This document shows, one piece after another, positions 1 to 64,000 of a DNA stretch of 64,000 nucleotides. Origin of the DNA: Bacteroidales bacterium (GTDB lineage: Bacteria; Bacteroidota; Bacteroidia; Bacteroidales; P3). The translations under genes were made by a program, and so were the position numbers. Each line of letters starts with the position of its first letter. Position 1 is the first letter of the stretch. Below the pieces are notes generated by a model. It saw nothing but the letters and a program-made list of their open reading frames with translations. It was not told where the DNA came from and ran no database searches. The stretch is taken from the NCBI GenBank assembly GCA_017451385.1, contig JAFSPS010000020.1, positions 1 through 64,000 on the forward strand. The letters are read 5' to 3'.

Positions 1-250
1 AGTGAATGGTGAATAGTGAATGGTGAATAGTGAATGGTGAATAGTGAATGGTGAATAGTGAATGGTGAATAGTGAATGGTGAATAGTGAATGGTGAATAG
101 TGAATAGTGAATGGTGAATAGTGAATGGTGAATAGTGAATGGTGAATAGTGAATAGTGAGGAGTGAATGGTGAAGAGTGCGTGGTGAGTCTCATTCGTTA
201 TAATTCGCCGATGTGAATAGTGAATGGTGAATAGTGAGAAGAATGGAGTG
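1..250. repeat. 14-bp tandem repeat array (gtgaatg/gtgaata)
   Basis: From the first base to about position 170 the sequence is a near-perfect head-to-tail array of two 7-bp half units, gtgaatg and gtgaata, giving a 14-bp period. It decays to scattered copies up to about 250. The array continues beyond the left edge, so its full length is unknown. The period is not a multiple of 3 and stops occur, so it is not coding. It lies upstream of gmhA. It probably varies in copy number by slippage; any effect on gmhA expression is speculation. Confidence 0.9.
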
Positions 251-310
251 AATAGTGAGAAGAGAGGAGTGAATTTGTCTTTATTGCATCTTAACATCTT
301 AAAATCAAAA

Positions 311-390
311 ATCTCTTAACATCTACAAAGTCTTAACATCAAACTCTCTAAAAATCTTAATCTCTTAACATCTACAAAGTCTTAACATCT
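311..390. repeat. 30-bp direct repeat in the gmhA leader
   Basis: A stretch of about 30 bp beginning atctcttaacatctacaaag occurs at 311-340 and again at 360-389, 49 bp apart. Shorter fragments (cttaacatct) occur between 285 and 400. The repeat ends about 15 bp before the gmhA start codon, so it lies in the 5' untranslated region or promoter. The region is very AT-rich and no clear TAnnTTTG box is visible. Confidence 0.75.
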
Positions 391-404
391 TAAAATTTCA
401 ATAC

Positions 405-983
405 ATGTCACGAATAAACCAAGCCATCCAAGAGAGTATCGAGGTGAAGCAGTCCATCCTTGCTGATGGTGAGCTCACAGCACATATTCAGAAGGCTGCC
501 GACATCATCATAGATAGTTTGCGCAGAGATGGCAAGATACATTTCTGCGGCAATGGAGGCAGTGCTGCCGACGCGCAGCATCTGGCAGCGGAGCTCAGTG
601 GCCGTTTCTATTTTGACCGACCTCCGCTCAATGCTGAGGCGTTGCACTGCAACACCTCCTACCTCACTGCCGTGGGCAACGACTACGGCTATGAGCACAT
701 CTTTGCCCGTCTGCTACGTGGCACGGGCCATCGGGGCGATGTGTTGGTAGGCATATCCACATCGGGCAACTCCGCCAATATCCTGCGCGCCTACGAGGTG
801 TGCCGCGAGATGGGAATAACTACCATCTCGTTGACAGGTGCCACAGGTGGCAAGATGCGAGAACTGTCGGACCTGCTAATCAACGTCCCCTCCACCGACA
901 CGCCGCGTATTCAGGAGTCGCACATCATGGCGGGGCATATCATTTGTGAGCTGGTAGAGGCCGCCTTTTTTGGCAAACAATGA
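405..983 (+). CDS. gmhA: phosphoheptose isomerase (SIS domain)
   Basis: Converts sedoheptulose 7-phosphate to D-glycero-D-manno-heptose 7-phosphate in the cytoplasm, the first step of nucleotide-activated heptose synthesis for LPS, capsule or S-layer glycans. The 192-residue protein is full length for GmhA. It shows the SIS-domain phosphosugar motifs, including FCGNGGSAADAQHLAAELSG (about residues 47-66), STSGNS and a C-terminal IQESHIMAGHIICELVE helix typical of the family. Its last codons overlap hddC by 4 bp, so the two are translationally coupled. The usual partners of the GDP-heptose pathway, a heptose 7-phosphate kinase and a phosphatase, are not in the window and may lie to the left. 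Confidence 0.93.
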   Translation: MSRINQAIQESIEVKQSILADGELTAHIQKAADIIIDSLRRDGKIHFCGNGGSAADAQHLAAELSGRFYFDRPPLNAEALHCNTSYLTAVGNDYGYEHIFARLLRGTGHRGDVLVGISTSGNSANILRAYEVCREMGITTISLTGATGGKMRELSDLLINVPSTDTPRIQESHIMAGHIICELVEAAFFGKQ

Positions 984-1702
984 GCGATATGCGAGAAGCA
1001 GTAGTATTGGCAGGAGGTTTTGGCACGCGCTTGCGCCATATTGTGAGTGATGTGCCGAAACCTATGGCACCCGTCTGTGGACGTCCTTTCTTGTGCTACC
1101 TGCTTGACAGGTTGGCGGAGAACGCTTTCGACCATGTAGTGCTCTCGACGGGATATATGCACGAGAAAATTGCCGACTATTTTGGTAATACCTATCGAGG
1201 TATGTCTATTGCCTACGCTCGCGAGACAGCACCCCTCGGTACGGGTGGCGGTATCCTCAACGCCCTGCAATGCTGTGAGAGTAGCGAGGTGATGGTGCTC
1301 AATGGCGACACACTGTTCTGCATTGATTTCGATGCACTTTACCAGCGTCATGATGCCAGCAAGAGCGAGCTCACCGTGGTGCTGCGCCATGTGGATGATG
1401 TGGCGCGCTATGGCGCCGTGCTGTGTGATAGCGAGGGACGCATTACCTCGTTCGTGGAGAAAGATGCGTCACATGGGGCAGGCCTCATCAATGGTGGCGT
1501 TTACCTCATGAACAGGCATCTTCTCGACGCTTTTCATGTCGGCGACCGTTTTTCGTTTGAGGCGGATATACTGCAAGCATGGTATGCCGAGCACCTCTTT
1601 GTGGGATATGCCGACAATGGCTATTTCATAGACATAGGAGTGCCGGAGGACTACGAACGTGCGCAGCACGACTTTTCGGATGTAAACCTATTTAACCATT
1701 GA
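980..1702 (+). CDS. hddC: D-glycero-alpha-D-manno-heptose 1-phosphate guanylyltransferase-like nucleotidyltransferase
   Basis: A sugar-1-phosphate nucleotidyltransferase of 240 residues. The N-terminus has the pyrophosphorylase signature AGGFGTRLR followed by VPKPMAPVCGRPF, and TAPLGTGGG and LNGDTLF supply further nucleotide- and metal-binding elements. Overlap with gmhA points to heptose rather than glucose or mannose as substrate, hence HddC (GTP plus heptose 1-phosphate to GDP-heptose). The guanine specificity is inferred from family and context and cannot be read from motifs. The 3' end of the gene carries the first unit of an 11-bp repeat that continues past the stop codon. Confidence 0.85.
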   Translation: MSDMREAVVLAGGFGTRLRHIVSDVPKPMAPVCGRPFLCYLLDRLAENAFDHVVLSTGYMHEKIADYFGNTYRGMSIAYARETAPLGTGGGILNALQCCESSEVMVLNGDTLFCIDFDALYQRHDASKSELTVVLRHVDDVARYGAVLCDSEGRITSFVEKDASHGAGLINGGVYLMNRHLLDAFHVGDRFSFEADILQAWYAEHLFVGYADNGYFIDIGVPEDYERAQHDFSDVNLFNH

Positions 1703-1742
1703 TTAACCAGTAGTTGACCATTGGTTAATCAGTGGTTAACCA
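1688..1742. repeat. 11-bp direct repeats across the hddC stop codon
   Basis: Five consecutive 11-bp units resembling ttggttaacca lie at 1688, 1699, 1710, 1721 and 1732. The first unit encodes the last residues of HddC and the others fill the gap to the next gene. The 11-bp spacing puts them on one face of the helix, so they could be a protein-binding array or simply slippage products. Confidence 0.7.
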
Positions 1743-1776
1743 ATGAGTAAATCAGAAAAAAAATAATCTATATACA

Positions 1777-2532
1777 ATGAAACGACACACACTCATACTA
1801 TTAGTAATATCAATGTTCTTGCCGTATATAGTGACGGCTCAGAATGACGTGAAGCAACGTGCCGACGAGGCCTACAGCCATGAGCAGTATGCCGAGGCGA
1901 CACAGCTCTATGAGGACATCCTTGCCGGTGGCGTAGAGTCGCACGAGGTTTATTACAATCTTGGCTGCGCCTACTACAGACAGGACGAGCTGGCGAAAGC
2001 CATTGTGAATTATGAGCGTGCCTTGCGGCTGAAGCCCATAGACAGCGACACGCGCGAGAATCTCGCCCTCTGCTATGCCCAAACACAGGACCATATAGAG
2101 GCGGTGCCGCAGCTGTTTTTCGTCAGATGGTGGCATCAGTTTGTCTCATCGCTGACTATGACGTGGTGGCTGGTGCTTTTGCTCTGCATGGTGGCGTTGC
2201 TGATGGCTGCGGTGGCGTGGTTTATGCTCAGCCGCAGTCTGCGTCATCGTAGGCTGTCGCTGGCGTGCAGTGGGCTGGCGGTGCTGCTTGTGGCTCTGAC
2301 GGTTGGATGTGTGCTACAGTCACATGCCGATGCCAATAGCGGTGATGCTGCTATCGTCATGCTGCCGATGGTTGGCGTCAAGGGCGAGCCGATGCAAGGG
2401 GCTGCCGACAAGTTTGTGCTGCACGAAGGCACCAAGGTGTCGATGATGGAGCAACAGGACCAGTGGTGCCGCATACGCATTGCTGACGGCAACAACGGAT
2501 GGGTAGAATCCACACAGATAGAGATTATCTGA
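1777..2532 (+). CDS. TPR and SH3-like domain membrane protein (BatE-like)
   Basis: An exported, membrane-bound protein of 251 residues. It has an N-terminal signal peptide ending near VTAQ, two to three TPR motifs (about residues 25-105; ADEAYSHEQYAEATQLYEDIL and VYYNLGCAYYRQDELAKAIVNYERALRL), two hydrophobic segments (WWLVLLLCMVALLMAAVAWF and a second near residue 170) and a C-terminal SH3b-like domain ending in QWCRIRIADGNNGWVES. This order matches BatE of the Bacteroides aerotolerance (Bat) cluster. The other bat genes are absent here, so the BatE label rests on architecture alone. It follows hddC by about 75 bp and may be in the same transcript. Confidence 0.75.
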   Translation: MKRHTLILLVISMFLPYIVTAQNDVKQRADEAYSHEQYAEATQLYEDILAGGVESHEVYYNLGCAYYRQDELAKAIVNYERALRLKPIDSDTRENLALCYAQTQDHIEAVPQLFFVRWWHQFVSSLTMTWWLVLLLCMVALLMAAVAWFMLSRSLRHRRLSLACSGLAVLLVALTVGCVLQSHADANSGDAAIVMLPMVGVKGEPMQGAADKFVLHEGTKVSMMEQQDQWCRIRIADGNNGWVESTQIEII

Positions 2533-2621
2533 TTAAGTATGCCGCATATATGCGTCAGTTTTTGGTAGAATGTTGATATTCAGGGATAATGATACAGCAA
2601 AAGGGTAGGGTAAACACATAT

Positions 2622-2671
2622 TTTGTTACCTTTGCACAAAAGTGTCGCTCTTGGTTGTTGAATCTATACGT
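2622..2671 (+). promoter_or_regulatory. promoter and conserved leader of the Fic gene (copy A)
   Basis: Contains the Bacteroidota -7 box TACCTTTG (2627-2634) followed by a leader that reappears in front of the caspase-like gene at 4249-4299. By eye about 43 of 50 positions match. The shared part includes the small palindrome CACAAAAGTG and the segment TTGAATCTA. The start codon at 2696 lies about 25 bp downstream. Confidence 0.7.
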
Positions 2672-2695
2672 TATTGAAATAAGGCAAGACGAGAT

Positions 2696-4054
2696 ATGAG
2701 TAAAAAAAACGATAAGGGACAATACTTAAGCTTTGATGAGTATATTCGCCAGGGTGAACCGTCACAACGTGAATCAGCATACGCATGGAGCACGGCTATT
2801 GGGCTTCAGGCTGTGGATGGGCTGAAAGCGTCAGAGTATCTGATTGACTTGGCACAGAGAAATATCGCGGGTGAAATCTCCATAGATGAGGTGGATTTGT
2901 TGCTCAACAGTTACTATGAAAGTAAAACAACCCGTGAGGCTAACGATGATGATGTGCAGGAGGCTGACAAAGCTTCGAAGAACATCAAACGCATACTTTC
3001 GGTAAAGACATGCGACTTTTCGACAAATGGCTACATATCTCTGCATCGCAGAATCTTTGAAGGCGTACTGAAGCATGCAGGCGAACTGCGTAAATACGAT
3101 ATCACCAAACGAGAGTGGGTATTGGAGGGTGACACCGTGAGCTATCTTAATTGGGAAGATTTGCGCAGGGCTGTTGATTATGACATCCAGCAAGAACGTG
3201 ATTTCAGCTATAAGGGTATCAGCAACGATGAACTGGTAGCTCATATCGCCAAATTTGTCTCTGGATTGTGGCAGATTCATGCCTTCGGCGAAGGAAATAC
3301 GCGCACTACGGCTGTCTTTACTATTCAGTATCTTCGTTCACTGGGTTTCAATGTTGAAAACGACCTATTCGCAAAACATTCATGGTACTTCCGTAATGCA
3401 CTTGTGAGAGCCAACTATAAAAATGCCATAAAGGGTATCGACTATAGCCCAGTTTTCCTGGAACGTTTTTTCCGTAATCTGCTGTTTGGTGAACAATGGG
3501 AGCTTTGTAATCGCTATCTGCATATTAACCCGCCAGCAGAATGGAAAGAACAGCCAAACCTCGCAGTTCATTCAACACAACCTACAAGTACCCCGACAAG
3601 CGTCCCGACAAGTACCCCGACAAGTATCCCGACAAGTATCCCGACAAGTACCCCGACAAGTACCCCGACAAGCGTCCCGACAAGTGCCACTACAAGTACC
3701 CCGACAAGCGCCCCGACAAGCGCCCCGACAAGCGCCCCGACAAGTATCCCGACAAGTATCCCGACAAGCACCCCGACAAGTCTTATTCTCACTGATAATA
3801 AAAAAATTATTAGGTTAGTGAAGGCTATGGGGGAAGAGCAGCTATCCGTCAAAATGATGATGGAGAGAATCGGCTTGAAAAATAGGGAGAATTTTCTTGA
3901 CTACTCACTTAATCCTTCTATGAAGGAGGGCTATGTACGTATGCTTTATCCGGATTCTCCCCATCATCCCCGACAAAAATACCTGCTGACGGTAAAGGGA
4001 CTGGCTTTATACAATGACATCAAACTATGTAAAGAGCAAGAGTCAAAACAGTAA
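2696..4054 (+). CDS. Fic family protein with Pro-Thr-Ser repeat linker
   Basis: Probable Fic-domain enzyme (AMP or other nucleotide-moiety transfer to a target hydroxyl), 452 residues. Residues about 10-75 resemble the VbhA-type antitoxin domain found at the N-terminus of some Fic proteins. The Fic core carries the active-site loop HAFGEGNTRTT at residues 195-205; the family consensus is HxFx(D/E)GNGR, so the catalytic His, Glu and Arg are kept but the second Gly is Thr. I see no perfect (S/T)xxxE(G/N) inhibitory motif. Residues about 296-362 are 17 P-T-S-x units, then a C-terminal winged-helix-like domain (about 370-440) common in Bacteroidota Fic proteins. It is transcribed alone from the promoter at about 2627. 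Target unknown. Confidence 0.88.
   Translation: MSKKNDKGQYLSFDEYIRQGEPSQRESAYAWSTAIGLQAVDGLKASEYLIDLAQRNIAGEISIDEVDLLLNSYYESKTTREANDDDVQEADKASKNIKRILSVKTCDFSTNGYISLHRRIFEGVLKHAGELRKYDITKREWVLEGDTVSYLNWEDLRRAVDYDIQQERDFSYKGISNDELVAHIAKFVSGLWQIHAFGEGNTRTTAVFTIQYLRSLGFNVENDLFAKHSWYFRNALVRANYKNAIKGIDYSPVFLERFFRNLLFGEQWELCNRYLHINPPAEWKEQPNLAVHSTQPTSTPTSVPTSTPTSIPTSIPTSTPTSTPTSVPTSATTSTPTSAPTSAPTSAPTSIPTSIPTSTPTSLILTDNKKIIRLVKAMGEEQLSVKMMMERIGLKNRENFLDYSLNPSMKEGYVRMLYPDSPHHPRQKYLLTVKGLALYNDIKLCKEQESKQ
3581..3781 (+). repeat. 12-bp in-frame tandem repeat inside the Fic gene
   Basis: Sixteen full and one partial 12-bp unit (ccgacaagtacc type) encode P-T-S-x repeats, where x is T, V, I or A; one unit reads TTS. 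Because the unit is four codons, gain or loss of copies keeps the frame and changes only linker length between the Fic core and the C-terminal domain. All six frames are open through the array, which explains spurious overlapping reading frames here. Confidence 0.95.
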
Positions 4055-4248
4055 AATCTCAATTTGCAAATCATCAATTAAACGCCAAATACAATCATTA
4101 TCATAAAATGGTCAGCCCAAGGTATTACAGATAGAGCGGCTTCAAATGGGCGATAATGGTGTGTATGCCATGAATTTTAATCTTAAATTCCTTAAGTCTA
4201 AATAGAAAAAGCATCACAGGAGGAGAATAAGAGTGCCTACACACGCAT
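4055..4248. other. intergenic region between Fic and caspase-like genes
   Basis: About 195 bp of AT-rich sequence with no credible reading frame, RNA gene or strong hairpin. It leads into the conserved promoter/leader at 4249. Confidence 0.6.
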
Positions 4249-4299
4249 TTTTGCTACTTTTGCACAAAAGTGTTGCACTTGGTAGTTGAATCTACGCGT
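4249..4299 (+). promoter_or_regulatory. promoter and conserved leader of the caspase-like gene (copy B)
   Basis: Contains the -7 box TACTTTTG (4255-4262) and the same leader as copy A at 2622-2671, including CACAAAAGTG and TTGAATCTA. The start codon is about 75-85 bp downstream. Sharing of both box and leader suggests common control of the Fic and caspase-like genes, or descent of both leaders from one duplicated or mobile segment. Confidence 0.7.
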
Positions 4300-4371
4300 G
4301 TCGATGTCGTAGAAAAAGTTTGACGCATTTGACATTTTATTATTATTTTTGCATTTTATATACAACGATAA

Positions 4372-6081
4372 ATGGCATCTATGAAAAAGATTTTTATCTC
4401 TTTTGCAAAGCGTAGCCTTGCCGTGATGGCAGCCTTGTTTATGGCAATGCCCGTAGCCATGATGGCGCAGGCACAGAGCGAGAAACAGGTGAACAACGAA
4501 TATCACGATGCAATAATCTCATACCTGAAGGACGAGATGCAGAAGAAGGAGAAGCAGCTTAACAAGCAGGCGCGCCAGATGCTGGCCAGTCTGCCTAACG
4601 AGTTCAAGCTCTATGATGAGAATTTCATCAACATCCGTCTTGGTGTGGCTGAGGGGCTTCGTGAGGATGGCACCACGGAGTACAACATGACGTACAGCAT
4701 TTCCTATACATGTTCCAATATCGAGGGCGTCACCGATGACTATCCGCTTGGGCAGTACCACTGGGACGAGTCCAACTCGTCGCGCGCTATCTGCAACCTG
4801 ACGCGCAATATCGTTGAGGGCAGTTGCAAGGAGTATTTCCAAAATAACAATCCTGTAACCATACGTATTTTCTCGGCCACCGACGTTGTGGACATCACTC
4901 ATGTGCCGTATAAGGCCGAGTATGGCGATTTCCGCTATGTGCCGGTGACATATAACGGCGAAAAGGTGCGTATCTCGGTGTCGGAAGCCGAAGGCATCAG
5001 CACCAACGCCCAGCTGGCATATATCCGCGCCCAGTCTATCCGCGATTTTATTGAGACCAATATAACCATGCTGCGTCGCGACGACAACAACTATGAGTAT
5101 ATCACAACCAACTACGAGCGTGAGGGAGGACAGTATCGCCGTTGCAGCATCGAGATGATTGTCCATGGTGCTTTCGATGCTGTGGCAGAGCGTATGACCA
5201 CGCATCTGCGCGACGATGAATTTGTCGATTTCAATATCCCTGAGGTAGAGCCTGCCAGCAACAAGAATACATACGCGCTGATTTTTGCCAATGAGGAGTA
5301 TCCCGCCCCTATTCCGGCAGTGCCATTTGCCGACAACGATGGTCGCGTGCTTGCCACCTACTGCCAGAAGACTCTGGGCATACCGGAGCGTCACATCAAG
5401 CTTTTTGAGAACGCCTCGCGCGAGCAGATTCGCGATGAGGCCATACAGTGGGTCAAAGACATCACTGTGGCCATGAAGGGCGACGCCAATATCATAATCT
5501 ACTATGCCGGACATGGTATCCTCTCCTCCGATATGAAGCCTTACATCATCCCGTGTGATGTCGATGCTGGCAGGCTAAAGTCCATCAACGGCAAGGTGGC
5601 TATAGGCAGCGAAGAGATTATTCTCTCCAAAAGCGAGATGAAGAAACTGCTGCCACAGTGTATCTCGATAGATTCTATCTGCCTGTGGTTTAATAAGGTG
5701 CAGTTCAAGAGTGTTACGTTTATCATCGATGCCAGCTTTGACGGTATGCAGCGTAGCGGTCAGCCGTTCATGGCGGCAGTGTCTGGTGTGGCAAACAAGC
5801 GCATGAAGGCTCTGCGTATCCGCAACGACATCCTCGTGCTGCAATCGTCGGATTTCAACAAGACATCCTACTCCTTCGACGCACAGCATCATGGATTTTT
5901 CACTTATTTCATCCTGAAGGAGTTGCGTAGCTCGAAGGGTAGCGTCACGGTGCGCGACCTGTTCGATAATGTCTATTCCGCTATAGGGTACGAGTCTTCG
6001 TTGCAAGGCAAGCTGCAGCAGCCTGTTGTGGTGCCTGGTGGCAAGCTCAAAGACGGCTGGGGCGACCAGCCGCTGCGATAG
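4372..6081 (+). CDS. exported caspase-like (C14) protein with Ser in place of catalytic Cys
   Basis: A 569-residue protein with a signal peptide (MKKIFISFAKRSL to about AQAQ), so exported. ATG codons at 4372 and 4381 both work; the second gives a more typical signal peptide. Residues about 150-270 include NAQLAYIRAQSIRDFI and YRRCSIEMIV, weakly like an OmpA C-terminal fold. Residues about 300-560 form a caspase-like domain: DNDGRVLATYCQKTLGI, then YYAGHG with the catalytic-type His at 381. The position of the catalytic Cys in the usual DACFSG motif reads DASFDG, with Ser at 455. The protein may be an inactive caspase homologue or use Ser. A strong hairpin terminator follows. Confidence 0.8.
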   Translation: MASMKKIFISFAKRSLAVMAALFMAMPVAMMAQAQSEKQVNNEYHDAIISYLKDEMQKKEKQLNKQARQMLASLPNEFKLYDENFINIRLGVAEGLREDGTTEYNMTYSISYTCSNIEGVTDDYPLGQYHWDESNSSRAICNLTRNIVEGSCKEYFQNNNPVTIRIFSATDVVDITHVPYKAEYGDFRYVPVTYNGEKVRISVSEAEGISTNAQLAYIRAQSIRDFIETNITMLRRDDNNYEYITTNYEREGGQYRRCSIEMIVHGAFDAVAERMTTHLRDDEFVDFNIPEVEPASNKNTYALIFANEEYPAPIPAVPFADNDGRVLATYCQKTLGIPERHIKLFENASREQIRDEAIQWVKDITVAMKGDANIIIYYAGHGILSSDMKPYIIPCDVDAGRLKSINGKVAIGSEEIILSKSEMKKLLPQCISIDSICLWFNKVQFKSVTFIIDASFDGMQRSGQPFMAAVSGVANKRMKALRIRNDILVLQSSDFNKTSYSFDAQHHGFFTYFILKELRSSKGSVTVRDLFDNVYSAIGYESSLQGKLQQPVVVPGGKLKDGWGDQPLR

Positions 6082-6101
6082 GTGGAATTGTGAAAAAAAA
6101 C

Positions 6102-6132
6102 AACGCCCTGCATAATAGCTATGCGGGGCGTT
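6102..6132. terminator. bidirectional hairpin terminator
   Basis: Inverted repeat aacgccctgcata / tatgcggggcgtt with a 5-nt loop, a run of eight A on the left side and T-rich sequence on the right. It lies between the convergent ends of the caspase-like gene and the minus-strand gene at 6156, so it can serve both. Confidence 0.85.
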
Positions 6133-6155
6133 ATTGTATAGGGTAGTGGTGATGC

Positions 6156-6740
6156 TTATTGTTTTTTCAGTTCTCCAAAGCGTTCGTGCGAGGGCATATA
6201 CTCGTAGCGGAAGGAGTAGATGTCGTTGTTGGGGTTGTAGCGTATGGTGAATACCCAGTCATTATAGATATACTGCCAGAAGCCGTTCAGACCATTTGCG
6301 CGAGAGAATGCGGTGGCCTCCACCGTTTTTGCCATGCGGACAAACCATTCTTCGAATGGATATTGCCAACCGCCTTTCACGATGCCGTGTATCAGCACTA
6401 CGCGGTTGTTGTAGAGGTCGTAGAATACGGTGTCGTCTGCGGTATATGTGATGCGTTCGTCGTTGCCTTTGGCAAGGCGTATGAGTGGTAACTGTTGGCG
6501 CAACTCTTGCAGGCTTAGTCCGAGAGCCACATGGGGCGTTTTGCCGGCGGGCGTAGTCTCTATAGGACGCAAAATCTTCGGCAGACGCGCTCCTTCGACA
6601 AATGCTTCCACAGGGAAGTGGGATGACTGCGGCATGGGCGTGTCGTAGGCAGGCTTGCGCCGTTGTGGTGCTTGTGCCATGCACTCTAAGGCACAGGCCG
6701 TGAGGGTCAGGAGGGCTGCTATGCGCAGTGTTTGTCTCAT
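6156..6740 (-). CDS. exported hypothetical protein
   Basis: A 194-residue protein I do not recognise. It starts with a signal peptide (MRQTLRIAALLTLTACALECMA), whose AC could form a weak lipobox, followed by a Pro/Arg-rich stretch and a soluble domain with many aromatic residues (GGWQYPFEEWFVRMAKTVEA, FWQYIYNDWVFTIRYNP). The pattern suggests a small beta-rich periplasmic or surface domain. It lies downstream of the minus-strand gene at 6817 but a terminator separates them, so it is probably transcribed separately. Confidence 0.7.
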   Translation of the reverse strand: MRQTLRIAALLTLTACALECMAQAPQRRKPAYDTPMPQSSHFPVEAFVEGARLPKILRPIETTPAGKTPHVALGLSLQELRQQLPLIRLAKGNDERITYTADDTVFYDLYNNRVVLIHGIVKGGWQYPFEEWFVRMAKTVEATAFSRANGLNGFWQYIYNDWVFTIRYNPNNDIYSFRYEYMPSHERFGELKKQ

Positions 6741-6757
6741 AATGCTGGCAGTATGGC

Positions 6758-6797
6758 AAAGCCCGAAGCGGTGCGCTGTGCCACTACTTCGGGCTTT
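6758..6797. terminator. hairpin terminator of the 6817-7308 gene
   Basis: The stem aaagcccgaag / cttcgggcttt is perfect over 11 bp with an 18-nt loop. It sits directly 3' of the minus-strand lipoprotein gene. Confidence 0.8.
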
Positions 6798-6816
6798 GTT
6801 GATTGATAGTATGATG

Positions 6817-7308
6817 CTATCTGCGGGTTACTTGAATCTCAATAGGCAATGTGCCGGCAAGGGCGTTGAAAGTGGCTGCGCTGCCGGTCTTCTTATATGC
6901 CAACTGGGTAGTGTATTCCAGCGTCGTGGCAGCTTGGCTTACAACAATCATGCTGCCGTCTTTGACGTAGCCGTAGGTGTTGTTGGACGAGAGCGCGGTG
7001 AAATAATCTTTCTGGGTGAGCTCCTCGTTGGTGGAGGTATAGGTGAATTTGGCTATGCTGTTGGACTCATACACAGGTATGCCAAGCAGCTCGGCTGTGG
7101 CTTTTTCTATGGTCAGCGTAGCGTTGTATGATGTATTTTCGCCTATCAGAGGCTTTTCGGTGATGACGACATCGTATGTGCCGACAAAATCATTCAGTGT
7201 TGCTTTTTCTCCATTGTCGGTGGTGTCAGACTCTTCTTTCTTACAGCCTGTGAGGCATAGTGCGACGCACATAACGAAGCTCATAATGAGCAGAGATGTT
7301 CTTTTCAT
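6817..7308 (-). CDS. hypothetical lipoprotein with beta-barrel-like domain
   Basis: A 163-residue lipoprotein: signal peptide with lipobox LTGC at about residues 19-22, then KKEE and an acidic spacer. The mature part (FVGTYDVVITEKPLIGENTS, ATLTIEKATAELLGIPVY and GSMIVVSQAATTLEYTTQL) alternates hydrophobic and polar residues in the way of small lipocalin/calycin-like barrels common among Bacteroidota lipoproteins. I cannot assign a family with certainty. Probably outer-membrane attached. The gene upstream on this strand is at 7351, only 42 bp away. Confidence 0.75.
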   Translation of the reverse strand: MKRTSLLIMSFVMCVALCLTGCKKEESDTTDNGEKATLNDFVGTYDVVITEKPLIGENTSYNATLTIEKATAELLGIPVYESNSIAKFTYTSTNEELTQKDYFTALSSNNTYGYVKDGSMIVVSQAATTLEYTTQLAYKKTGSAATFNALAGTLPIEIQVTRR

Positions 7309-7350
7309 GTTTCTTTTATTTTGGGTGGTTTCTATAAATTGGGCTTATAT

Positions 7351-8112
7351 TTATTTATCGTCCGTTTTTTTCTTAGTGGTTTTCTTTGTCGTTGTGGACT
7401 TTGTTGAGGATGCTTTAGTCTTGGTGTTTTTTTTCTCCACCTCTTTTTTTACCGCAGGTTCTTTTTTGGCGGTTGGTTTTGTTGTAGTTTTTTTTGCTGT
7501 ATTTTTTTTGCCGTTTTTTGTTGTCGTCATGCTGTCGTCGTCCAGCAGGCTGTCTATCTCGGCGATGTCCTCGTCCGACGGTTCGAAGTCGTCATCGTCG
7601 TCGAGACCTTCATCCTTGTAGTCGTCCTTGTATTCGTCATCGTCGTCATCATCGGTGTTGAATTCTGCCGCCAGTTCGTTGCGCAGCTCGTCCATGTCGG
7701 GTGAGTTCTTTTTCTTCTTACTGCCGGTGGTGCTGTTGTCGAGCATGCTGTCCTGCTCTCCGTAGTTGAGGACGCGTTCGGTATGGTTGTCGCCCATGTC
7801 GCCGTCTTTCTCGATGGCTTCGTCCATCGTGGAGTACTCGTCGTCGCCGCCTTTACTGTCGGTGTCGAACATTTCTTTCTCTATGTCTTCGGCTTTGAGG
7901 GTATCCACCTTGACATCGAATTTTATCATGTACGAGGTGCTGTCGGTCTCCAACGGAACCACGAAAAGTGGTTCGCCATTGGGTTTGTATGCCTTCTGCA
8001 GGTACTCCTGATACCCGTCAGGATAGGTTTCTTTGAAGAGTACTTTGAGGTCGTCAGAAAGATTGTTATAGCTGACAATCAGTTTCTTTTTAGTTTTAAT
8101 ATAGTTTATCAT
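7351..8112 (-). CDS. conserved Bacteroidota protein with acidic middle and Lys/Thr-rich tail
   Basis: A 253-residue cytoplasmic protein with three parts. Residues 1-85 are a compact domain (KKLIVSYNNLSDDLKVLFKE, PNGEPLFVVPLETDSTSYMI, KFDVKVD) that I recognise as a conserved Bacteroidota hypothetical family. Residues about 85-190 are strongly acidic, with runs of Asp/Glu. Residues about 195-253 are Lys/Thr/Ala-rich (KKTTTKPTAKK type), like the tails of bacterial histone H1-like proteins, suggesting nucleic-acid binding. It lies next to and co-directional with parE, 65 bp downstream. Function unknown; a link to chromosome topology is only suggested by the neighbour. Confidence 0.75.
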   Translation of the reverse strand: MINYIKTKKKLIVSYNNLSDDLKVLFKETYPDGYQEYLQKAYKPNGEPLFVVPLETDSTSYMIKFDVKVDTLKAEDIEKEMFDTDSKGGDDEYSTMDEAIEKDGDMGDNHTERVLNYGEQDSMLDNSTTGSKKKKNSPDMDELRNELAAEFNTDDDDDDEYKDDYKDEGLDDDDDFEPSDEDIAEIDSLLDDDSMTTTKNGKKNTAKKTTTKPTAKKEPAVKKEVEKKNTKTKASSTKSTTTKKTTKKKTDDK

Positions 8113-8177
8113 TGCTTGAAAATTTGATGCAATTATAGTAAGTTTCTTGTAATGCTACAATTTTTTTTTCAAAAATC

Positions 8178-10073
8178 TTACATGGCTATCTCGCTGTCGT
8201 CTTCTATGCGTAGGTTTTGCATGATGAAATCGCGTCGTTCTGTGGTGTTGTTACCCATGTAGAAATTGAGGACGCCTTTGATGTCAAAGTCTTTGTGGAG
8301 CAGCACGGGGTCGAGGCGCATATCTTGGTTGATGAAGCCTTTGAACTCGTCGGGCGATATTTCGCCAAGACCTTTGAAACGGGTGATTTCGGCATGAGGT
8401 GTGCTGGCTATGGCGGCTATGCGCTCCTCGTCGCTGTAGCAGTAGTGGGTGACTTTCTTGTTGCGCACGCGGAAGAGGGGTGTCTGTAGGATATATACAT
8501 GGCCTGTGCGCACCAGCTCGGGGTAGAAGCGCAGGAAGAAGGTGAGCAGCAGCAGACGAATGTGCATGCCGTCAACATCGGCATCAGTGGCTATCACCAC
8601 GTTGTTGTAGCGCAGGTTCTCTAATCCGTCGTCTATGTCGAGGGCGTTGTGCAGCAGGTTTAGTTCGTCGTGCTTATATACCTCTATCTTTTCCGACGAG
8701 ACGGTGTTGTAGGGCTTGCCGCGCAGGCTGAAGACGGCTTGCGTTTCCACATCGCGACTCTTGGTGATGCTACCTGATGCCGAGAGACCCTCGGTGATGA
8801 ATATAGTGCTCTCGAGGCGGCGTGCGTGGTTGCTGTTGTAGTGCACATGGCAGTCGCGCAGTTTGCTGTTGTTGAGGCTGGCGCGTTTGCTTGCCTCGCG
8901 TGCCACCTTCTTGATGCCGGCAATCTGTTTGCGCTCCTTCTCGTTTTGCAGTATTTTTTGTTGCAGTATCTCGGCGGTCTCGCCGTTGATGTGGAGATAG
9001 TTGTCGAGGTTGCGTTTCAGCACGTCATAGACGTAGGTCTTCAGTAGTGGGCTGTCGTAGTTGCCGTCTTTGTCGGGCGGAGCCATGTGTGTGGAGCCGA
9101 GTTTTGTCTTGGTCTGAGCCTCGAACACGGGTTCTTGAATCCTTACGCACAGTGCGCATACAAGCCCTTGCCGTATGTCCTCGGGCACATACTCTTTCTT
9201 GTTGTAGAACTCTTTGACCACGCGCGCATAGCCTTCTCGGAAAGCGCTCTGATGTGTGCCGCCTTCGGTGGTGTGCTGTCCGTTGACAAACGAGTAGTAG
9301 TAGTCGCTACTTTGTCCGTTGACGTGTGTGAAGGCGGCCTCGAAGTCGTCCTCTTTGATGTGGATGATAGGATAGAGCCCGTCGCCCTCCATGTTGTGTT
9401 GCAGCAGGTCGAGTAGGCCGTTTTTTGAGTAGTAGCGTTTGTCGTTGTAGTAGATGGTAAGCCCACGGTTGAGGTAGCAGTAGTTCCAGACGCGTTTTTC
9501 GACGTATTCGCTGATGAAGTGGTAGTTGCCGAACAGCTGTGCATCGGGCACAAACTCTACGTATGTGCCGTTTTCCTCCGTGCAGTCTATTATGTCGCTG
9601 TCGGTCGCGAGTTTGCCTTTCTCAAATTCGGCAATGCGGCATTTGCCGTCGCGCACCGCCTGCACTTTGAAGTAGCTGCTCAACGCATTGACGGCCTTGG
9701 TACCCACGCCGTTAAGGCCTACCGATTTTTGAAACACCTTGCTGTCATACTTGGCTCCTGTGTTCAGTTTGCTGACGGCTTCTACCATCTTGCCCAGCGG
9801 TATGCCACGTCCGTAGTCGCGGATGCTGACGCGCTTCTCGCCAAAGTTTATCTTGATGTCTATGCGTTTACCGTAGCCTGATGAGAATTCGTCTATGGCG
9901 TTGTCTATCACCTCTTTTATTAGTACGTAAATACCGTCGTCGTGCGACGAACCGTCCCCCAATTTGCCAATATACATACCCGGGCGCAGCCTGATATGTT
10001 CCATATCTTCGAGGTGTACTATGCTCTCATCGGTGTATTCGTGCTGTGGTGTGCTTATTATTTCGTCTGCCAT
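8178..10073 (-). CDS. parE: DNA topoisomerase IV subunit B (ParE)
   Basis: ATPase subunit of type IIA topoisomerase, which decatenates and relaxes DNA together with ParC. The protein begins [19 protein letters not shown]; an upstream in-frame TTG at 10091 is a less likely start, and the promoter at about 10100 leaves a short leader for the ATG at 10073. GHKL motifs are present ([39 protein letters not shown]). The Toprim domain shows [16 protein letters not shown], where many homologues have EGDSA, and [11 protein letters not shown] with the metal-binding Asp residues. The C-terminus ([27 protein letters not shown]) is typical. About 631 residues. parC is not in the window. Confidence 0.93.
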
Positions 10074-10099
10074 GATGCTGCGTTTATTCAATCAAAATG

Positions 10100-10107
10100 C
10101 AAAAGTA
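10100..10107 (-). promoter_or_regulatory. parE -7 box
   Basis: On the minus strand the sequence reads TACTTTTG, fitting TAnnTTTG, about 27 bp upstream of the parE ATG. Confidence 0.65.
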
Positions 10108-10739
10108 CAAGAAAAAATGTAATCAAAAGCAATTATCTGAGTATGTTTTTCCTTTACACTTTCTTTTTGTCTGATGTACGTTTTATGCAACAGCTGTTTT
10201 TATGCATCGTCTGCGGTGCAGATGCGTTTTTGCACCATAATATATTTATTTGCAATATGTTGTTAGCTTTCTCCCTTTTGTTGTGATTAAAAGGTGCAAA
10301 AATTTTTTTTTTGTGTTCATTTTACGATAAAATAGTCCTACAATGACCCGTAATCAATCAAGTTTTTTTTCTTTTTTTGTTGCTATCTTATTGTTATTCT
10401 TTTGTAAGGATTTTGTTTTATGTAAAATTTACACTTTTATTTTGCCGATTAGAAAAATAATAATATCTTTGCGTTGAAAACACACAATAATTTTTCTCTT
10501 CTGATATACAAAACGAGTGCTTCTTTTTAATTTCATACATCGGACTATTCATTTCAAACAATAGAAGGCTGGAGCAGAATATTGTAAATGACAAACGATT
10601 ACTTTTGCATGGTGAAAAAACATGCAAATAAAAAAACAGAAGTGCAAAAAGAGTGCAAATAGACTGCGTGATAATGATATATTTTTGTTGCGTCAACAGA
10701 GTCGAATTAAATATACACAATACTAAAACCAAATAAGTT
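10108..10739. other. long AT-rich intergenic region with two plus-strand promoter-like boxes
   Basis: More than 600 bp without a credible gene between divergent parE and the regulator at 10740. Two TAnnTTTG boxes face right: TATCTTTG at 10464-10471 and TACTTTTG at 10600-10607. Either could start the transcript of the 10740 gene, leaving a leader of about 130 or 270 nt. The box at 10464 could also serve a small RNA, but no strong terminator hairpin supports this. The minus-strand reading frame across 10418-10843 has very AT-driven composition and overlaps the regulator. Confidence 0.5.
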
Positions 10740-11216
10740 ATGCCAAGGATATTATACAGAGAATTACGTTTTCGCGTCATCGACCGATGCTTGCGCGATG
10801 AGCAGACACAACACACTATTGCTTCGCTCACAGAGGCTTGCAACCGGATGCTTTCGGCCTCTTATGGTGTGAAGGTGAGCCGTCGCACGGTGCAGTATGA
10901 TATTAGTATATTGCGCAATGCGCCATACTGCATAGTGCTCAACAAGTCTTTGCTGCGTCAAGGCATTTACCGCTACGCCGACACCAGCTGCGTGGTAAAC
11001 TATGTGTCGGCAGACTCTGCGGAGAGCGTCCCTCGTGAGACGCAATGTACGGTCATGGTGGCGGTGAACGCCCTGCATGAGTTTGAACAGATGCTCTTCC
11101 AGATGGGTGAGAATGTGGAGATTGTCTCTCCGGCGCATCTGCGTCAGCGCATGGTGTCGCGACTGCATAGTGCGCTGGAACGGTATGAGGTGCAAGAGTG
11201 CAAGATGGCGAAATGA
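10740..11216 (+). CDS. short WYL-family-like regulator lacking the WYL domain
   Basis: A 158-residue DNA-binding protein. Residues 1-65 match the N-terminal HTH of Bacteroidota WYL regulators (RFRVIDRCLRDEQTQHTIAS, VSRRTVQYDISILRNA). Residues about 105-155 match the C-terminal extension of the same family (VMVAVNALHEFEQMLFQMGE, VEIVSPAHLRQRMVSRL). The WYL ligand-binding domain, roughly 100-150 residues in typical members of about 300 residues, is missing, so the two ends are joined by a short linker. This could be an internal deletion fixed in this lineage or a natural short form. It lies between long noncoding DNA and an exported TPR protein on the same strand. Confidence 0.75.
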   Translation: MPRILYRELRFRVIDRCLRDEQTQHTIASLTEACNRMLSASYGVKVSRRTVQYDISILRNAPYCIVLNKSLLRQGIYRYADTSCVVNYVSADSAESVPRETQCTVMVAVNALHEFEQMLFQMGENVEIVSPAHLRQRMVSRLHSALERYEVQECKMAK

Positions 11217-11362
11217 GCAAACCAAGAACGATTTTTTCAATATATTTGTATCATTAAGTTAGTATTCAGATTATCCATTTTACCCCAATGGTCAGCGACA
11301 TACGGAGTGTATCCTATGTCGGTTGCAAAAAAATGTAAACAAAAATAAATACCTAATAGGAG

Positions 11363-13414
11363 ATGAAGAGATTATTTCAAATTGTTATCGTCTTTGTACT
11401 GTCAGCAGTGATGAGCGCACAACTTATGGCGCAGAGTGGCTACGAGCCGGAGACCTACAACTACAAACGTGCCGTAGAGGCTATCAACGAAGAAAACTAT
11501 AGCGAGGCGTTTGACTACCTTAAGAAGGAGTTGGCCGATAATCCGAAGGACGGTTATGCCTATGCGTGGGTTGCGGCACTCTACTATATGGACGACTCAT
11601 ACGGCGACGCCCTCACCTACATCAATAAAGCCATAAAGTACCTCCCGTCCAAGGACAGCTACTGGATTGCACTATCTTTATCGCAGCGTGGTGATGTCTA
11701 TCTTAAGATAGCAGATACTGCGGCGGCGCTCAAAGACTATACGGAAGCTATCAAAATATGCAAGGATGAGGAAAAATTGCAACGGTTTTACTCAGACCGT
11801 GCACAGCTCTATTACGAGCTGCGTGAGTACGACCTGTCTAATGAGGACTATGAGCAGATTGTCAACCTTGATGAAGGCGGCGCGACGGGGCACTTGGGGC
11901 AGGCTCGCAACCTGATAGCTTTGCGTCAGTATGAAAAGGCTATAGAGAAGCTCGACCACGTGGTACGCATGCACAGCGACAATTCAAGGGTCTATTCTTT
12001 CCGTGCCGAGGCCTACATGCGTATGCACCGCTACAGTGAGGCCGCCGACGACATCATTTCCGCCCTCGACATTGACGCAGACAATAAGGCATGGGTGCTA
12101 TTGCAAATGATGGCAGACTCTTCTTTCTCTGTGATGAATACCAAACTGCGCGTCAGGGCTGCCAAGCAGCCGCAGGCGGATAACTGGCAATTCTACCTCG
12201 CCACCATCAACGAGATAGCCAAACGTTACGACGACGCTATAGCTTATTATTCAAAAGCCCATACACTGAGCCCCAATGATGTCTTTGCGTCAAGTATGGG
12301 TGACTGCTATAAAAAGAAAGGCGATTTCCAGCAGGCTATACGCTATTATTCGGAAGCTATGGACCTTGATTCCACCGACTATCGCCACCTTCTTAATCGT
12401 GCTAAAGCTGAATATTCGGCAGGTCTTTATGACGATGCCATTGCCGACTATGACCGTCTTATCGAGGAATCTCCTGATGCTGGAGGTTTCTACTATTGGC
12501 GAGGCTGGGTCAAGGAACACGGTCTCTCAGATATAGAGGGTGCTATAGATGACTACACCACATGTATTACGCTCGTGCCTGAATACGCCTATGCCTATAT
12601 GAATCGTGGCATACTCTACAGGCTGCAGGGCAAAACGGCACTGGCACGTGCAGACTTCCAGAAAGCCTTGGAACTTGATACCGTTGTCTGGCCCTACGAT
12701 TGTGCCCATTTCTGCTATCTCTATCTCGGCCAACGCGACAGCGCCGTGGCTGTCAACGACCGTCTCCTACGCTATGACCGTTCCGCAAACCTTTATGATG
12801 CCGCCTGCCTTTACAGCATCATGGGCGACAAGGAGCAAGGCTTATCCTTTCTGCGTGAGAGCCTCGACAGTGGCTATGTGAATATCAATCATATTCAGCA
12901 TGACCGCGACCTCGACAACCTGCGCTCTATGCCTGAATACAAGGCACTGATAGACAAATATTCTAAGTACAATACCACCTCCGAGGCTGTAGGGAGTAAC
13001 CCTCAGCGCACTGTCACTACCGAGGTCCCCTTCACGCGCGAGAATGGTGGCGGCACCTGCAAGGTGCAGTGCTCTATCAACGGTTTGCCACTCAATATGA
13101 TATTTGATACCGGTGCCGACGATATATCGCTCTCCTCCGTCGAGGCAGCCTTCATGTTCAAGAACGGCTACCTCTCCAGCAAAGACGTGATAGGCCGCAC
13201 CAACTACCTCACCGCCAGCGGCGAAGTGGTGGAAGGCACCATCATCAACCTCAGCAAAATTGAGTTTGGAGGCCTGCAGCTCTCCAATGTACGCGCCAGC
13301 GTGGTCAAAGGGCAGCGTGCACCGCTCCTGCTCGGACAGTCCGTCCTCTCGCGCCTCGGCAAGATAGAGATAGACAACGTCAACCGCAAGCTCATCATCA
13401 CGCATGCCGAATAA
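11363..13414 (+). CDS. exported TPR protein fused to a retropepsin-like aspartic protease domain
   Basis: A 683-residue protein with a signal peptide (MKRLFQIVIVFVLSAVMSAQ). Residues about 30-520 hold a long series of TPR motifs (for example YAYAWVAALYYMDDSYGDAL, AIRYYSEAMDLDSTDYRHLL, GRAYMNRGILYRLQGKTAL-like units). Residues about 560-680 form a retropepsin-like domain with the active-site motif FDTGADD (Asp 582, Thr 583, Gly 584), a following GRTNYLTASGEVVEG strand and the hydrophobic LLLGQSVLSRLGKIEIDN motif of single-domain aspartyl proteases that act as dimers. Location is probably periplasmic. Such fusions suggest substrate recognition by TPRs and cleavage by the protease, but the substrate is unknown. 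A strong terminator follows. Confidence 0.85.
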   Translation: MKRLFQIVIVFVLSAVMSAQLMAQSGYEPETYNYKRAVEAINEENYSEAFDYLKKELADNPKDGYAYAWVAALYYMDDSYGDALTYINKAIKYLPSKDSYWIALSLSQRGDVYLKIADTAAALKDYTEAIKICKDEEKLQRFYSDRAQLYYELREYDLSNEDYEQIVNLDEGGATGHLGQARNLIALRQYEKAIEKLDHVVRMHSDNSRVYSFRAEAYMRMHRYSEAADDIISALDIDADNKAWVLLQMMADSSFSVMNTKLRVRAAKQPQADNWQFYLATINEIAKRYDDAIAYYSKAHTLSPNDVFASSMGDCYKKKGDFQQAIRYYSEAMDLDSTDYRHLLNRAKAEYSAGLYDDAIADYDRLIEESPDAGGFYYWRGWVKEHGLSDIEGAIDDYTTCITLVPEYAYAYMNRGILYRLQGKTALARADFQKALELDTVVWPYDCAHFCYLYLGQRDSAVAVNDRLLRYDRSANLYDAACLYSIMGDKEQGLSFLRESLDSGYVNINHIQHDRDLDNLRSMPEYKALIDKYSKYNTTSEAVGSNPQRTVTTEVPFTRENGGGTCKVQCSINGLPLNMIFDTGADDISLSSVEAAFMFKNGYLSSKDVIGRTNYLTASGEVVEGTIINLSKIEFGGLQLSNVRASVVKGQRAPLLLGQSVLSRLGKIEIDNVNRKLIITHAE

Positions 13415-13431
13415 TGACGTGATGCCGCCTG

Positions 13432-13465
13432 CTGGCGTTGCCGGCGGATGCCGCCAGTTTTTTTT
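13432..13465 (+). terminator. intrinsic terminator of the TPR-protease gene
   Basis: GC-rich imperfect hairpin from ctggcg to cgccag followed directly by eight T residues (13458-13465). Confidence 0.8.
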
Positions 13466-13503
13466 GAAGTTATAGAAAATAATGATATTAAAACGCAAAA
13501 ATT

Positions 13504-13983
13504 ATGTTTGGATTTGGTAAAAAAAAGAGCAACAAAACTTCTTCTGCTACCGATACTCGCGACCTCGTCGCCAATACGCTGACAACGATGAATGTACCCT
13601 ATCATGTGGACTATGATGTGGATGGCAATCCCTTCGAGTTGCAATATCAGGGTGGCAACTTCATTATCAGCGCACTTAAAGACAGTAAGTTTATAGACAT
13701 ATACTATCTTGGTTTTTATTCCGTGCCAAAATATGATGTCGATGACCTCTCGCGCTTCTACCGCACTGTCAACCACTTGAACGCCAATAGCGATGTTGCT
13801 CTGTTTTATGGCGAGCATGAAGAAGATGAAGAAGTCTATATCTCCAGTTATAAGAACATTCTTTTCGTACCCGAAATAACCAATATTGATGCCTATCTTG
13901 CCTCGCAGCTGCAGCTCTTCTTCCGAGTCCATCGAACCTTCCTCACCGAGATGGACCGCCAAAGAGTAAAGGAAGAGAAATAA
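13504..13983 (+). CDS. hypothetical protein, YbjN-like
   Basis: A 159-residue soluble protein without signal peptide. It begins with a basic stretch (FGFGKKKSNK), followed by a mixed alpha/beta domain (MNVPYHVDYDVDGNPFELQY, FIISALKDSKFIDIYYLGFY, LSRFYRTVNHLNANSDVALF) whose layout resembles the YbjN/type III chaperone-like fold. The resemblance is weak and rests on pattern only. It sits upstream of the reverse transcriptase with a 72-bp gap containing a separate promoter-like box, so co-transcription is uncertain. Confidence 0.65.
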   Translation: MFGFGKKKSNKTSSATDTRDLVANTLTTMNVPYHVDYDVDGNPFELQYQGGNFIISALKDSKFIDIYYLGFYSVPKYDVDDLSRFYRTVNHLNANSDVALFYGEHEEDEEVYISSYKNILFVPEITNIDAYLASQLQLFFRVHRTFLTEMDRQRVKEEK

Positions 13984-14027
13984 CGTACAGTGAAGAAACC
14001 GTGAAAAAAGGTTGCGCAACGTCGCAG

Positions 14028-14035
14028 TATATTTG
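14028..14035 (+). promoter_or_regulatory. -7 box of the reverse transcriptase gene
   Basis: TATATTTG, matching TAnnTTTG, 20 bp upstream of the ATG at 14056. The small palindrome ttgcgcaa lies just upstream at about 14012. Confidence 0.6.
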
Positions 14036-14055
14036 CAAAAAAAATAGAAACAGTT

Positions 14056-16092
14056 ATGTTGAATACTAATAAAACAATTCTTGAACTGACCTCGGATGAG
14101 GCTATGGCTTATATGATGGAGGATGAGCAGTACTGCACCTTCGAGCTGCCAGAGTATATGAAGTTTGGCGATGTGCTTAAGCAGACGGCAACGACTATTG
14201 GTAATCGTGATTATTCGGATTGTGTCGAGTCGGATGCTACGCTGTCGGACAATGTGAACCTGACAATGCTGACCAATAAGGATGGCGGATATGGTGTTCG
14301 TCCTTTGACGTTGACCAATCCCTATATGTATTATTTTTTGGTGCGGGAGCTGTTTGGCACGAAGAATTGGGATGACATTAAAAAACATTTCGAGGAGTGC
14401 AAGGTTGAGAATATAGATAGTTATGCTATGCCGGTGGTTAAGGACGACTTGATGCCGGAACCTTTCCGAAACTCGACAACCATACTCAACTGGTGGCGAA
14501 ATATGGAGCAGCGTTCTATCGAATTGTCCTTGCAGTATCGTTATATGTTCGTTTCGGACATAACTAACTGTTATGGTTCTATAAATCATGAGTCTATTAT
14601 CTGGGCGTTGACACGCAAGGCTACGGCAAAAGAAAATGAGAATACTGCCCAGATAGGTGCCAACATAAAACGGCTGTTGCATGATATGGGGCATGGCAGC
14701 ACGATAGGAATACCGCAAGGGAGTGTGATTTATGATATGATTGCCGAGATAGTGTTGGCATACGCTGACTTGCTGCTGAGTGAGAAAATTGCCAAAGAGC
14801 ATCCAGAAATAAAAGAGTACACTATTCTTCGTTATCGAGACGACTATAAGGTGTTTAGTAATAGTAGGGGAGAGTTGGAGGTAATATCCTATGCGCTTCA
14901 GCAGATATTGGAGGGCTTGAATTTCCGTATGAATACGGCAAAAACAAAAATTAGTTCTTCTATTATTACCGATTCAATCAAGCCTGACAAGCTTAACTAT
15001 ATCATCAACACCCCAATCTGTGGCAAAAACTATCATTCTGATACAGGCATGTGGTACGCTTTTGGTGGATTGCAGAAGCATCTGCTTTACATACTGCTCT
15101 TTGCGCGACAGAACCCTAATTCGGGACAGATAAAGACTATGCTCAGCCTGCTCTCCAAACGAATTGAGAATCGCATGAAGGATGCAAAGAAAAGGAATGG
15201 GAAGAAGGGAGAGGCGGATGATTCTATAGCAACTCTTGGAGAATCATTGTTGAAGAAAAAACGAATAAAAGAAACGGCATGGCAGCTTATTGCACCACAT
15301 GGCATAGAGGGAAGCATCCGAGCTCATTGTGCCATAGCCATGCAGATAGGTCTCGAAAATGTTGGGGCGGTACATTATGCACTGAAGGTAATCAGCAGAC
15401 TACTGGAAGCTCTTGACGATAAGGAGGAACGTGAGGACATTGCAAGACTGGTTAGTGAAAGGTTGCGTTCCATGCCCAATTCGGACTACACGCAGTTGTG
15501 GTTGCAGCAGCTTACTATTGAGAGCGACGAGCAAAACGGGGGCAATCCGTATTCGTCACCGCTGAGTCAGTTTGTTTATGATAGATGTAGAGGGGAGCGG
15601 TCGAGTATATGGAACAATGACTGGCTGAAGAAAGAGATAGCTGAAGAATGTCAGATAAAAGAGATTGTTGATGAAGAAAAGCGGAAGGAGGTGGGGCGTA
15701 TAATAGAGTTCAAGGAAAAACGCAACTACAATGAATGGTGGGAGGATGATGAGCAGTTGGACGAATTTTTGGCGGCTCTGGAAAAGTTAGAAGCCTCCAC
15801 ACCGTCGGATGAGGAATTGATGAAGAAGGCAGCGGCGATGGATAAAGCGGAGGAAAAGAGAGATGAGAAAATGAAGAGGCTTGCAGCGGCGATGGATAAA
15901 GCAGAGGAAAAGAGAGATGAGGAAATGATGAAAGCGGCAGCGGTGCTGGATAGGGCGGAGAAAAAGAGAGATGAGGAATTGATGAAGTTTGCAGAGGAGA
16001 TGGATACATTGGAACAGGAGTTAGGACAAACAATAGAAGATTTGTTGATTGATGGTGATGCAAAGAATGATGTGGAATCACAGCAAAAGTAA
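14056..16092 (+). CDS. stand-alone reverse transcriptase with YRDD motif, candidate phage-defence RT
   Basis: A 678-residue RNA-directed DNA polymerase homologue. The RT palm shows VSDITNCYGSINHESIIWAL (first catalytic-type Asp at 168), GIPQGS at 218-223, and ILRYRDDYKVF with YRDD at 260-263. It has no maturase or endonuclease domain and no group II intron or retron-type organisation is visible. Residues about 340-585 are predicted mostly alpha-helical, as in the C-terminal parts of abortive-infection (AbiA/AbiK-like) and DRT-type RTs. Residues 586-657 are four 18-residue heptad-like repeats, probably a coiled coil. Its own promoter box and terminator suggest a one-gene unit. I assign it to the broad Abi/unknown-group RTs by architecture and cannot name the subgroup. 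Confidence 0.82.
   Translation: MLNTNKTILELTSDEAMAYMMEDEQYCTFELPEYMKFGDVLKQTATTIGNRDYSDCVESDATLSDNVNLTMLTNKDGGYGVRPLTLTNPYMYYFLVRELFGTKNWDDIKKHFEECKVENIDSYAMPVVKDDLMPEPFRNSTTILNWWRNMEQRSIELSLQYRYMFVSDITNCYGSINHESIIWALTRKATAKENENTAQIGANIKRLLHDMGHGSTIGIPQGSVIYDMIAEIVLAYADLLLSEKIAKEHPEIKEYTILRYRDDYKVFSNSRGELEVISYALQQILEGLNFRMNTAKTKISSSIITDSIKPDKLNYIINTPICGKNYHSDTGMWYAFGGLQKHLLYILLFARQNPNSGQIKTMLSLLSKRIENRMKDAKKRNGKKGEADDSIATLGESLLKKKRIKETAWQLIAPHGIEGSIRAHCAIAMQIGLENVGAVHYALKVISRLLEALDDKEEREDIARLVSERLRSMPNSDYTQLWLQQLTIESDEQNGGNPYSSPLSQFVYDRCRGERSSIWNNDWLKKEIAEECQIKEIVDEEKRKEVGRIIEFKEKRNYNEWWEDDEQLDEFLAALEKLEASTPSDEELMKKAAAMDKAEEKRDEKMKRLAAAMDKAEEKRDEEMMKAAAVLDRAEKKRDEELMKFAEEMDTLEQELGQTIEDLLIDGDAKNDVESQQK
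15811..16026 (+). repeat. 54-bp in-frame tandem repeat in the RT gene
   Basis: Four units of 18 codons encode repeats of the type EELMKKAAAMDKAEEKRD, with the third and fourth units more diverged. The charge and Ala/Met pattern predicts a long helix or coiled coil. Unit length keeps the frame if copy number changes. Confidence 0.85.
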
Positions 16093-16150
16093 GTGTTGGA
16101 AAAAGCGGTGGTATTCTTGATGTGTCAATTCGTTTTGGGGAATATCATTC

Positions 16151-16183
16151 AAACCGCATTATGTTATGTGCATAATGCGGTTT
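16151..16183. terminator. hairpin downstream of the RT gene
   Basis: A perfect 13-bp stem, aaaccgcattatg with its complement, enclosing a 7-nt loop. No long T-run follows, so it may be a terminator without a U-tract or an RNA 3' end structure. Confidence 0.65.
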
Positions 16184-16430
16184 ACATAATGGGGATGGGG
16201 TAGTGGATGATGGGCTTTGCTGTGGGTGATGTGGTGTGTTTGATGGTAGTGGATGGCGGTATCTGACAGATGTGGACTGAAATATATATCGTGTGACATG
16301 GATGGAGTGGCATGATGAATTGTGGCTGCTGGGGAGAATGTTGAAATGGCGTTGTGGTATATAATTCGTACAAAAGATGATGTTTATGTACAATACCGGG
16401 TGAATGTGGTTGATAATGGATTTTTATCGA

Positions 16431-16438
16431 TATCTTTG
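16431..16438 (+). promoter_or_regulatory. -7 box of the first GH25 gene
   Basis: TATCTTTG, matching TAnnTTTG. The expected transcription start at about 16445 lies close to the GTG at 16454, which favours the ATG at 16463 as the real start. Confidence 0.6.
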
Positions 16439-16453
16439 CAATGAAAAAAAACG

Positions 16454-17368
16454 GTGAAGATTATGTTTCGCTCTGATAGTCTTATAACGCTAATAGTATT
16501 ACTCCATGCATTGGCAGGCGCGGTTGTCGCACAGCCGCGACATTATGACGGCATCGATGTGTCGCATCATCAGGGTGACATAGAGTGGAAGAAGGTGTGT
16601 CAAAATAAGCGCATACAGTTTGTATATATCAAGGCTTCGGAAGGGCGTGACTATCAAGACCCTCGCTATGCTTTCAATATCAGCAAGGCTCGGGAGAACA
16701 AGATGAAGGTGGGCAGCTACCATTTCTTCCACATGAGTTCTACCGCCAGTGAGCAGTTCAATAATTTCAAGAAGATGGTCAAGGCTGACGAGCAGGACCT
16801 GATACCGATGGTTGATGTTGAGTTCAAGGTGCATAGGAGGCGTGGATACCATATAGACAGCTACTATGTGAATAACGAGAAGCAGCGCAAAGCCATCGTG
16901 AGCCGGTTGCGTGAGCTGGTTGATTTGGTGGAGTCGCATTATGGTTGCAAGCCTATGATATACTGCAATCTGGCATCCTATGAGTATATTCTGGAAGGCA
17001 ATTTTGATAGTTATCCGCTCTATGTGGGCAACTATCGCGACAGCGAGCTAAACATAGCGAACTGCCTTATCTGGCAGTACTCGTCGGCAGGACGCATACA
17101 AGGTATTCATTCAGAGGGGGGCAAGGCTAAGGTGTGCGATGTGGCGGCATTCTATAATGGCAGCGTGCTGGCAGACCTCACGATAGGTACGCAGAAGGTT
17201 ATCGTGCCGCAGCCTAAGGCACAGAAGGCAAAGCAGACAGCTAAAACCAAAACAGCAAAAAAAGTCGGCAAGGGCAAGAAGTCGAAGGCATCGGCTAAGA
17301 AGAAAGTCGGCAAGGGCAAGCGGTCAAAGGCATCGGCTAAGAAGAAAGGCGGCAAAGGCAAGAGGTAG
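16454..17368 (+). CDS. exported GH25 lysozyme (muramidase), paralogue 1
   Basis: Glycoside hydrolase family 25 cleaves the MurNAc-GlcNAc linkage of peptidoglycan. After a signal peptide (to about VVAQ) the domain begins YDGIDVSHHQGDIEW, containing the first conserved Asp, then VYIKASEG, VGSYHFFHM and PMVDVEF with the catalytic Asp/Glu pair, and ends with a WQYSS motif. The C-terminal 45 residues are a Lys/Gly/Ser/Ala repeat (KKVGKGKKSKASAK type, about three units), which could bind wall polymers or DNA. The start codon could be GTG at 16454 or ATG at 16463. A second copy follows 42 bp downstream; the two are a tandem duplication. Confidence 0.88.
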   Translation: MKIMFRSDSLITLIVLLHALAGAVVAQPRHYDGIDVSHHQGDIEWKKVCQNKRIQFVYIKASEGRDYQDPRYAFNISKARENKMKVGSYHFFHMSSTASEQFNNFKKMVKADEQDLIPMVDVEFKVHRRRGYHIDSYYVNNEKQRKAIVSRLRELVDLVESHYGCKPMIYCNLASYEYILEGNFDSYPLYVGNYRDSELNIANCLIWQYSSAGRIQGIHSEGGKAKVCDVAAFYNGSVLADLTIGTQKVIVPQPKAQKAKQTAKTKTAKKVGKGKKSKASAKKKVGKGKRSKASAKKKGGKGKR

Positions 17369-17410
17369 TTTCCCTACGGAGTTATTATTATATGTAGCAT
17401 AAAGACGCTT

Positions 17411-18244
17411 ATGAACATTTATGGACGACATACGTTTTTCGTATTCATATTTCTTCTCTCAATGGCTGTTGGCATGGCACAACCGCGCCATTATGATGGG
17501 ATAGACGTGTCGCACTATCAAGGCGTTATAGACTGGAAGCAGGTGAAGCAGGACAGTCTCATACAGTTTGTCTATATCAAGGCTACGGAGGGTAAGACGT
17601 TCCGCGACCCGCGCTACAAGCGTAATATCCGCGAAGCACGAAAGCAGGGGTTGAAGGTGGGCAGCTATCATTTCTTCCACATGTCGTCTTCGGCACGTGA
17701 GCAGTTCAACAATTACAAGAAGATGGTGAAAAAGTCGGAGCAGGACCTGATACCGATGATTGACGTGGAGCTTGCTTGCAGCAAAAAACGCGGATGCTTT
17801 TTGGACAACTACAATGCCGGCAACGAGAAGCACCGAGAGGCTATGGTGAAGCGGCTGCGCGAGCTGGCAGACTTGATGGAGGAATACTACGGCTGCCGCC
17901 CTATCATATACTGCCCCCTGCCGTCCTACGGGTCTATCATAAAAGGGAATTTTGACGATTATCCGCTCTATGTGGGTAACTATCGCGACAAGAAAGTCAA
18001 GATAAAGAACTGCTACATCTGGCAGTATTCGAGCAACGGGTGCGTGCGAGGCATCAGCTCGGAGAACAATAATCCTAAGGTGTGTGATATAGCGGCATTC
18101 TACAATGGCTGTCGTTTGGCTGACATCACGATAGGTACCACTAAGACACCGAACGAGAAGAAGGCTGCGAAGTTAAGACGGTCGTCAGCGAAGCCTAAAG
18201 TACCGCGAAAGAGCGAAGGTACGAAGTCAAAACATTCGTCTTGA
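17411..18244 (+). CDS. exported GH25 lysozyme (muramidase), paralogue 2
   Basis: A 277-residue paralogue of the preceding gene with the same signals: signal peptide to about MAQ, YDGIDVSHYQGVIDW, VYIKATEG, VGSYHFFHMSSSAREQFNNY, PMIDVELA and WQYSSNG. It differs by replacement of the Lys/Gly tail with a shorter basic tail (KLRRSSAKPKVPRKSEG type). The DNA for the last residues (from 18205) resembles the 45-bp repeat unit that fills the next 350 bp, so the array either arose from or has grown into the 3' end of this gene. Function is presumably wall remodelling or attack on other bacteria. Confidence 0.88.
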   Translation: MNIYGRHTFFVFIFLLSMAVGMAQPRHYDGIDVSHYQGVIDWKQVKQDSLIQFVYIKATEGKTFRDPRYKRNIREARKQGLKVGSYHFFHMSSSAREQFNNYKKMVKKSEQDLIPMIDVELACSKKRGCFLDNYNAGNEKHREAMVKRLRELADLMEEYYGCRPIIYCPLPSYGSIIKGNFDDYPLYVGNYRDKKVKIKNCYIWQYSSNGCVRGISSENNNPKVCDIAAFYNGCRLADITIGTTKTPNEKKAAKLRRSSAKPKVPRKSEGTKSKHSS

Positions 18245-18600
18245 ATATTTTGACCACGAAAGGGCGGTTGGACTTTTTTCGACCACGAAAGGAGCGAAGG
18301 TTTACGAAGTTGCTTTTTTTTATTCGAATACGAAAGGGACGAAGGTTTACGAAGTTGCCTTTTTTTATTCGAATACGAAAGGGACGAAGGTTTACGAAAT
18401 GCTTTTTTTATTCGAATACGAAAGGAGACGAAGGTTTACGAAGTTGCTTTTTGTTTATTCGACTACGAAAGGAGCGAAGGTTTACGAAGTTGCTTTTTTT
18501 ATTCGAATACGAAAGGGACAAAGGTTTACGAAGTTGCTTTTTGTTTATTCGACCACGAAAGGAAACGAAGGTTTACGAAAATGTTTTGGGATATTTGACT
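18205..18600. repeat. tandem array of about 45-bp units after the GH25 genes
   Basis: Regular units begin with cgaaagg at 18286, 18331, 18376, 18419, 18466, 18510 and 18556, so seven units with 43-47 bp spacing. Each unit contains cgaaggtttacgaagt, a T-run and attcgaata. Degenerate units lie at about 18205, inside the GH25 reading frame, and 18256. The sequence gaagtcaaaac followed by ttgaat occurs on both sides (near 18223 and 18611). Frame is interrupted by unequal spacing in places and the only start is TTG, so I do not call it a gene. Confidence 0.85.
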
Positions 18601-18786
18601 ACACAATAAAACGAAGATGTGAAGTCAAAACTTTCACCTTGAATGATAGTGGTGTGGAGTTATGGTCAGTGCGATGCATCAATGGTGGTAGCGTGAAAAA
18701 TACTGTTCTGTTTAGTAATTATTCAATATTGTTATGCTTCATAAGGCTATTTTTCACAAAACTATAAATTTAGTTTGCTCACTTAC

Positions 18787-19683
18787 TTATTGGTTAGCAG
18801 TTTCTTCAAAAGCTATCGATATAATGTGTTGTACGCTAATGGCTTCTCCTTTTTTATTCTGTCCGGGAATCCAGCGGGGCATCGCCTGTACGATGCGTAT
18901 GGCTTCATTGCCACAGCCACCACCAATGTCGCGCATTAAACGGGGATTGGTTATTCTGCCATCTTTCCTGACTACAAAAGTAACATACACTTTCCCCGTA
19001 ATATTTTTCTCGCGAGCTTCAACGGGATATTGCAATGTTCTCTTGATGAAACAGGACAAGGAATCTTCGCCGCCAGGGAAATGTGGTGCGATTTCGGCAA
19101 TAGTATATATATCGTCGAATCTATCTGCGGCAAGACTGTCGTAGTATTCGGGACTGCGTTCTATTATTCTAAACGACGTGATTTGGCCCGACACATATCC
19201 GCCTGAGCTTGTTCGGACTGTTACGCCTTCGCTATCGGAATGGGAAATAGGGGCATTGTTGTTCTCATGTTTTCTGTTTGAAGATGAGATGTTGCCGCCA
19301 TTCACTGGTCCGCCGCCACGCAGGCGCGAGCTGTTGTTGGGCCATCCGGGGAACTGCTCTACATACATTATGGAGAAGTCTTCGCCATAGCTGACAAACT
19401 GCACCGTGAAGTCGGCGTGGTGCTCCACCATCTGCCATTCGCCTACCTCGTCGGCAAAGGAGCTGACACGTTTGACGCGCAGGTCCGGGAACGAGCTGAC
19501 GATTTTCACTTTGTAGTCGGCATGGTGCTCTACAATTTTGACTTTGCCATATAGTGGCGGCTGCGCGGCTTGGGTTGGCAAGCTCATTGCAAGGAGCAGG
19601 AGCATGACAGTCGTAACTGTTATACTCATCGCGCTGTCTTTCCATCTGTTGATATACAGCTTGTTAATGGGTGATGTGTGCAT
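18787..19683 (-). CDS. exported protein with DUF6150-like strands and a TonB C-terminal domain
   Basis: About 299 residues from ATG at 19683; the ATG at 19629 gives a cleaner signal peptide (MSITVTTVMLLLLAMSLPTQ). The first part of the mature protein repeats short strands (GKVKIVEHHADYKVKIVSSF, FTVQFVSYGEDFSIMYVEQF) as in DUF6150 proteins. A Gly/Asn/Ser-rich linker leads to a TonB C-terminal domain (about the last 95 residues): LQYPVEAREKNITGKVYVTF, VVRKDGRI, GCGNEAIRIVQAMPRWIPGQ. There is no membrane anchor of the usual TonB kind. Such proteins are common in Bacteroidota; the role is unclear. A minus-strand box TATATTTG at about 19700-19710 may be its promoter. Confidence 0.78.
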   Translation of the reverse strand: MHTSPINKLYINRWKDSAMSITVTTVMLLLLAMSLPTQAAQPPLYGKVKIVEHHADYKVKIVSSFPDLRVKRVSSFADEVGEWQMVEHHADFTVQFVSYGEDFSIMYVEQFPGWPNNSSRLRGGGPVNGGNISSSNRKHENNNAPISHSDSEGVTVRTSSGGYVSGQITSFRIIERSPEYYDSLAADRFDDIYTIAEIAPHFPGGEDSLSCFIKRTLQYPVEAREKNITGKVYVTFVVRKDGRITNPRLMRDIGGGCGNEAIRIVQAMPRWIPGQNKKGEAISVQHIISIAFEETANQ

Positions 19684-19790
19684 GGTTGTGTTGATTTTAT
19701 GTAGGCAAATATAGCAATAGGGTGTCCCAATACGTGATGCAGATGTTTTCTTTTTTTCAAAAAAACTGCAATCAATAATTGTGTTGTGGG

Positions 19791-20711
19791 TCACAATGCT
19801 ACTGTGAGGCTGTCTATTATAGCCGTGAGTTTGGCGGCGCCTTCGTCGTCGAGGTGGTCGGCATCGTGGAAGTCGGCGTTGTTGAAGCGTGGGTCGTTGA
19901 GCAGGTTGAGATAGCGTATGTGGCTGTTGGTTTCGGCGAGCGAGAGGCAGAATTGCGTCACCTCGTTGAGTTGGCTGTTGTCGAGGCATGAGGTGTAGGC
20001 CCTGTGGGCTGGCGTGGTGACGAGTAGCAGCTGCACGCCGTGTTGGCGGCATAGGTCGGCTATGTGTTCTACATGGCTGCGGTTGCGTTGTATCGTGCTA
20101 GTGCCGACCTGTCGCGTGTGAAGCATGGCGCGGGCATGTCCGTCGCTGGCCCAGTCGTAGTCGGAGGTGGCAGGGTTGCGGTGGCGATAGCCGAGGCTGT
20201 CGGTGTCGCGCAGGGTGGTGCCCTCAGTCCAGTAGCGCACGAGGTTGATGATGTCGTCCTTGATTTTGGGGGCGCCAATCACCTCGCTGTGGTAGAGCGG
20301 ATTGAGGGGGTGCGACGGATAGCCGTAGTAGATGCAGTAGTTCTTCTCGCGCCACCACTCTATGTTGTCTTTCATCTCCTCTACGAGCGAGAAGTATGAC
20401 ATCGGCAGCACTACCCACCGCAGGGAGTCGTCGCATTGTATGACCTGCTCGAGGATGTGGCGGTCGAATGCCAGCGTCTGCGACACATGGGCGGCGTTGA
20501 AGGTGCGTAGCGTCATCAGGTCGGGGCGTATGCTGCTGAGGCCGTGCGAGCTGCCCAGCACCAGCACCTCCACCGACTCGGCGTGGTCTGCCAGCCACCG
20601 ACTCTTGTAGGCATAGTCGTTTGGCAGATGGCGCAGGGCAACTTCCACGGCGATGCCTGCCACCATGAGGGGCAGCGCGAAGGAGCATATTATGAGCAGG
20701 AAGCGTCGCAT
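19791..20711 (-). CDS. membrane-anchored SGNH-like protein partnered with MBOAT acyltransferase
   Basis: About 306 residues from the ATG at 20711, which lies just after the stop of the MBOAT gene; the longer frame upstream would overlap that gene. It begins with one membrane segment (RRFLLIICSFALPLMVAGIA), then VLVLGSSHGLSSI, resembling the SGNH nucleophile block, and ends with DADHLDDEGA, resembling the Asp-x-x-His block. Such proteins pair with MBOAT enzymes (AlgI/AlgJ-X, DltB/D and PatA/B systems) to move acyl groups, usually acetyl, to extracytoplasmic polysaccharides. Acceptor unknown. Four bp separate it from the upstream partner, so they form an operon. Confidence 0.8.
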   Translation of the reverse strand: MRRFLLIICSFALPLMVAGIAVEVALRHLPNDYAYKSRWLADHAESVEVLVLGSSHGLSSIRPDLMTLRTFNAAHVSQTLAFDRHILEQVIQCDDSLRWVVLPMSYFSLVEEMKDNIEWWREKNYCIYYGYPSHPLNPLYHSEVIGAPKIKDDIINLVRYWTEGTTLRDTDSLGYRHRNPATSDYDWASDGHARAMLHTRQVGTSTIQRNRSHVEHIADLCRQHGVQLLLVTTPAHRAYTSCLDNSQLNEVTQFCLSLAETNSHIRYLNLLNDPRFNNADFHDADHLDDEGAAKLTAIIDSLTVAL

Positions 20712-20715
20712 CGTG

Positions 20716-22212
20716 TCAGAATTGGAAATAGATGAAAGCCTGTTCGCGTCCGCCATATTGAAGCAGCAATAGCAACAGCATGTAGTATCCGGCGAGGCGC
20801 AGGGGGCGTAGGCGACGTGGATTGAGAACTTCGAGGGCATGGCTGCGCTGGCGCGTCCACCATTCCACGGATAGCATCAGCAGGCATAGCAGCGTGGTTT
20901 CTATCAGCTTCTGCATGTCGAAAGGCAGCAGCGAGGGCGACAGGGTGTGCCAGTCGGCGAGGGCGGCAAGCATGGACCACGCCTGTGTCAGGTCTTCGGC
21001 GCGGAAGATGACCCACCCTACGGCTACGAGGAGGAACGTGCCCAGCATCTGTGCCGCCTCGCGGAACGAAGGCAGCCAACGCCCGTCGGCAACGGTGGCG
21101 CGATAATGGCGGTTGCGTCCGGTGAGAATGAGAGGCATGAAGAGTATGGCATGATAGGCACCCCAAGCCAGATAGGTCCAGTTGGCACCATGCCACAGAC
21201 CGCTGATGAGGAAGATAATCAGCGTGTTGCGTACTATCAGCAGGCGACGGCGCGCCTCTTGGTGCGTTGCAGTGTCGGACACGGTGGGGCGGCTGCCACC
21301 AAGGGGGATATAGACATAGTCGCGAAACCACGAGGTGAGCGAGATGTGCCACCGTCGCCAGAACTCGGCGATGCTGCGAGAGAAATAGGGGTTGTCGAAG
21401 TTGCGCATCAGGCGTATGCCGAAGAGTTTGGCACAGCCTATGGCAATGTCCGAATAGCCGGAGAAGTCGGCGTAAATCTGGAGAGTGAAGAGCAGGGCTC
21501 CTGCCAGCGTGCCTATGGCTGTCGGGGAGGCTGTGGTGGCGAACAGCTGGTCGGCATAGATTGCGCAGGTGTCAGCCACCACCATCTTCTTGAAGAATCC
21601 CCAGAGCATCTGCCGCATGCCGTCGAGGGCCTGCTCGCACGAGAAGGGGCGGCGTTGGCAGAACTGCGGCAGCAGCGTCGTGGCACGCTCTATGGGGCCT
21701 GCCACCAGCTGGGGGAAGAACGACAGGAAGGCGGCAAAAGCCACGACGTCGTGTGTCGCTGCAATACGGCGGCGATAGACATCGATAGAGTAGGAGAGTG
21801 CCTGAAAGGTGTAGAACGAGATGCCTACGGGCAGCACGAGGTGGAGCAGGGCTCTGCTGGCGTCGATGCCGAGCAACGCCGCCAGCTCGCTGACGAAGAA
21901 GTCGTAGTATTTGAAGATGCCAAGTATCAGCAGGTTGACTATTACGTTGGCAAGCATCCAGCATCGTGCCGCACGGTGGCTGTCGCTGCGTTCTATCAGC
22001 AGTCCGCTGCCGTATGAGCAGAGGGAGGTGAAGGCTATGAGGACAAGGAAACGCCAGTCCCACCATCCGTAGAACAGGTAGCTGGCGGCAAGGAGGAAGA
22101 GGTTCTGGGGTGTTGCCGTTTTGCTTCGTCCCGCTACGCGGTCGATGAGGAGCCAGTAGATGAGGAAAGTGGCTGGCAGAAAGATGACGAAGGCGAAAGA
22201 GGTGAAACCCAC
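20716..22212 (-). CDS. MBOAT family membrane O-acyltransferase (AlgI-like)
   Basis: A 498-residue polytopic membrane protein beginning MGFTSFAFVIFLPATFLIYW, a typical AlgI/PatA start. Family motifs include LVLPVGISFYTFQALSYSID, FFPQLVAGPIERA, NFDNPYFSRSIAEFWRRWHI, SLTSWFRDYVYIPLGGSR and the active-site region GLWHGANWTYLAWGAYHA with the invariant His. It transfers an acyl group across the membrane for modification of a cell-envelope polysaccharide, in concert with the SGNH-like protein encoded next. Full length for the family. Confidence 0.92.
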   Translation of the reverse strand: MGFTSFAFVIFLPATFLIYWLLIDRVAGRSKTATPQNLFLLAASYLFYGWWDWRFLVLIAFTSLCSYGSGLLIERSDSHRAARCWMLANVIVNLLILGIFKYYDFFVSELAALLGIDASRALLHLVLPVGISFYTFQALSYSIDVYRRRIAATHDVVAFAAFLSFFPQLVAGPIERATTLLPQFCQRRPFSCEQALDGMRQMLWGFFKKMVVADTCAIYADQLFATTASPTAIGTLAGALLFTLQIYADFSGYSDIAIGCAKLFGIRLMRNFDNPYFSRSIAEFWRRWHISLTSWFRDYVYIPLGGSRPTVSDTATHQEARRRLLIVRNTLIIFLISGLWHGANWTYLAWGAYHAILFMPLILTGRNRHYRATVADGRWLPSFREAAQMLGTFLLVAVGWVIFRAEDLTQAWSMLAALADWHTLSPSLLPFDMQKLIETTLLCLLMLSVEWWTRQRSHALEVLNPRRLRPLRLAGYYMLLLLLLQYGGREQAFIYFQF

Positions 22213-22254
22213 AGTGATAGGAAATTGTTGGTGGTGTGTGGATGTTGTCGGTTG

Positions 22255-24381
22255 TTAAAGTTTCATGGTCAGTGCTATGCGGCGGCGACGCAGGTCTATC
22301 TCCAGCACCCTCACTTTCACGTGCTGGTGCAGGTGGACAATCTCCGACGGGTCGTTGACGCGGCGGTGTGCCATCTGACTGATATGCACCAGGCCGTCCT
22401 GATGCACACCAACATCTACGAAGGCGCCGAAGGCAGTGATGTTGGTCACTATGCCGGGCAGTTCCATGCCTACGCGCAGGTCCTCTATCTTGGTAACGTT
22501 TTTGTCAAACTCAAAGACCTCAAATTTGGCGCGTGGGTCGAGGCCGGGTTTCTCCAGCTCGTGCATGATGTCCTGCAAGGTGGGCAGTCCGCAGTCGTCG
22601 CTCACGAACTGACGTATGTCTATTTTGTCGCGTAGCGTCTTGTCGCTCATGAGCTGCTCCACTGTGGCACCTACCGACTCTGCCATGCGCTGCACCACGT
22701 CGTAGCGTTCTGGGTGTACGGCGCTGCGGTCCAGCGGGTTGTCGCTCTCGCGTATGCGCAGGAAGCCGGCGCATTGCTCGAAGGACTTGTCGCCCATGCG
22801 TTCCACCTTCATCAGCTCGCGGCGGTTGTGGAAGGCACCCTGCTGGTTGCGGTAGCTCACTATCTTGTCGGCCAGGGCGGGGCCTATGCCGCTGACGTAG
22901 CTCAGCAGCTCGCGGCTGGCGGTGTTCAGCTCTACGCCGACGCTGTTGACGCAGCTCACCACGACGTCTTGCAGTGACGTCTGCAGCATCTTCTGGTCCA
23001 CATCATGCTGATATTGCCCTACGCCGATGCTCTTGGGGTCTATCTTCACCAGCTCCGAGAGGGGGTCCATCAGGCGGCGACCGATAGACACGGCGCCACG
23101 CACCGTGACGTCGTAATCCGGAAACTCGCGTCGCGCCACGTCCGAGGCGCTATAGACCGAGGCACCGCTCTCGCTAACCATGACGGCTATCACCTTGCGG
23201 TCGAAATGGCAGCGTTTCACCACCTCCTCGGTCTCGCGGCCGGCGGTGCCGTTGCCGATGGCTATGGCCTCGATGTCGAACGCCTCGACGAGGGCTTCCA
23301 GCTTGCTGATGGCGGCACGCTCCTCGCGTACCGAGGTGAAGGGGTATATCGTCTCGTTGTGCTCCAGCTTGCCTTGTGCGTCGAGACACACCACCTTGCA
23401 GCCGGTGCGAAAGCCGGGGTCTATGGCGAGGGTGCGTTTCTGTCCGAGGGGCGATGCCAGCAGCAGCTGACGCAGGTTGTCTGCAAAGACGCGTATGGCT
23501 TCGCGGTCGGCACGCTCTTTGAGAGTGGCACGCAGGTCGTTCTCTATGGAGGGTTGCAGCAGGCGCTTGAAGCCGTCGGCCACGGCCAGGCCTACCTGCT
23601 GTGATGCCTCGCCCCTGCCACGCACAAACTGGCGCGTCAGTATCTCTATGGCTTGCGTGTCGTCGTCGGGCATGACGTGGACGCGCAGCACGCCGGCTTC
23701 TTCGCCACGCAGCAGCGCCAGCACACGGTGCGAGGGGGCACGCATGGCGTTCTCTTTCCAGTCGTACCACGAGGCGAACTTGCTGCCATCTTCCTCTTTG
23801 CCTTTCACCACGTGCGACGACAGCGTGGCTGTACGGTGAAAGAGTTTGCGTATGCGCTCGCGTGCTACGGCATCTTCGCTCACGCGCTCGGCGATGATGT
23901 CGCGCGCTCCGGCGAGGGCAGCGTCTATGCTCTCCACTCCCATCGCTTGGCTCACGAAGGGTTCTGCCATTGCTGCCACGCTCTTCTCGGACTGGCGCAT
24001 CAGCTGCTCTGCCAGAGGTAGCAGGCCGCGCTCGGTGGCTATCGTGGCGCGTGTGCGCCGCTTGGGACGGTAGGGCATGTAGAGGTCTTCAATCTCTGTA
24101 ATCGTCTGCGCCGCGTGCAGGGCGGCGGCGAGTTCGTCGGTCAGTTTGCCCTGCTCCTTGATGCTTTGCAGCACGCTCTCGCGGCGTTTGTCCATCTCCT
24201 TCAGCCGCAACAGCATGTCGCGCACGGCAGCTATCTGCACCTCGTTGAGCGAGCCGGTGGCCTCTTTGCGATAGCGTGCTATGAAGGGGACAGTGCAGCC
24301 CTGCTCCAATAGTTCGATGGTCTTCTCGGCCTGACGGACGCCGATGTTAAGTGCTGTGGCTATGGTGTTGGCGTAGTTCAT
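22255..24381 (-). CDS. tex: Tex family S1 RNA-binding protein
   Basis: A 708-residue cytoplasmic protein with the full Tex order: N-terminal helical domain (MNYANTIATALNIGVRQAEK, VPFIARYRKEATGSLNEVQI), a YqgF/RNase H-like domain (LAIDPGFRTGCKVVCLD and AIGNGTAGRETEE), helix-hairpin-helix motifs (SYVSGIGPALADKIVSYRNQ) and a C-terminal S1 domain (GMELPGIVTNITAFGAFVDV, GVHQDGLVHISQ). Tex is a broadly conserved nucleic-acid-binding protein linked to transcription. A minus-strand -7 box lies about 115 nt upstream at 24509-24516. Confidence 0.95.
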   Translation of the reverse strand: MNYANTIATALNIGVRQAEKTIELLEQGCTVPFIARYRKEATGSLNEVQIAAVRDMLLRLKEMDKRRESVLQSIKEQGKLTDELAAALHAAQTITEIEDLYMPYRPKRRTRATIATERGLLPLAEQLMRQSEKSVAAMAEPFVSQAMGVESIDAALAGARDIIAERVSEDAVARERIRKLFHRTATLSSHVVKGKEEDGSKFASWYDWKENAMRAPSHRVLALLRGEEAGVLRVHVMPDDDTQAIEILTRQFVRGRGEASQQVGLAVADGFKRLLQPSIENDLRATLKERADREAIRVFADNLRQLLLASPLGQKRTLAIDPGFRTGCKVVCLDAQGKLEHNETIYPFTSVREERAAISKLEALVEAFDIEAIAIGNGTAGRETEEVVKRCHFDRKVIAVMVSESGASVYSASDVARREFPDYDVTVRGAVSIGRRLMDPLSELVKIDPKSIGVGQYQHDVDQKMLQTSLQDVVVSCVNSVGVELNTASRELLSYVSGIGPALADKIVSYRNQQGAFHNRRELMKVERMGDKSFEQCAGFLRIRESDNPLDRSAVHPERYDVVQRMAESVGATVEQLMSDKTLRDKIDIRQFVSDDCGLPTLQDIMHELEKPGLDPRAKFEVFEFDKNVTKIEDLRVGMELPGIVTNITAFGAFVDVGVHQDGLVHISQMAHRRVNDPSEIVHLHQHVKVRVLEIDLRRRRIALTMKL

Positions 24382-24875
24382 AATGGTGATGTCTGTTCGG
24401 ATGATTTGTATTTGCTCGTAATGTTGCTTGTTAATATAGTTGTAATATGCGGTGTGTCAAAGAGATGTAATTTTTATGCTCTTTGGACGGCATCAACAAG
24501 CAACACCACAAAAGTACACATTTATGAGGTTGTTTTCAATGTGTTTTGAACATTTTATGCAATGTATGGACGAGCACGAATACTATTCGGTCCTTCCATC
24601 AAATGCGTAGGAGAGTTAAAACAATAGAAGATGGCATTTCGTATTGTAGATGCAAAACACACTTCTCATTCTCAATCGAACAGCTCTATCGAAGTTGCGT
24701 GTCATTGTTCTTATCCTAATGAATGGGCATAAAGCTCCAGCCCATGACAATGTCATGGGGATGCTGTCAACATAAACATAAACCGTGAAAGTGGCAGAAA
24801 AAAAACGACGGATATTGCATCCCGGACCCCATGTCGATAATATCACAGCACACCCTTTTTCTTCCATACTATCTT
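24382..24875. other. intergenic region between tex and the first DUF4143 ATPase gene
   Basis: About 490 bp. A minus-strand -7 box (TACTTTTG on that strand) at 24509-24516 fits tex. A perfect 9-bp inverted repeat around one central base, cccatgaca-a-tgtcatggg, lies at about 24743-24761. A reading frame of 103 codons on the minus strand (24616-24927) overlaps the ATPase gene and shows no protein-like features. No clear terminator for the ATPase gene was found. Confidence 0.5.
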
Positions 24876-26204
24876 CTATTCCTCGTATGCTGAAAAGATA
24901 CTGCCATTCGTCAGCATCCATTTCCATGCTGGAATGACGTGAACAACTCCATCATCAATTTTTATATCGCGTTCATCCTCATGTGTTACAATATACATTC
25001 TTCGGCAGCCGGTAGCCGTCGAGGCTTCTGCGAGACCTGCTATTTCGCGCCGTAAAGCATCCGAGTCCTCCAAGTCCCACGACACTTGCACCAGCATAAG
25101 TACATCAGCATCACGACTTACAACAAAGTCACATTCGCCAACTCCCTTGAAATAATTAAGTTTGCATGGCATCTCAATTTGCCTATACAAATGCAAAAAA
25201 ACCGCGTTCTCAAGGTTTTTGCCGTTGTCATTGCTTTGCGGCTTGAGGGTTATCCGGCGTAATCCGTTGTCAATACAATAGAATTTTGTATCGGACTTTG
25301 TAGAACGCTGCACGCTGTTGGTGTAACGATACAAAGGCAAAAAAAGATATATGTCTTCGCATTGGTCTGCAAGGGTATATGCGCGGTCCTTGCTAATTGA
25401 TATTCCTTGAGATTTCAGTTCATTATATATCTTGCTAACCGACGTGGGTTTTGTGACATTTTCCATCACTCGGCGTATGTAATACCTCGCCACAAAAGCA
25501 GGATTTATGCTGAAGTGCTCCACCATATCCCTGTATATCATCACATAGTAATAGTCACTAAGTATCTTCTGCCGCAACGACGGGTCTGTGAGTACCACCT
25601 CTGGGAAACCGCCCCATTCCAAATATTCATCCATCAAAGTCGATAAACGAGCCCTCGACGTGTCCCCATACACGTTTGTGTTTATATTGCGAAATCGACA
25701 CATTTCGACAAAGGATAACGGATACTCCTCATACTGTAACGATCTTCCGCGCAGGGCAGATGCTATCTCCGACGATAGCATCTGCGAATTGCTACCCGTA
25801 ATAAAAAGGTTGGGGCAGATGTCCTCATATACCCGTCTGACAAAACTCTGCCATCCCGATGCCATTTGAATCTCATCAAAAAAGATATAGCAGTCACGCA
25901 GGTTGTTACTAGGAAACAATTCTCTATATGCAACAAGTATGATGTCGAGGGTTTCACTATTCCATGTAATACGTTCGTCATCGAAATTAAAAAACAAAAT
26001 CCTACTCCGCTCCGTCCCTTTTTCTATTAGTTTCTCCATCGTGAGCTGTAGCAACATGGATTTTCCGCATCGACGCACTCCAGCCACACTAATAATTTTG
26101 CTACTATCAATAGGAAGAGAGATGCTACGTGGAACGATTTTCTTATCGCCAATCCTTTCCTGCGATGATGTAATCAATTGTTTTATAAGTTCTTTGTCTG
26201 TCAT
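24876..26204 (-). CDS. AAA+ ATPase of the AAA_14/DUF4143 type (ATPase 1)
   Basis: A 442-residue ATPase with Walker A AGVRRCGKSM (about 41-50), Walker B YIFFDEIQM and the sensor-like FITGSNSQML. The C-terminal DUF4143-type domain contains GVGECDFVVSRDADVLMLVQVSW. In many relatives this region holds a PD-(D/E)XK-like EVDF...EVK pattern; here the E-x-K is Q-V-S, so any nuclease activity is probably lost. Function of the family is poorly known. It points away from the giant-gene locus, and its promoter box (26235-26242) and a four-unit 33-bp repeat array (26251-26367) lie just upstream. Two further members of the superfamily occur at 31010 and 38905, not close in sequence. Confidence 0.85.
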   Translation of the reverse strand: MTDKELIKQLITSSQERIGDKKIVPRSISLPIDSSKIISVAGVRRCGKSMLLQLTMEKLIEKGTERSRILFFNFDDERITWNSETLDIILVAYRELFPSNNLRDCYIFFDEIQMASGWQSFVRRVYEDICPNLFITGSNSQMLSSEIASALRGRSLQYEEYPLSFVEMCRFRNINTNVYGDTSRARLSTLMDEYLEWGGFPEVVLTDPSLRQKILSDYYYVMIYRDMVEHFSINPAFVARYYIRRVMENVTKPTSVSKIYNELKSQGISISKDRAYTLADQCEDIYLFLPLYRYTNSVQRSTKSDTKFYCIDNGLRRITLKPQSNDNGKNLENAVFLHLYRQIEMPCKLNYFKGVGECDFVVSRDADVLMLVQVSWDLEDSDALRREIAGLAEASTATGCRRMYIVTHEDERDIKIDDGVVHVIPAWKWMLTNGSIFSAYEE

Positions 26205-26234
26205 GGCTATACTGTGTACATCTTGTTATCATTG

Positions 26235-26242
26235 CAAAGATA
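26235..26242 (-). promoter_or_regulatory. -7 box of ATPase 1
   Basis: Minus-strand TATCTTTG, about 31 bp upstream of the ATG at 26204 and 9 bp downstream of the first repeat unit. Confidence 0.65.
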
Positions 26243-26250
26243 CAAATTTC

Positions 26251-26367
26251 TTTCCTTTTTGCAAGGAAATAAAAGTTATTTTGTTTCCTTTATACAAGGA
26301 AATAAAAGTTAATTTATTTCCTTTATACAAGGAAAGAAGTGTTGTTATTTTACCTTTTTGCAAGGAA
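26251..26367. repeat. 33-bp direct repeat array upstream of ATPase 1
   Basis: Four units begin at 26251, 26284, 26317 and about 26349. Each contains a palindrome-like core tttccttt-n-caaggaaa (variants with ttgc or atac in the centre) and a spacer close to taaaagttatt. The period of 33 bp is about three helical turns. The array lies in the position of an operator, immediately upstream of the -7 box. Confidence 0.85.
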
Positions 26368-26375
26368 AGAAATTT

Positions 26376-26405
26376 GCAGGGGCGAACTAAAGTGTTCGCC
26401 CCTGC
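26376..26405. terminator. strong hairpin between array and outer inverted repeat
   Basis: A perfect 12-bp stem gcaggggcgaac / gttcgcccctgc with a 6-nt loop. It carries no T-run, so it could insulate the ATPase 1 control region from the giant-gene locus or be a remnant of a repeat element. Confidence 0.55.
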
Positions 26406-26416
26406 GAAAGGAATTT

Positions 26417-26505
26417 ATATGCAACACCTGACGGCGTTGTTTATAGAGGATGTCTTTTTAAGCTATTGATATGCAACCCCGCTGGGGTTGGATTTTCGGC
26501 ATCAA
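26417..26505 (+). repeat. outer inverted repeat, left copy
   Basis: About 89 bp that recur in inverted orientation at 38635-38727 with only a few differences by eye (one 3-bp indel). It contains the palindromic core caaccccgctggggttg preceded by ttgatatg, a REP-like unit also seen in other versions near 38550 and 38600. The two copies flank the whole giant-gene region. Confidence 0.85.
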
Positions 26506-26573
26506 TTTTTTCGTAAAAACCGATAGGGATTACATATCAATAGCAGAAATAGTATCAATCACACTTCCATAGA

Positions 26574-26605
26574 AACGGCGGCAGATTCTTCAATCCGCCG
26601 CCGTT
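26574..26605. terminator. terminator of the minus-strand giant frame
   Basis: Stem aacggcggc / gccgccgtt with a 14-nt loop, 68 bp after the stop codon of the 26674-30492 frame. Its presence shows that the tail-coding frame is equipped as a real 3' end. Confidence 0.7.
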
Positions 26606-26673
26606 ATACTGTCATATATTATGTAATATCGTGTAGATAATAATATATTATGTCTTGGCCCAACTACCGTCGT

Positions 26674-29600
26674 TTAGTCGCATGATGAGCAACCGGTAAT
26701 ACGGTAGGTCGTTATCACTGTTAGTTTAGAACCGTTGGGATAGTTTGTAACATCTGAAACGTCCTGCGTTGTGCCGATGCGTTTGCCTATCATTATTGCT
26801 GGATAGCCGGCAGGAACGCTATAGGTCTTTCTTTCACGAATACATAGGTTGTCAATACCTATCGCTGACCAATAGTCCGTCTCAACAATCTCAAAGCGGT
26901 AGGAGTTGCAGGATTGAACATTGTTGGAAGGCAGCCAGTCGGTGATAGTTCCGCTGAATTCGACCCAATCGGTCGATGCATCATCACCGATGAAGTCGTA
27001 TTGGTTATTGAGGTCTGGACTACGCCAGTAGAAGTTAAGCTCGTCAACACCGACATTGCTCTCATAAATCATGTATTGGAAGGATATTTCGGTTTGGGAA
27101 AGGTCTCCAAAACGGATGATTGGTGAGATGTAACGCGAGTTTGCACCATATTTGTAGCCGCCGTTGTAGTATTGTTGCGAATAGAGGAACAGTGAGTTTC
27201 CATTATATGCATAAACACGTTCACCAGTATAGGACAGATATGCCGATGTGGCTACAGTTGGTTCAGGGCCATAATGGTGGGTAGTATTATTGGTGATATA
27301 GTCGGTTGTGGATAACTTCCACACATCTGACCAAGCAGAGCCCTGAGATGTGGAGTTAGCGTTAGTGCTACCATTGAAGTCGTTATAGTACAGCGTGTCC
27401 CAATAGGTGCCACTGCTTGATGGATAGTAACAGAGGTCTTGCGTTGTGCGTTGCTCAACATTGAGTGTCATTGTCAGCGTGGAGTCGCACCCCTTAGTAG
27501 TATGAAGTGTCGCCACTTTTACGTCTGCCGAGGTAAATGTTTGTCCGTTCCAAGTGTAGGGCAGTTCGGTGTGCTGCACTGTGCGTGTGTCGCTGCCAGA
27601 ATTGCTTTGATTTATTGTCAGCACGAGGGTGTCGTGGACTGTGATAGCGCACTCGCTTGGCGTGTAGCTTGGGCCATAGAATGTGCCGCTGGCGGCGTGT
27701 GAGAGGCCGTCGCCATTGCCATACGTGCCACTGGCAGGCCATGTGTAGTTGTCGCATGCCGAAACCATGTATTTGCTTCCTGCACAAGCATCGTGGTTAA
27801 TCGTCAGGTGAAGGGTGTCGCGGTTTTGACAGACACCATTAGCATAGTAAACGCCAAGATATGTGCCATCTTCGTTATAGTTCAGACCAGAGCCGTGGCC
27901 GAAAGCACCACTTGTAGGCCATGTGTAGCTACCGTTTGCAGTGTTGGCATAGGGCGTGCCAGAGGCATGATTGACAGAGAGGTTCAGACGGTCGGTAACC
28001 GAACACGAAGTTCCGTTTTCTGAAATGGTATGAGTGTAGCCCGTGTTTGTCTGGTCGGTAGTGTAGGTAGTGCCGTTTATCCAGCGGTAGCTCTCGCAGG
28101 CCGCTTCATTATAGGTCTCGCCTGCCGTCTGCTTATGGATGACAAGGCCTGAGTAGTGGGGACAGCCGTAGCTGTTGGTCGTCACGCTGTTGCTGCTATA
28201 GTAGCCACCATTGGGGATGCTGGCAATGTTGATGGATTTGGTTTCGGTAACCAACAGGTTATCAACAGCAGCACCACCGTTAAAGAGGTCTTGGAAGAAG
28301 AAGCACAGACGGTAGGTGCCTGCAGTGCTTTGTATCGAGGACATCGTGAGGTTCACAGTCTGCCAAGAGGTGTAGCCCGCAGCGTTGGCAGCACCATAAG
28401 TGTGTGTGCGTGCCGTGCTCTGTACGGTAGTGAGGCTCTGGGTACTTGGGCCATTGGCTGCCGACAGCCATCCGTTGAAACCGTTATGATAATTTCTGTT
28501 GCACGACGACGATGACGAACGGCCAGGTGCACGCCATTTATATTGTATATTGACGTTGGCGGGATTGGTGACGGTGAACACAGGAGACCACACGTAGGCT
28601 GTGCTGGCGCAATAACTATTGTTCTGATAGGCAAGACACATCAGCTGTCCGTCGGTCACACTTGAACTGCCTGTGTAACCGTAATATCGAGTACCATTAT
28701 AGGTAATATATGCCGCGATTTTCCATATATAAGCATCTCCTCTACCATATTGGTCGCGACGTACCCAGTAGTTATAGCAGTCGGTACCATAGGTGCTACC
28801 CGAGTACCATCCGCCTGCTCCTGATGAGAGACCACTGTGGAAGTCATCTTCGAGCAATGTCTCCGTATATGAGTATGTGTTTGTTCCAGCACATACCGTT
28901 ACGCGCTGTGCATCGTTGGCGAAGGTCACGCCGTAGTTGAAGGTCTTGGTCTGCGTGAGGGGGCATCCTGCGGCGTTGGTGGAGACGTAGCTGTAGGTGC
29001 CGGGGACGGCGTAGGTGTTGCCGTTCCATGTGGTTGTCGTGGTACACACGTATTCCGAGCCGAGGTTCTCGCTGCTGCTGTGGTTGATGGTGAGGTGGAG
29101 CGTCACGATACTGTCGCAGCCTCTGGCGTTGCCGCCAGTGATGGTATATACAGGAGAAGTGGTGCTGGCGGTGTAGGTCTGGCCGTCTATCCATGTGTAG
29201 CTGTCGCACTCCACGCGCACATCGGTATGTGTCGTGGCGTGGCTGATGGTGAGGTTGAGGGTGCGCGTGTCGGGGCAGCCCTCGCCGTTGGTGGTCTGGT
29301 AGGTGGCGGTGCTGTTGTTCTCGGTGTAGGTGTTGCCGTCTATCCACTCATAGCTGTCGCATGCTGCCTGTACGTCGGTGGTGACCGAGCTGTGCCCCAG
29401 CGTGAGGCTGAGGGTCACCGTGCTGTCGCAGCCTGCGGCATTGGTAGTCTGGTAGGTGGCGGTGCTGTTGGATGCGGTGTAGGTGTTGCCGTCTATCCAC
29501 TCGTAGCTGTCGCACGCATGTTGAACATCCGTATAGGTGCTGCTGTGCTTCAGCACAAGGTTGAGCGTCACGGTGCTGTCGCAACCGTTGGCGGCGGTGT

Positions 29601-30492
29601 ATCTGTGGGTTGGCGTGCTGCTCTCGGTGTAGGTGATGCCGTGCCATGTGAAGTTGTCGCAGATGTCGTTGACCAAGGTGTCGCCTATCTTGGAGGCGTT
29701 GATGACGAGGTGCAGTGTCGTCACGCTGTCGCATCCGTTGGCAGAGCCGTTTGTGGTGGTATAAGTGTAGTCGCCCGTGGCGAGGTAGGGCGTGCCATGC
29801 CATGTGTAGCTGTCGCATGACGTCTGGCTCTCCTCGCCCTGTCCTATGGGGCGTATGGTGAGGTGCAGCGTCACCACGCTATCTACCCCCGTGGATGCCG
29901 TGAAGGTGTGCGTGGCTGCCGCCTCGCTGCTCTCGGTGTAGGTGTTGCCGTACCATGTGAACGAGCCGCAGGCCACTGCCGTGGTGTCGCTATAGATGGT
30001 GTTGACGATAGTCAGGTACAGCGTGTCGCTGCTAGGGCATCCGTCGCCGTTGGTGTAGGAGGAGACGTAGGTGTGCGTGCCGTCGTCGGTGTAGGTCTCG
30101 CCGGTGCCGTGGGTGCCGTTCTGCGAGCCGTCGTTGTCTGTCTCAGCCCATGTGAACGTCTCTATGGCGGTGTGTGTGAAGGCGAGGTGCGTGGGCTCGA
30201 GGATTGTCAGCGTGGCGCTGTGCGTCGCCGGCGTGCCTGCGCATCCGCCGCGCGAGGGCGTGGCGGTGACGGTGTAGGTGGTCTGCACCGTGGGCGACAC
30301 CTCTATCGATGCCGTGCCCACGTTGGCGGGCATGCCCGCCGTGGCGCCGGCGGGTTCCGCGCTCCACGAGTAGCTCACCTCGTCGGCAGCGGGCGTGAAC
30401 GACGCCGCGCCGTCGAGCACTACTGACGAGCCGCGGCACACCGTGCCGTCCGCCAGACTTCCTATAATGCCGCTTATGGGAAGATGCTGCAT
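26674..30492 (-). CDS. silent giant surface-protein tail (no signal peptide), paralogue of 32553-38477
   Basis: A 1272-codon frame beginning MQHLPISG. It lacks a signal peptide and the N-terminal domain, and no TAnnTTTG box lies upstream on this strand. From its seventh residue it matches the plus-strand giant protein at residue 568 onward, almost perfectly for 158 residues, then as a diverged paralogue. It consists of an Ig-like/PKD-like domain part, many Cys-Asp-Ser-x-x-W repeats (CDSYEWIDGNTYTASNSTAT type, about 45 residues each) and two jelly-roll-like modules (about residues 560-740 and 1010-1250) ending in IDNLCIRE-like strands. Its own terminator follows. I read it as a stored alternative tail; a degenerate gene copy is the alternative. 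Confidence 0.8.
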   Translation of the reverse strand: MQHLPISGIIGSLADGTVCRGSSVVLDGAASFTPAADEVSYSWSAEPAGATAGMPANVGTASIEVSPTVQTTYTVTATPSRGGCAGTPATHSATLTILEPTHLAFTHTAIETFTWAETDNDGSQNGTHGTGETYTDDGTHTYVSSYTNGDGCPSSDTLYLTIVNTIYSDTTAVACGSFTWYGNTYTESSEAAATHTFTASTGVDSVVTLHLTIRPIGQGEESQTSCDSYTWHGTPYLATGDYTYTTTNGSANGCDSVTTLHLVINASKIGDTLVNDICDNFTWHGITYTESSTPTHRYTAANGCDSTVTLNLVLKHSSTYTDVQHACDSYEWIDGNTYTASNSTATYQTTNAAGCDSTVTLSLTLGHSSVTTDVQAACDSYEWIDGNTYTENNSTATYQTTNGEGCPDTRTLNLTISHATTHTDVRVECDSYTWIDGQTYTASTTSPVYTITGGNARGCDSIVTLHLTINHSSSENLGSEYVCTTTTTWNGNTYAVPGTYSYVSTNAAGCPLTQTKTFNYGVTFANDAQRVTVCAGTNTYSYTETLLEDDFHSGLSSGAGGWYSGSTYGTDCYNYWVRRDQYGRGDAYIWKIAAYITYNGTRYYGYTGSSSVTDGQLMCLAYQNNSYCASTAYVWSPVFTVTNPANVNIQYKWRAPGRSSSSSCNRNYHNGFNGWLSAANGPSTQSLTTVQSTARTHTYGAANAAGYTSWQTVNLTMSSIQSTAGTYRLCFFFQDLFNGGAAVDNLLVTETKSINIASIPNGGYYSSNSVTTNSYGCPHYSGLVIHKQTAGETYNEAACESYRWINGTTYTTDQTNTGYTHTISENGTSCSVTDRLNLSVNHASGTPYANTANGSYTWPTSGAFGHGSGLNYNEDGTYLGVYYANGVCQNRDTLHLTINHDACAGSKYMVSACDNYTWPASGTYGNGDGLSHAASGTFYGPSYTPSECAITVHDTLVLTINQSNSGSDTRTVQHTELPYTWNGQTFTSADVKVATLHTTKGCDSTLTMTLNVEQRTTQDLCYYPSSSGTYWDTLYYNDFNGSTNANSTSQGSAWSDVWKLSTTDYITNNTTHHYGPEPTVATSAYLSYTGERVYAYNGNSLFLYSQQYYNGGYKYGANSRYISPIIRFGDLSQTEISFQYMIYESNVGVDELNFYWRSPDLNNQYDFIGDDASTDWVEFSGTITDWLPSNNVQSCNSYRFEIVETDYWSAIGIDNLCIRERKTYSVPAGYPAIMIGKRIGTTQDVSDVTNYPNGSKLTVITTYRITGCSSCD
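30001..30474 (-). repeat. inner inverted repeat, left arm (about 474 bp)
   Basis: Inverted near-identical copy of 34254-34727. By eye I count about six substitutions and no indels. The arm is much more GC-rich than its surroundings and encodes the same protein segment (SGIIGSLADGTVCRGSSVVL to DTLYLTIVN) in frame in both genes. Its outer end lies 18 bp inside the minus-strand frame. Confidence 0.93.
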
Positions 30493-30681
30493 ATTATAAG
30501 ATACTGAAATATTGAATATTATATATTATGCAACGACAATGGGTATCCACTTATTAGTGCGTAATTCACCTTGAGGCTGAACTCAGCAGGAGTTATATAT
30601 GAAGAAATAATCTGAAATTCAATCCTTTCAACTATGAGCCTTGCCTATATGCAATTCTTTTTTTGAGGTTACTTAAAGCAG
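30493..30681. other. intergenic region upstream of the silent tail
   Basis: About 190 bp of AT-rich sequence between the minus-strand tail frame and the 23-bp array. On the minus strand I find no TAnnTTTG box and no signal-peptide-coding sequence that could serve the tail. Confidence 0.6.
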
Positions 30682-30957
30682 AAACGCCACAAATCACAAA
30701 GTAAAAACGCCACAAATCACAAAGTAAAAACGCCACAAATCACAAAGTAAAAACGCCACAAATCACAAAGTAAAAACGCCACAAATCGCAAAGTAAAAAC
30801 GCCACAAATCGCAAAGTAAAAACGCCACAAATCACAAAGTAAAAACGCCACAAATCGCAAAGTAAAAACGCCACAAATCACAAAGTAAAAATGCCACAAA
30901 TCACAAAGTAAAAACGCCACAAATCACAAAGTAAAAACGCCACAAATCGCAAAATAA
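30682..30957. repeat. 23-bp direct repeat array upstream of ATPase 2
   Basis: Twelve head-to-tail 23-bp units (aaacgccacaaatcacaaag plus taa) begin at 30682 and every 23 bp to 30935. Variation is almost confined to one A/G position (atcaca or atcgca); one unit has aaatgcc. The near-perfect order indicates recent expansion. The reading frames it creates on both strands are artefacts. It ends 25 bp before the -7 box of ATPase 2. Confidence 0.95.
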
Positions 30958-30981
30958 TTTTTGTAAATTAAATTATTTCAG

Positions 30982-30989
30982 TATTTTTG
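30982..30989 (+). promoter_or_regulatory. -7 box of ATPase 2
   Basis: TATTTTTG, matching TAnnTTTG, with a TTG about 20 bp upstream and the ATG at 31010. Confidence 0.65.
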
Positions 30990-31009
30990 CAAAAAAATAA
31001 AACAAAGGA

Positions 31010-32284
31010 ATGTCATACAGAAATAGACTAATTGAAAGTAGCTTACAAGACAAGCTGGACGCTATGGGAGCATTACTCATAGAAGGCCCTAAAGCCTGTG
31101 GCAAAACAACCACAGCCGAACAGTTTGCCAAGAGTAAACTCTATATGGATGACCCTGAGCAGATAGAGCAGAATTTGCAGATGGCAAGTACAAACATAAA
31201 AAAGCTGCTGCAAGGAGCCACGCCACGACTTATAGACGAATGGCAATTGGCGCCGCAGCTGTGGGATGCTATCCGCTTTGAGGTGGACCATCGCGGAGGC
31301 GAAGGTCTTTTCATCCTCACGGGGTCGGCAGTGCCTGCTGACGTGAGCAGGATAAGCCATTCCGGTGCAGGCCGCTTCGGATGGATTACCATGCGAACCA
31401 TGAGTCTGTGGGAATCTGGCGATTCTTCGGGCGAAGTGAGCCTGTCTGCCCTATTCAGAGGCGAACATGATGTGTGGGCGTCTCATGATACAACGATAGA
31501 CCAATTAGCCTACCTGATATGCCGTGGCGGATGGCCTCGGGCTGTCATGGCTCGCTCCGAGCGGTCGGCATTGCTACAAGTTGGCGAATACTATCATGCG
31601 ATAACGCGTTCTGACATCTCTCGTGTAGACAATGTGAAGCGCAATGCAGAGAGGGTTCAGCGACTGATGCGTTCTTACTCCCGTTATCAGGGAACGCAGG
31701 TGGCAGCCACGGCTATAATGTCCGACTTGTCGGCTAACGAAAAAACAGATATAAGCCTTGTTACCATCGAAGGCTACCTCTCTGCGTTGCGCAAGATTTT
31801 CATCATAGAGGATCTTCCTGCGTGGAATCCCAACCTGCGTAGCCGCACAGCTATACGCACATCCGACACTCGCTATTTCGCCGACTCTTCCATTGCTACA
31901 ACAGCCCTTGGCATCGGCCCCGAAGACCTCGTGAACGACTTGCGCACTTTCGGTCTTTTTTTCGAGACACTTGCAATACACGATTTACGCATTTATGCTG
32001 AGACGATTGGAGGCTCTGTCTATCATTATCGCGACTCCAACGGTCTTGAATGCGATGCCGTTATTCATCTGCGCAATGGCAGCTATGGCCTCGTGGAAAT
32101 CAAACTCGGCGGAGACAAACTTATAGAGGAAGGAGCAAAAAACCTACACAAGCTCGCCTCTATAATCGATACAACTAAGATGAAGTCTCCCTCTTTTTTG
32201 ATGATTCTCATTGGTGTCGGCACTCATGCTTTTCAGCGCAAAGACGGTGTGCTGGTAGTGCCGTTAAGCACTCTTAGAGAATAA
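31010..32284 (+). CDS. AAA+ ATPase of the AAA_14/DUF4143 type (ATPase 2)
   Basis: A 424-residue ATPase inside the potentially invertible segment. Walker A is GPKACGKTT (26-34), Walker B region PRLIDEWQLAP, sensor-like LFILTGSAVP. The C-terminal DUF4143 domain has FGLFFETLAIHDLRIYAE followed by SNGLECDAVIHLRNGSYGLV and EIKLGGDK, keeping the D...E-x-K pattern of a PD-(D/E)XK-like fold. It is divergent from the minus-strand tail and co-directional with the giant gene, from which it is separated by a hairpin at 32388-32413. The family is abundant and largely uncharacterised. Its placement between the two giant genes raises the possibility of a role in their rearrangement or regulation, which is speculation. 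Confidence 0.88.
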   Translation: MSYRNRLIESSLQDKLDAMGALLIEGPKACGKTTTAEQFAKSKLYMDDPEQIEQNLQMASTNIKKLLQGATPRLIDEWQLAPQLWDAIRFEVDHRGGEGLFILTGSAVPADVSRISHSGAGRFGWITMRTMSLWESGDSSGEVSLSALFRGEHDVWASHDTTIDQLAYLICRGGWPRAVMARSERSALLQVGEYYHAITRSDISRVDNVKRNAERVQRLMRSYSRYQGTQVAATAIMSDLSANEKTDISLVTIEGYLSALRKIFIIEDLPAWNPNLRSRTAIRTSDTRYFADSSIATTALGIGPEDLVNDLRTFGLFFETLAIHDLRIYAETIGGSVYHYRDSNGLECDAVIHLRNGSYGLVEIKLGGDKLIEEGAKNLHKLASIIDTTKMKSPSFLMILIGVGTHAFQRKDGVLVVPLSTLRE

Positions 32285-32387
32285 AGAATGAACCCGTGAT
32301 AATTGTTGCCATTTACGACAACCCACCACATGATACTTGGGCGTTCTACACCATAATGTAGCGTGTGTAGATGCACATCAGCTCATA

Positions 32388-32413
32388 TTTTTCCACAAAC
32401 AAATGTGGAAAAA
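32388..32413. terminator. terminator after ATPase 2
   Basis: A perfect 10-bp stem tttttccaca / tgtggaaaaa with a 6-nt loop, about 105 bp after the stop codon and upstream of the giant-gene promoter. Confidence 0.7.
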
Positions 32414-32438
32414 ATTTGCAATTATCCAAATGTATTTA

Positions 32439-32446
32439 TATTTTTG
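32439..32446 (+). promoter_or_regulatory. -7 box of the giant surface-protein gene
   Basis: TATTTTTG with TTTG about 20 bp upstream. It predicts a leader of roughly 100 nt before the ATG at 32553. It lies close to the centre of both inverted repeat pairs. Confidence 0.65.
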
Positions 32447-32552
32447 CTAAAATTTTAATGTGCCGTATAGTTTTTTGCCGTGTAGTGCAAGAAATTGACA
32501 TACAGCATATTTGATATATATGTAAGAAGTAGAAACAGAAACATACCGCAAT

Positions 32553-35500
32553 ATGAGCAAACAATTACTACGTTCGTTATTTGTTTTATTTATCGCTATC
32601 ATTTTCTGCACTCCCACGCATGCACAGCGCACGCCGCAGAAATTCTCCTACCAAGCCACTGTGCGCAACAGTGCAGGACAGATTCTGAGCAATGCTACTG
32701 TACGCGTGCGTATATCTATTTTCAAGGATTCGGAGTCTGGCACAACGATGTTTCGTGAGAGCCATACACCTACAACCAATATCAACGGCGTTTTCAACGT
32801 CGTCGTTGGCGAGGGTTCGCATGAGTCTGGCAATATAGCGGACATTGACTGGGGCAACGGCATCTATTTCCTTGTCAACGATGTGGATGTTGATAATGAC
32901 GGTGTCTTTGACCTCACAGCGTCGCAACAGCTTCTCGCCGTGCCCTATGCTCTGCACTGCGACGAGTATCAAAGCCTTTTTGATGTTGTGGCTCGCAACA
33001 ACCGTGCTGGTATGCATCAGCTCAAAGATGTCAAAAACCCCACCGACCCTCAAGATGCTGTAACAAAGTTCTACCTCGACTCTATCATGAACAGCATCTC
33101 GTCGCTGCTCTCCAACCCACGTCGCGACACTGTGGCTACAGCTTGTATCTCGCTCAACTGGCGTGGTGACACCTACTCGCAGTCGGGTCTCTACATGCAC
33201 ATATTGCGTGGCGCCGGATGCGATGGCACCTGCGACAGCGTCCTTGTCCTTCACCTATCTATCAACGCTGGCTCGCACAACGTCATTCGCGACACCTCCT
33301 GCTCCGGCTCCTATACATGGGTCTCTCAGAAAGGTAGCAACGGCGGCGGACAGACATTCACCTCCAGCGGCACCTATTATAATGATTATACCGATGGCAA
33401 CGGCTGTGCCTCGGCAGACACCCTACGCCTTAAAGTCGGCGTAGAAACCAGTGGCAACAAATATGTTGAGGAATGTGAGCAATACACATGGAATGAGATG
33501 GGCAACACCATCGGCACCTATTATGCCAGCAACATAGACAATGCCGACAAGCCCACAGCACGACGCAGAAAAGATAACTCGCAAGGATGCGACTCCATAG
33601 TGACTCTATATCTAACCATCCTCCAACCGCAATATGGAAACCTTGACACTGCCGTCTGCGACATCTTCGTATGGCAGGCAGACGAGGATGGCGACGGCAA
33701 CACCTACACCGCCAGCACCACCGAGCCGTACCCCGTATCGCCACGCCTCTCCGGCTCTGCTTCCAATGGGTGCGACTCCTTGACCTACCTCCACCTCACT
33801 ATCAATCACAACAACGGTATCTATGACAACCAAACAATCTGTGAGGGCAGCAGCCTTTCTTGGTATGGTGGTACATACACTGATGCTGTCAACGACAATT
33901 CCGTCCGTCATCCCTTCAATGATATCAACGGATGCCCTGGCGACAGCATCCTCGTGCTCTCCGTCAATAGTCGTCCGTCCGTAACGCTCGGTGACGAAAT
34001 CAGCTCTACGGCTGGCACCACCTTATGTGCTGGCAATAGCACCACGCTTTCCATCGTACCCACGGCATATGATGGTGCCATCAGCTACCAGTGGTCGCCT
34101 GCCGATGGCCTTTCATCCGCCTCGGCCAGCAGCGTCACCGCCACGCCTGCCGACACCATTACCTATACCGTTACCGTCACTGCCTCGCGCGAAGCTTGCG
34201 AGGATGTGGTGGCGTCAAAAAACATTACAATTAATGTCATTGAACTTCCGACAAGCGGCATTATAGGAAGTCTGGCGGACGGCACGGTGTGCCGCGGCTC
34301 GTCAGTAGTGCTCGACGGCGCGGCGTCGTTCACGCCCGCTGCCGACGAGGTGAGCTACTCGTGGAGCGCGGAACCCGCCGGCGCCACGGCAGGCATGCCC
34401 GCCAACGTGGGCACGGCATCGATAGAGGTCTCGCCCACGGTGCAGACCACCTACACCGTCACCGCCACGCCCTCGCGCGGCGGATGCGCAGGCACGCCGG
34501 CGACGCACAGCGCCACGCTGACAATCCTCGAGCCCACGCACCTCGCCTTCACTCACACCGCCATAGAGACGTTCACATGGGCTGAGACAGACAACGACGG
34601 CTCGCAGAACGGCACCCACGGCACCGGCGAGACCTACACCGACGACGGCACGCACACCTACGTCTCCTCCTACACCAACGCCGACGGATGCCCCAGCAGC
34701 GACACGCTGTACCTGACCATCGTCAATACCAAATATGGTGACACCACGGCAGTGGCTTGCGGGCGCTTCCGCTGGCACGGCATAACCTACACCGAGAGCA
34801 CCGACACAGCCACACATACCTACACCAGCTACCAGGGAGTGGATAGCATCGTGACGCTCCATCTCACCATCAAGCCGTGGGGCACCTCCAACGAAGCGGC
34901 TGAAGCGTGCGACAGCTACACGTGGAAGGGCGAGACCTATGATGAGTCGGGTACCTACACCTATACAGTCACGGGTGGTTCTGCCAACGGATGCGACAGT
35001 ATAGTCAGCCTTGCCCTTACCATCAAGGCTTCCAAGACGGGTACTGCTACAGCTTCGGTGTGCGATAGTTACACATGGGAAGGTACGACCTATACAGAGA
35101 GTGGCACCCCCACCCATGCCTATACTGCCGCCAACGAGTGCGACAGTGTTGTGACGCTCAACCTTACCATACGCCGTAGCACCACCTATGCCGACGTGCA
35201 GGCAGCGTGCGACAGTTACGAATGGATAGACGGCAACACCTATACCGCCTCCAACAGCACCGCCACCCACGCCTTGATGAACTCTGCGGGCTGTGATAGC
35301 ACGATAACGCTCAACCTCACCCTTGGATACAGTACTGTTTCTACTGACGTGCAGTCGGCGTGCGACAGTTACGAATGGCTTGACGGCAATACCTACACCG
35401 AGGACAACAACACCGCCACCTACTTCGGCACCAACGGGCAGGGCTGTCCCGACACCAAGACTCTCAACCTGACCATCAATCATGCTACAGTACATACTGA

Positions 35501-38477
35501 CATACGCGTGGAGTGCGACAGCTACACATGGATAGACGGCCAGACTTACACTGCCAGCACCACCACGCCCACCTACACCGTCACCGGCGGCAACAGCAAG
35601 GGCTGCGACAGCGTGGTGACGCTGTACCTCACCATCAACGCCAGCACAAGCACCAACCTCGGCTCCGAATACGTCTGTTCCACCACCACGACATGGCACG
35701 GCAACACCTACGCCGTCCCCGGCACCTACAGCTACGTCTCGTCCAACGCCGCAGGATGCCCCCTCACCGAGACCAAGACGTTTAACTACGGCGTAACCTT
35801 CGCCAACAATGCACAACGTGTCACAGTATGTGCTGGAACGACAGGTTACCCATATTATGATACGTTATTGTTTGAGCAATTTACATCTGCACCATCGTAT
35901 GCAAGTAACAATACATCTACAACACAATGGATACGTAGAAGTTATGCCAGCTACAATAATTGGGCACAAACCGCACGTGCTCGAAATGGCTCTACCTATT
36001 ATTATGATTATAATTCAGGCAACACTAACGGAGGTTTTCTATGTGTTATGTCTCCTGGTAATAGCAGTTACCAGGGAGCTTGCTCATACATTTGGACACC
36101 AACATTCACCTACACCAATCCCGCCAATACAACAATAAGATTTCGTTTCAAGAAAGTTCCTTATAGTACTTCAAGAGATAATCTATTCATATACATTACT
36201 AATGCGAGTGACCCTAATTCTGTTGCGATTGAATCGGCCAATGTTAACCAGAATGGAACACAGATTGTCTCCAGTAATACCACACATGTCGTTAGTAATA
36301 GTACAACAGGATGGACTGCATACGAATATGCGTTTAATTCACTACGGAAATACACAAATGGAAGCTGGAGCAATATCGGAAGTTTGTCTGCAGGTACATA
36401 TCGAATCAAGTTTATGTATCAAGACAACTTAGGTCTTTTTGCAGGTATTGATGACATATTGATTAGAGAGCAAAAGAACCTTGATTTGACGAGTGTACCT
36501 AATGGTGGATACTATAGCAACACAACAGTTACGACCAATGGTTACGGATGTCCACATTATTCTGGTCTTGTGATTCACAAGCAGACCGCGGGCGAAACAT
36601 ATAATGAGGTGGCCTGCGAGAGTTATCGCTGGATAAACAATACCACCTACACCACCAACCAGACCAACACAGGCTACACCCACACAATATCCGAGAACGG
36701 CACTTCCTGCTCCATTACCGACCGTCTGAACCTTACTATAGGCTCTTCGGCTGGTGACGAATACACACACACCGCATCGAATGCCTACACATGGCCCACA
36801 AGCGGTGCGATGGGACATGGCACTGGCATGGTTTATACCGAAAGTGGCGACTACACGGGTCCAAATTACGGCAATGGTTCGTGTAATAGTCGCGACGTAT
36901 TGCACCTAACAATAGATAATAATTGTTCCGGGTTACGTAATACTATTACAGTATGCGACAACTACACATGGTTAACTTCTGGTGCGGCAGGACATGGCAC
37001 AGGCTCTAACTACACTGCCGAAGGTAGGTATGTCGGTCCTGCCTACAACACCGATGTCTGCACAGGATTGCATGACACCATCGACCTCGTAATCACGGGC
37101 AACGTGACGGAGGACTTCTACATCACCGCCTGCGACAGCTACACATGGCCTGCCAACAGTCAGACCTACACCAGCGTGCCCGGTAGCGCCCCGAGCGTGA
37201 CGCTCACCAGTGCAGCAGGTTGCGACAGCACCGTGACGCTGCGTCTCACCCTTGCCTCCAGCACCAGCAATACCTCCACGCCTACCTACTGTGGTGGCAA
37301 CTACACATGGAGTACCAATGGCGAGACCTACACCGAGGCAGGCACCTATACCTATAACACAGTGAACGCCGCAGGCTGTCCGCAGACCGAGACCCTCGTA
37401 CTGACCGATGGCAACGAATACAATGTGGTGCGCGACACCGTATGTCTGACAAATCCTGTCGTTGTCACTTATGATACAATTGCTGCTTATGATTTCGAGG
37501 ACGATATGGACGACAGCGACTGGGGCGTGTGGAATATGTGCAACACGGGCGGATGGAACTTCTATGAGCAGTGCTATGGTTATCCTCCGAGAACAGGTAG
37601 CGGCCAGCTGGCAGCTCCCGACGAGGGCAACCAATGCTATGGCGGCGATTTTTCCAATGGAGCTTATCGAAATAGGGTGATGACAGCCATCAACCTCTGC
37701 TGGTCGGCAGCATTTACAATCACTGATCCTGCAAACACAACCATTGAGTTTTGGGCACAAAAACCTGCATGGAGTGGAACAGTTGGTGTTTTGGGAGTTT
37801 ATATTGTACCAACAAGCAACTGGCTTATTCCAGATTTATCGGGTACTGAGATTTTATATAGTGGTGGAACTGTAGCTATCACGAATTGGGCAAGATACCA
37901 ATACCCATGTTCATCACTTAGTGCGGGCACTTACCGCCTCAAGTTCGTCCACCAGGACAACGACGGCGACCACGATGGCATAGACGACATTATAATTTTC
38001 CATCGTAACGTCACGGATTACAGTAGTTATGGTGCAGGTGCCACTGTCGAGGACGTGACGCGTACGCCAATAGCAAATGGTTGTTCTCGCATTACGGGTA
38101 CAACGCATTTTGTTCAATCAACTGGTCAAAGCAAGGTTGTTGAGGTTTGCGACAGCTACACCTGGGTGGATAATGGCATGACCGTGGGCACCTATACCAC
38201 CAGCGGCACCTACACCCACACCTATACCGCTAACGGATGCCCCGTGACCAACACCCTCATCCTGACTATCAACCATGGCGTTGGCAACGAATATGGCTGC
38301 AACTGTGCCGACTATCCAGAGAACTGCCCCGCCAACCGCTACACATGGACCACCAGCGGCCTCAACGGTCACGGTACGGGACAGACCTACACCACCAGCG
38401 GCACCTATGTCGGTCCTTACTACACCGACAGCCACGGTTGCTACGCACGCGACACACTGAAACTGACAATCAACTAA
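32553..38477 (+). CDS. giant repetitive surface protein, expressed version
   Basis: A 1974-residue exported protein. The signal peptide (MSKQLLRSLFVLFIAIIFCT to about HAQ) is followed by an N-terminal domain (PQKFSYQATVRNSAGQILSN to QQLLAVPYALH, residues 25-135) common at the start of large Bacteroidota surface proteins. Then come Cys-rich repeats of about 45 residues (CDSYTW...TYT...GCDS...LTL type), two Ig/PKD-like domains (about 470-660), further repeats, and two jelly-roll-like modules (about residues 1105-1310 and 1640-1830, each closing with GIDDI(L/I)I). It ends at DTLKLTIN without a recognisable T9SS sorting domain. Residues 568-725 are encoded in the inner inverted repeat. Likely an adhesin or structural surface protein; the partner is unknown. 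Confidence 0.87.
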   Translation: MSKQLLRSLFVLFIAIIFCTPTHAQRTPQKFSYQATVRNSAGQILSNATVRVRISIFKDSESGTTMFRESHTPTTNINGVFNVVVGEGSHESGNIADIDWGNGIYFLVNDVDVDNDGVFDLTASQQLLAVPYALHCDEYQSLFDVVARNNRAGMHQLKDVKNPTDPQDAVTKFYLDSIMNSISSLLSNPRRDTVATACISLNWRGDTYSQSGLYMHILRGAGCDGTCDSVLVLHLSINAGSHNVIRDTSCSGSYTWVSQKGSNGGGQTFTSSGTYYNDYTDGNGCASADTLRLKVGVETSGNKYVEECEQYTWNEMGNTIGTYYASNIDNADKPTARRRKDNSQGCDSIVTLYLTILQPQYGNLDTAVCDIFVWQADEDGDGNTYTASTTEPYPVSPRLSGSASNGCDSLTYLHLTINHNNGIYDNQTICEGSSLSWYGGTYTDAVNDNSVRHPFNDINGCPGDSILVLSVNSRPSVTLGDEISSTAGTTLCAGNSTTLSIVPTAYDGAISYQWSPADGLSSASASSVTATPADTITYTVTVTASREACEDVVASKNITINVIELPTSGIIGSLADGTVCRGSSVVLDGAASFTPAADEVSYSWSAEPAGATAGMPANVGTASIEVSPTVQTTYTVTATPSRGGCAGTPATHSATLTILEPTHLAFTHTAIETFTWAETDNDGSQNGTHGTGETYTDDGTHTYVSSYTNADGCPSSDTLYLTIVNTKYGDTTAVACGRFRWHGITYTESTDTATHTYTSYQGVDSIVTLHLTIKPWGTSNEAAEACDSYTWKGETYDESGTYTYTVTGGSANGCDSIVSLALTIKASKTGTATASVCDSYTWEGTTYTESGTPTHAYTAANECDSVVTLNLTIRRSTTYADVQAACDSYEWIDGNTYTASNSTATHALMNSAGCDSTITLNLTLGYSTVSTDVQSACDSYEWLDGNTYTEDNNTATYFGTNGQGCPDTKTLNLTINHATVHTDIRVECDSYTWIDGQTYTASTTTPTYTVTGGNSKGCDSVVTLYLTINASTSTNLGSEYVCSTTTTWHGNTYAVPGTYSYVSSNAAGCPLTETKTFNYGVTFANNAQRVTVCAGTTGYPYYDTLLFEQFTSAPSYASNNTSTTQWIRRSYASYNNWAQTARARNGSTYYYDYNSGNTNGGFLCVMSPGNSSYQGACSYIWTPTFTYTNPANTTIRFRFKKVPYSTSRDNLFIYITNASDPNSVAIESANVNQNGTQIVSSNTTHVVSNSTTGWTAYEYAFNSLRKYTNGSWSNIGSLSAGTYRIKFMYQDNLGLFAGIDDILIREQKNLDLTSVPNGGYYSNTTVTTNGYGCPHYSGLVIHKQTAGETYNEVACESYRWINNTTYTTNQTNTGYTHTISENGTSCSITDRLNLTIGSSAGDEYTHTASNAYTWPTSGAMGHGTGMVYTESGDYTGPNYGNGSCNSRDVLHLTIDNNCSGLRNTITVCDNYTWLTSGAAGHGTGSNYTAEGRYVGPAYNTDVCTGLHDTIDLVITGNVTEDFYITACDSYTWPANSQTYTSVPGSAPSVTLTSAAGCDSTVTLRLTLASSTSNTSTPTYCGGNYTWSTNGETYTEAGTYTYNTVNAAGCPQTETLVLTDGNEYNVVRDTVCLTNPVVVTYDTIAAYDFEDDMDDSDWGVWNMCNTGGWNFYEQCYGYPPRTGSGQLAAPDEGNQCYGGDFSNGAYRNRVMTAINLCWSAAFTITDPANTTIEFWAQKPAWSGTVGVLGVYIVPTSNWLIPDLSGTEILYSGGTVAITNWARYQYPCSSLSAGTYRLKFVHQDNDGDHDGIDDIIIFHRNVTDYSSYGAGATVEDVTRTPIANGCSRITGTTHFVQSTGQSKVVEVCDSYTWVDNGMTVGTYTTSGTYTHTYTANGCPVTNTLILTINHGVGNEYGCNCADYPENCPANRYTWTTSGLNGHGTGQTYTTSGTYVGPYYTDSHGCYARDTLKLTIN
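34254..34727 (+). repeat. inner inverted repeat, right arm (about 474 bp)
   Basis: Inverted near-identical copy of 30001-30474, lying within the giant gene and starting at codon 568. The arms are 3.78 kb apart. Both arms are read in the same phase, so a crossover anywhere in them keeps an open frame. Confidence 0.93.
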
Positions 38478-38503
38478 CCCATAATTAAGGTTATCCTGCT
38501 ATG

Positions 38504-38542
38504 ACGAGCGGTGCCAGAGGACAGACCTCTGGCACCGCTCGT
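38504..38542 (+). terminator. terminator of the giant gene
   Basis: A perfect 17-bp stem, acgagcggtgccagagg with its complement, and a 5-nt loop, 26 bp after the stop codon. Confidence 0.85.
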
Positions 38543-38547
38543 TGTAT

Positions 38548-38634
38548 TGATATGCAACCTCTACGAGGTTGTGATGAATGGATTTGGCAAAAAAGTCTAT
38601 TGATATGAAATCCCTAACGGGATTTACGACACCA
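38548..38634. repeat. REP-like palindromic units
   Basis: Two related palindromes preceded by attgatatg: caacctctacgaggttg (about 38556-38572) and aaatccctaacgggattt (about 38608-38625). The same layout, attgatatg plus a short palindrome, is seen inside the outer inverted repeats at 26417 and 38635, and a looser version lies near 43720. Confidence 0.7.
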
Positions 38635-38727
38635 TTGATGCCGAAAAGCCAACCCCAGCGGGGTTGCATATCAATAGCTTAAAAAGACATCCTCCTCCAT
38701 AAACAACGCCGTCAGGTGTTGCATATT
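38635..38727 (-). repeat. outer inverted repeat, right copy
   Basis: Inverted copy of 26417-26505. Together the copies enclose 12.3 kb with a centre near 32.57 kb, close to the centre of the inner pair near 32.36 kb. Confidence 0.85.
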
Positions 38728-38731
38728 AAGA

Positions 38732-38888
38732 TGAGAAAAAGTGTATTTTTTCAATGGTCAAATTTGAGAAAAAGTGTATTTTCGCAGTGGTCAAAATTGA
38801 GAAAAAGTGCATTTTTCAATGGTCAAAAATTAGAAAAAGTGTATTTTTGCAGTAGTCAAAATTGAAAAAAATTGTATTGTTAAAATTT
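38732..38888. repeat. 33-bp direct repeat array upstream of ATPase 3
   Basis: Five units begin at 38732, 38765, 38798, 38831 and 38863. Each reads close to tgagaaaaagtgtattttt followed by caatggtcaaaa or gcagtggtcaaaa; the fifth is degenerate. The array ends about 15 bp before the start codon of ATPase 3, so it occupies the promoter position. No clear TAnnTTTG box is visible. Confidence 0.88.
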
Positions 38889-38904
38889 ATACCACTAATA
38901 ATCA

Positions 38905-40224
38905 ATGTTATATAGAAAGATAGGGAATAGAATAGAACAGTACCTTAAAAAAGGGGGCAATAAGATACTGCTTGTCGATGGTGCGCGTCAGGTAGGCAAG
39001 TCCTATATAATCAGACATGTAGGCAAGCGTTTGTTTAAGAACTATGTAGAGATAAACCTTCTTGAGGACTATAACGACAGGCGTCTGTTTATGTCGGCAC
39101 GCAACGTAGAAGATTTCTATATACGTCTCAGCATTGTTGCTGGCGGACGGCTCGGAAGCAGGGATGACACATTGATTTTTCTTGATGAAATTCAGGTATA
39201 TCCGCATCTGCTCACGATGTTAAAGTTTTTGAAAACAGATGACAGATTTAGATACATAGCAAGTGGTTCTTTACTTGGCGTGGCTCTTGCAAAGACCGCC
39301 TCGATACCTATAGGGAGCATAGAGACAATGCATATGTATCCACTCGATTTTGAGGAGTTTGTGATGGCAAATGGCGTAGGAGGGGAGGCAATAAAATATA
39401 TGAAAGATTGTTGTCTGAGTCGGCAGTCATTAGACGAAAGTTTGCACGACAAAATGATGGATTTATTTAAGAAGTATTTAATAGTTGGAGGGATGCCCGA
39501 TGCGGTAAACATTTTTATAGAGAGCCAGAACCTCATAGAGATACGACGTGTACAACAAGAGATATATGATTATTACAAAGCAGATGCATCACAATATGAT
39601 GTCCAGAACAGACTGAAGATAAGAAATGTATATGCAATGGTGCCATCGAATATGACAAACAAGCATAAAAGAATATACGCCAACAAAATAGAAAACAAAA
39701 AAGGCAAACGCTTCTCGGATTATGCGGAAGAGTTTGACTACATAATACAGTCTGGGATTGCCTTAGAGGTCTGCGCTGTGTCTCAACCGCATTTCCCTTT
39801 ATTAGAATCAAGCAAAAAAAATCTGGTAAAACTATACCTTAGCGATGTTGGTATTTTGACATCGCTGCTGTATAACAACAACTTCATACCATTGTTAGAT
39901 TCGTTGCCCAGTATAAACCTCGGCTCTGTTTACGAATCGGTAGTGGCGCAGGAGTTGCATGCACACAGTCATAGCCTCTACTACTATGACAATAAGAAAA
40001 ACGGAGAGGTTGATTTTCTTGTAGAGCGTTTTGACCTACTGTCTGTAATCCCTATAGAAGTTAAGTCTGGCAAAGATTACAAAACTCACAGTGCGCTCAA
40101 CGCTTTTATGAGCAATAAGGATTATAACGTAAAAAGCGCCATAGTACTATCCAACGAACGCGAGGTATATACCGACGCAATGGGGATAACGTATATGCCG
40201 GTATATTATGCTATGTTTATATGA
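38905..40224 (+). CDS. AAA+ ATPase of the AAA_14/DUF4143 type (ATPase 3)
   Basis: A 439-residue ATPase with Walker A VDGARQVGKSYI (about 24-35), Walker B TLIFLDEIQVYP and the sensor-like RYIASGSLLGVAL. The C-terminal DUF4143 domain is well preserved: LGSVYESVVAQELHAHSHSL, then KNGEVDFLVERFDLLSVIPI and EVKSGKDYKTHSAL, an intact PD-(D/E)XK-like EVDF...EVKSGK pattern. Of the three ATPases in this region it is the closest to the standard AAA_14/DUF4143 form. It faces away from the giant gene, mirroring ATPase 1 on the other side. Cellular role unknown. Confidence 0.88.
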   Translation: MLYRKIGNRIEQYLKKGGNKILLVDGARQVGKSYIIRHVGKRLFKNYVEINLLEDYNDRRLFMSARNVEDFYIRLSIVAGGRLGSRDDTLIFLDEIQVYPHLLTMLKFLKTDDRFRYIASGSLLGVALAKTASIPIGSIETMHMYPLDFEEFVMANGVGGEAIKYMKDCCLSRQSLDESLHDKMMDLFKKYLIVGGMPDAVNIFIESQNLIEIRRVQQEIYDYYKADASQYDVQNRLKIRNVYAMVPSNMTNKHKRIYANKIENKKGKRFSDYAEEFDYIIQSGIALEVCAVSQPHFPLLESSKKNLVKLYLSDVGILTSLLYNNNFIPLLDSLPSINLGSVYESVVAQELHAHSHSLYYYDNKKNGEVDFLVERFDLLSVIPIEVKSGKDYKTHSALNAFMSNKDYNVKSAIVLSNEREVYTDAMGITYMPVYYAMFI

Positions 40225-40535
40225 TTGAGGTCTCCATAATTTCTAAATATTCAAGATTGGCTTTAGTCCTTTCAGGGCGTGAGGGCTTGTCAATTCATCG
40301 CCAAGGTGTTGCCTTGGGCTGTACCGTGTTGTTGCTTTTCAGGTCGATTGCTATAGGAAAACTATTTTTGCACGATTACTTATAAAACTATGACATTTCA
40401 ACCTTCTGAAGAGTGAAACTCAATAGAATATCATCAACACACATCAACCATACAGCCTCGTAGAGATTGTATTCTTCTCTACGAGGCTGTAATGATGATG
40501 TGCCGACTATGCGCGTCGGAGGCTCCGCACAATGA
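40225..40535. other. intergenic region with repeat remnant
   Basis: About 310 bp without a gene. The stretch 40265-40345 contains ctttcagggcgtgagg and ccaaggtgttgccttgggct, which resemble the paired palindromic intergenic repeats seen in many Bacteroidota genomes. The right part carries the terminator of the following gene. Confidence 0.5.
40452..40490. terminator. terminator of the DUF481 gene
   Basis: A perfect 15-bp stem acagcctcgtagaga / tctctacgaggctgt with a 9-nt loop, 46 bp after the stop of the minus-strand gene at 40536. Confidence 0.8.
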
Positions 40536-41267
40536 TTAGAACGTCACACGGAGTGATAGTTCGGTGCGTGTGTCGTTTTTCTTCACGTTTTCAGGTACTA
40601 CGCTGCGATGCTCGTAGGTGAAGACAATGCCGACAAAGAGGTTTTTCAGAATGGAGGTCTCTAAGCGTGTGGTGCTGTTGATGCTGAAGTCGCCAAAGTC
40701 GTGGATGGCAGGTTGATAGAAGGTAGTGTGGGAGAGGTTGACGTTTTCGCCAATTTTCTGTTTGATTTTAGCACGGACAGAGAGACGTGCAATCTCGGTC
40801 TTGAGGCCGTCGGCATCACCATAGTAGTTGATGAACTCGCCCACGAAGGCGGCGCTCACGGAGTAGTCGCAGATGCCAGGCAGCGAGTAGATGCGGTATT
40901 TGGCACCGGCGAGGAGCGACAGCTTGTTGTCGTAGCCTTTGAAGCGGTTGATGAGGTCGGTGGCAGCAACGAAAGGCGAGAAGCGGTTGTACTGCCATAG
41001 GTCGAATTGGATGCCTGTGGCGAGTTCTCGGTTGCTCATGATGTGCTCTTGTTCGCCATAGATGTATTTGTAGCTGCCGCTGAAGGCAATGATGCTGTCG
41101 TTTCGGTCGGCGCCGCCGCCTTGGCTGATGCTGATGCTGTTGACGTTGCCGCTGTTGATGAGGCCGCTACCGTCGAGGTGGAATTTCCATTTGCGAGGTG
41201 TTTCTTGTGCGTTGAGCGTGAAAGCGAGTGCGGCAAGGATGATGAGTGGGAAAAGTTTTTGTTTCAT
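40536..41267 (-). CDS. outer-membrane beta-barrel protein, DUF481-like
   Basis: A 243-residue protein with a signal peptide (MKQKLFPLIILAALAFTLNA). The mature part starts KWKFHLDGSGLINSGNVNSI and continues in alternating strands (GSYKYIYGEQEHIMSNRELA, FSPFVAATDLINRFKGYDNK, FVGIVFTYEHRSVVPENVKK) ending in an aromatic residue, LSLRVTF, as expected for an outer-membrane barrel. The layout and the late D(T)-R-T-E-L strand resemble DUF481 proteins. Function unknown. Confidence 0.72.
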   Translation of the reverse strand: MKQKLFPLIILAALAFTLNAQETPRKWKFHLDGSGLINSGNVNSISISQGGGADRNDSIIAFSGSYKYIYGEQEHIMSNRELATGIQFDLWQYNRFSPFVAATDLINRFKGYDNKLSLLAGAKYRIYSLPGICDYSVSAAFVGEFINYYGDADGLKTEIARLSVRAKIKQKIGENVNLSHTTFYQPAIHDFGDFSINSTTRLETSILKNLFVGIVFTYEHRSVVPENVKKNDTRTELSLRVTF

Positions 41268-41377
41268 GGTTATTATGTTTTGTGATTAGGTTGTGGTCAT
41301 AGATGAGTAGGCTGTGCGTTATGAGGAGATAATGGTGGTTTGAGATAGTGGTGTATTGTTTTTTTGTGGTGAATAGC

Positions 41378-42184
41378 CTAATGTCTTTTTCTCTTTTGTT
41401 TTTGAGCTTTATGCTGCCAGAAGGAGATGTTGAAGGATTTTTCCACAGAGTCCTCGTTGGCAATGCCTTTGAGGAAGTTGATGCCGGTGCGTGCTTCGAC
41501 CTCGTCCACTGGGACTGCAAATTCATGCCATTGGGCTTTTTGCTGGATGTGAGGGACGATGAGGCCTATGGCTTGCTGGCTTGCTGGGCAATAAACGACT
41601 TTGTAGAATGCCTTTGGGACGGCTACACGGTTGCGGCCTATGGTGGTCATATCGTCGGAGAAGATGGGGCCTGTGAAGACATAGATGGTGTCGTAGGTGC
41701 GCGACCAGTTGCGAACGCGGTCTTCGATGGTGTTCCAGATGCCGCTGTTGAAGCTGTGCTCCTGAGGTGACATGTTGCTGAGGAAGAATGTCTCGTCGTT
41801 GACGGTGAAGTCCCATTTCATGCTGCCGGAGGGGCACAGATGTCCGCGGTCGAAGCCGCTGCCGTGGTAGTCGTCGAGTTGTGCGCTGCGTGTGGCTATG
41901 GCAGGGTCTTCGCGGAAGTTGTTACTTTTCTTGCCTTGAGCGTTCACGCGGTCGCGCGTTAGCATATAGCCTACCCATGCGGCTTGTTCGTATTTTTCGT
42001 TATAGACGAGGGCAAAGCCTTTGTGGAAGACAATCTTCTCGCCCGAGCGTAGCTCGGGGAAGCAGCGCTGGAGGCGCATGTCGTTCTTGGTGTGATAGGT
42101 CGATGGGGACTGGGCTCTGCATGATGAGGAGAGGACGGAGACGATGAGGGCTCCGAGGATTAACAGACGTGGTAAGTTTTTCAT
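41378..42184 (-). CDS. exported DNA/RNA non-specific endonuclease (NUC1 family)
   Basis: A 268-residue secreted or lipid-anchored nuclease. The signal peptide ends VLSSSC, a good lipobox, followed by RAQSP. The catalytic block DYHGSGFDRGHLCPSGSMKW contains the DRGH motif with the general-base His; downstream SNMSPQEHSFNSGIWNTIED supplies the metal-ligand Asn region, and VFTGPIFSDD is also typical. It digests nucleic acids outside the cytoplasm, for nutrition or defence against free DNA. Its start overlaps the end of trmO by 4 bp, so they are translationally coupled. Confidence 0.9.
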   Translation of the reverse strand: MKNLPRLLILGALIVSVLSSSCRAQSPSTYHTKNDMRLQRCFPELRSGEKIVFHKGFALVYNEKYEQAAWVGYMLTRDRVNAQGKKSNNFREDPAIATRSAQLDDYHGSGFDRGHLCPSGSMKWDFTVNDETFFLSNMSPQEHSFNSGIWNTIEDRVRNWSRTYDTIYVFTGPIFSDDMTTIGRNRVAVPKAFYKVVYCPASQQAIGLIVPHIQQKAQWHEFAVPVDEVEARTGINFLKGIANEDSVEKSFNISFWQHKAQKQKRKRH

Positions 42185-42861
42185 GGCTTTGGTGTTATGT
42201 CGATGACTGTAAGGGTTGGAGGGGTGATGGAGAAATGTACTTCGTGGTGTGCAAAGGGCATGACATAGATGCGGTGGCTGTCGTCATGGTATTGCGGACG
42301 AGGGTCGTGGGCAAGGGTGTCGATGAGTGTATGATGCAGGGCGGAAGGGATGCGCTGCAACAGAGCGTCAGGGCATACTACATCGAGCAGATGGTCGGCG
42401 GGTTGAGGGGCGAAGCCGCTGCGAGCGTCGGGATGGCTGTCGGTGTAGGGTAGATAGGGCTTGATGTCGAGGATGGGTGTGCCGTTCATCAGGTCGGCAC
42501 CGCCTATGCGCAGCATGGTGCCGCGGTGGGCATTGTGCTCCACGGCGAGGAGACGCACTGAGGAGAGCCCTATGCTGTTGGGGCGGAAGGGGCTGCGTGT
42601 GGCAAAGACGCCCATGCGCACGTTGCCGCCCAGTCGTGGCGGTCTGACGGTGGGCGACCAGTCATCGCGCTGTGTCGCACTGAAGAGCCACAGCAGCCAG
42701 ATGTATTCGAATTGCTCTATGCCTCGTAGTGCTTCTGCCACACGGTAGGAAGGTTCGAAGACTATGAGGCTCTCACTCTGTACGATGCCGGACTGGCGCG
42801 GCACGCCGAACTTGGAGTCGTAGCAGTTCTCTATGTGTGCTATGGCTGAAATCTCTTTCAA
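42181..42861 (-). CDS. trmO: tRNA (N6-threonylcarbamoyladenosine37-N6)-methyltransferase TrmO
   Basis: A 226-residue protein of the TsaA/TrmO family, which methylates t6A37 of certain tRNAs using SAM. Motifs are EISAIAHIENCYDSKFGVPRQSG, the FEYIWLLWLFS strand, GVFATRSPFRPNSIGLSSVR, and DLMNGTPILDIKPYLPYTDS. Length and order are complete. The stop codon overlaps the ATG of the endonuclease gene by 4 bp. Confidence 0.92.
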   Translation of the reverse strand: MKEISAIAHIENCYDSKFGVPRQSGIVQSESLIVFEPSYRVAEALRGIEQFEYIWLLWLFSATQRDDWSPTVRPPRLGGNVRMGVFATRSPFRPNSIGLSSVRLLAVEHNAHRGTMLRIGGADLMNGTPILDIKPYLPYTDSHPDARSGFAPQPADHLLDVVCPDALLQRIPSALHHTLIDTLAHDPRPQYHDDSHRIYVMPFAHHEVHFSITPPTLTVIDITPKP

Positions 42862-42888
42862 GGGCTAACAGCGGTTAAACGGTGGTTG

Positions 42889-43668
42889 TTATAGGAAGCA
42901 CTCGTTTTCAAACTCTTCGAGGCTGAATGGTTCTATTTCGAGCGTCCCGTCGCTGTTGATGATGGCTTTGAAGTATTGCTTTGTGGCTTTCAGGTAGAGG
43001 TCTTTGCCGTGGAAATAGCTGGAGGGAGCGAAAGGAATATCCTGCATAATGAACACGTTGGCCTGTTGCACCATGTAGCAGAGGATAGCGGTGACGATGT
43101 CGGTTTGTAGGTCGTCGGCAATGGTACGTTCCTCGGGCAGAGTGAGCAACTGTCCGTTGTAGGCAGTGTCGATAAGGCGAGAGACGCGGACCCACGAGTG
43201 CATCAGGTCGCGTCCGCTCTTGGTGGAGCGTAGCTGGTATTCGGCATAGAGGCGTGGCTCTGTTGGTGTGCCTTTCCATGCCAGCAGGCTGCAGATGAGT
43301 ATGGCGTCGGCATCGTGCGTCACGCAGTAGCGCGACGGGTCGCCGTCCTGCAGGCTCTTGAGCCTACGTGCTGTGCGTATGCCTGGGTAGAGTATGCTGT
43401 CGGTAGTGGTGATGGCATAGCCGCGTTGGCGTATGCCAATTGGGATGGTTTGGTTGAAGAAGTGCGCAGCGACGGCTTGCCGCTGATATTCGCAGAGCGT
43501 GGCGGAGTCTGCATCTTTCTTGTGCGGGGTGAGGTCGAAGAGTGGCGCCACATGTATGCTGCGAGGTGTTTCTTCGTATAGCGTGGCGTAGCGCACATAT
43601 TTCTTTTCGCTCTTGCATGCGGCAATGGCGAGAAGGATGAGTGGCAATATGAGTAGCAGTCGCTTCAC
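42889..43668 (-). CDS. lipoprotein of the DUF799/GNA1162-like family
   Basis: A 259-residue lipoprotein: signal peptide MKRLLLILPLILLAIAAC with the Cys at residue 18. The mature part has an alternating strand-helix order (RSIHVAPLFDLTPHKKDADS, QTIPIGIRQRGYAITTTDSI, HDADAILICSLLAWKG, RLYAEYQLRSTKSGRDLMHS) like DUF799 (GNA1162) lipoproteins, which share the LpoB/TolB-N-like fold. It probably sits on the inner face of the outer membrane. It lies 27 bp upstream of trmO on the same strand. Confidence 0.72.
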   Translation of the reverse strand: MKRLLLILPLILLAIAACKSEKKYVRYATLYEETPRSIHVAPLFDLTPHKKDADSATLCEYQRQAVAAHFFNQTIPIGIRQRGYAITTTDSILYPGIRTARRLKSLQDGDPSRYCVTHDADAILICSLLAWKGTPTEPRLYAEYQLRSTKSGRDLMHSWVRVSRLIDTAYNGQLLTLPEERTIADDLQTDIVTAILCYMVQQANVFIMQDIPFAPSSYFHGKDLYLKATKQYFKAIINSDGTLEIEPFSLEEFENECFL

Positions 43669-43854
43669 TGATGTTTTTTTATGATTATGATAATACGGTA
43701 GGTTTATATAAAAGGAGGTATATGCAACACTTATGTGGTTGAGTCTGAATATCGGATATTTATTATTTATCTGAAACGCTGATGGGGTGTTTATTGCAGC
43801 CCCTTAATGAAGATGGTGATAAAACGCTATTATTCTATGCTTTTTTCAAAAAAG

Positions 43855-44233
43855 AAGCATCTGTCTGACCTATAAGCCGGGTTCTGTCGAGTTCTATCAT
43901 TTATCTACTGCCGTCGTCGCCGACGACCTCTATCGACCTACCCCCCGACAACGGACGAGCCAGCCCTTGACTGTCGGTATATTTGGTCTTTCAACCCATA
44001 AGGCTTGCCATCACGCTCATTGCTGAGACGCGTCGTGAGCTCTTACCTCGCGTTTTCACCCTTACCGGCCCTGTGGCAGGCGGTTTGTTTTCTGTGGCGC
44101 TCTCTGTGGTGCAGTCCTTGCGGTGCTGTACCCCTTCCCGTTAGGAAGTATGGCGGCTCTGTGTTGCCCAGACTTTCCTCTCGCCAGAGTCTTGCGGCTC
44201 CGGCCAGCGATAGAACAGTCCGACAGATGCTTT
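43855..44233 (-). ncRNA. rnpB: RNase P RNA
   Basis: The catalytic RNA that matures tRNA 5' ends. On the minus strand the 5' part reads gcatctgtcgg and the 3' end gacagatgc, forming helix P1. The conserved block gaggaaagtctgggcaacac (P4 and neighbours) lies near 44172-44191, and the 3' conserved acagaacccggcttatag near 43868-43885. Length of about 375 nt fits bacterial type A. A minus-strand -7 box TACCTTTG at 44378-44385 may be the promoter, leaving a leader to be removed; a T-rich stretch follows the 3' end. Confidence 0.96.
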
Positions 44234-44377
44234 TGTTTATTGTTTGTATCTCGTTATGGTTGTGAACTTATTGTATTTGAACGGTAGAATAAATATTTGC
44301 GCTATCAGGATGTTACGTTGTGATTGTAGTATGCTCTTGTGTTATAATTATAATGCTCTATACTAAAAACATGATTG

Positions 44378-44385
44378 CAAAGGTA
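44378..44385 (-). promoter_or_regulatory. possible rnpB -7 box
   Basis: Minus-strand TACCTTTG about 145 bp upstream of the RNase P RNA 5' end. It lies in a 225-bp AT-rich gap (44234-44457) that otherwise shows nothing. Confidence 0.45.
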
Positions 44386-44457
44386 AAAAATAAATGTTGA
44401 TTTTGCTCAAAAATAATGTTTGTATTATGATAAAGGTTTTTTTGAGGATGCTTAAAA

Positions 44458-44481
44458 AAGGATGCCTATGGTGGCATCCTT
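44458..44481. terminator. terminator of the 44508-45122 gene
   Basis: A perfect 9-bp stem aaggatgcc / ggcatcctt with a 6-nt loop and an A-run on the left, which is a U-run for minus-strand transcription. Confidence 0.85.
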
Positions 44482-44507
44482 GTGAGTGATAGTTTTTTTT
44501 TATGCTG

Positions 44508-45122
44508 TTAAAATCCTAAAGGAATAAAAGTTACGTTGGTAAGCGCTATCGTGACGGTCTTGTGCTGCACGTTGTCTATCCTTTTGTTTTCGCCGCCGAA
44601 ATAGAGCTCGTAGAGGTTGAACATGTCGCATTGCATGACCAGGGAGAGCGTGTTGGTCTCGCGGTCGTAGCCGTCCACTACGCTTTTGATGGTACGATGG
44701 CCGAGCCAGTCGAAGGTGAGCGTGCCGCCGTTTTCCTCGGTGAGTGCCGAGGCGTGGGCGAAGTCTTCGTACATGGCGGAACGAGTATGCTGCCAGAAGT
44801 TGATATCGTCATATCGCAAGTCGAGCATAACGGCAGGGCGGCGTATGCCGGAGCCTTCTATCTGGGCACCGATATAAATCTCGTAGAATGCGGTGTCTTC
44901 GACAAAGCGACAAGTGGCTACATACTGTCCGTTGTTGATTACGGAGTCGCCAGAGAAGATGCTCACGGAGTCGTTGGAGACGATGAAATAAGGGTTGTCG
45001 CTATAGTCTGGTGAGGGTGCTGGCGAAGGCTCTGACGGTCCATTCTCTTTCTCGCCACATGCAGCGAAGAAGAGCAGAGGACATACAAATAACGCTGCTT
45101 TTAAGAGTATTTTTTTCTTCAT
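44508..45122 (-). CDS. hypothetical lipoprotein A
   Basis: A 204-residue lipoprotein with signal MKKKILLKAALFVCPLLFFA and lipobox AAC. An acidic Pro/Ser-rich spacer (GPSEPSPAPSPDYSDNPYF) leads to a beta-rich domain (YVATCRFVEDTAFYEIYIGA, IRRPAVMLDLRYDDINFWQH, KTVTIALTNVTFIPLGF). It is first from the 3' side in a run of three minus-strand lipoprotein genes (44508, 45175, 45861), the other two being clear paralogues; similarity of this one to them is at best distant. Function unknown. Confidence 0.72.
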   Translation of the reverse strand: MKKKILLKAALFVCPLLFFAACGEKENGPSEPSPAPSPDYSDNPYFIVSNDSVSIFSGDSVINNGQYVATCRFVEDTAFYEIYIGAQIEGSGIRRPAVMLDLRYDDINFWQHTRSAMYEDFAHASALTEENGGTLTFDWLGHRTIKSVVDGYDRETNTLSLVMQCDMFNLYELYFGGENKRIDNVQHKTVTIALTNVTFIPLGF

Positions 45123-45174
45123 AATGCAATGTGGTTTTGTCTGTTAATGGTGTAAGATGCAATGTTGTCGGATG

Positions 45175-45843
45175 TCAGCGCAATTTAGCATTGTAGAAGA
45201 GGAAGTTATTTACTTTGACGGTTAAATCACGTCGAGAGGCTTTCTCTTCCGGAATGTTCAAGACGGCATACTCGTAGAAGCTTTTCATCACTGCGGTGGC
45301 TTCGAAGGAGACGATGACGGGGGTGGTCTCAAATCTGTTGAAATGAAGCGTTTTAATCATATCGAACATATACTCGGCTTTGACGCGAACATCCACCTGT
45401 TTCAGGTCCTCGAAGTGTAAGGAGTCCTCGGAATAGAGAAAATGAGCCACCTGCCATTTCGTGCTCTCATCAGCAGATGAGTCGAATTTGAGTCCTATCT
45501 GGATTTGTGGCAGTCGGTTGATGCCCAGCTCCTGATTGCGGCAGCAGGCCACGAGCGAAAGGAGGTAGGGGTTCTCTGTGTCGTCGATAAGGGCGTTGAA
45601 GCGGTCAAAATGGATGGTCTTGCCGTTGAAATAGACAGTCAGAGATTGTTCTTCCGAGTTCTCATCCTTGTTGTCATCGGCAGGTGGGGTTACCCCTCGC
45701 TGTGTGTCGTTGTCATTATTCTGCACGGTGGTTGGATTGTCATCATTGCCACGTGCATAAACATACTCTTCCTCCCTACTGCAAGATAAAAGGAGGAATG
45801 TTGCGATAGCCGCAGTGAGCAGTAAGGAGGCGAGTGGTTTCAT
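45175..45843 (-). CDS. hypothetical lipoprotein B, paralogue of lipoprotein C
   Basis: A 222-residue lipoprotein with signal MKPLASLLLTAAIATFLLLS and the Cys at residue 21. A disordered acidic/Asn/Asp linker precedes the folded part. The folded part aligns along its length with the next gene upstream: both share (I/V)DD(T/S)(E/Q)NPYL, LPQ(I/F)Q(I/V)G, KWQ(V/I), YSE(D/N), (F)FE(T)(T/S)PV and a C-terminal V-x-N-F-x-F. The two arose by tandem duplication and are 17 bp apart. Role unknown. Confidence 0.75.
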   Translation of the reverse strand: MKPLASLLLTAAIATFLLLSCSREEEYVYARGNDDNPTTVQNNDNDTQRGVTPPADDNKDENSEEQSLTVYFNGKTIHFDRFNALIDDTENPYLLSLVACCRNQELGINRLPQIQIGLKFDSSADESTKWQVAHFLYSEDSLHFEDLKQVDVRVKAEYMFDMIKTLHFNRFETTPVIVSFEATAVMKSFYEYAVLNIPEEKASRRDLTVKVNNFLFYNAKLR

Positions 45844-45860
45844 GCAAATATAAGACGTTA

Positions 45861-46481
45861 TTATTCTTGGTCTCTCAGTGAGCCGTTGACGAAGCGGAAG
45901 TTCTTGACGCGAACAAGCAGAGGTTTGGTAGAGACTTCATCTTCGGCTACATTCTCAACGATATGCTCGTATAAACTGCGCATTGTTATATCTGCATCGA
46001 AAGAGACTTCGACGGGGCTTGTCTCGAATTTGGTGAATTGGAAGGAGTTGATGGTCTTATACACATATTCGCATGGATTCTTGGGGTTGGCCGTTTTCAT
46101 AGCTGCGAAATGAGCGGCATTCTCACTATATTGTATATAGTTGATTTGCCATTTGTTTTCGGCTTCGTTGTCAAATTGGAATCCCACTTGGAACTGTGGC
46201 AGTTTAGCGGCGCCTGTCTCAGCGTCTTTGCCTACGGCTACGAGTGCGAAGAGGTAGGGGTTCTGAGAGTCGTCGATAACAGCCTGATAGATGCCCATGT
46301 CAGCCAATGTGTCGTTGAAGATGACGATGATGGATGGGATGGTGTCTGTCTCGTCCTGCTGGTTGCCGCCGCCCTGCTCGGTGTTGGTTTTGTCTGAATC
46401 GTTGTCTTTGTCACCGCAAGAGGCGAACATGAGGGTTCCTGCTAAGAGTGCAAGGGCAAAGAATTTGATAGTTTTTTTCAT
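45861..46481 (-). CDS. hypothetical lipoprotein C, paralogue of lipoprotein B
   Basis: A 206-residue lipoprotein with signal MKKTIKFFALALLAGTLMFA and lipobox ASC. After a short Asp/Asn/Gln-rich spacer the conserved domain includes AVIDDSQNPYLFALVAVGKD, LPQFQVGFQFDNE, INYIQYSENAAHFAAMKTAN and TKPLLVRVKNFRFVNGSLRD. It is the first gene of a probable three-lipoprotein operon; a minus-strand -7 box TATTTTTG lies at 46550-46557. Confidence 0.75.
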   Translation of the reverse strand: MKKTIKFFALALLAGTLMFASCGDKDNDSDKTNTEQGGGNQQDETDTIPSIIVIFNDTLADMGIYQAVIDDSQNPYLFALVAVGKDAETGAAKLPQFQVGFQFDNEAENKWQINYIQYSENAAHFAAMKTANPKNPCEYVYKTINSFQFTKFETSPVEVSFDADITMRSLYEHIVENVAEDEVSTKPLLVRVKNFRFVNGSLRDQE

Positions 46482-46549
46482 GGAATGATATTATTTGTGT
46501 TAATTATTCGATAGTGTTTTTTGTATTATCTGATTTGGTTATAACTTTG

Positions 46550-46557
46550 CAAAAATA
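46550..46557 (-). promoter_or_regulatory. -7 box of the lipoprotein operon
   Basis: Minus-strand TATTTTTG, about 70 bp upstream of lipoprotein C. A plus-strand TAACTTTG overlaps it but has no gene to serve. Confidence 0.55.
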
Positions 46558-46586
46558 CGTTTTTTTCACTTTATTGCAAACCTTTT

Positions 46587-47657
46587 TTATTCACAATACT
46601 CTTTTATGGTGTGCTGTGCGTAGTTGCGCCATTTGTTGAGAGTTGTTTCCATGTCGGCAGGTATGGGGCTTTCGAAGTGCAGATGCTGGTGCGTCGTAGG
46701 GTGTTCGAATCCGAGAATCATGGCATGGAGTGCTTGGCGTGGCAGCAAGTCGAAACAGTTGGTTACGAATTGTTTGTATTTGGAGAAGGTGGTGCCTTTT
46801 AGAATCTCGTTGCCTCCGTAGGCGGCGTCGTTGAAGAGGGGGTGTCCTATGTGGCGCATGTGGGCTCGGATTTGGTGTGTGCGTCCTGTTTCGAGCACAC
46901 ATTCGATGAGTGTGACATATCCGAAGCGTTCGATGACACTCCAGTGGGTTACGGCATGTTTGCCACGGTCTGGGGTGGTTACCGTCATAATGCGGCGGTC
47001 TTTGGGCGAGCGTTCGAGGTTGCCGTCGATGGTGCCGTTCTCTTCGTTGAAGTCGCCCCATACGAGGGCACGGTATTTGCGTTCTATGGTATGGTCGAAG
47101 AACTGCTTGGCCAGCATCACCTGTGCTTCTTCGTTCTTGGCTACGAGGAGCAGTCCGGAGGTGTCTTTGTCTATGCGGTGGACGAGGTATGGGCTGACGG
47201 CATCACCTTGGTCGCGTAGGTAGTAGAGTAGTCCGTTGAGGAGGGTGCCGCTGAAGTTGCCTACGCCCGGGTGTACTACGAGGCCGGCGGGCTTGTCTAT
47301 CACCATCACGTCGGCATCTTCATATATGATGTTTAGCGGTATGGGTTCTGGCAGCAGTTCGAACTCGTGAGGTGGCTCTGGTAGCAGTATGCTGATGACA
47401 TCGAGTGGCTTGACGCGGTAGTTGGCTTTGACGGCTTTGCCGCCTACGACGATGCAGGAGGCTTTGGCAGCCGCTTGTATCTTGGTGCGCGAGATGCCTT
47501 CGAGCCGCATCTGCAGGTATTTGTCTATGCGCATCATCTCTTGTCCGCGGTCCACAGTGATGCGGTGGTGTTCGTAGAGGTCGTTCTCTTCGTTGTCGCT
47601 GGGGGAGGGCAGGTCTGCCGTCTGCTTGGGGGCGAGGGGGCTGTCGGAGGTTTGCAT
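46587..47657 (-). CDS. rluD: RluD-type 23S rRNA pseudouridine synthase
   Basis: A 356-residue enzyme that isomerises uridines of 23S rRNA. An S4 RNA-binding domain (RIDKYLQMRLEGISRTKIQA, about residues 43-105) precedes the catalytic domain with VIDKPAGLVVHPGVGNFSGT, the active-site motif HRIDKDTSGLLLVAKN containing the catalytic Asp, GKHAVTHW and ETGRTHQIRAHMRHIGHPLF. A nonconserved acidic stretch (residues 1-35) begins the protein. It sits near the PASTA-protein gene as in many Bacteroidota, here with a T9SS cargo gene inserted between. Confidence 0.93.
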   Translation of the reverse strand: MQTSDSPLAPKQTADLPSPSDNEENDLYEHHRITVDRGQEMMRIDKYLQMRLEGISRTKIQAAAKASCIVVGGKAVKANYRVKPLDVISILLPEPPHEFELLPEPIPLNIIYEDADVMVIDKPAGLVVHPGVGNFSGTLLNGLLYYLRDQGDAVSPYLVHRIDKDTSGLLLVAKNEEAQVMLAKQFFDHTIERKYRALVWGDFNEENGTIDGNLERSPKDRRIMTVTTPDRGKHAVTHWSVIERFGYVTLIECVLETGRTHQIRAHMRHIGHPLFNDAAYGGNEILKGTTFSKYKQFVTNCFDLLPRQALHAMILGFEHPTTHQHLHFESPIPADMETTLNKWRNYAQHTIKEYCE

Positions 47658-47681
47658 GATGAGAGCGTGGATGGTGGTAGG

Positions 47682-49577
47682 TTAGTGCTTTATGATGACT
47701 TTGCGCCATAGGTGCTGTCCGTCGGCGAGAGCTATGGAAAGGGAGTAGATGCCGTCCGCCAGTGCTGCCACAGACAGGGTGTTGCCGACGGTGTGCGCTA
47801 CGAGCTGTCCTTGTATGGAATAGAGCGAGAGCGCTGCCGGATGAGTGGTCTCTACGTGCAGCGTGTTGCTGGCGGGATTGGGGAAGAGCCTGATGGCTGC
47901 GATACTATCAACGTCGGCTATGGCTCCCATGTTGGGGCCACGCAGTGTGCCGAGGTAGGGGCGTATCATCAGTGCACCATAGATGAAGGACTGTTGCCAT
48001 TCGCCACCAACCTTGTAGAAGGTGTGCTCGGAGGCATTGTTGTTGCGGTCCATGCCGAGGTTGATGATGCCCGGCGTGGTCTGTCGTAGGCCTACATAGA
48101 TGGTGCCGTCTATGGGCAGTGGCTTCTCGAGGCGGTAGGTTATGTAGCGGTTGATGGCGGTGAAGCGCGGATAGCGTGTGGCGTTGTCGCAGTAGATGAG
48201 TTGCCCGGGCTGTCCGTCGTTGTCGTCCCATACGCAGAGCTGGAACGCCATGGTGGCGTTCTCGTCGCCGCGAGTACGGTTGAAGTAGAGCGCTACGGCG
48301 GTGAGGGTGTCGGCTTGGTTGAGTTCGATACGATAAGCCATCTCGACAGTCCCCGACATGTTGTATATGCCGTAGCCGTTCTCGGCGGTGCCGTCGTCGT
48401 AGGCATAGTAATTCTCTATATGCTGGTAGAAGTGAATGGTATCGTTTTGAGGGAACGGGTCGCCGCCCACGCCCTCGGTGACGGTGTGTATGATGTGGTA
48501 GGTGCGTTGCACCCCGTCAGCGGGGAAGGCGCCAGATACTGGCGGTGCGGCATGCGCTGCGGCAGTCTGGTAGGAGGCAGAGGGTGCGAATGGCGTAATG
48601 TTGTCGATGCCGCCGTCGTAGGGTGTCAGCCATTCGTCGGCTTCGGCATACTGGTAGCGCGTGGAGAGCGTCTCCTCATAGCGGTTGGTGATGGTGATGG
48701 CGATGGATGATGCCATTTCGTCGGTGCGGTACTGGCTGGCCGGCATGGCTTGGTAGCGGCGCAGCATGGAGGGTGCCGGCTCTACGAATGCCACATCGCG
48801 TGCAAAGGTGTAGCGGTAGTTGCGGCCATAGTCGAGCAGCACATAGTCAATGTGCCATTGGTCGCTGTTGCCCACGAGACCAGGTTCTATGGTATTGTCG
48901 AAGCTGCAATAGTTGCGAAAACGGAACCGGAAATCGCTTGTCAGGTATTTGTCAAGGGTGATAGGCACATAGACATACTGCCATGTGGTGCCGGTGCGCA
49001 GCACGAGGCTGTCCACCGATATGCCGTCGGTACCCCACACTTTGTCCCATCTGTTGCTGGCGGCATCGTAAAATTCGAGTATCAGGGAGTCGCCTTTGTT
49101 GGGCGAATCGCCCGTGCGCGTCCACATGTCGCCACTGCCGCCGCCGGGCAGATAGTAGAAGCTGAGGGCCAGCGAGTCGGCAGGGGATAGCCGTCGCGCT
49201 ACAGGCATGAGCAGCGAGTCGAGCCGTAGAGGCATAGAGAGCACGGTGTCGGCAGGGAAGGGCATGGATGAGGAGCCAGTGTAGTAGAGATTGCCTTGCT
49301 CGTTGATGGCATCAAGGGTCATCATGCCTATGGTGGGTGGCAGTAGTGCGAACTGGGTGTTGACCCAAGCGCCGTAGGATATCCAACGGTCTATGGATGG
49401 CGAACCTTGATAGTTGGAGAAGTCGTCGAAGAAAGGCAACGAGAGAGCTATGGGTGATTTGGCGTGTTTCGCCGTACCCTGCGGACCATACTGCAATGCA
49501 GTGACTACTTCCTGAGCGCTGATGGTGTGGGCTGCAAGGAGCAGAATTATTATCGAAAGAAGGTTGTTTCGTGGCAT
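47682..49577 (-). CDS. secreted protein with type IX sorting domain
   Basis: A 631-residue exported protein. A signal peptide (RNNLLSIIILLLAAHTISAQ) is followed by a large beta-rich region starting LSLPFFDDFSNYQGSPSIDR WISYGAWVN-like, typical of jelly-roll domains in Bacteroidota surface proteins, with DQWHIDYVLLDYGR as a later element. The last 70 residues form a T9SS type A C-terminal domain: LFPNPASNTLHVETTH, ALSLYSIQGQLV, LADGIYSLSIALADGQ and KVIIKH. It should therefore be exported through the type IX system and fixed to the surface or released. The ligand or activity is unknown. Confidence 0.85.
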   Translation of the reverse strand: MPRNNLLSIIILLLAAHTISAQEVVTALQYGPQGTAKHAKSPIALSLPFFDDFSNYQGSPSIDRWISYGAWVNTQFALLPPTIGMMTLDAINEQGNLYYTGSSSMPFPADTVLSMPLRLDSLLMPVARRLSPADSLALSFYYLPGGGSGDMWTRTGDSPNKGDSLILEFYDAASNRWDKVWGTDGISVDSLVLRTGTTWQYVYVPITLDKYLTSDFRFRFRNYCSFDNTIEPGLVGNSDQWHIDYVLLDYGRNYRYTFARDVAFVEPAPSMLRRYQAMPASQYRTDEMASSIAITITNRYEETLSTRYQYAEADEWLTPYDGGIDNITPFAPSASYQTAAAHAAPPVSGAFPADGVQRTYHIIHTVTEGVGGDPFPQNDTIHFYQHIENYYAYDDGTAENGYGIYNMSGTVEMAYRIELNQADTLTAVALYFNRTRGDENATMAFQLCVWDDNDGQPGQLIYCDNATRYPRFTAINRYITYRLEKPLPIDGTIYVGLRQTTPGIINLGMDRNNNASEHTFYKVGGEWQQSFIYGALMIRPYLGTLRGPNMGAIADVDSIAAIRLFPNPASNTLHVETTHPAALSLYSIQGQLVAHTVGNTLSVAALADGIYSLSIALADGQHLWRKVIIKH

Positions 49578-49742
49578 TTCTTCTCGGTTGGTATTCTGTT
49601 TTTTTTTTCTCGACGAATTATAATGAATTTAGGACGAATGTTTTATTTCCCGGGTAATTACGTGTATTTCTCGGAGAATTGTTTTCTCGCTTAATTATGG
49701 TTAGTGTTTTTTTTGATAGAAGGGGGTAAATCTTTAATGGTA

Positions 49743-50636
49743 TTACCAGTTGAGGCCTTCGTCTTCAAAGGGTTGGCTCTCGCCCCATTCTATTTCGCCT
49801 GATGCCGAGGGGTTGCCGATGGCAGAGGAGTCAATGCGGTATTCTTCCACCATTTTGTGTATTTTCTGTTCGTCGGCATCGCAGTACCACAGGTTGACGC
49901 GGGTGCCGAAGGGTATCTGTGTCAGGCCGTCATAGCTGGGTTGCTGCTTATAGACGACAGCCGCGGCGCGGTTGCTAACGCCGTCGAAGTTTTCTGAGCC
50001 GATGTTGAACGAGGCCGAGAGAATCTCGCGGCGTACGCGGTCGGATTTTTTGCCGATAACGAAAGGCACGGTGCTGTGGGCTTTGGCGGGGTCGTCGCCG
50101 ATGCCAACCACGAGGTCTATCTTGGCACCATTGGATAGTTTGTCGCCAGCATTGACAATCCTGCCGTTGTGCGTCATCTCGATAATGGTGTTGCGGAAGG
50201 GGCTATCGACAAATTTCAGTTTTCCACCAACGAGGCCCACGCTTTCCAACTGCGATATAGCGGTGCGCAGTGTTACGCCACCTGTGAGGTCTGGCACCAC
50301 GGCGTCGGAAGGGCGGAAGGCCGTTATGGTAACATATATCTTACGCCCTTTCTTTATCACGGTGCCCGCTTTGGGGTCCTGCGTCAGGATAACACCGCCG
50401 TCCATGCCGTCGCGATAGGTGGAGTCGAGCACTATGAAGTCAAGCCCCAAGGCATTGTCGCGTTGTAGCGAATCGACGGAGAGACCCACCATCTCGGGCA
50501 GGTCATAGACTTTGCCGTGACGCGAATAGATGCGGATGCCAATGAATACGAGTATGATGATGGCAAAGGATATTAGAGCCATCCATACGAGTTGCAGTAT
50601 GATGGGATGTTTTGAGAAAAAAGAGTCTTTTTTCAT
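49743..50636 (-). CDS. membrane-anchored PASTA-domain protein
   Basis: A 297-residue protein with a short cytoplasmic N-terminus, one membrane helix (LVWMALISFAIIILVFIGIR) and three PASTA domains: VYDLPEMVGLSVDSLQRDNA, AVVPDLTGGVTLRTAISQLE and STVPFVIGKKSDRVRREILS. PASTA domains bind muropeptides or beta-lactam-like ligands in other phyla. The C-terminal 35 residues are acidic and probably disordered. There is no kinase domain. Bacteroidota commonly carry such proteins near rluD. Confidence 0.88.
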   Translation of the reverse strand: MKKDSFFSKHPIILQLVWMALISFAIIILVFIGIRIYSRHGKVYDLPEMVGLSVDSLQRDNALGLDFIVLDSTYRDGMDGGVILTQDPKAGTVIKKGRKIYVTITAFRPSDAVVPDLTGGVTLRTAISQLESVGLVGGKLKFVDSPFRNTIIEMTHNGRIVNAGDKLSNGAKIDLVVGIGDDPAKAHSTVPFVIGKKSDRVRREILSASFNIGSENFDGVSNRAAAVVYKQQPSYDGLTQIPFGTRVNLWYCDADEQKIHKMVEEYRIDSSAIGNPSASGEIEWGESQPFEDEGLNW

Positions 50637-50688
50637 GATACACGGTGTTTGGTGGCTTGTCGGGCGGTGATGTTCTTGCCTTGTGATG

Positions 50689-52017
50689 TTATTTTACGAG
50701 AACGCCTTTGAGGGTAGCGGCGGTGCAGTCGGTTACTTTGACCATAGCGTAAGTGCCAGGCTGGGCGTCTTCGCGGTCAAAGACGATGACTTTGTTCTGG
50801 CTGTTGCGTCCAAAGAACTGTTTGTCGCTACGATGCGAGGTGCCTTCTATCAGCACTTCGTAGGTGCGTCCTATCTCCTGTTTGTTGTTTTCGAGGGCTA
50901 TCTGGCCTTGTAGCGCGATGATTTCTTCGAGACGTCGCACCTTCTCCTGCTCGTCAATGTCATCCACGTAGTGCTTGTGGGCGAAGGTGTTGGGGCGCAT
51001 GGAGAATTTGAACATATAGGCGTAGTCGTAGCGCACGCGTCGAAAGATGTCGAGGGTGGCCTGATGGTCCTCTTCGGTCTCGCCGCAGAAGCCGGCGATG
51101 ACATCGGTGGTGATGGAGCAGTCGGGCAGGTAGCGGCGTATGGCATCGACGCGGTCCAGATACCATTCGCGCGTGTAGCTGCGGTTCATGCGTTTCAGCA
51201 TGCGGCTGCTGCCGCTCTGCACGGGCAGATGGATATACTTGCAGATGTTGTCGTAGCGCGCCATGACTTGCAACAGCTCGTCGCTTAGGTCTTTGGGATG
51301 CGAGGTGGCAAAGCGCACGCGCAGCAGCGGGCTGATGCGTGCCACGCTCTCCATGAGGGCGGGGAAGGAGGTCTCAACGCCTTGCGTGTCTTTGTAGCGG
51401 TAGGAGTTGACGTTCTGGCCCAGAAGGGTTACCTCGCGGTAGCCGCGTTCGAAGAGCGTGCGAGCCTCGCCTACGATGGTCTGCGGGTCGCGGCTGCGCT
51501 CGCGTCCGCGGGTGTAGGGTACCACGCAGTAGGCGCAGAAGTTCTGACAGCCGCGCATGATGGAGATGTAGGCGGAGATGCCGTTGCTGTGCAGGCGCAC
51601 GGGCTCTATGTCGGCATAGGTCTCTGTGGTGCTGAGTTCGGTGTCGGCAGTGCGGGCTCCTTCGCGCACCTGTCGCAGTATCTCGGGCAGGCGGCGATAG
51701 GCGTCAGGACCTACCACGAAACTGACGTTGTCCTCTTCGGCCATGAGTTGCGACTGTAGGCGCTCTGCCATACATCCGAGGATGCCTATACGCAGCTGCG
51801 GGTGGCGGCCCTGCATGGCGCGTAGCTCGCGCACACGTTTGCGGATGCGCTGCTCGGCATTGTCGCGTATGGCGCAAGTGTTAATCATCACATAATCGGA
51901 CAATTCGGCATCGTCAACAACCTCGTAGCCCTCTTTCTGCAGGATGGAGCATACCACTTCACTGTCGGCCATGTTCATCTGGCAGCCGTAGCTCTCTATG
52001 TATATCTTGTTATTCAT
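50689..52017 (-). CDS. miaB: tRNA-2-methylthio-N6-dimethylallyladenosine synthase MiaB
   Basis: A 442-residue radical-SAM methylthiotransferase that adds the methylthio group at position 37 of tRNAs reading UNN codons. The N-terminal MTTase domain has IESYGCQMNMADSEVV and other Cys ligands (VMINTCAIRDNAEQ and GILGCMAER). The radical-SAM cluster motif is RGCQNFCAYCVVPYTRGRE. The C-terminal TRAM domain (GRTYEVLIEG to YAMVKVTDCTAATLKG) completes the enzyme. Divergent from the T9SS plug-protein gene, with separate promoters between them. Confidence 0.95.
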   Translation of the reverse strand: MNNKIYIESYGCQMNMADSEVVCSILQKEGYEVVDDAELSDYVMINTCAIRDNAEQRIRKRVRELRAMQGRHPQLRIGILGCMAERLQSQLMAEEDNVSFVVGPDAYRRLPEILRQVREGARTADTELSTTETYADIEPVRLHSNGISAYISIMRGCQNFCAYCVVPYTRGRERSRDPQTIVGEARTLFERGYREVTLLGQNVNSYRYKDTQGVETSFPALMESVARISPLLRVRFATSHPKDLSDELLQVMARYDNICKYIHLPVQSGSSRMLKRMNRSYTREWYLDRVDAIRRYLPDCSITTDVIAGFCGETEEDHQATLDIFRRVRYDYAYMFKFSMRPNTFAHKHYVDDIDEQEKVRRLEEIIALQGQIALENNKQEIGRTYEVLIEGTSHRSDKQFFGRNSQNKVIVFDREDAQPGTYAMVKVTDCTAATLKGVLVK

Positions 52018-52037
52018 AACTTTCTAAAATAAAAGTG

Positions 52038-52045
52038 CAAAATTA
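52038..52045 (-). promoter_or_regulatory. -7 box of miaB
   Basis: Minus-strand TAATTTTG, 20-30 bp upstream of the miaB start. Confidence 0.55.
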
Positions 52046-52056
52046 CAAATTTTTGC

Positions 52057-52064
52057 TATTTTTG
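52057..52064 (+). promoter_or_regulatory. -7 box of the T9SS plug-protein gene
   Basis: TATTTTTG on the plus strand, 43 bp upstream of the ATG at 52107. Together with the preceding box it forms a compact divergent promoter region. Confidence 0.6.
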
Positions 52065-52106
52065 CTACTAAAATTGCGTCAGCGACAATCTTAAAGCCTT
52101 CTCATC

Positions 52107-53405
52107 ATGCTGAAACAGTGTACTAAACATAGCGTAGAACAAATAAGAGTTATGGTGCTTGCCGCGGCCTTGCTGGCTTTCGCATTATGCAGGGCGCAAC
52201 ATGTGGTAGATTCGACATGGGACGATGCCGTGCGCACCGTGACGCTCTACCGCAGCGGCATAGACCAAGAGCCGCCGCTGCTGCTGTTGGGAGGTGACGA
52301 CAGGCTCGTGCTGTCGTTTGACCTATTGGCTGACGAGCCGTCGCTGTTTCGCTACACGCTGCATCACTGCGATGCGGAATGGAACATTGACGAGCTGGAA
52401 CCATACGAATACGTGACGGGTTTTGACGAGGGCACGATAGCGGACTATAGGCAGTCGTTCACCACCTTGCAGCTCTACTATCATTATGAGGCAGTTGTCC
52501 CTGCCGTCGGCACCGCGTTCCTCGTGTCGGGCAACTATGCTCTCAAGGTGCACCCGGAGGATGCTCCCGACAGCACGGTGCTGACATGGCGTTTCCGGGT
52601 GTCGGAGGAGCTGCTGAACACGCAGATGGAGGTGGTGCGCCCCACGTCGGGTGTGGGCATATATGAAAATCAGGAGGTCAACGCCTATTTGGAACCCAAG
52701 AGCGACCTCGTTTTTGGCGAGTATATGCCGTTTCAGTTTGTGCCGCATTACTTGAAGCTCTACTTGCAACAGAACGGGCGTGAGGACAATGTTCATAATC
52801 TTGCCTTTCAAGGCTATGGCGGCACGAAGTTGTGCTACCGCTGGGGGGATGCCAACATCTTTGCTGGGGGCAATAGCTTTCGCTATTTTGACCTCAGCAA
52901 CCTGCGTTCGGCGATGTACAATGTGCAGAATGTGGAGACCTACGGTGGCGAGACCTACGCTATCATACGCCCCTGTGAGGACCGCAGCGGTAAGCACTAT
53001 GAGGCTCGTGAAGGGCTGAACGGCGGCATGAAGGTGAATATCTGGGACCGTCGCGACCCGCAGGTAGAGGCCGACTATGTGTGGGTGAACCTCAGCCTGC
53101 CTATGGAGCGTCCCTACCTCAACGGCAGCATCCATGTGGTGGGGGCACTGACGCAGTGGCAGCTGGACGACCGTAGCCGCATGGAGTGGCGGCCGGAATA
53201 CAAAGCCTACACAGCGCGTCTGCTGCTTAAGCAGGGCTACTACAGCTATCAGTTGCTCTTCCTGCCTGCCGGCGAACGCGAAGGACTCACCGCCACATTA
53301 GAGGGCGACCACAACGAGACTCCCAACGGCTATTCGCTCTATGTCTATTACCGCAGCCCTGCCGACCGCTATGACCGCCTGCTCGGAGTGCGACGGTTGC
53401 AATAA
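52107..53405 (+). CDS. type IX secretion system plug protein (DUF5103)
   Basis: A 432-residue exported protein of the DUF5103 family, identified as the plug that closes the SprA translocon of the type IX system in the periplasm-facing state. A signal-peptide-like start (VMVLAAALLAFALCRAQ) is followed by the family elements TVTLYRSGIDQEPPLLLLGG, LVLSFDLLADEPSLFRYTLH, HCDAEWN, the Y..S..T..LYYHYEAVVP block and VRPTSGVGIYENQEVNAYLE. Its presence, with the T9SS cargo at 47682, shows that the organism has a type IX system. A hairpin terminator follows. Confidence 0.88.
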   Translation: MLKQCTKHSVEQIRVMVLAAALLAFALCRAQHVVDSTWDDAVRTVTLYRSGIDQEPPLLLLGGDDRLVLSFDLLADEPSLFRYTLHHCDAEWNIDELEPYEYVTGFDEGTIADYRQSFTTLQLYYHYEAVVPAVGTAFLVSGNYALKVHPEDAPDSTVLTWRFRVSEELLNTQMEVVRPTSGVGIYENQEVNAYLEPKSDLVFGEYMPFQFVPHYLKLYLQQNGREDNVHNLAFQGYGGTKLCYRWGDANIFAGGNSFRYFDLSNLRSAMYNVQNVETYGGETYAIIRPCEDRSGKHYEAREGLNGGMKVNIWDRRDPQVEADYVWVNLSLPMERPYLNGSIHVVGALTQWQLDDRSRMEWRPEYKAYTARLLLKQGYYSYQLLFLPAGEREGLTATLEGDHNETPNGYSLYVYYRSPADRYDRLLGVRRLQ

Positions 53406-53422
53406 CCTATGGTGGGAAAAAA

Positions 53423-53441
53423 GTAGCACGATATGTGCTAC
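53423..53441 (+). terminator. terminator of the plug-protein gene
   Basis: Stem gtagcac / gtgctac with a 5-nt loop, followed by ccttttgtct. Confidence 0.7.
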
Positions 53442-53491
53442 CTTTTGTCTGTTGAGTTGATGGGTGCCTCCAATAGTCGGCAGTACTTGTT

Positions 53492-53935
53492 TTAGTCGTC
53501 AACTCCGACGAATACCATCTGTTTGTTGAATTTCAGTTCCAGCTGGTTAGAGAGTTTCACCTCGTAGCCTTTGCGGTCGCGGCTGAGCTCGGTGATGAAT
53601 GCTTGATCGTATGCCTTCTTCACATAGTCGGCTATCTGCTTGGGGACGAGAGCGGCGGGGACAGCCTCCTGCTGGCAGTCTATGTCCTTCCATTCGCCGT
53701 TGCCGTCGAACTCCAGTTTGGTGCCATCGCTGAAGGTTATGTCGTAGCTTTTCTTCATAAACTCTTTGTCGAGCGTGACGAGTGCTACCTGCTTGGCGGC
53801 AAAGTGCTTCTTCACTATCTGCTGGGCTGCGGCGGGAAGTTGCTCGAAGGGGATAGGCTTGTCGTTGTCGGCACACGAGACGAGGGGCAGCATCATGACG
53901 AGCATGAGCGACAGGTTTTTAATAAAGGATTTCAT
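53492..53935 (-). CDS. PepSY-like domain protein
   Basis: A 147-residue exported protein with signal MKSFIKNLSLMLVMMLPLVS followed by Cys, so probably a lipoprotein. The mature part has two PepSY-like repeats: PFEQLPAAAQQIVKKHFAAK with YDITFSDGTKLEFDGNGEWK, and ALVPKQIADYVKKAYDQAFI with GYEVKLSNQLELKFNKQMVF. This is the common Bacteroidota putative beta-lactamase-inhibitor-like PepSY family. Role unknown. A minus-strand -7 box TACCTTTG is at 53968-53975. Confidence 0.85.
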   Translation of the reverse strand: MKSFIKNLSLMLVMMLPLVSCADNDKPIPFEQLPAAAQQIVKKHFAAKQVALVTLDKEFMKKSYDITFSDGTKLEFDGNGEWKDIDCQQEAVPAALVPKQIADYVKKAYDQAFITELSRDRKGYEVKLSNQLELKFNKQMVFVGVDD

Positions 53936-53967
53936 AACGCTTGTATTTTTTTGATTTATAATGCATG

Positions 53968-53975
53968 CAAAGGTA
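53968..53975 (-). promoter_or_regulatory. -7 box of the PepSY-like gene
   Basis: Minus-strand TACCTTTG, about 33 bp upstream of the start codon. Confidence 0.6.
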
Positions 53976-54023
53976 ATATTTTTTGTGTAATCACAAAAGA
54001 AAAGTCGCAGGCATAAAAAAAAC

Positions 54024-54061
54024 GCTGTCGAAACATCGTTTAATTGGTGTTCAAACAGCGG
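54024..54061 (-). terminator. terminator of nrdDG
   Basis: Imperfect hairpin cgctgtttgaaca ... tgtttcgacagcg on the minus strand followed by eight T residues on that strand, 36 bp after the nrdG stop. Confidence 0.75.
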
Positions 54062-54096
54062 TAAAATTTTTTAATCGGCATTGAAAGAGCATGAGG

Positions 54097-54549
54097 CTAT
54101 TTCCAAAACCTGCTGGTGATGTCTTGCCATTCGTCAGTTGTGCGTTTGAGTAGTCTTTGATTGGTGGTGCGCTCTTTCAGGCTGCCGCATTTAGGGATGT
54201 AGGGGCCGAGTTTGATGTAGTCGAAGTCGGCCTCATTCGATGGCATCGCTGTGCGTCCGCTGTACCACGCCACTTTGAGGTTCGTTGACTCATGTATATG
54301 GTGTGCCAGATGCTCTACGAGTGCTCGCTCGCGGTCGCCCCCCATGAGGCATACGCAGGTGATATTGCCGCGGTATATTGCCATCAGGCGGTCGAGTTCG
54401 GCGGTGTCGAGCGGTGTGCCTTCATCTTCCCAGAGGTGCGGGCTATGGCAGTCCTCGCAGTGGTTGGGACAGTTGGTAATGTTGATAGCCAGCGACACCT
54501 CGTCGGGGACCTCTTGGAAGACAATATCGTAATTGTAGTATTTGAGCAT
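54097..54549 (-). CDS. nrdG: anaerobic ribonucleotide reductase activating protein NrdG
   Basis: A 150-residue radical-SAM activase that makes the glycyl radical on NrdD. The iron-sulfur motif is NCPNHCEDCHSPHLWED near residue 27 (C-x3-C-x2-C), and CVCLMGGDRER and VAWYSGRT are conserved downstream elements. It follows nrdD with an 86-bp gap and ends before a hairpin terminator, so the two form an operon under the cobalamin riboswitch. Confidence 0.92.
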   Translation of the reverse strand: MLKYYNYDIVFQEVPDEVSLAINITNCPNHCEDCHSPHLWEDEGTPLDTAELDRLMAIYRGNITCVCLMGGDRERALVEHLAHHIHESTNLKVAWYSGRTAMPSNEADFDYIKLGPYIPKCGSLKERTTNQRLLKRTTDEWQDITSRFWK

Positions 54550-54635
54550 GGGAGGTATAGACGCTTATTCTTAATATAGATGTCTTGCTGATGGCGTTAT
54601 AATTTGAACACTTCAGGATAAAAATTAGTTGTATG

Positions 54636-56729
54636 TTACCGCAGGCTGCCGTAGTAGCGTTTGGCTGCCTCTTTCTGGCGGCCTTCGCTGAAGGAGGTTA
54701 CGCGTTTCATGTAGCCAATGACACGGGTCAGGTAATCGACGTTGGTGCTGTGGCAGTGGGGACACTCCTTCAGGTAGCGTTTGTCGATATGGCCGCAGTC
54801 GTTGCAGAGGGTGTTGGGGATGTTGAAGGTGAAGTAGTTGCAGCCCTCCTGTGCTGCCACGCGTAGCAGCTGACGGTATTGTTCTTTCGAGAGATGCTCG
54901 TCGAGGTTGCAGTGGAGTGCCGACCCTCCTGTGAGATGCTGTATATAGCGTTTGCCGTGGAGACGGAATTTGTCGAGAACGTTGGTGTTCTGGTCTTCGA
55001 CGACATAGAAGTAGCTGTTGTAGCAGTCGCGTGGCACCACGTAGCCGTCCTCGCGGTCCCATTTGGCATGTTTCACGCCCACATTCTCGGCGGGTATCAT
55101 CTCGCAGTTGAACATCAGCTCTTTGGTCTTGTATTTCTTGTTGTAGCGTTCTACGAGCGAGAGAATATCCTCTACAAACTGTTGGTATTGTGGATTGTCG
55201 CTAATCTCGATGCCCATGAACTCGGCAGCTTCCACCATGCCGTTGACGCCGATGGTCAGGTACTGGCGGTCCATGGCGATGAATCCGGAGTCGAAGAGTG
55301 GGAGCATGCCTTTGTCCTTGAGGTAGCGCAGGTTGGTGTCGTAGGCGCTCTGCACTTTGTGCATGAGGTCTATAACCTCCTCGACGAAGGAGAGGAACGG
55401 CAGGTTGTTCTTCTTCTCATACTGTATGCAGCGGTTGAGGTTGATGGTCAGCACGCTCTTGGAGCCCGTAGAGACGCCGCCGGCGCCGAGGGTGTAGCTG
55501 AACTCGTTGTCGGTAATCTCGTTGCGCAGACGGCAGCAGCTGCTGAGGGAGTCGGCGCTGTCGCTGACGTAGGTGAAGAAGGAGTGGCCTTCGGAATACA
55601 TCTCGGCGGTGAAGTCGGCGTATTCGGGGTCGGCGATGTCGCCATCCTTGGAGAGCAGCGCCATAGTTTCTACGGGGAAGGTGAGCACCGTCTTGGTGCG
55701 CTCCTTGTTGAACCACTTCATGAAGCGTTTCTGCAGCCAGTTGAGCGAAGGCCAGTCGGGTTTGCTGCCATCGGGGAAGAAGAAGTTGTCGAAGAGGCTG
55801 GCGAAATAAAATTTGTCGTAGTAGCTGATGTTCCAGAACACAGATTGGAAGTTGCGTGCACCGGTGGGCTGATTGATGGAATAGACAATCTGCTCGAAGC
55901 AGTCGGTGATGACCTTGTCGATGGTGCGCTGGCGTTTGGAGAGGTCCACCACCTCGTCGGCACGCTGGTAGTAGTCCTGCCCATATTCGAGGCCTATGAA
56001 GTAGTTGAGGTACATGAGAAACTCGGGCGTGGCGCAGGCGCCGCTGAGCATGCTGGAGACCATGAAGACCATGTTGACGAAGCCGCCGCAGAATGACTTG
56101 AGGTTGGTGGGGCGTGTGGCGTTGCCTCCGATGGGCTGCGTGCCTTCGAGGAGCCAAGGGTACATGGTGATGCTGGCACAGTAGTTGGCTATGCTCGTCT
56201 CGTCGTTTTTATAGATAAAGTGGTTGTTGAGCAGCTGCATATATTTGTCTGCCACCTCTTTGCCGTACATGTCGCGCACGGTGTCGCAGAGCATGCGTCG
56301 GTTGAGGCGTATGAAGTTGCTCTTGGGCAGTTCGCCGATGAGGGTGGCTATGTTCTTCTTCTCCACGTTGGCGTTGGCATCATACTTGCTGCCTGTGGCG
56401 GCGTTCTGAGCGTTGCAGTAGTTGATGAGGAAGTCCAGCTTCTCCTTCACTTCGCGGTCCTCGTAGTGCTTTTGGCGATAGAGGATGTAGGATTTTGCCA
56501 CGTTGTAGTAGCGTTCGCTCATGAGGGCGTTCTCTACCTGATTTTGAATCTCTTCGACCGAGATGCCGTCGTGTACGGCGATGCGGCTCAGGATGTTTGC
56601 CAAGGATTCTTGCGAGGCGAAGCTACCCACGGAGAGGAAGGCTTTTTGTATGGCACTCTTAATTTTCTCTACCGAGAAGGGTTCGCGTTTCCCGTTGCGC
56701 TTGATGATGAAAGGCTGGTTCAATTCCAT
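54636..56729 (-). CDS. nrdD: anaerobic ribonucleoside-triphosphate reductase NrdD
   Basis: Class III ribonucleotide reductase, oxygen-sensitive, reduces NTPs with formate as usual reductant. The start is the ATG at 56729 (MELNQPFIIKRNGKREPFSV); the longer frame runs back into the riboswitch. An ATP-cone (residues 5-95) is followed by the catalytic barrel with RTMNFQSVF-like and CCRLRNEITDNEFSYTLGAG regions. The C-terminus has the zinc site CNDCG...CPHC and the glycyl-radical loop RVIGYMKRV. About 697 residues, full length. A cobalamin riboswitch lies in its leader. Confidence 0.94.
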   Translation of the reverse strand: MELNQPFIIKRNGKREPFSVEKIKSAIQKAFLSVGSFASQESLANILSRIAVHDGISVEEIQNQVENALMSERYYNVAKSYILYRQKHYEDREVKEKLDFLINYCNAQNAATGSKYDANANVEKKNIATLIGELPKSNFIRLNRRMLCDTVRDMYGKEVADKYMQLLNNHFIYKNDETSIANYCASITMYPWLLEGTQPIGGNATRPTNLKSFCGGFVNMVFMVSSMLSGACATPEFLMYLNYFIGLEYGQDYYQRADEVVDLSKRQRTIDKVITDCFEQIVYSINQPTGARNFQSVFWNISYYDKFYFASLFDNFFFPDGSKPDWPSLNWLQKRFMKWFNKERTKTVLTFPVETMALLSKDGDIADPEYADFTAEMYSEGHSFFTYVSDSADSLSSCCRLRNEITDNEFSYTLGAGGVSTGSKSVLTINLNRCIQYEKKNNLPFLSFVEEVIDLMHKVQSAYDTNLRYLKDKGMLPLFDSGFIAMDRQYLTIGVNGMVEAAEFMGIEISDNPQYQQFVEDILSLVERYNKKYKTKELMFNCEMIPAENVGVKHAKWDREDGYVVPRDCYNSYFYVVEDQNTNVLDKFRLHGKRYIQHLTGGSALHCNLDEHLSKEQYRQLLRVAAQEGCNYFTFNIPNTLCNDCGHIDKRYLKECPHCHSTNVDYLTRVIGYMKRVTSFSEGRQKEAAKRYYGSLR

Positions 56730-56878
56730 AACGTATTGTGTTTTATTGTTTTGTTTTTCTAATGCGTTGCAAGTCCTGCACATAACTGCATATAGTAAGG
56801 GGTAAGACAGCCCGTCGCACACTGCGACTTCCTACGGCAACCTTTACTCCCGAAGGTATGCAGTTTTTTTTCTCCAAC

Positions 56879-57056
56879 ATGCTTTGTGGCAGGTCTTCTG
56901 ACTTGTTCCATACATCCACCGCCTTCCCACCCCATGTAAGGGATAGTGGCTCCTCGTTGGTTGTGGTAGATGCTGCGAGAACATACAGCAGCGGGTACTG
57001 TCCAAGACTCTCACTTGGTTCCCTTTTCAATCCTTGTCGGAGGATACCCAAAGCAT
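56879..57056 (-). promoter_or_regulatory. cobalamin (B12) riboswitch upstream of nrdDG
   Basis: On the minus strand the aptamer starts with P1 strand atgctttg and closes with caaagcat. Between them are the hallmark blocks aaaagggaacc, a gtgagagtc segment, acagtacccgctgctgta, a gggaagg segment and, near the end, agtcagaagacctgcc, all in the order of class I cobalamin riboswitches. The leader between aptamer and the nrdD ATG is about 150 nt; aactgcata and tatgcagtt in it can pair, and gtcgca/tgcgac form another hairpin, without an obvious U-tract. The RNA should lower nrdDG expression when B12 is plentiful. Confidence 0.92.
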
Positions 57057-57059
57057 TTG

Positions 57060-57067
57060 CAAAAGTA
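57060..57067 (-). promoter_or_regulatory. -7 box of the riboswitch-nrdDG transcript
   Basis: Minus-strand TACTTTTG placed so that transcription would start within a few bases of the aptamer P1 helix. Confidence 0.7.
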
Positions 57068-57238
57068 TTCTTTTATCCTAATATGGCAATATATGGGATA
57101 TTTTTGTTGTTCACATAGTTATTAACATTTTTGGTTTGGGTTTTGATATACAAATCTTTATGAATCAGAAGTACTTTCATCGGCTAAGATTTGTGCGACG
57201 ATAGTCAAAATGATATGCTGTCGGTAGCGTTTTTTTTG

Positions 57239-57246
57239 TATCTTTG
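57239..57246 (+). promoter_or_regulatory. -7 box of the 57332 lipoprotein gene
   Basis: TATCTTTG on the plus strand, 86 bp upstream of the ATG at 57332. Confidence 0.65.
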
Positions 57247-57331
57247 CACCTTTGGACGAGGAGATATCGTCCGTCTTGTTATGCACTTATGGAAACCTTT
57301 TGTAATCAACTTTTATAAAACAAAAAACTAC

Positions 57332-58273
57332 ATGAAAACACTAAAACTCTTATTCGTAACATTCCTCACGTTGGGATGTATCGCTCTCACGGGTTGCGGC
57401 AAGGACGATGACAACAACACGGAGAACAATGGCGGAAATGGTGAAAACCAGACTGAAGGCCTTATCATCAATGAGGACGACAATCAGATAACTGCCACAT
57501 GGAAAACGACATACACGGAAAATGATAAAAATATTCCGGTGAATGTTGATTTTACGTTCGACTTTGAGAAGGGCATCTGCACGGCTGCTAAGATGGTAGT
57601 TACTTGTCCCTCAGCAGATGATGCTACCATATTGACTAATGACATTCTTCAGCAAATGGATGAGTCCCCATTTGTTAACATGATGTCGGGTGTTAAAACG
57701 ACTGGTAACACGATAGAGATAGACCTTGCAATGCTTATGCAGGGTAAGAGCAAAGATGAGGTAAAAACCATGCTCAGCGAATTGGAAGAAAAAGGTTTTA
57801 TCTTAATCGGTGGCGACAATGGCGATGATAATGGTGATGACAACGGCGACGATAACGGTGATGACAACGGTGATGACAACGGTGATGACAACGGTGATGA
57901 CAACGGCGAAGTGCTGCCCAATGGTGAGACGACGTATTTTGTCAGCGAACCTATTGGAGGAGAAGCCAATGTTTCGTATGTCTCTGTGGTCCTTACTGGT
58001 GACAGGGCTGAAAACCGCTATACTTTTGAAATGATGGTTGATGTTGAGCTGGCAGATGACGATATCCGCAGTGACTGGGTTGAGGGTACGATATCGTTTG
58101 ACGAAAATAACGAAGGTGTCGTGACAATCAGCTATAAGAGAGGCCGTTTTTCCGAATATGATGATTTGGAGGTAACGGTTGCTCTGCTTGACTCCAAGAC
58201 GCTTACGGTAACTTATACTTTCGCAGAGGGAAGTATGAATTACACATACACGTTGGTTAAGTCGGGTGAATAA
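57332..58273 (+). CDS. hypothetical lipoprotein with Gly-Asp-Asp-Asn repeat linker
   Basis: A 313-residue lipoprotein. The ATG at 57332 (MKTLKLLFVTFLTLGCIALT, lipobox LTGC) is chosen over upstream in-frame codons because it begins the signal peptide. A first beta-rich domain (residues about 45-155; ITATWKTTYTENDKNIPVNV) and a second (about 195-313; GEANVSYVSVVLTGDRAENR, GVVTISYKRGRFSEYDDLEV) are joined by an acidic run of about eight GDDN units. The linker may bind calcium or simply act as a spacer. Family not recognised. A hairpin terminator follows. Confidence 0.78.
   Translation: MKTLKLLFVTFLTLGCIALTGCGKDDDNNTENNGGNGENQTEGLIINEDDNQITATWKTTYTENDKNIPVNVDFTFDFEKGICTAAKMVVTCPSADDATILTNDILQQMDESPFVNMMSGVKTTGNTIEIDLAMLMQGKSKDEVKTMLSELEEKGFILIGGDNGDDNGDDNGDDNGDDNGDDNGDDNGDDNGEVLPNGETTYFVSEPIGGEANVSYVSVVLTGDRAENRYTFEMMVDVELADDDIRSDWVEGTISFDENNEGVVTISYKRGRFSEYDDLEVTVALLDSKTLTVTYTFAEGSMNYTYTLVKSGE
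57812..57908 (+). repeat. 12-bp in-frame repeat encoding GDDN
   Basis: About eight 12-bp units of the type ggtgatgacaac encode the linker of the lipoprotein. Copy-number change keeps the frame. Confidence 0.9.
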
Positions 58274-58329
58274 CGAGAAGATGCCGCAACTTATTTTGTG
58301 GCAGATTTGACTTGGCCGTTTAATATGAA

Positions 58330-58363
58330 AAGGACTGCTATACATGATTGTATGGCGGTCCTT
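58330..58363. terminator. terminator of the 57332 lipoprotein gene
   Basis: Stem aggactgctatac / gtatggcggtcct with G-T pairs and a 6-nt loop, followed by ccttttatg; A-rich on the left. Confidence 0.75.
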
Positions 58364-58392
58364 CCTTTTATGTATGGAATGTTTTTTTTTTC

Positions 58393-58500
58393 GGTAGTAT
58401 CAAAAGATATCTTTCGGTGGTATCGAAAGATATTGTTTGGTGGTATCGAAAGATATTGTTTGGTGGTATCGAAAGATATTGTTTGGTGGTATCGAATAAA
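58393..58500. repeat. 23-bp direct repeat array
   Basis: Five units close to ggtggtatcgaaagatattg plus ttt begin at 58393, 58416, 58439, 58462 and 58485; the three middle units are nearly identical and the last is partial. The array lies between the convergent lipoprotein and CNNM genes and is not next to a promoter, unlike the 23-bp array at 30682. The surrounding 300 bp (58364-58666) hold no gene. Confidence 0.9.
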
Positions 58501-58666
58501 ATAGTATTTCCGCTATGAGAAAAATATGACGTTATGATACTGGAAAATCAGATAAAACTCCAAAGAATGTGTATGCTTTTGACACAGGAATATCAAGCTG
58601 TACGTCTCTCTCTCAATCAGTAGATGTAGAAAGATTGGTAAGCCTTGTGCGATAGGGGCATTGCGG

Positions 58667-59767
58667 CTATGCTTCTGGGGGCGTAGCGGATGGGTCGTTT
58701 GAAGGGTGAGCGTTCTGCTCTGGCAGACGTATAGACTTGAATTTGCTCTGGCGGTTCTTCCAGCGTTCGCGAGCGTATTGTTGCATGTCGCTCACTTCGT
58801 CGTTCTCGTCGATAATTTCGAGTCCGAGAATGGTCTCTATCACGTCTTCGAGTGTGAGGATGCCCACGAAGGCTCCGTACTCGTTGATGATGAGAGCAAT
58901 CTGTTCGCGACGGTGCAGCAGTTGCTCCCAGATGTCGCTGATAGACAGCTCTTCGTTGAAGTAGGGTATGTCGCGGCGTATGCTTCCGAGCGTCTGGTCG
59001 AACTTGTCCTCGGCGAGTAGCTCGAGGGCGTCGCGCCGCAGGATGTAGCCTGTGATGTATTCTTCGTCTTCGGCATAGACGGGTATGCGCGAGAAGTGTC
59101 CGAACTCTTCTTCTTTGAAGAACTCTGCCAGCGTCATGCTCTCGGGTGCTACGGCGGCCACTACACGCGGTGTCATCACATCGTAGGCCTTGATGTTGTC
59201 GAGTTTTATGACGTTTTGGATGATTTTGTTCTCTCCTTCATCTATCACGCCTTCATCCTCGCCGACATCGGCCATGGCAGCCACCTCCTCGCGGCTCACG
59301 GCACTCTCGTCTTCCTTACTGGCGAAGAGGTGGGTGACAGTCTGCACCAGCCATACGAAGGGATACATGATGACGATGAGCACGTGAATGGCGTGTGTGG
59401 CAAAGCCCATAAGGCGTTTCCAATAGCGTGTGCCGATGGTCTTGGGAATAATCTCGGAGAAGATGAGCACCAGCAGAGTCATGATGGCCGACACAATGCC
59501 GAACCACTGGCTGCCGAATACTTCTGTGGCCTGGCTGCCTACGCCGGCGGCGCCAAAGGTGTTGGCTATGGTGTTGAGCGATAGGATGGCGGCAATGGGG
59601 CGTGCGGTGTCCTGCTTGTATCGTTTAAAGCGGCTGGCGGGCTTGAACCCCTCGTCCTCACGCATGGTGATGTAAGAGATTGGCGTTGACATCAGCACCG
59701 ACTCCAGTATTGAGCAGAGAAACGAGATGCCAAGGGCGGCGAAAAGATATATCAGTAAGAGTGTCAT
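58667..59767 (-). CDS. CNNM/CorC-type transporter with DUF21 and CBS domains
   Basis: About 366 residues from the ATG at 59767 (MTLLLIYLFAALGISFLCSI); upstream codons in the same frame would run through the promoter. The DUF21 membrane domain has SILESVLMSTPISY, ILSLNTIANTFGAAGVGSQA and LIFSEIIPKTIGTRYW. Two CBS domains follow (VMTPRVVAAVAPESMTLAEF and RRDIPYFNEELSISDIWEQL with FVGILTLEDVIETILG). The family exports or controls Mg2+ and related divalent cations, although often labelled hemolysin. It is short of the C-terminal CorC transporter-associated domain found in many members. Confidence 0.88.
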   Translation of the reverse strand: MTLLLIYLFAALGISFLCSILESVLMSTPISYITMREDEGFKPASRFKRYKQDTARPIAAILSLNTIANTFGAAGVGSQATEVFGSQWFGIVSAIMTLLVLIFSEIIPKTIGTRYWKRLMGFATHAIHVLIVIMYPFVWLVQTVTHLFASKEDESAVSREEVAAMADVGEDEGVIDEGENKIIQNVIKLDNIKAYDVMTPRVVAAVAPESMTLAEFFKEEEFGHFSRIPVYAEDEEYITGYILRRDALELLAEDKFDQTLGSIRRDIPYFNEELSISDIWEQLLHRREQIALIINEYGAFVGILTLEDVIETILGLEIIDENDEVSDMQQYARERWKNRQSKFKSIRLPEQNAHPSNDPSATPPEA

Positions 59768-59799
59768 TGCCTCTTGTGTTCCATTGAATAAATAAAATG

Positions 59800-59807
59800 C
59801 AAAGATA
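59800..59807 (-). promoter_or_regulatory. -7 box of the CNNM gene
   Basis: Minus-strand TATCTTTG, 33 bp upstream of the ATG at 59767, which supports that start choice. Confidence 0.65.
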
Positions 59808-59917
59808 GTAATATTTTCGATAGTGGTAGGTGAAATTATGATTGTTACTTTTGCTGTAGGGGTCTTGCAGCGTAGGAATAGGTGATGTTTTTGTTTGTCG
59901 ATTCGTCTTTTTTTGAC

Positions 59918-59925
59918 TATTTTTG
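59918..59925 (+). promoter_or_regulatory. -7 box of copZ-copA
   Basis: TATTTTTG on the plus strand, 80 bp upstream of the copZ ATG, with TTTTTTG about 10-20 bp before it. Confidence 0.6.
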
Positions 59926-60004
59926 CATCTTGTAGGCAGAAGGAGATTAGTGCTCCTATGCTGATATTGTGAAAGGTAGAATATAAAAATAAAACAGATA
60001 TGCT

Positions 60005-60214
60005 ATGGTGAAGAAAACCTATAAAGTAGAAGGGATGGCGTGCGAGCATTGCAAGGCTCGTGTGGAGAGTGTGCTGCGTGCCATAGATGGCGTTGTCGGC
60101 GCTGTCGCCGATGTTGGTGCTAAGAATGTCGTGGTGGAGTATGACGCAGCAAAAGTGTCGCCTGCCGACCTCAAGGAGGCTGTGGAGGATGCCGGATACG
60201 GCATGGAGCTATGA
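60005..60214 (+). CDS. copZ: copper chaperone-like heavy-metal-associated protein
   Basis: A 69-residue HMA-domain protein with the metal-binding motif GMACEHC (residues 10-16) and the usual ferredoxin-like strand/helix order (ARVESVLRAIDGVVGAVADV, VVVEYDAAKVSPADLKEAVE). It carries Cu(I) to the P-type ATPase encoded next; the two reading frames overlap by 4 bp. Confidence 0.9.
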   Translation: MVKKTYKVEGMACEHCKARVESVLRAIDGVVGAVADVGAKNVVVEYDAAKVSPADLKEAVEDAGYGMEL

Positions 60215-62133
60215 GCGGCGTGAAGGATTCGCGTCAGACGGAAAGGCGCACATTTCCCGTTGTGGGCATGATGTGTGCCGCCTGTTCGGCGAATGTGGAG
60301 CGTTGCCTCTCGCAGATGGAAGGCGTGCATAGCTGCTCGGTGTCGTTGCCCGGGCGGACGGCGTTGGTGGACTATGATGCCGCCATCGTTACCCCTGCCG
60401 ATATGCAGCGCGAGGTGAAGGCTCGCGGCTATGACCTTGTGATAGAGGCAGACCGCGACAGCGAGGCTTTGGAGCGTGCGTCATACAGGTCGCTGCGGTG
60501 GCGTGTAGTGCTGTCGTGGCTCTTTGCCGTAGCTGTCATGGTGCTGTCTATGGCATGGCATCCGGTGGGCGACGCAATGATGCGCAATCTGCTGCTCCTG
60601 TTGTTGGCAGCCAGCAATATGGTGTTGTGTGGCCGTCAGTTCTATGCTACGGCATGGCGGCAGATGCTTCATGGCAGTGCCAATATGGATACCCTTGTGG
60701 CGCTCTCCACGGGCATCGCTTTCCTGTTCAGTGTCTTCAATACCTTCTGGGGCGACGCGGTATGGACTGCGCGAGGCATCGCCAACAATGTGTGGTATGA
60801 TTCTTCTGTGATGATTATTACCTTTGTGCTTACGGGGCGATTGCTTGAGGAGCGAGCCAAGGGCAGCACCGCCTCGTCTATCCGCGCCTTGATGGGCTTG
60901 GCTCCCAAGACTGCGCGCCTTGTTGTTGACGGGCAGGTGTCGGAGGTCCCTATCTCTACCATACGCGAGCGCGATATGCTCGAGGTGTGTGCCGGCGACC
61001 GCATACCGGTGGATGGTGTGGTGCGTAGTGGCATGGTGCGTGTGGACGAGTCGATGCTCAGTGGCGAGCCGTTGCCCGTTGCCAAAGGCAAGGGCGACAA
61101 GCTCTATGCCGGCACCTTGGTGCGTGGCGAGACGTGTGTGATGCGTGCCATGCAGGTGGGCGAGCAAACGGTGCTGGCAGGCATTATCCGCATGGTGCGC
61201 GAAGCACAGTCGTCCAAGGCACCAGTGCAGAGGTTGGTGGACCGCGTGTCGCTGGTCTTTGTGCCGGCGGTGGTGGCGATAGCAGTGCTGACATTCGTCG
61301 TATGGATGCTGATTGGAGGAGGCGAAGCCTTGCCGCGTGCTTTGCTCTCGGCGGTCTCGGTGTTGGTCATAGCCTGCCCGTGTGCTATGGGGTTGGCGAC
61401 GCCGACGGCGCTGATGGTGTCCATAGGCAGAGCGGCACAGCAGAATATCCTCGTCAAGGATGCCACAGCGTTGGAGCAGATGCACCGCATAGATGCGCTC
61501 GTCATGGACAAGACGGGCACGCTGACAGTGCCTAAGGAAGCGGCCGACATGGCTTTGCAGGCCACCGCAGAGCTGTCCATAGAGCAGCGCGAAAGCCTCA
61601 AGCCCCATGCCCGAGAGGCTGTGGAAATGTTGAAAAAAAATGGTGTAGAACTCCATCTGATGAGTGGCGACCGTGATGATGCTGTGGCCTATTGGGCCGG
61701 ACAGGCGGGCATAGAGAACTACTGTAGCCGCGTGTTGCCGCAGGACAAGGAGGACCTTGTGCGGCGATTGCAGAAGGAAGGCCGTTGTGTGGCTATGGTG
61801 GGCGACGGCATCAATGACTCGCAGGCTCTTGCGGCAGCTGATGTAAGCATAGCCATAGGTCGTGGTACCGATGTGGCTATGGATGTAGCACAGGTTACAT
61901 TGATGGGTGACGACTTGCGACGCATACCCGAAGCCATGCAGCTCTCGTGGCGCACGGTGCGCATCATACGGCAAAACCTCTTCTGGGCTTTTATCTACAA
62001 CATCGTCTGCATCCCGCTGGCGGCGGGAGCCTTCAGCGCATGGATAGATGTGCAAATAACGCCCATGTGGGCTGCGGCACTGATGGCGTTCAGCTCAGTT
62101 AGTGTGGTGCTCAACAGCCTGCGGCTGCGGTAG
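60211..62133 (+). CDS. copA: Cu(I)-type P1B ATPase with shortened nucleotide-binding domain
   Basis: A 640-residue copper-exporting P-type ATPase. One N-terminal HMA domain (VVGMMCAACSANVERCLSQM) is followed by membrane helices, the actuator motif SGEP, the transport-site motif CPC (389-391, IACPCAMGLATPTALM), the phosphorylation motif DKTGTLT (Asp 433), MSGDRDD and VGDGINDSQALAAADVS (from about 530). Only about 50 residues lie between DKTGTLT and the MSGD motif; other P1B ATPases have over 100 more here, forming the ATP-binding N-domain with the HP motif, which I cannot find. The rest is intact. It overlaps copZ by 4 bp. Confidence 0.9.
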   Translation: MSGVKDSRQTERRTFPVVGMMCAACSANVERCLSQMEGVHSCSVSLPGRTALVDYDAAIVTPADMQREVKARGYDLVIEADRDSEALERASYRSLRWRVVLSWLFAVAVMVLSMAWHPVGDAMMRNLLLLLLAASNMVLCGRQFYATAWRQMLHGSANMDTLVALSTGIAFLFSVFNTFWGDAVWTARGIANNVWYDSSVMIITFVLTGRLLEERAKGSTASSIRALMGLAPKTARLVVDGQVSEVPISTIRERDMLEVCAGDRIPVDGVVRSGMVRVDESMLSGEPLPVAKGKGDKLYAGTLVRGETCVMRAMQVGEQTVLAGIIRMVREAQSSKAPVQRLVDRVSLVFVPAVVAIAVLTFVVWMLIGGGEALPRALLSAVSVLVIACPCAMGLATPTALMVSIGRAAQQNILVKDATALEQMHRIDALVMDKTGTLTVPKEAADMALQATAELSIEQRESLKPHAREAVEMLKKNGVELHLMSGDRDDAVAYWAGQAGIENYCSRVLPQDKEDLVRRLQKEGRCVAMVGDGINDSQALAAADVSIAIGRGTDVAMDVAQVTLMGDDLRRIPEAMQLSWRTVRIIRQNLFWAFIYNIVCIPLAAGAFSAWIDVQITPMWAAALMAFSSVSVVLNSLRLR

Positions 62134-62142
62134 CGTGGTGGG

Positions 62143-64000
62143 CTAAACGACAGGTACAAGCTCTACGCTGTTGTTATTGACATAAATCAGATAGCCTTCT
62201 ATACCTGTATAGTCCATTTGGCTAATCAGGTCGCAGTATTCTTTCACCTGCTTGTGATGCTCGGCTTCATGCTCACCGGTCTTGAAGTCTATAACATAAG
62301 TATGATTGTCAGTAGATACAAAGCGGTCAATGCGTCTTGTTGTCTCGCCATACATTATCTCGCTCTCGCATAGCACTTTGGCGTCAGGAGTAAAGAACTT
62401 GGCACATTCGGGTGCCAACACGATGGCGCTGACTTCCTGACGTATCAGACTCTGCTCGTCGGCAGAACATTTTACGGTATGGAAATAGTTGTTGAAGGCT
62501 TTGTCGAGGTCGTCTTTTGTCACTATCATTGACAGTATGTCGTGCACGGCTATGCCGTGTAGGCGCGCCACGTCTCCCTCGTTCTGCTCGTCGGAAACAA
62601 TGTGCAGTCGTCCCTCCCAGTTAGCGAAGCTCGTCATTTTAAGATTTATGATTCCGTTGGCGTTATCATTGTCGGAGTTCCCATTTGACGGATTGTCTCC
62701 GTCTGTTCCAATGTAGAAGGTCTTTTTGTCTTCGTCATAGAGCATAATGCTATTCTCTTGATTGGCAAAACCGTCGAGTAGGCTGGCATCGTCGGTGGCT
62801 TGGCTGTCGGTCTTTTTTGCTGTCTTAGGTTTTTCTGCAATAAGGAAGAGTTTATGTCTTGGGCGTGTGGTGGCTACATAGAGAACGTTGATGTTGTCTA
62901 TCTGAGTTTTGTTCAGCTCGTCGTCTCTTTCTTTGTTAAAAATGGTGCTCTCTTTTTGGGACAGACACAGCAGTGCGATAGGCAGAGGTTCGCTTGAGGG
63001 AAACAGTTTTTGTTGTTGTTCTTCGTTGATGTCAACCCACAATGTATCGTTATTGTTGCCTTTTTTGGGGATGATGGGATAAATGATTATGTCTGCCTCC
63101 AAGCCTTTGGCTTTGTGGATAGTATATAGCTTTATGGCATCCATATCGTCGGATGTTTTGGCGGAGAAAGCTTTGGAGCTGTTGGTCTCATCATACCACT
63201 GCAGGAAAGCAGCGAGGTCTTGGTGGTTGTTTTGCGAATAGGAAGCGGCAATGTTGAGCATCGAAGCAGTGAAGGCAGGCTCGATGTCGCCTAAGTCGAG
63301 TTGTCGTATCAGCTCTTCGCAACACTCATACACCGACATGGAGTGCAGATTGTTGGATAAGGTTGTGCCGAGTTCTTTGTTGAGTATTTCTATTAGTCTT
63401 ATGGGTGCGTGGCTGCCTTGTTTTTGCGTGGCGTTGCTTTGCTGGTCGAGTATCAGCTCTTGATGGTCTTTCTGCATTTTGCCCAGTTCATGTAGCAATA
63501 TCAGGACTTGGGTGGCGGCGGCACGGTCGTTGTTGTTGTTGATATAGCGCATGAGGGCGAGCAGGAGCTGAACGACGCGGCTGTTGTCAAGGAGGAATGA
63601 CTCGGAAGAGACAAAGGGTATGGGCTGACCGTCAATCGTCTTGCTCGACAAATATTGGCATATATCCGAAAGAGTTTTGTTCTTGCGTGCTATGATGCAG
63701 ATATCCTTATAGGCGTATCCTTTTGCACGTTGCGATATTATTGTCTGGTATATTGTCTCGTAGCATTGTTCCAAAAAGCTGCCATGTTCATCGTCTTCTT
63801 TCTTGGTGAGAAAACGCAGCTCCACATAGCCTTCGCCCTCCTTTTTCTCTTTCTGCCATAAGGCAGGGTCCTCATCTTTGCCAATATATATGTTTTGTAG
63901 CTCTGTGTTGTAGCTAAAGCGGTTTTTGATAGCCCAGTAGTAGAACTTGTTGTTGAATTGGATGATATTTTTGAAAGAGCGGTAGTTGGTGTCGAGTGGA
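62143..64000 (-). CDS. UvrD/RecB-like helicase-nuclease, 3' part (partial at right edge)
   Basis: The minus-strand frame stays open to the window edge, so this is the C-terminal part of a larger protein. The edge sequence translates LDTNYRSFKNIIQFNN, helicase motif IV of UvrD-like enzymes. Further motifs are DICIIARKN (motif V region), DAIKLYTIHKAKGLEADIII and NVLYVATTRPRHKLFL (motif VI). The C-terminus has a PD-(D/E)XK nuclease: TRRIDRFVSTDNHTYVIDFK followed by TGEHEAEHHKQVKEYC. The architecture fits AddA/RecB-type double-strand-break repair enzymes. A partner such as AddB is not in view. The GTG at 63825 is internal, not the start. Confidence 0.88.
   Translation of the reverse strand, partial: PLDTNYRSFKNIIQFNNKFYYWAIKNRFSYNTELQNIYIGKDEDPALWQKEKKEGEGYVELRFLTKKEDDEHGSFLEQCYETIYQTIISQRAKGYAYKDICIIARKNKTLSDICQYLSSKTIDGQPIPFVSSESFLLDNSRVVQLLLALMRYINNNNDRAAATQVLILLHELGKMQKDHQELILDQQSNATQKQGSHAPIRLIEILNKELGTTLSNNLHSMSVYECCEELIRQLDLGDIEPAFTASMLNIAASYSQNNHQDLAAFLQWYDETNSSKAFSAKTSDDMDAIKLYTIHKAKGLEADIIIYPIIPKKGNNNDTLWVDINEEQQQKLFPSSEPLPIALLCLSQKESTIFNKERDDELNKTQIDNINVLYVATTRPRHKLFLIAEKPKTAKKTDSQATDDASLLDGFANQENSIMLYDEDKKTFYIGTDGDNPSNGNSDNDNANGIINLKMTSFANWEGRLHIVSDEQNEGDVARLHGIAVHDILSMIVTKDDLDKAFNNYFHTVKCSADEQSLIRQEVSAIVLAPECAKFFTPDAKVLCESEIMYGETTRRIDRFVSTDNHTYVIDFKTGEHEAEHHKQVKEYCDLISQMDYTGIEGYLIYVNNNSVELVPVV

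Follow-up and report, generated by a model that had tools for sequence, protein, structure and literature searches.

A single gene head, lying between two long inverted repeats (the ‘arms’) in the 64,000-nucleotide stretch of Bacteroidales DNA analysed here (‘the window’), can probably be joined to either of two alternative tails by crossover between those arms, making this a tail-switching locus for a putative surface protein. The head would supply promoter, leader, N-terminal domain and first repeats, and each arm would serve as the first part of a different, outward-pointing tail. An ordinary homologous crossover of the RecA type between the arms would invert the 3.78-kb segment that they enclose and thereby join the head to the other tail, so that a protein of 1974 residues in the assembled orientation would become one of 1833 residues in the flipped orientation; the unjoined tail would be silent or unexported, and repeated recombination and gene conversion would hold the arms close to identity as the tails diverged. 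The features on which this proposal rests are the following.

26376..26405, minus strand: terminator-like hairpin after the minus tail
26417..26543, no strand assigned: left copy of the outer repeat, beyond the end of the minus tail
26674..30492, minus strand: minus open reading frame (ORF), 1272 aa, leaderless, with six codons ahead of arm 1 and then the alternative tail
30001..30474, minus strand: arm 1 (minus ORF codons 7-164), with an Ig-like domain and one cysteine/SYTW-type repeat
30475..34253, no strand assigned: segment between the arms that would invert
30675..30957, no strand assigned: tandem array with 12.3 copies of a 23-bp unit, lying between the start of the minus ORF and ATPase 2
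30960-30989: ATPase 2 promoter box (pattern scan, strict motif)
31010..32284, plus strand: ATPase 2 (AAA_14 and DUF4143), a passenger of the segment
32415..32446, plus strand: head promoter box (pattern scan), TTTG, 20-nt spacer, TATTTTTG
32553..34253, plus strand: head, 567 codons, with hydrophobic leader, N-terminal domain, repeats and Ig-like/PKD domain
34254..34727, plus strand: arm 2 (plus ORF codons 568-725)
34728..38477, plus strand: plus tail, continuous with the head as assembled
38597..38726, no strand assigned: right copy of the outer repeat, beyond the end of the plus tail

Arms, head and reading frames

The arms align in register over 474 bp with 7 mismatches (at 30001, 30010, 30034, 30047, 30175, 30298 and 30337) and 0 indels; the length and the lack of indels had been correctly described in an earlier sequence-only reading, which had put the mismatches at about six. 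With so few mismatches and no indel, a chance origin of the repeat was rejected. The inner edge is sharp (26 of 40 bases are mismatched from 30480 on), and homology continues outward in a weaker form, at 82.9% identity over 1618 bp including the arm and at about three quarters outside the arm alone; BLAST merges the two into a single match at the former value, which falls below the 85% repeat filter. Elsewhere in the genome, the arm DNA has one weak match only (72%, 38370-38471), within the plus tail.

Both arms are in frame within two divergent giant genes, preceded by 567 codons in the plus gene and by 6 in the minus frame, and the frame arithmetic for head plus alternative tail does yield 1833 residues, as had been proposed. 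The inner arm edge, at residue 568, lies between two Ig-like/PKD matches, and crossover would therefore preserve domain order. The intervening segment holds, as claimed, the promoter, the head and ATPase 2, together with a spacer that carries the 23-bp tandem array. Because the assembly is a draft genome of 54 contigs, which may show one of two orientations, a fold-back chimera was considered as the source of the whole arrangement. Such an artefact is scarcely credible: exact runs between the arms reach at most 138 bp, a length that paired short reads should span, and the tails and flanks differ.

The plus gene has the promoter box, the hydrophobic leader and the N-terminal domain that had been attributed to it, the last of these with a below-cut-off match to a mosaic adhesive trimer N-domain. 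The leader was assessed by a crude measure, the peak hydrophobicity within the N-terminal 75 residues of each open frame; 18 further giant, repeat-rich frames from the same genome served as the control. By this measure the plus gene (3.63) and all 18 control frames (2.70-3.70) have a leader, and the minus ORF (1.86) does not. The corresponding argument from promoters carries less weight. The strict Bacteroidota promoter box, TTTG-N16-24-TAnnTTTG, was not found on the minus strand in a scan of 26300-38900, in agreement with the earlier reading; since it is also absent within 350 bp of 17 of the 18 other giant genes, its absence says little and was dropped as evidence.

These same observations bear on the idea that the minus ORF yields a protein in its own right, either cytoplasmic or exported by another route. 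It has a start codon and an open frame, and a promoter is possible given how many giant genes do without the strict box; but it stands alone against 18 of 18 compared frames in having no leader, and its cysteine-rich repeats would suit an exported protein, so that independent production appears very improbable.

Each tail had also been credited with its own terminator. A hairpin does follow the minus tail (26405-26376), but no hairpin was called downstream of the plus one. Separate from the arms, the inverted outer repeat (130 bp, 91.5% identical) flanks the pair of tails; its two copies are the only ones in the genome, apart from a match of 28 bases at 38798.

Homogenised arms and conserved tails

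The synonymous divergence (dS) of the arms is 0.05, versus 0.88 across the 374 aligned codons that adjoin them, with synonymous changes at 6 of 123 sites in the arms and at 136 of 262 sites outside (Fisher p 3e-22); recombination therefore homogenises the arms. Gene conversion without inversion also yields high arm identity. The G+C content of the arm (0.675) is reached by none of 1471 other 474-bp windows (maximum 0.667), which matches what GC-biased conversion would give, although high G+C is not restricted to the arm, because the adjoining minus codons are also G+C-rich (GC3 0.82).

Homogenisation would also be seen if the minus ORF were a silent donor, passing sequence to the expressed gene through gene conversion with no inversion at all, and the lower dS of minus codons 427-546 (0.46-0.56) likewise resembles conversion tracts. 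Against this, the tails differ at 291 of 1122 positions (about a quarter) right beside the arm, and BLAST finds nothing in the plus tail to match the final third of the minus tail, so donation has not spread far; moreover, crossovers within inverted arms would be expected to cause inversion in any case. A donor of this kind is accordingly judged improbable.

Both tails are open and conserved. The minus ORF contains no in-frame stop, and dN/dS over the 374 codons next to the arm is 0.23, whereas simulated neutral change at the divergence of the tails (0.45 per site) produces a mean of 34.5 stops. In a relative-rate test against a relative in the congener genome G111 (locus L127), the headless tail shows no acceleration over its headed counterpart: there are 23 minus versus 20 plus changes at 368 sites (p 0.76), with wider sets giving 76 versus 76 (628 sites) and 102 versus 95 (1007 sites, p 0.67). 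Because dN/dS and relative rate are both averages across the whole period since duplication, these results are compatible with a recent loss of a head.

Such a loss is the basis of the strongest competing explanation, in which there were two full divergent genes, one of which recently lost its head by deletion or by insertion of the ATPase gene, and a last conversion homogenised the arms; the minus ORF would then be a pseudogene of recent origin, a beheaded paralog. The locus is available from one genome only, and the small divergence of the arms means that the head could have been lost recently. How likely a neutral frame would be to have escaped stops depends on the time since the last homogenisation: with 0.025 substitutions per site the probability is about 0.05, but with 0.01 it is 0.26, and the latter is the nearer value if the four arm differences by the outer edge are of long standing. 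Six of the seven arm differences are synonymous, for which the neutral probability (at most one nonsynonymous) is 0.002-0.003, a figure qualified by the possibility that some of the differences are tract edges or arose on the plus copy. Furthermore, the boundary of the arm coincides to within a few bases with the point where the head is missing, and it falls between two domain matches. The beheaded paralog thus seems unlikely, and the two-tail switch is preferred: homogenised arms, together with a headless tail that is neither broken nor faster evolving, are what a switch in actual use predicts.

Relatives, recombinases and the passenger ATPase

Head and arm were each searched against the same 120 genus genomes (own genome included). 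No close relative of the arm was found in these, in GTDB contigs or in viral contigs; the best matches elsewhere among the genus genomes are about 38-41% identical over most of the arm. The GTDB contigs, a set from which the window’s own or very near genomes may be absent, gave four distant loci, and the viral contigs gave no matches to the locus. A flipped copy was not found in the relatives searched, which comprise one genome per species.

The flanking genes were followed through 119 genomes (Tex in 112, DUF481 in 33). Among nine Tex and six DUF481 places inspected, matches to head and tail occur solely beside DUF481 in G111, at the locus used for the relative-rate test; that locus has just one headed gene, for which neither L127 nor L154 contains an inverted partner, and this counts in favour of a beheaded paralog in the window. 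In a second congener (G081, L118), a pseudouridine synthase neighbour (79%) and the head closest to ours in the genus (57%) share one stretch, where two genes, one headed (426 aa) and the other of 2188 aa, lie on one strand without an inverted repeat. Both congeners do possess inverted surface-gene arms that enclose an AAA_14 ATPase gene. These came from a repeat scan of 98 stretches (two of them overlapping on contig C51 of G111), which superseded an earlier scan of 135 loci, a poor control because 94 of 154 loci were shorter than 6 kb, too short for the architecture.

Three loci with inverted repeats in head-type genes are thus at hand (the window, L132 in G111 and L194 in G081); an AAA_14-type ATPase gene lies between the arms at all three, with DUF4143, a PD-(D/E)XK-like nuclease domain, in two. 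Of 24 ATPase genes examined in the three genomes, several of them close to the end of a contig, head-gene arms enclose 3 and 83-bp repeats enclose one more (L216), while the other 20 have no such repeats around them. An ATPase gene occurs in 2 of 2 stretches with inverted head genes versus 1 of 68 stretches (p 0.001, for an association noticed before it was tested); the case for the ATPase as a general inversion factor is weak. ATPase 2 itself matches the PADLOC model PDC-S01 (E 8e-66), which denotes a candidate defence family only, of predicted function.

The 74-kb contig (C49) contains no tyrosine recombinase (PF00589), so that the earlier statement that no recombinase is in view holds for that family on that contig, although six matches occur elsewhere in the genome; RecA (PF00154) has one match. 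A more ambitious reading, in which the locus is a head-flipping switch that lacks a recombinase of its own, is maintained by conversion between the arms and belongs to a class in this genus where an AAA_14-type ATPase between inverted surface-gene arms helps to start recombination, so coupling surface variation to a candidate phage-defence gene, is quite unlikely.

If the two-tail reading is correct, a Bacteroidota-type surface switch would exchange more than 1000 residues of a giant protein with no dedicated recombinase on the contig. One short-read method, according to an excerpt of its description, discards reads that map equally well at several places (PMC5903667), and switches with long arms would therefore tend to be missed by methods of that type. 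The contrast in synonymous divergence, the leader control and the relative-rate test can be applied to any assembled genome in the search for further loci.

Comparison with known switches

In Mycoplasma pulmonis, inversion at the vsa locus places a sequence with promoter, ribosome binding site and the initial 714 nucleotides of coding sequence before a silent vsa 3' end, through the action of a locus-encoded tyrosine-type recombinase, HvsR, at target sites (as described in part of PMC2268961). The layout here agrees in having one head, alternative tails, and a promoter with 5' coding sequence between inverted sequences, and the minus tail, outside the segment, would correspondingly be silent. 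It differs in its 474-bp homologous arms, in the lack of a tyrosine recombinase on the contig, in the giant repeat protein, in the Bacteroidota-type host and in the ATPase gene within the segment. At the Ureaplasma mba/UU172 locus, inversion fuses a conserved 5' part, which in mba holds signal peptide and anchor, to either of two ORFs, among paralogs with similar 5' parts; that inversion is described as site-specific, acts at short sequences in small genomes and is accompanied by variation in repeat number (sections of PMC3047005). The likeness again is that one 5' part can be joined to two alternatives.

The homology common to the sap S-layer genes of Campylobacter fetus lies at the gene starts, and the promoter alone moves; here, the arm begins at codon 568 of the plus gene, and the promoter would move together with a 567-codon head. 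RecA is present in our genome, as a sap-like mechanism would have it, but sap inversion is said, in the title of one study, to occur without RecA too, and long homology is therefore no proof of RecA dependence. The resemblance lies in a (putative) surface protein and in long, near-identical inverted homology common to gene copies; at sap, by the partial accounts in PMC3887049 and PMC5634654, one promoter serves homologous copies, of which only the promoter-linked copy is transcribed.

Within the Bacteroidota, invertons have short repeats, unlike the long arms and moving head described here, beside which there is no tyrosine-type invertase. Bacteroidales loci for surface products are switched by inversion, including intragenic ‘shufflon’ regions, and invertase genes are associated with both the invertons and the gene-intersecting inversions of Bacteroidota (parts of PMC11892184 and PMC10939037). 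None of the matches listed in the open-licence literature describes a locus of this kind from Bacteroidota. The flipping of a head had been put forward as distinctive, which is justified in relation to these invertons but not for bacteria generally: the movement of a head before silent tails is already known from M. pulmonis vsa and Ureaplasma mba. What differs here is the combination of a Bacteroidota-type host, long homologous arms, a giant two-tail protein and a passenger gene.

Arms and tails of the inverted duplication

The inverted repeat, which the sequence-only reading had placed at about 474 bp with some six mismatches, does extend over 474 bp (30001-30474 and 34254-34727) without an indel, with seven mismatches when its first base is included, and its arms were confirmed to share a reading frame in both giant genes. 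The inner arm edge is abrupt: it falls six codons from the start of the minus gene and, in the plus gene, at codon 568. Outward of the arms the two genes are still homologous (82.9% over 1618 bp by BLAST, arm included), with a second homologous patch between the tails (80.6%; 27980-28215 and 36498-36733); in its final third, the minus tail has no BLAST match to the plus tail. Because the tails stay homologous outward, and a 130-bp repeat (91.5%) lies directly past both stop codons, the locus resembles an inverted duplication, around one head, of arm, tail and downstream flank. Just beyond these outer repeats, one on each side, are tandem arrays of 33-bp period with unlike units (26245-26372 and 38732-38878).

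In codon alignment, the 158 codons of the arms carry six synonymous differences and one nonsynonymous difference (dS 0.05), as opposed to a dS of 0.88 and a dN of 0.21 in the next 374 codons; synonymous differences thus number 6 of 123 sites within the arms versus 136 of 262 in the adjacent codons (p 3e-22). Protein constraint would not be expected to give such a contrast, and sequence exchange between the arms has therefore most likely been going on. The G+C content of the arm (0.675) exceeds that of all 1,471 other 474-bp windows sampled from the window and 20 stretches of the same genome (maximum 0.667), although the minus codons adjoining the arm are likewise G+C-rich (0.82 at third positions).

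Arms of 474 bp suffice in principle for a RecA-type crossover, and the genome contains one RecA match. Such a crossover would invert the segment between the arms, carrying along the ATPase gene and its promoter, and would leave a complete head-tail frame either way, since in both genes the arm begins on a codon boundary. The earlier statement that no recombinase is in view holds for tyrosine recombinases, which have no match on the contig and six elsewhere in the genome. Inversion is, with modest confidence, the most likely explanation.

The headless tail

The minus frame (26674-30492) had been described as having neither signal peptide nor promoter box. For comparison, 20 repeat-rich frames, each 500 or more codons long and beginning after a stop, were taken from the window and 20 stretches of its genome and scored for a hydrophobic stretch within their first 75 residues, a crude measure rather than a signal-peptide predictor (in a small number of genes, part of this stretch precedes the first ATG). 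The plus gene and all 18 others display a strong stretch (2.70-3.70) and the minus frame reaches only 1.86, so that the missing leader is borne out. The missing box carries little weight, because 17 of the 18 others also lack a strict one.

The minus frame contains no stop in 1272 codons, and dN/dS adjoining the arm is 0.23. Relative to an outgroup from a congener (L127 of G111; 1520 aa, with about 48% identity in the middle region), changes are spread equally over the headless and headed tails: 23 versus 20 of 368 sites, 76 versus 76 of 628 C-terminal sites and 102 versus 95 of 1007 when the tail is taken whole. Had the tail been silent for most of its history, faster change and a broken frame would be expected. 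The minus gene may all the same have lost its head recently: the neutral chance of a stop-free frame since the last homogenisation lies between 0.05 and 0.26, according to which differences are taken to be new.

Taken whole, neither giant protein matches a Pfam family at E 0.001. Head residues 16-91 give a below-cut-off NCBIfam match (E 9e-11, 41.9 of 60 bits) to the N-domain of mosaic adhesive trimer proteins, and two Ig-like/PKD matches bracket the head-arm junction. Among the products of the window are a type IX sorting-domain protein and a type IX plug protein, which together with the promoter type point to a Bacteroidota-type host; profile searches found no sorting domain in either giant protein.

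Related loci and the AAA_14 ATPases

Searches of 120 genus genomes, GTDB contigs and viral contigs gave no close relative of the arm; the best match in the genus set has about 38-41% identity across most of its length. A repeat scan covered 98 longer stretches, of which 78 came from relatives and 20 from the same genome, and 75 had a head match; six contain inverted repeats of at least 100 bp. The repeats of L183 and L189 leave the head outside; in L175 and L209 it lies between repeats, themselves outside the head, with spacings of about 13 and 18 kb. In the remaining two, from congeners, the repeats lie in head genes (487 bp, 88%, in L132; 144 bp, 98.6%, in L194, spanning gene start and leader).

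Head-type loci with inverted gene starts, and ATPases of the window
2089-4103 (L194, G081:C84): two divergent head-type genes, 144-bp starts 98.6% identical, around an AAA_14/DUF4143 ATPase; contig ends just inside the second gene
7729-12934 (L132, G111:C51): three head-type surface genes, mixed orientation, 79-88% inverted repeats over starts, AAA_14 ATPase (AAA_14 only) between
24876-26204, 31010-32284 and 38905-40224 (window): three divergent AAA_14/DUF4143 ATPases, flanking and inside the proposed switch

An AAA_14 ATPase gene thus lies between the arms in all three loci. When 70 head-bearing stretches of relatives were searched with an HMM built up from the three ATPases of the window, an ATPase lay within 4 kb of a head in three, including both with inverted head genes (2/2 versus 1/68 others, p 0.001, post hoc). 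Of the 24 such ATPases examined in the three genomes, however, 20 do not lie between inverted repeats of at least 60 bp, so that they are more likely passengers than causes. The window's three are about 22% identical where significantly alignable, and each best matches a different PADLOC PDC-S01 model.

Several other repeats were observed. A 23-bp tandem array of about 12 copies (30675-30957), whose copy number could vary, lies upstream of the ATPase gene between the arms. In G000, inverted repeats of about 83 bp (83%) tightly frame another DUF4143 match (L216 8550-9894, contig C46), perhaps a small mobile unit, and the contig ends of C27 (L087 7391-7664) and C10 (L091 1-274) have a common stretch, 96% identical; breaks in the assembly seem to fall at repeats of this kind. 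A reverse transcriptase in the window (14056-16092; AbiP2 by PADLOC, E 6e-155) comes with a run of repeats of 54-bp period (15808-16006).

Comparison with known inversion systems

Because each gene of L132 and L194 keeps its own head, a flip there would act at the common gene start, nearer to the sap locus of Campylobacter fetus. The window locus has its closest working model in vsa of Mycoplasma pulmonis, where inversion places the promoter and ribosome binding site, with the first 714 nucleotides of coding sequence, before a silent 3' end (PMC2268961); the mba and UU172 elements of Ureaplasma are a further parallel (PMC3047005). The principle of head inversion is already known from these systems, which the window locus resembles in its proposed mode of working; it is nevertheless not assigned to their class, because its arms are long homologies and its contig has no tyrosine recombinase match.
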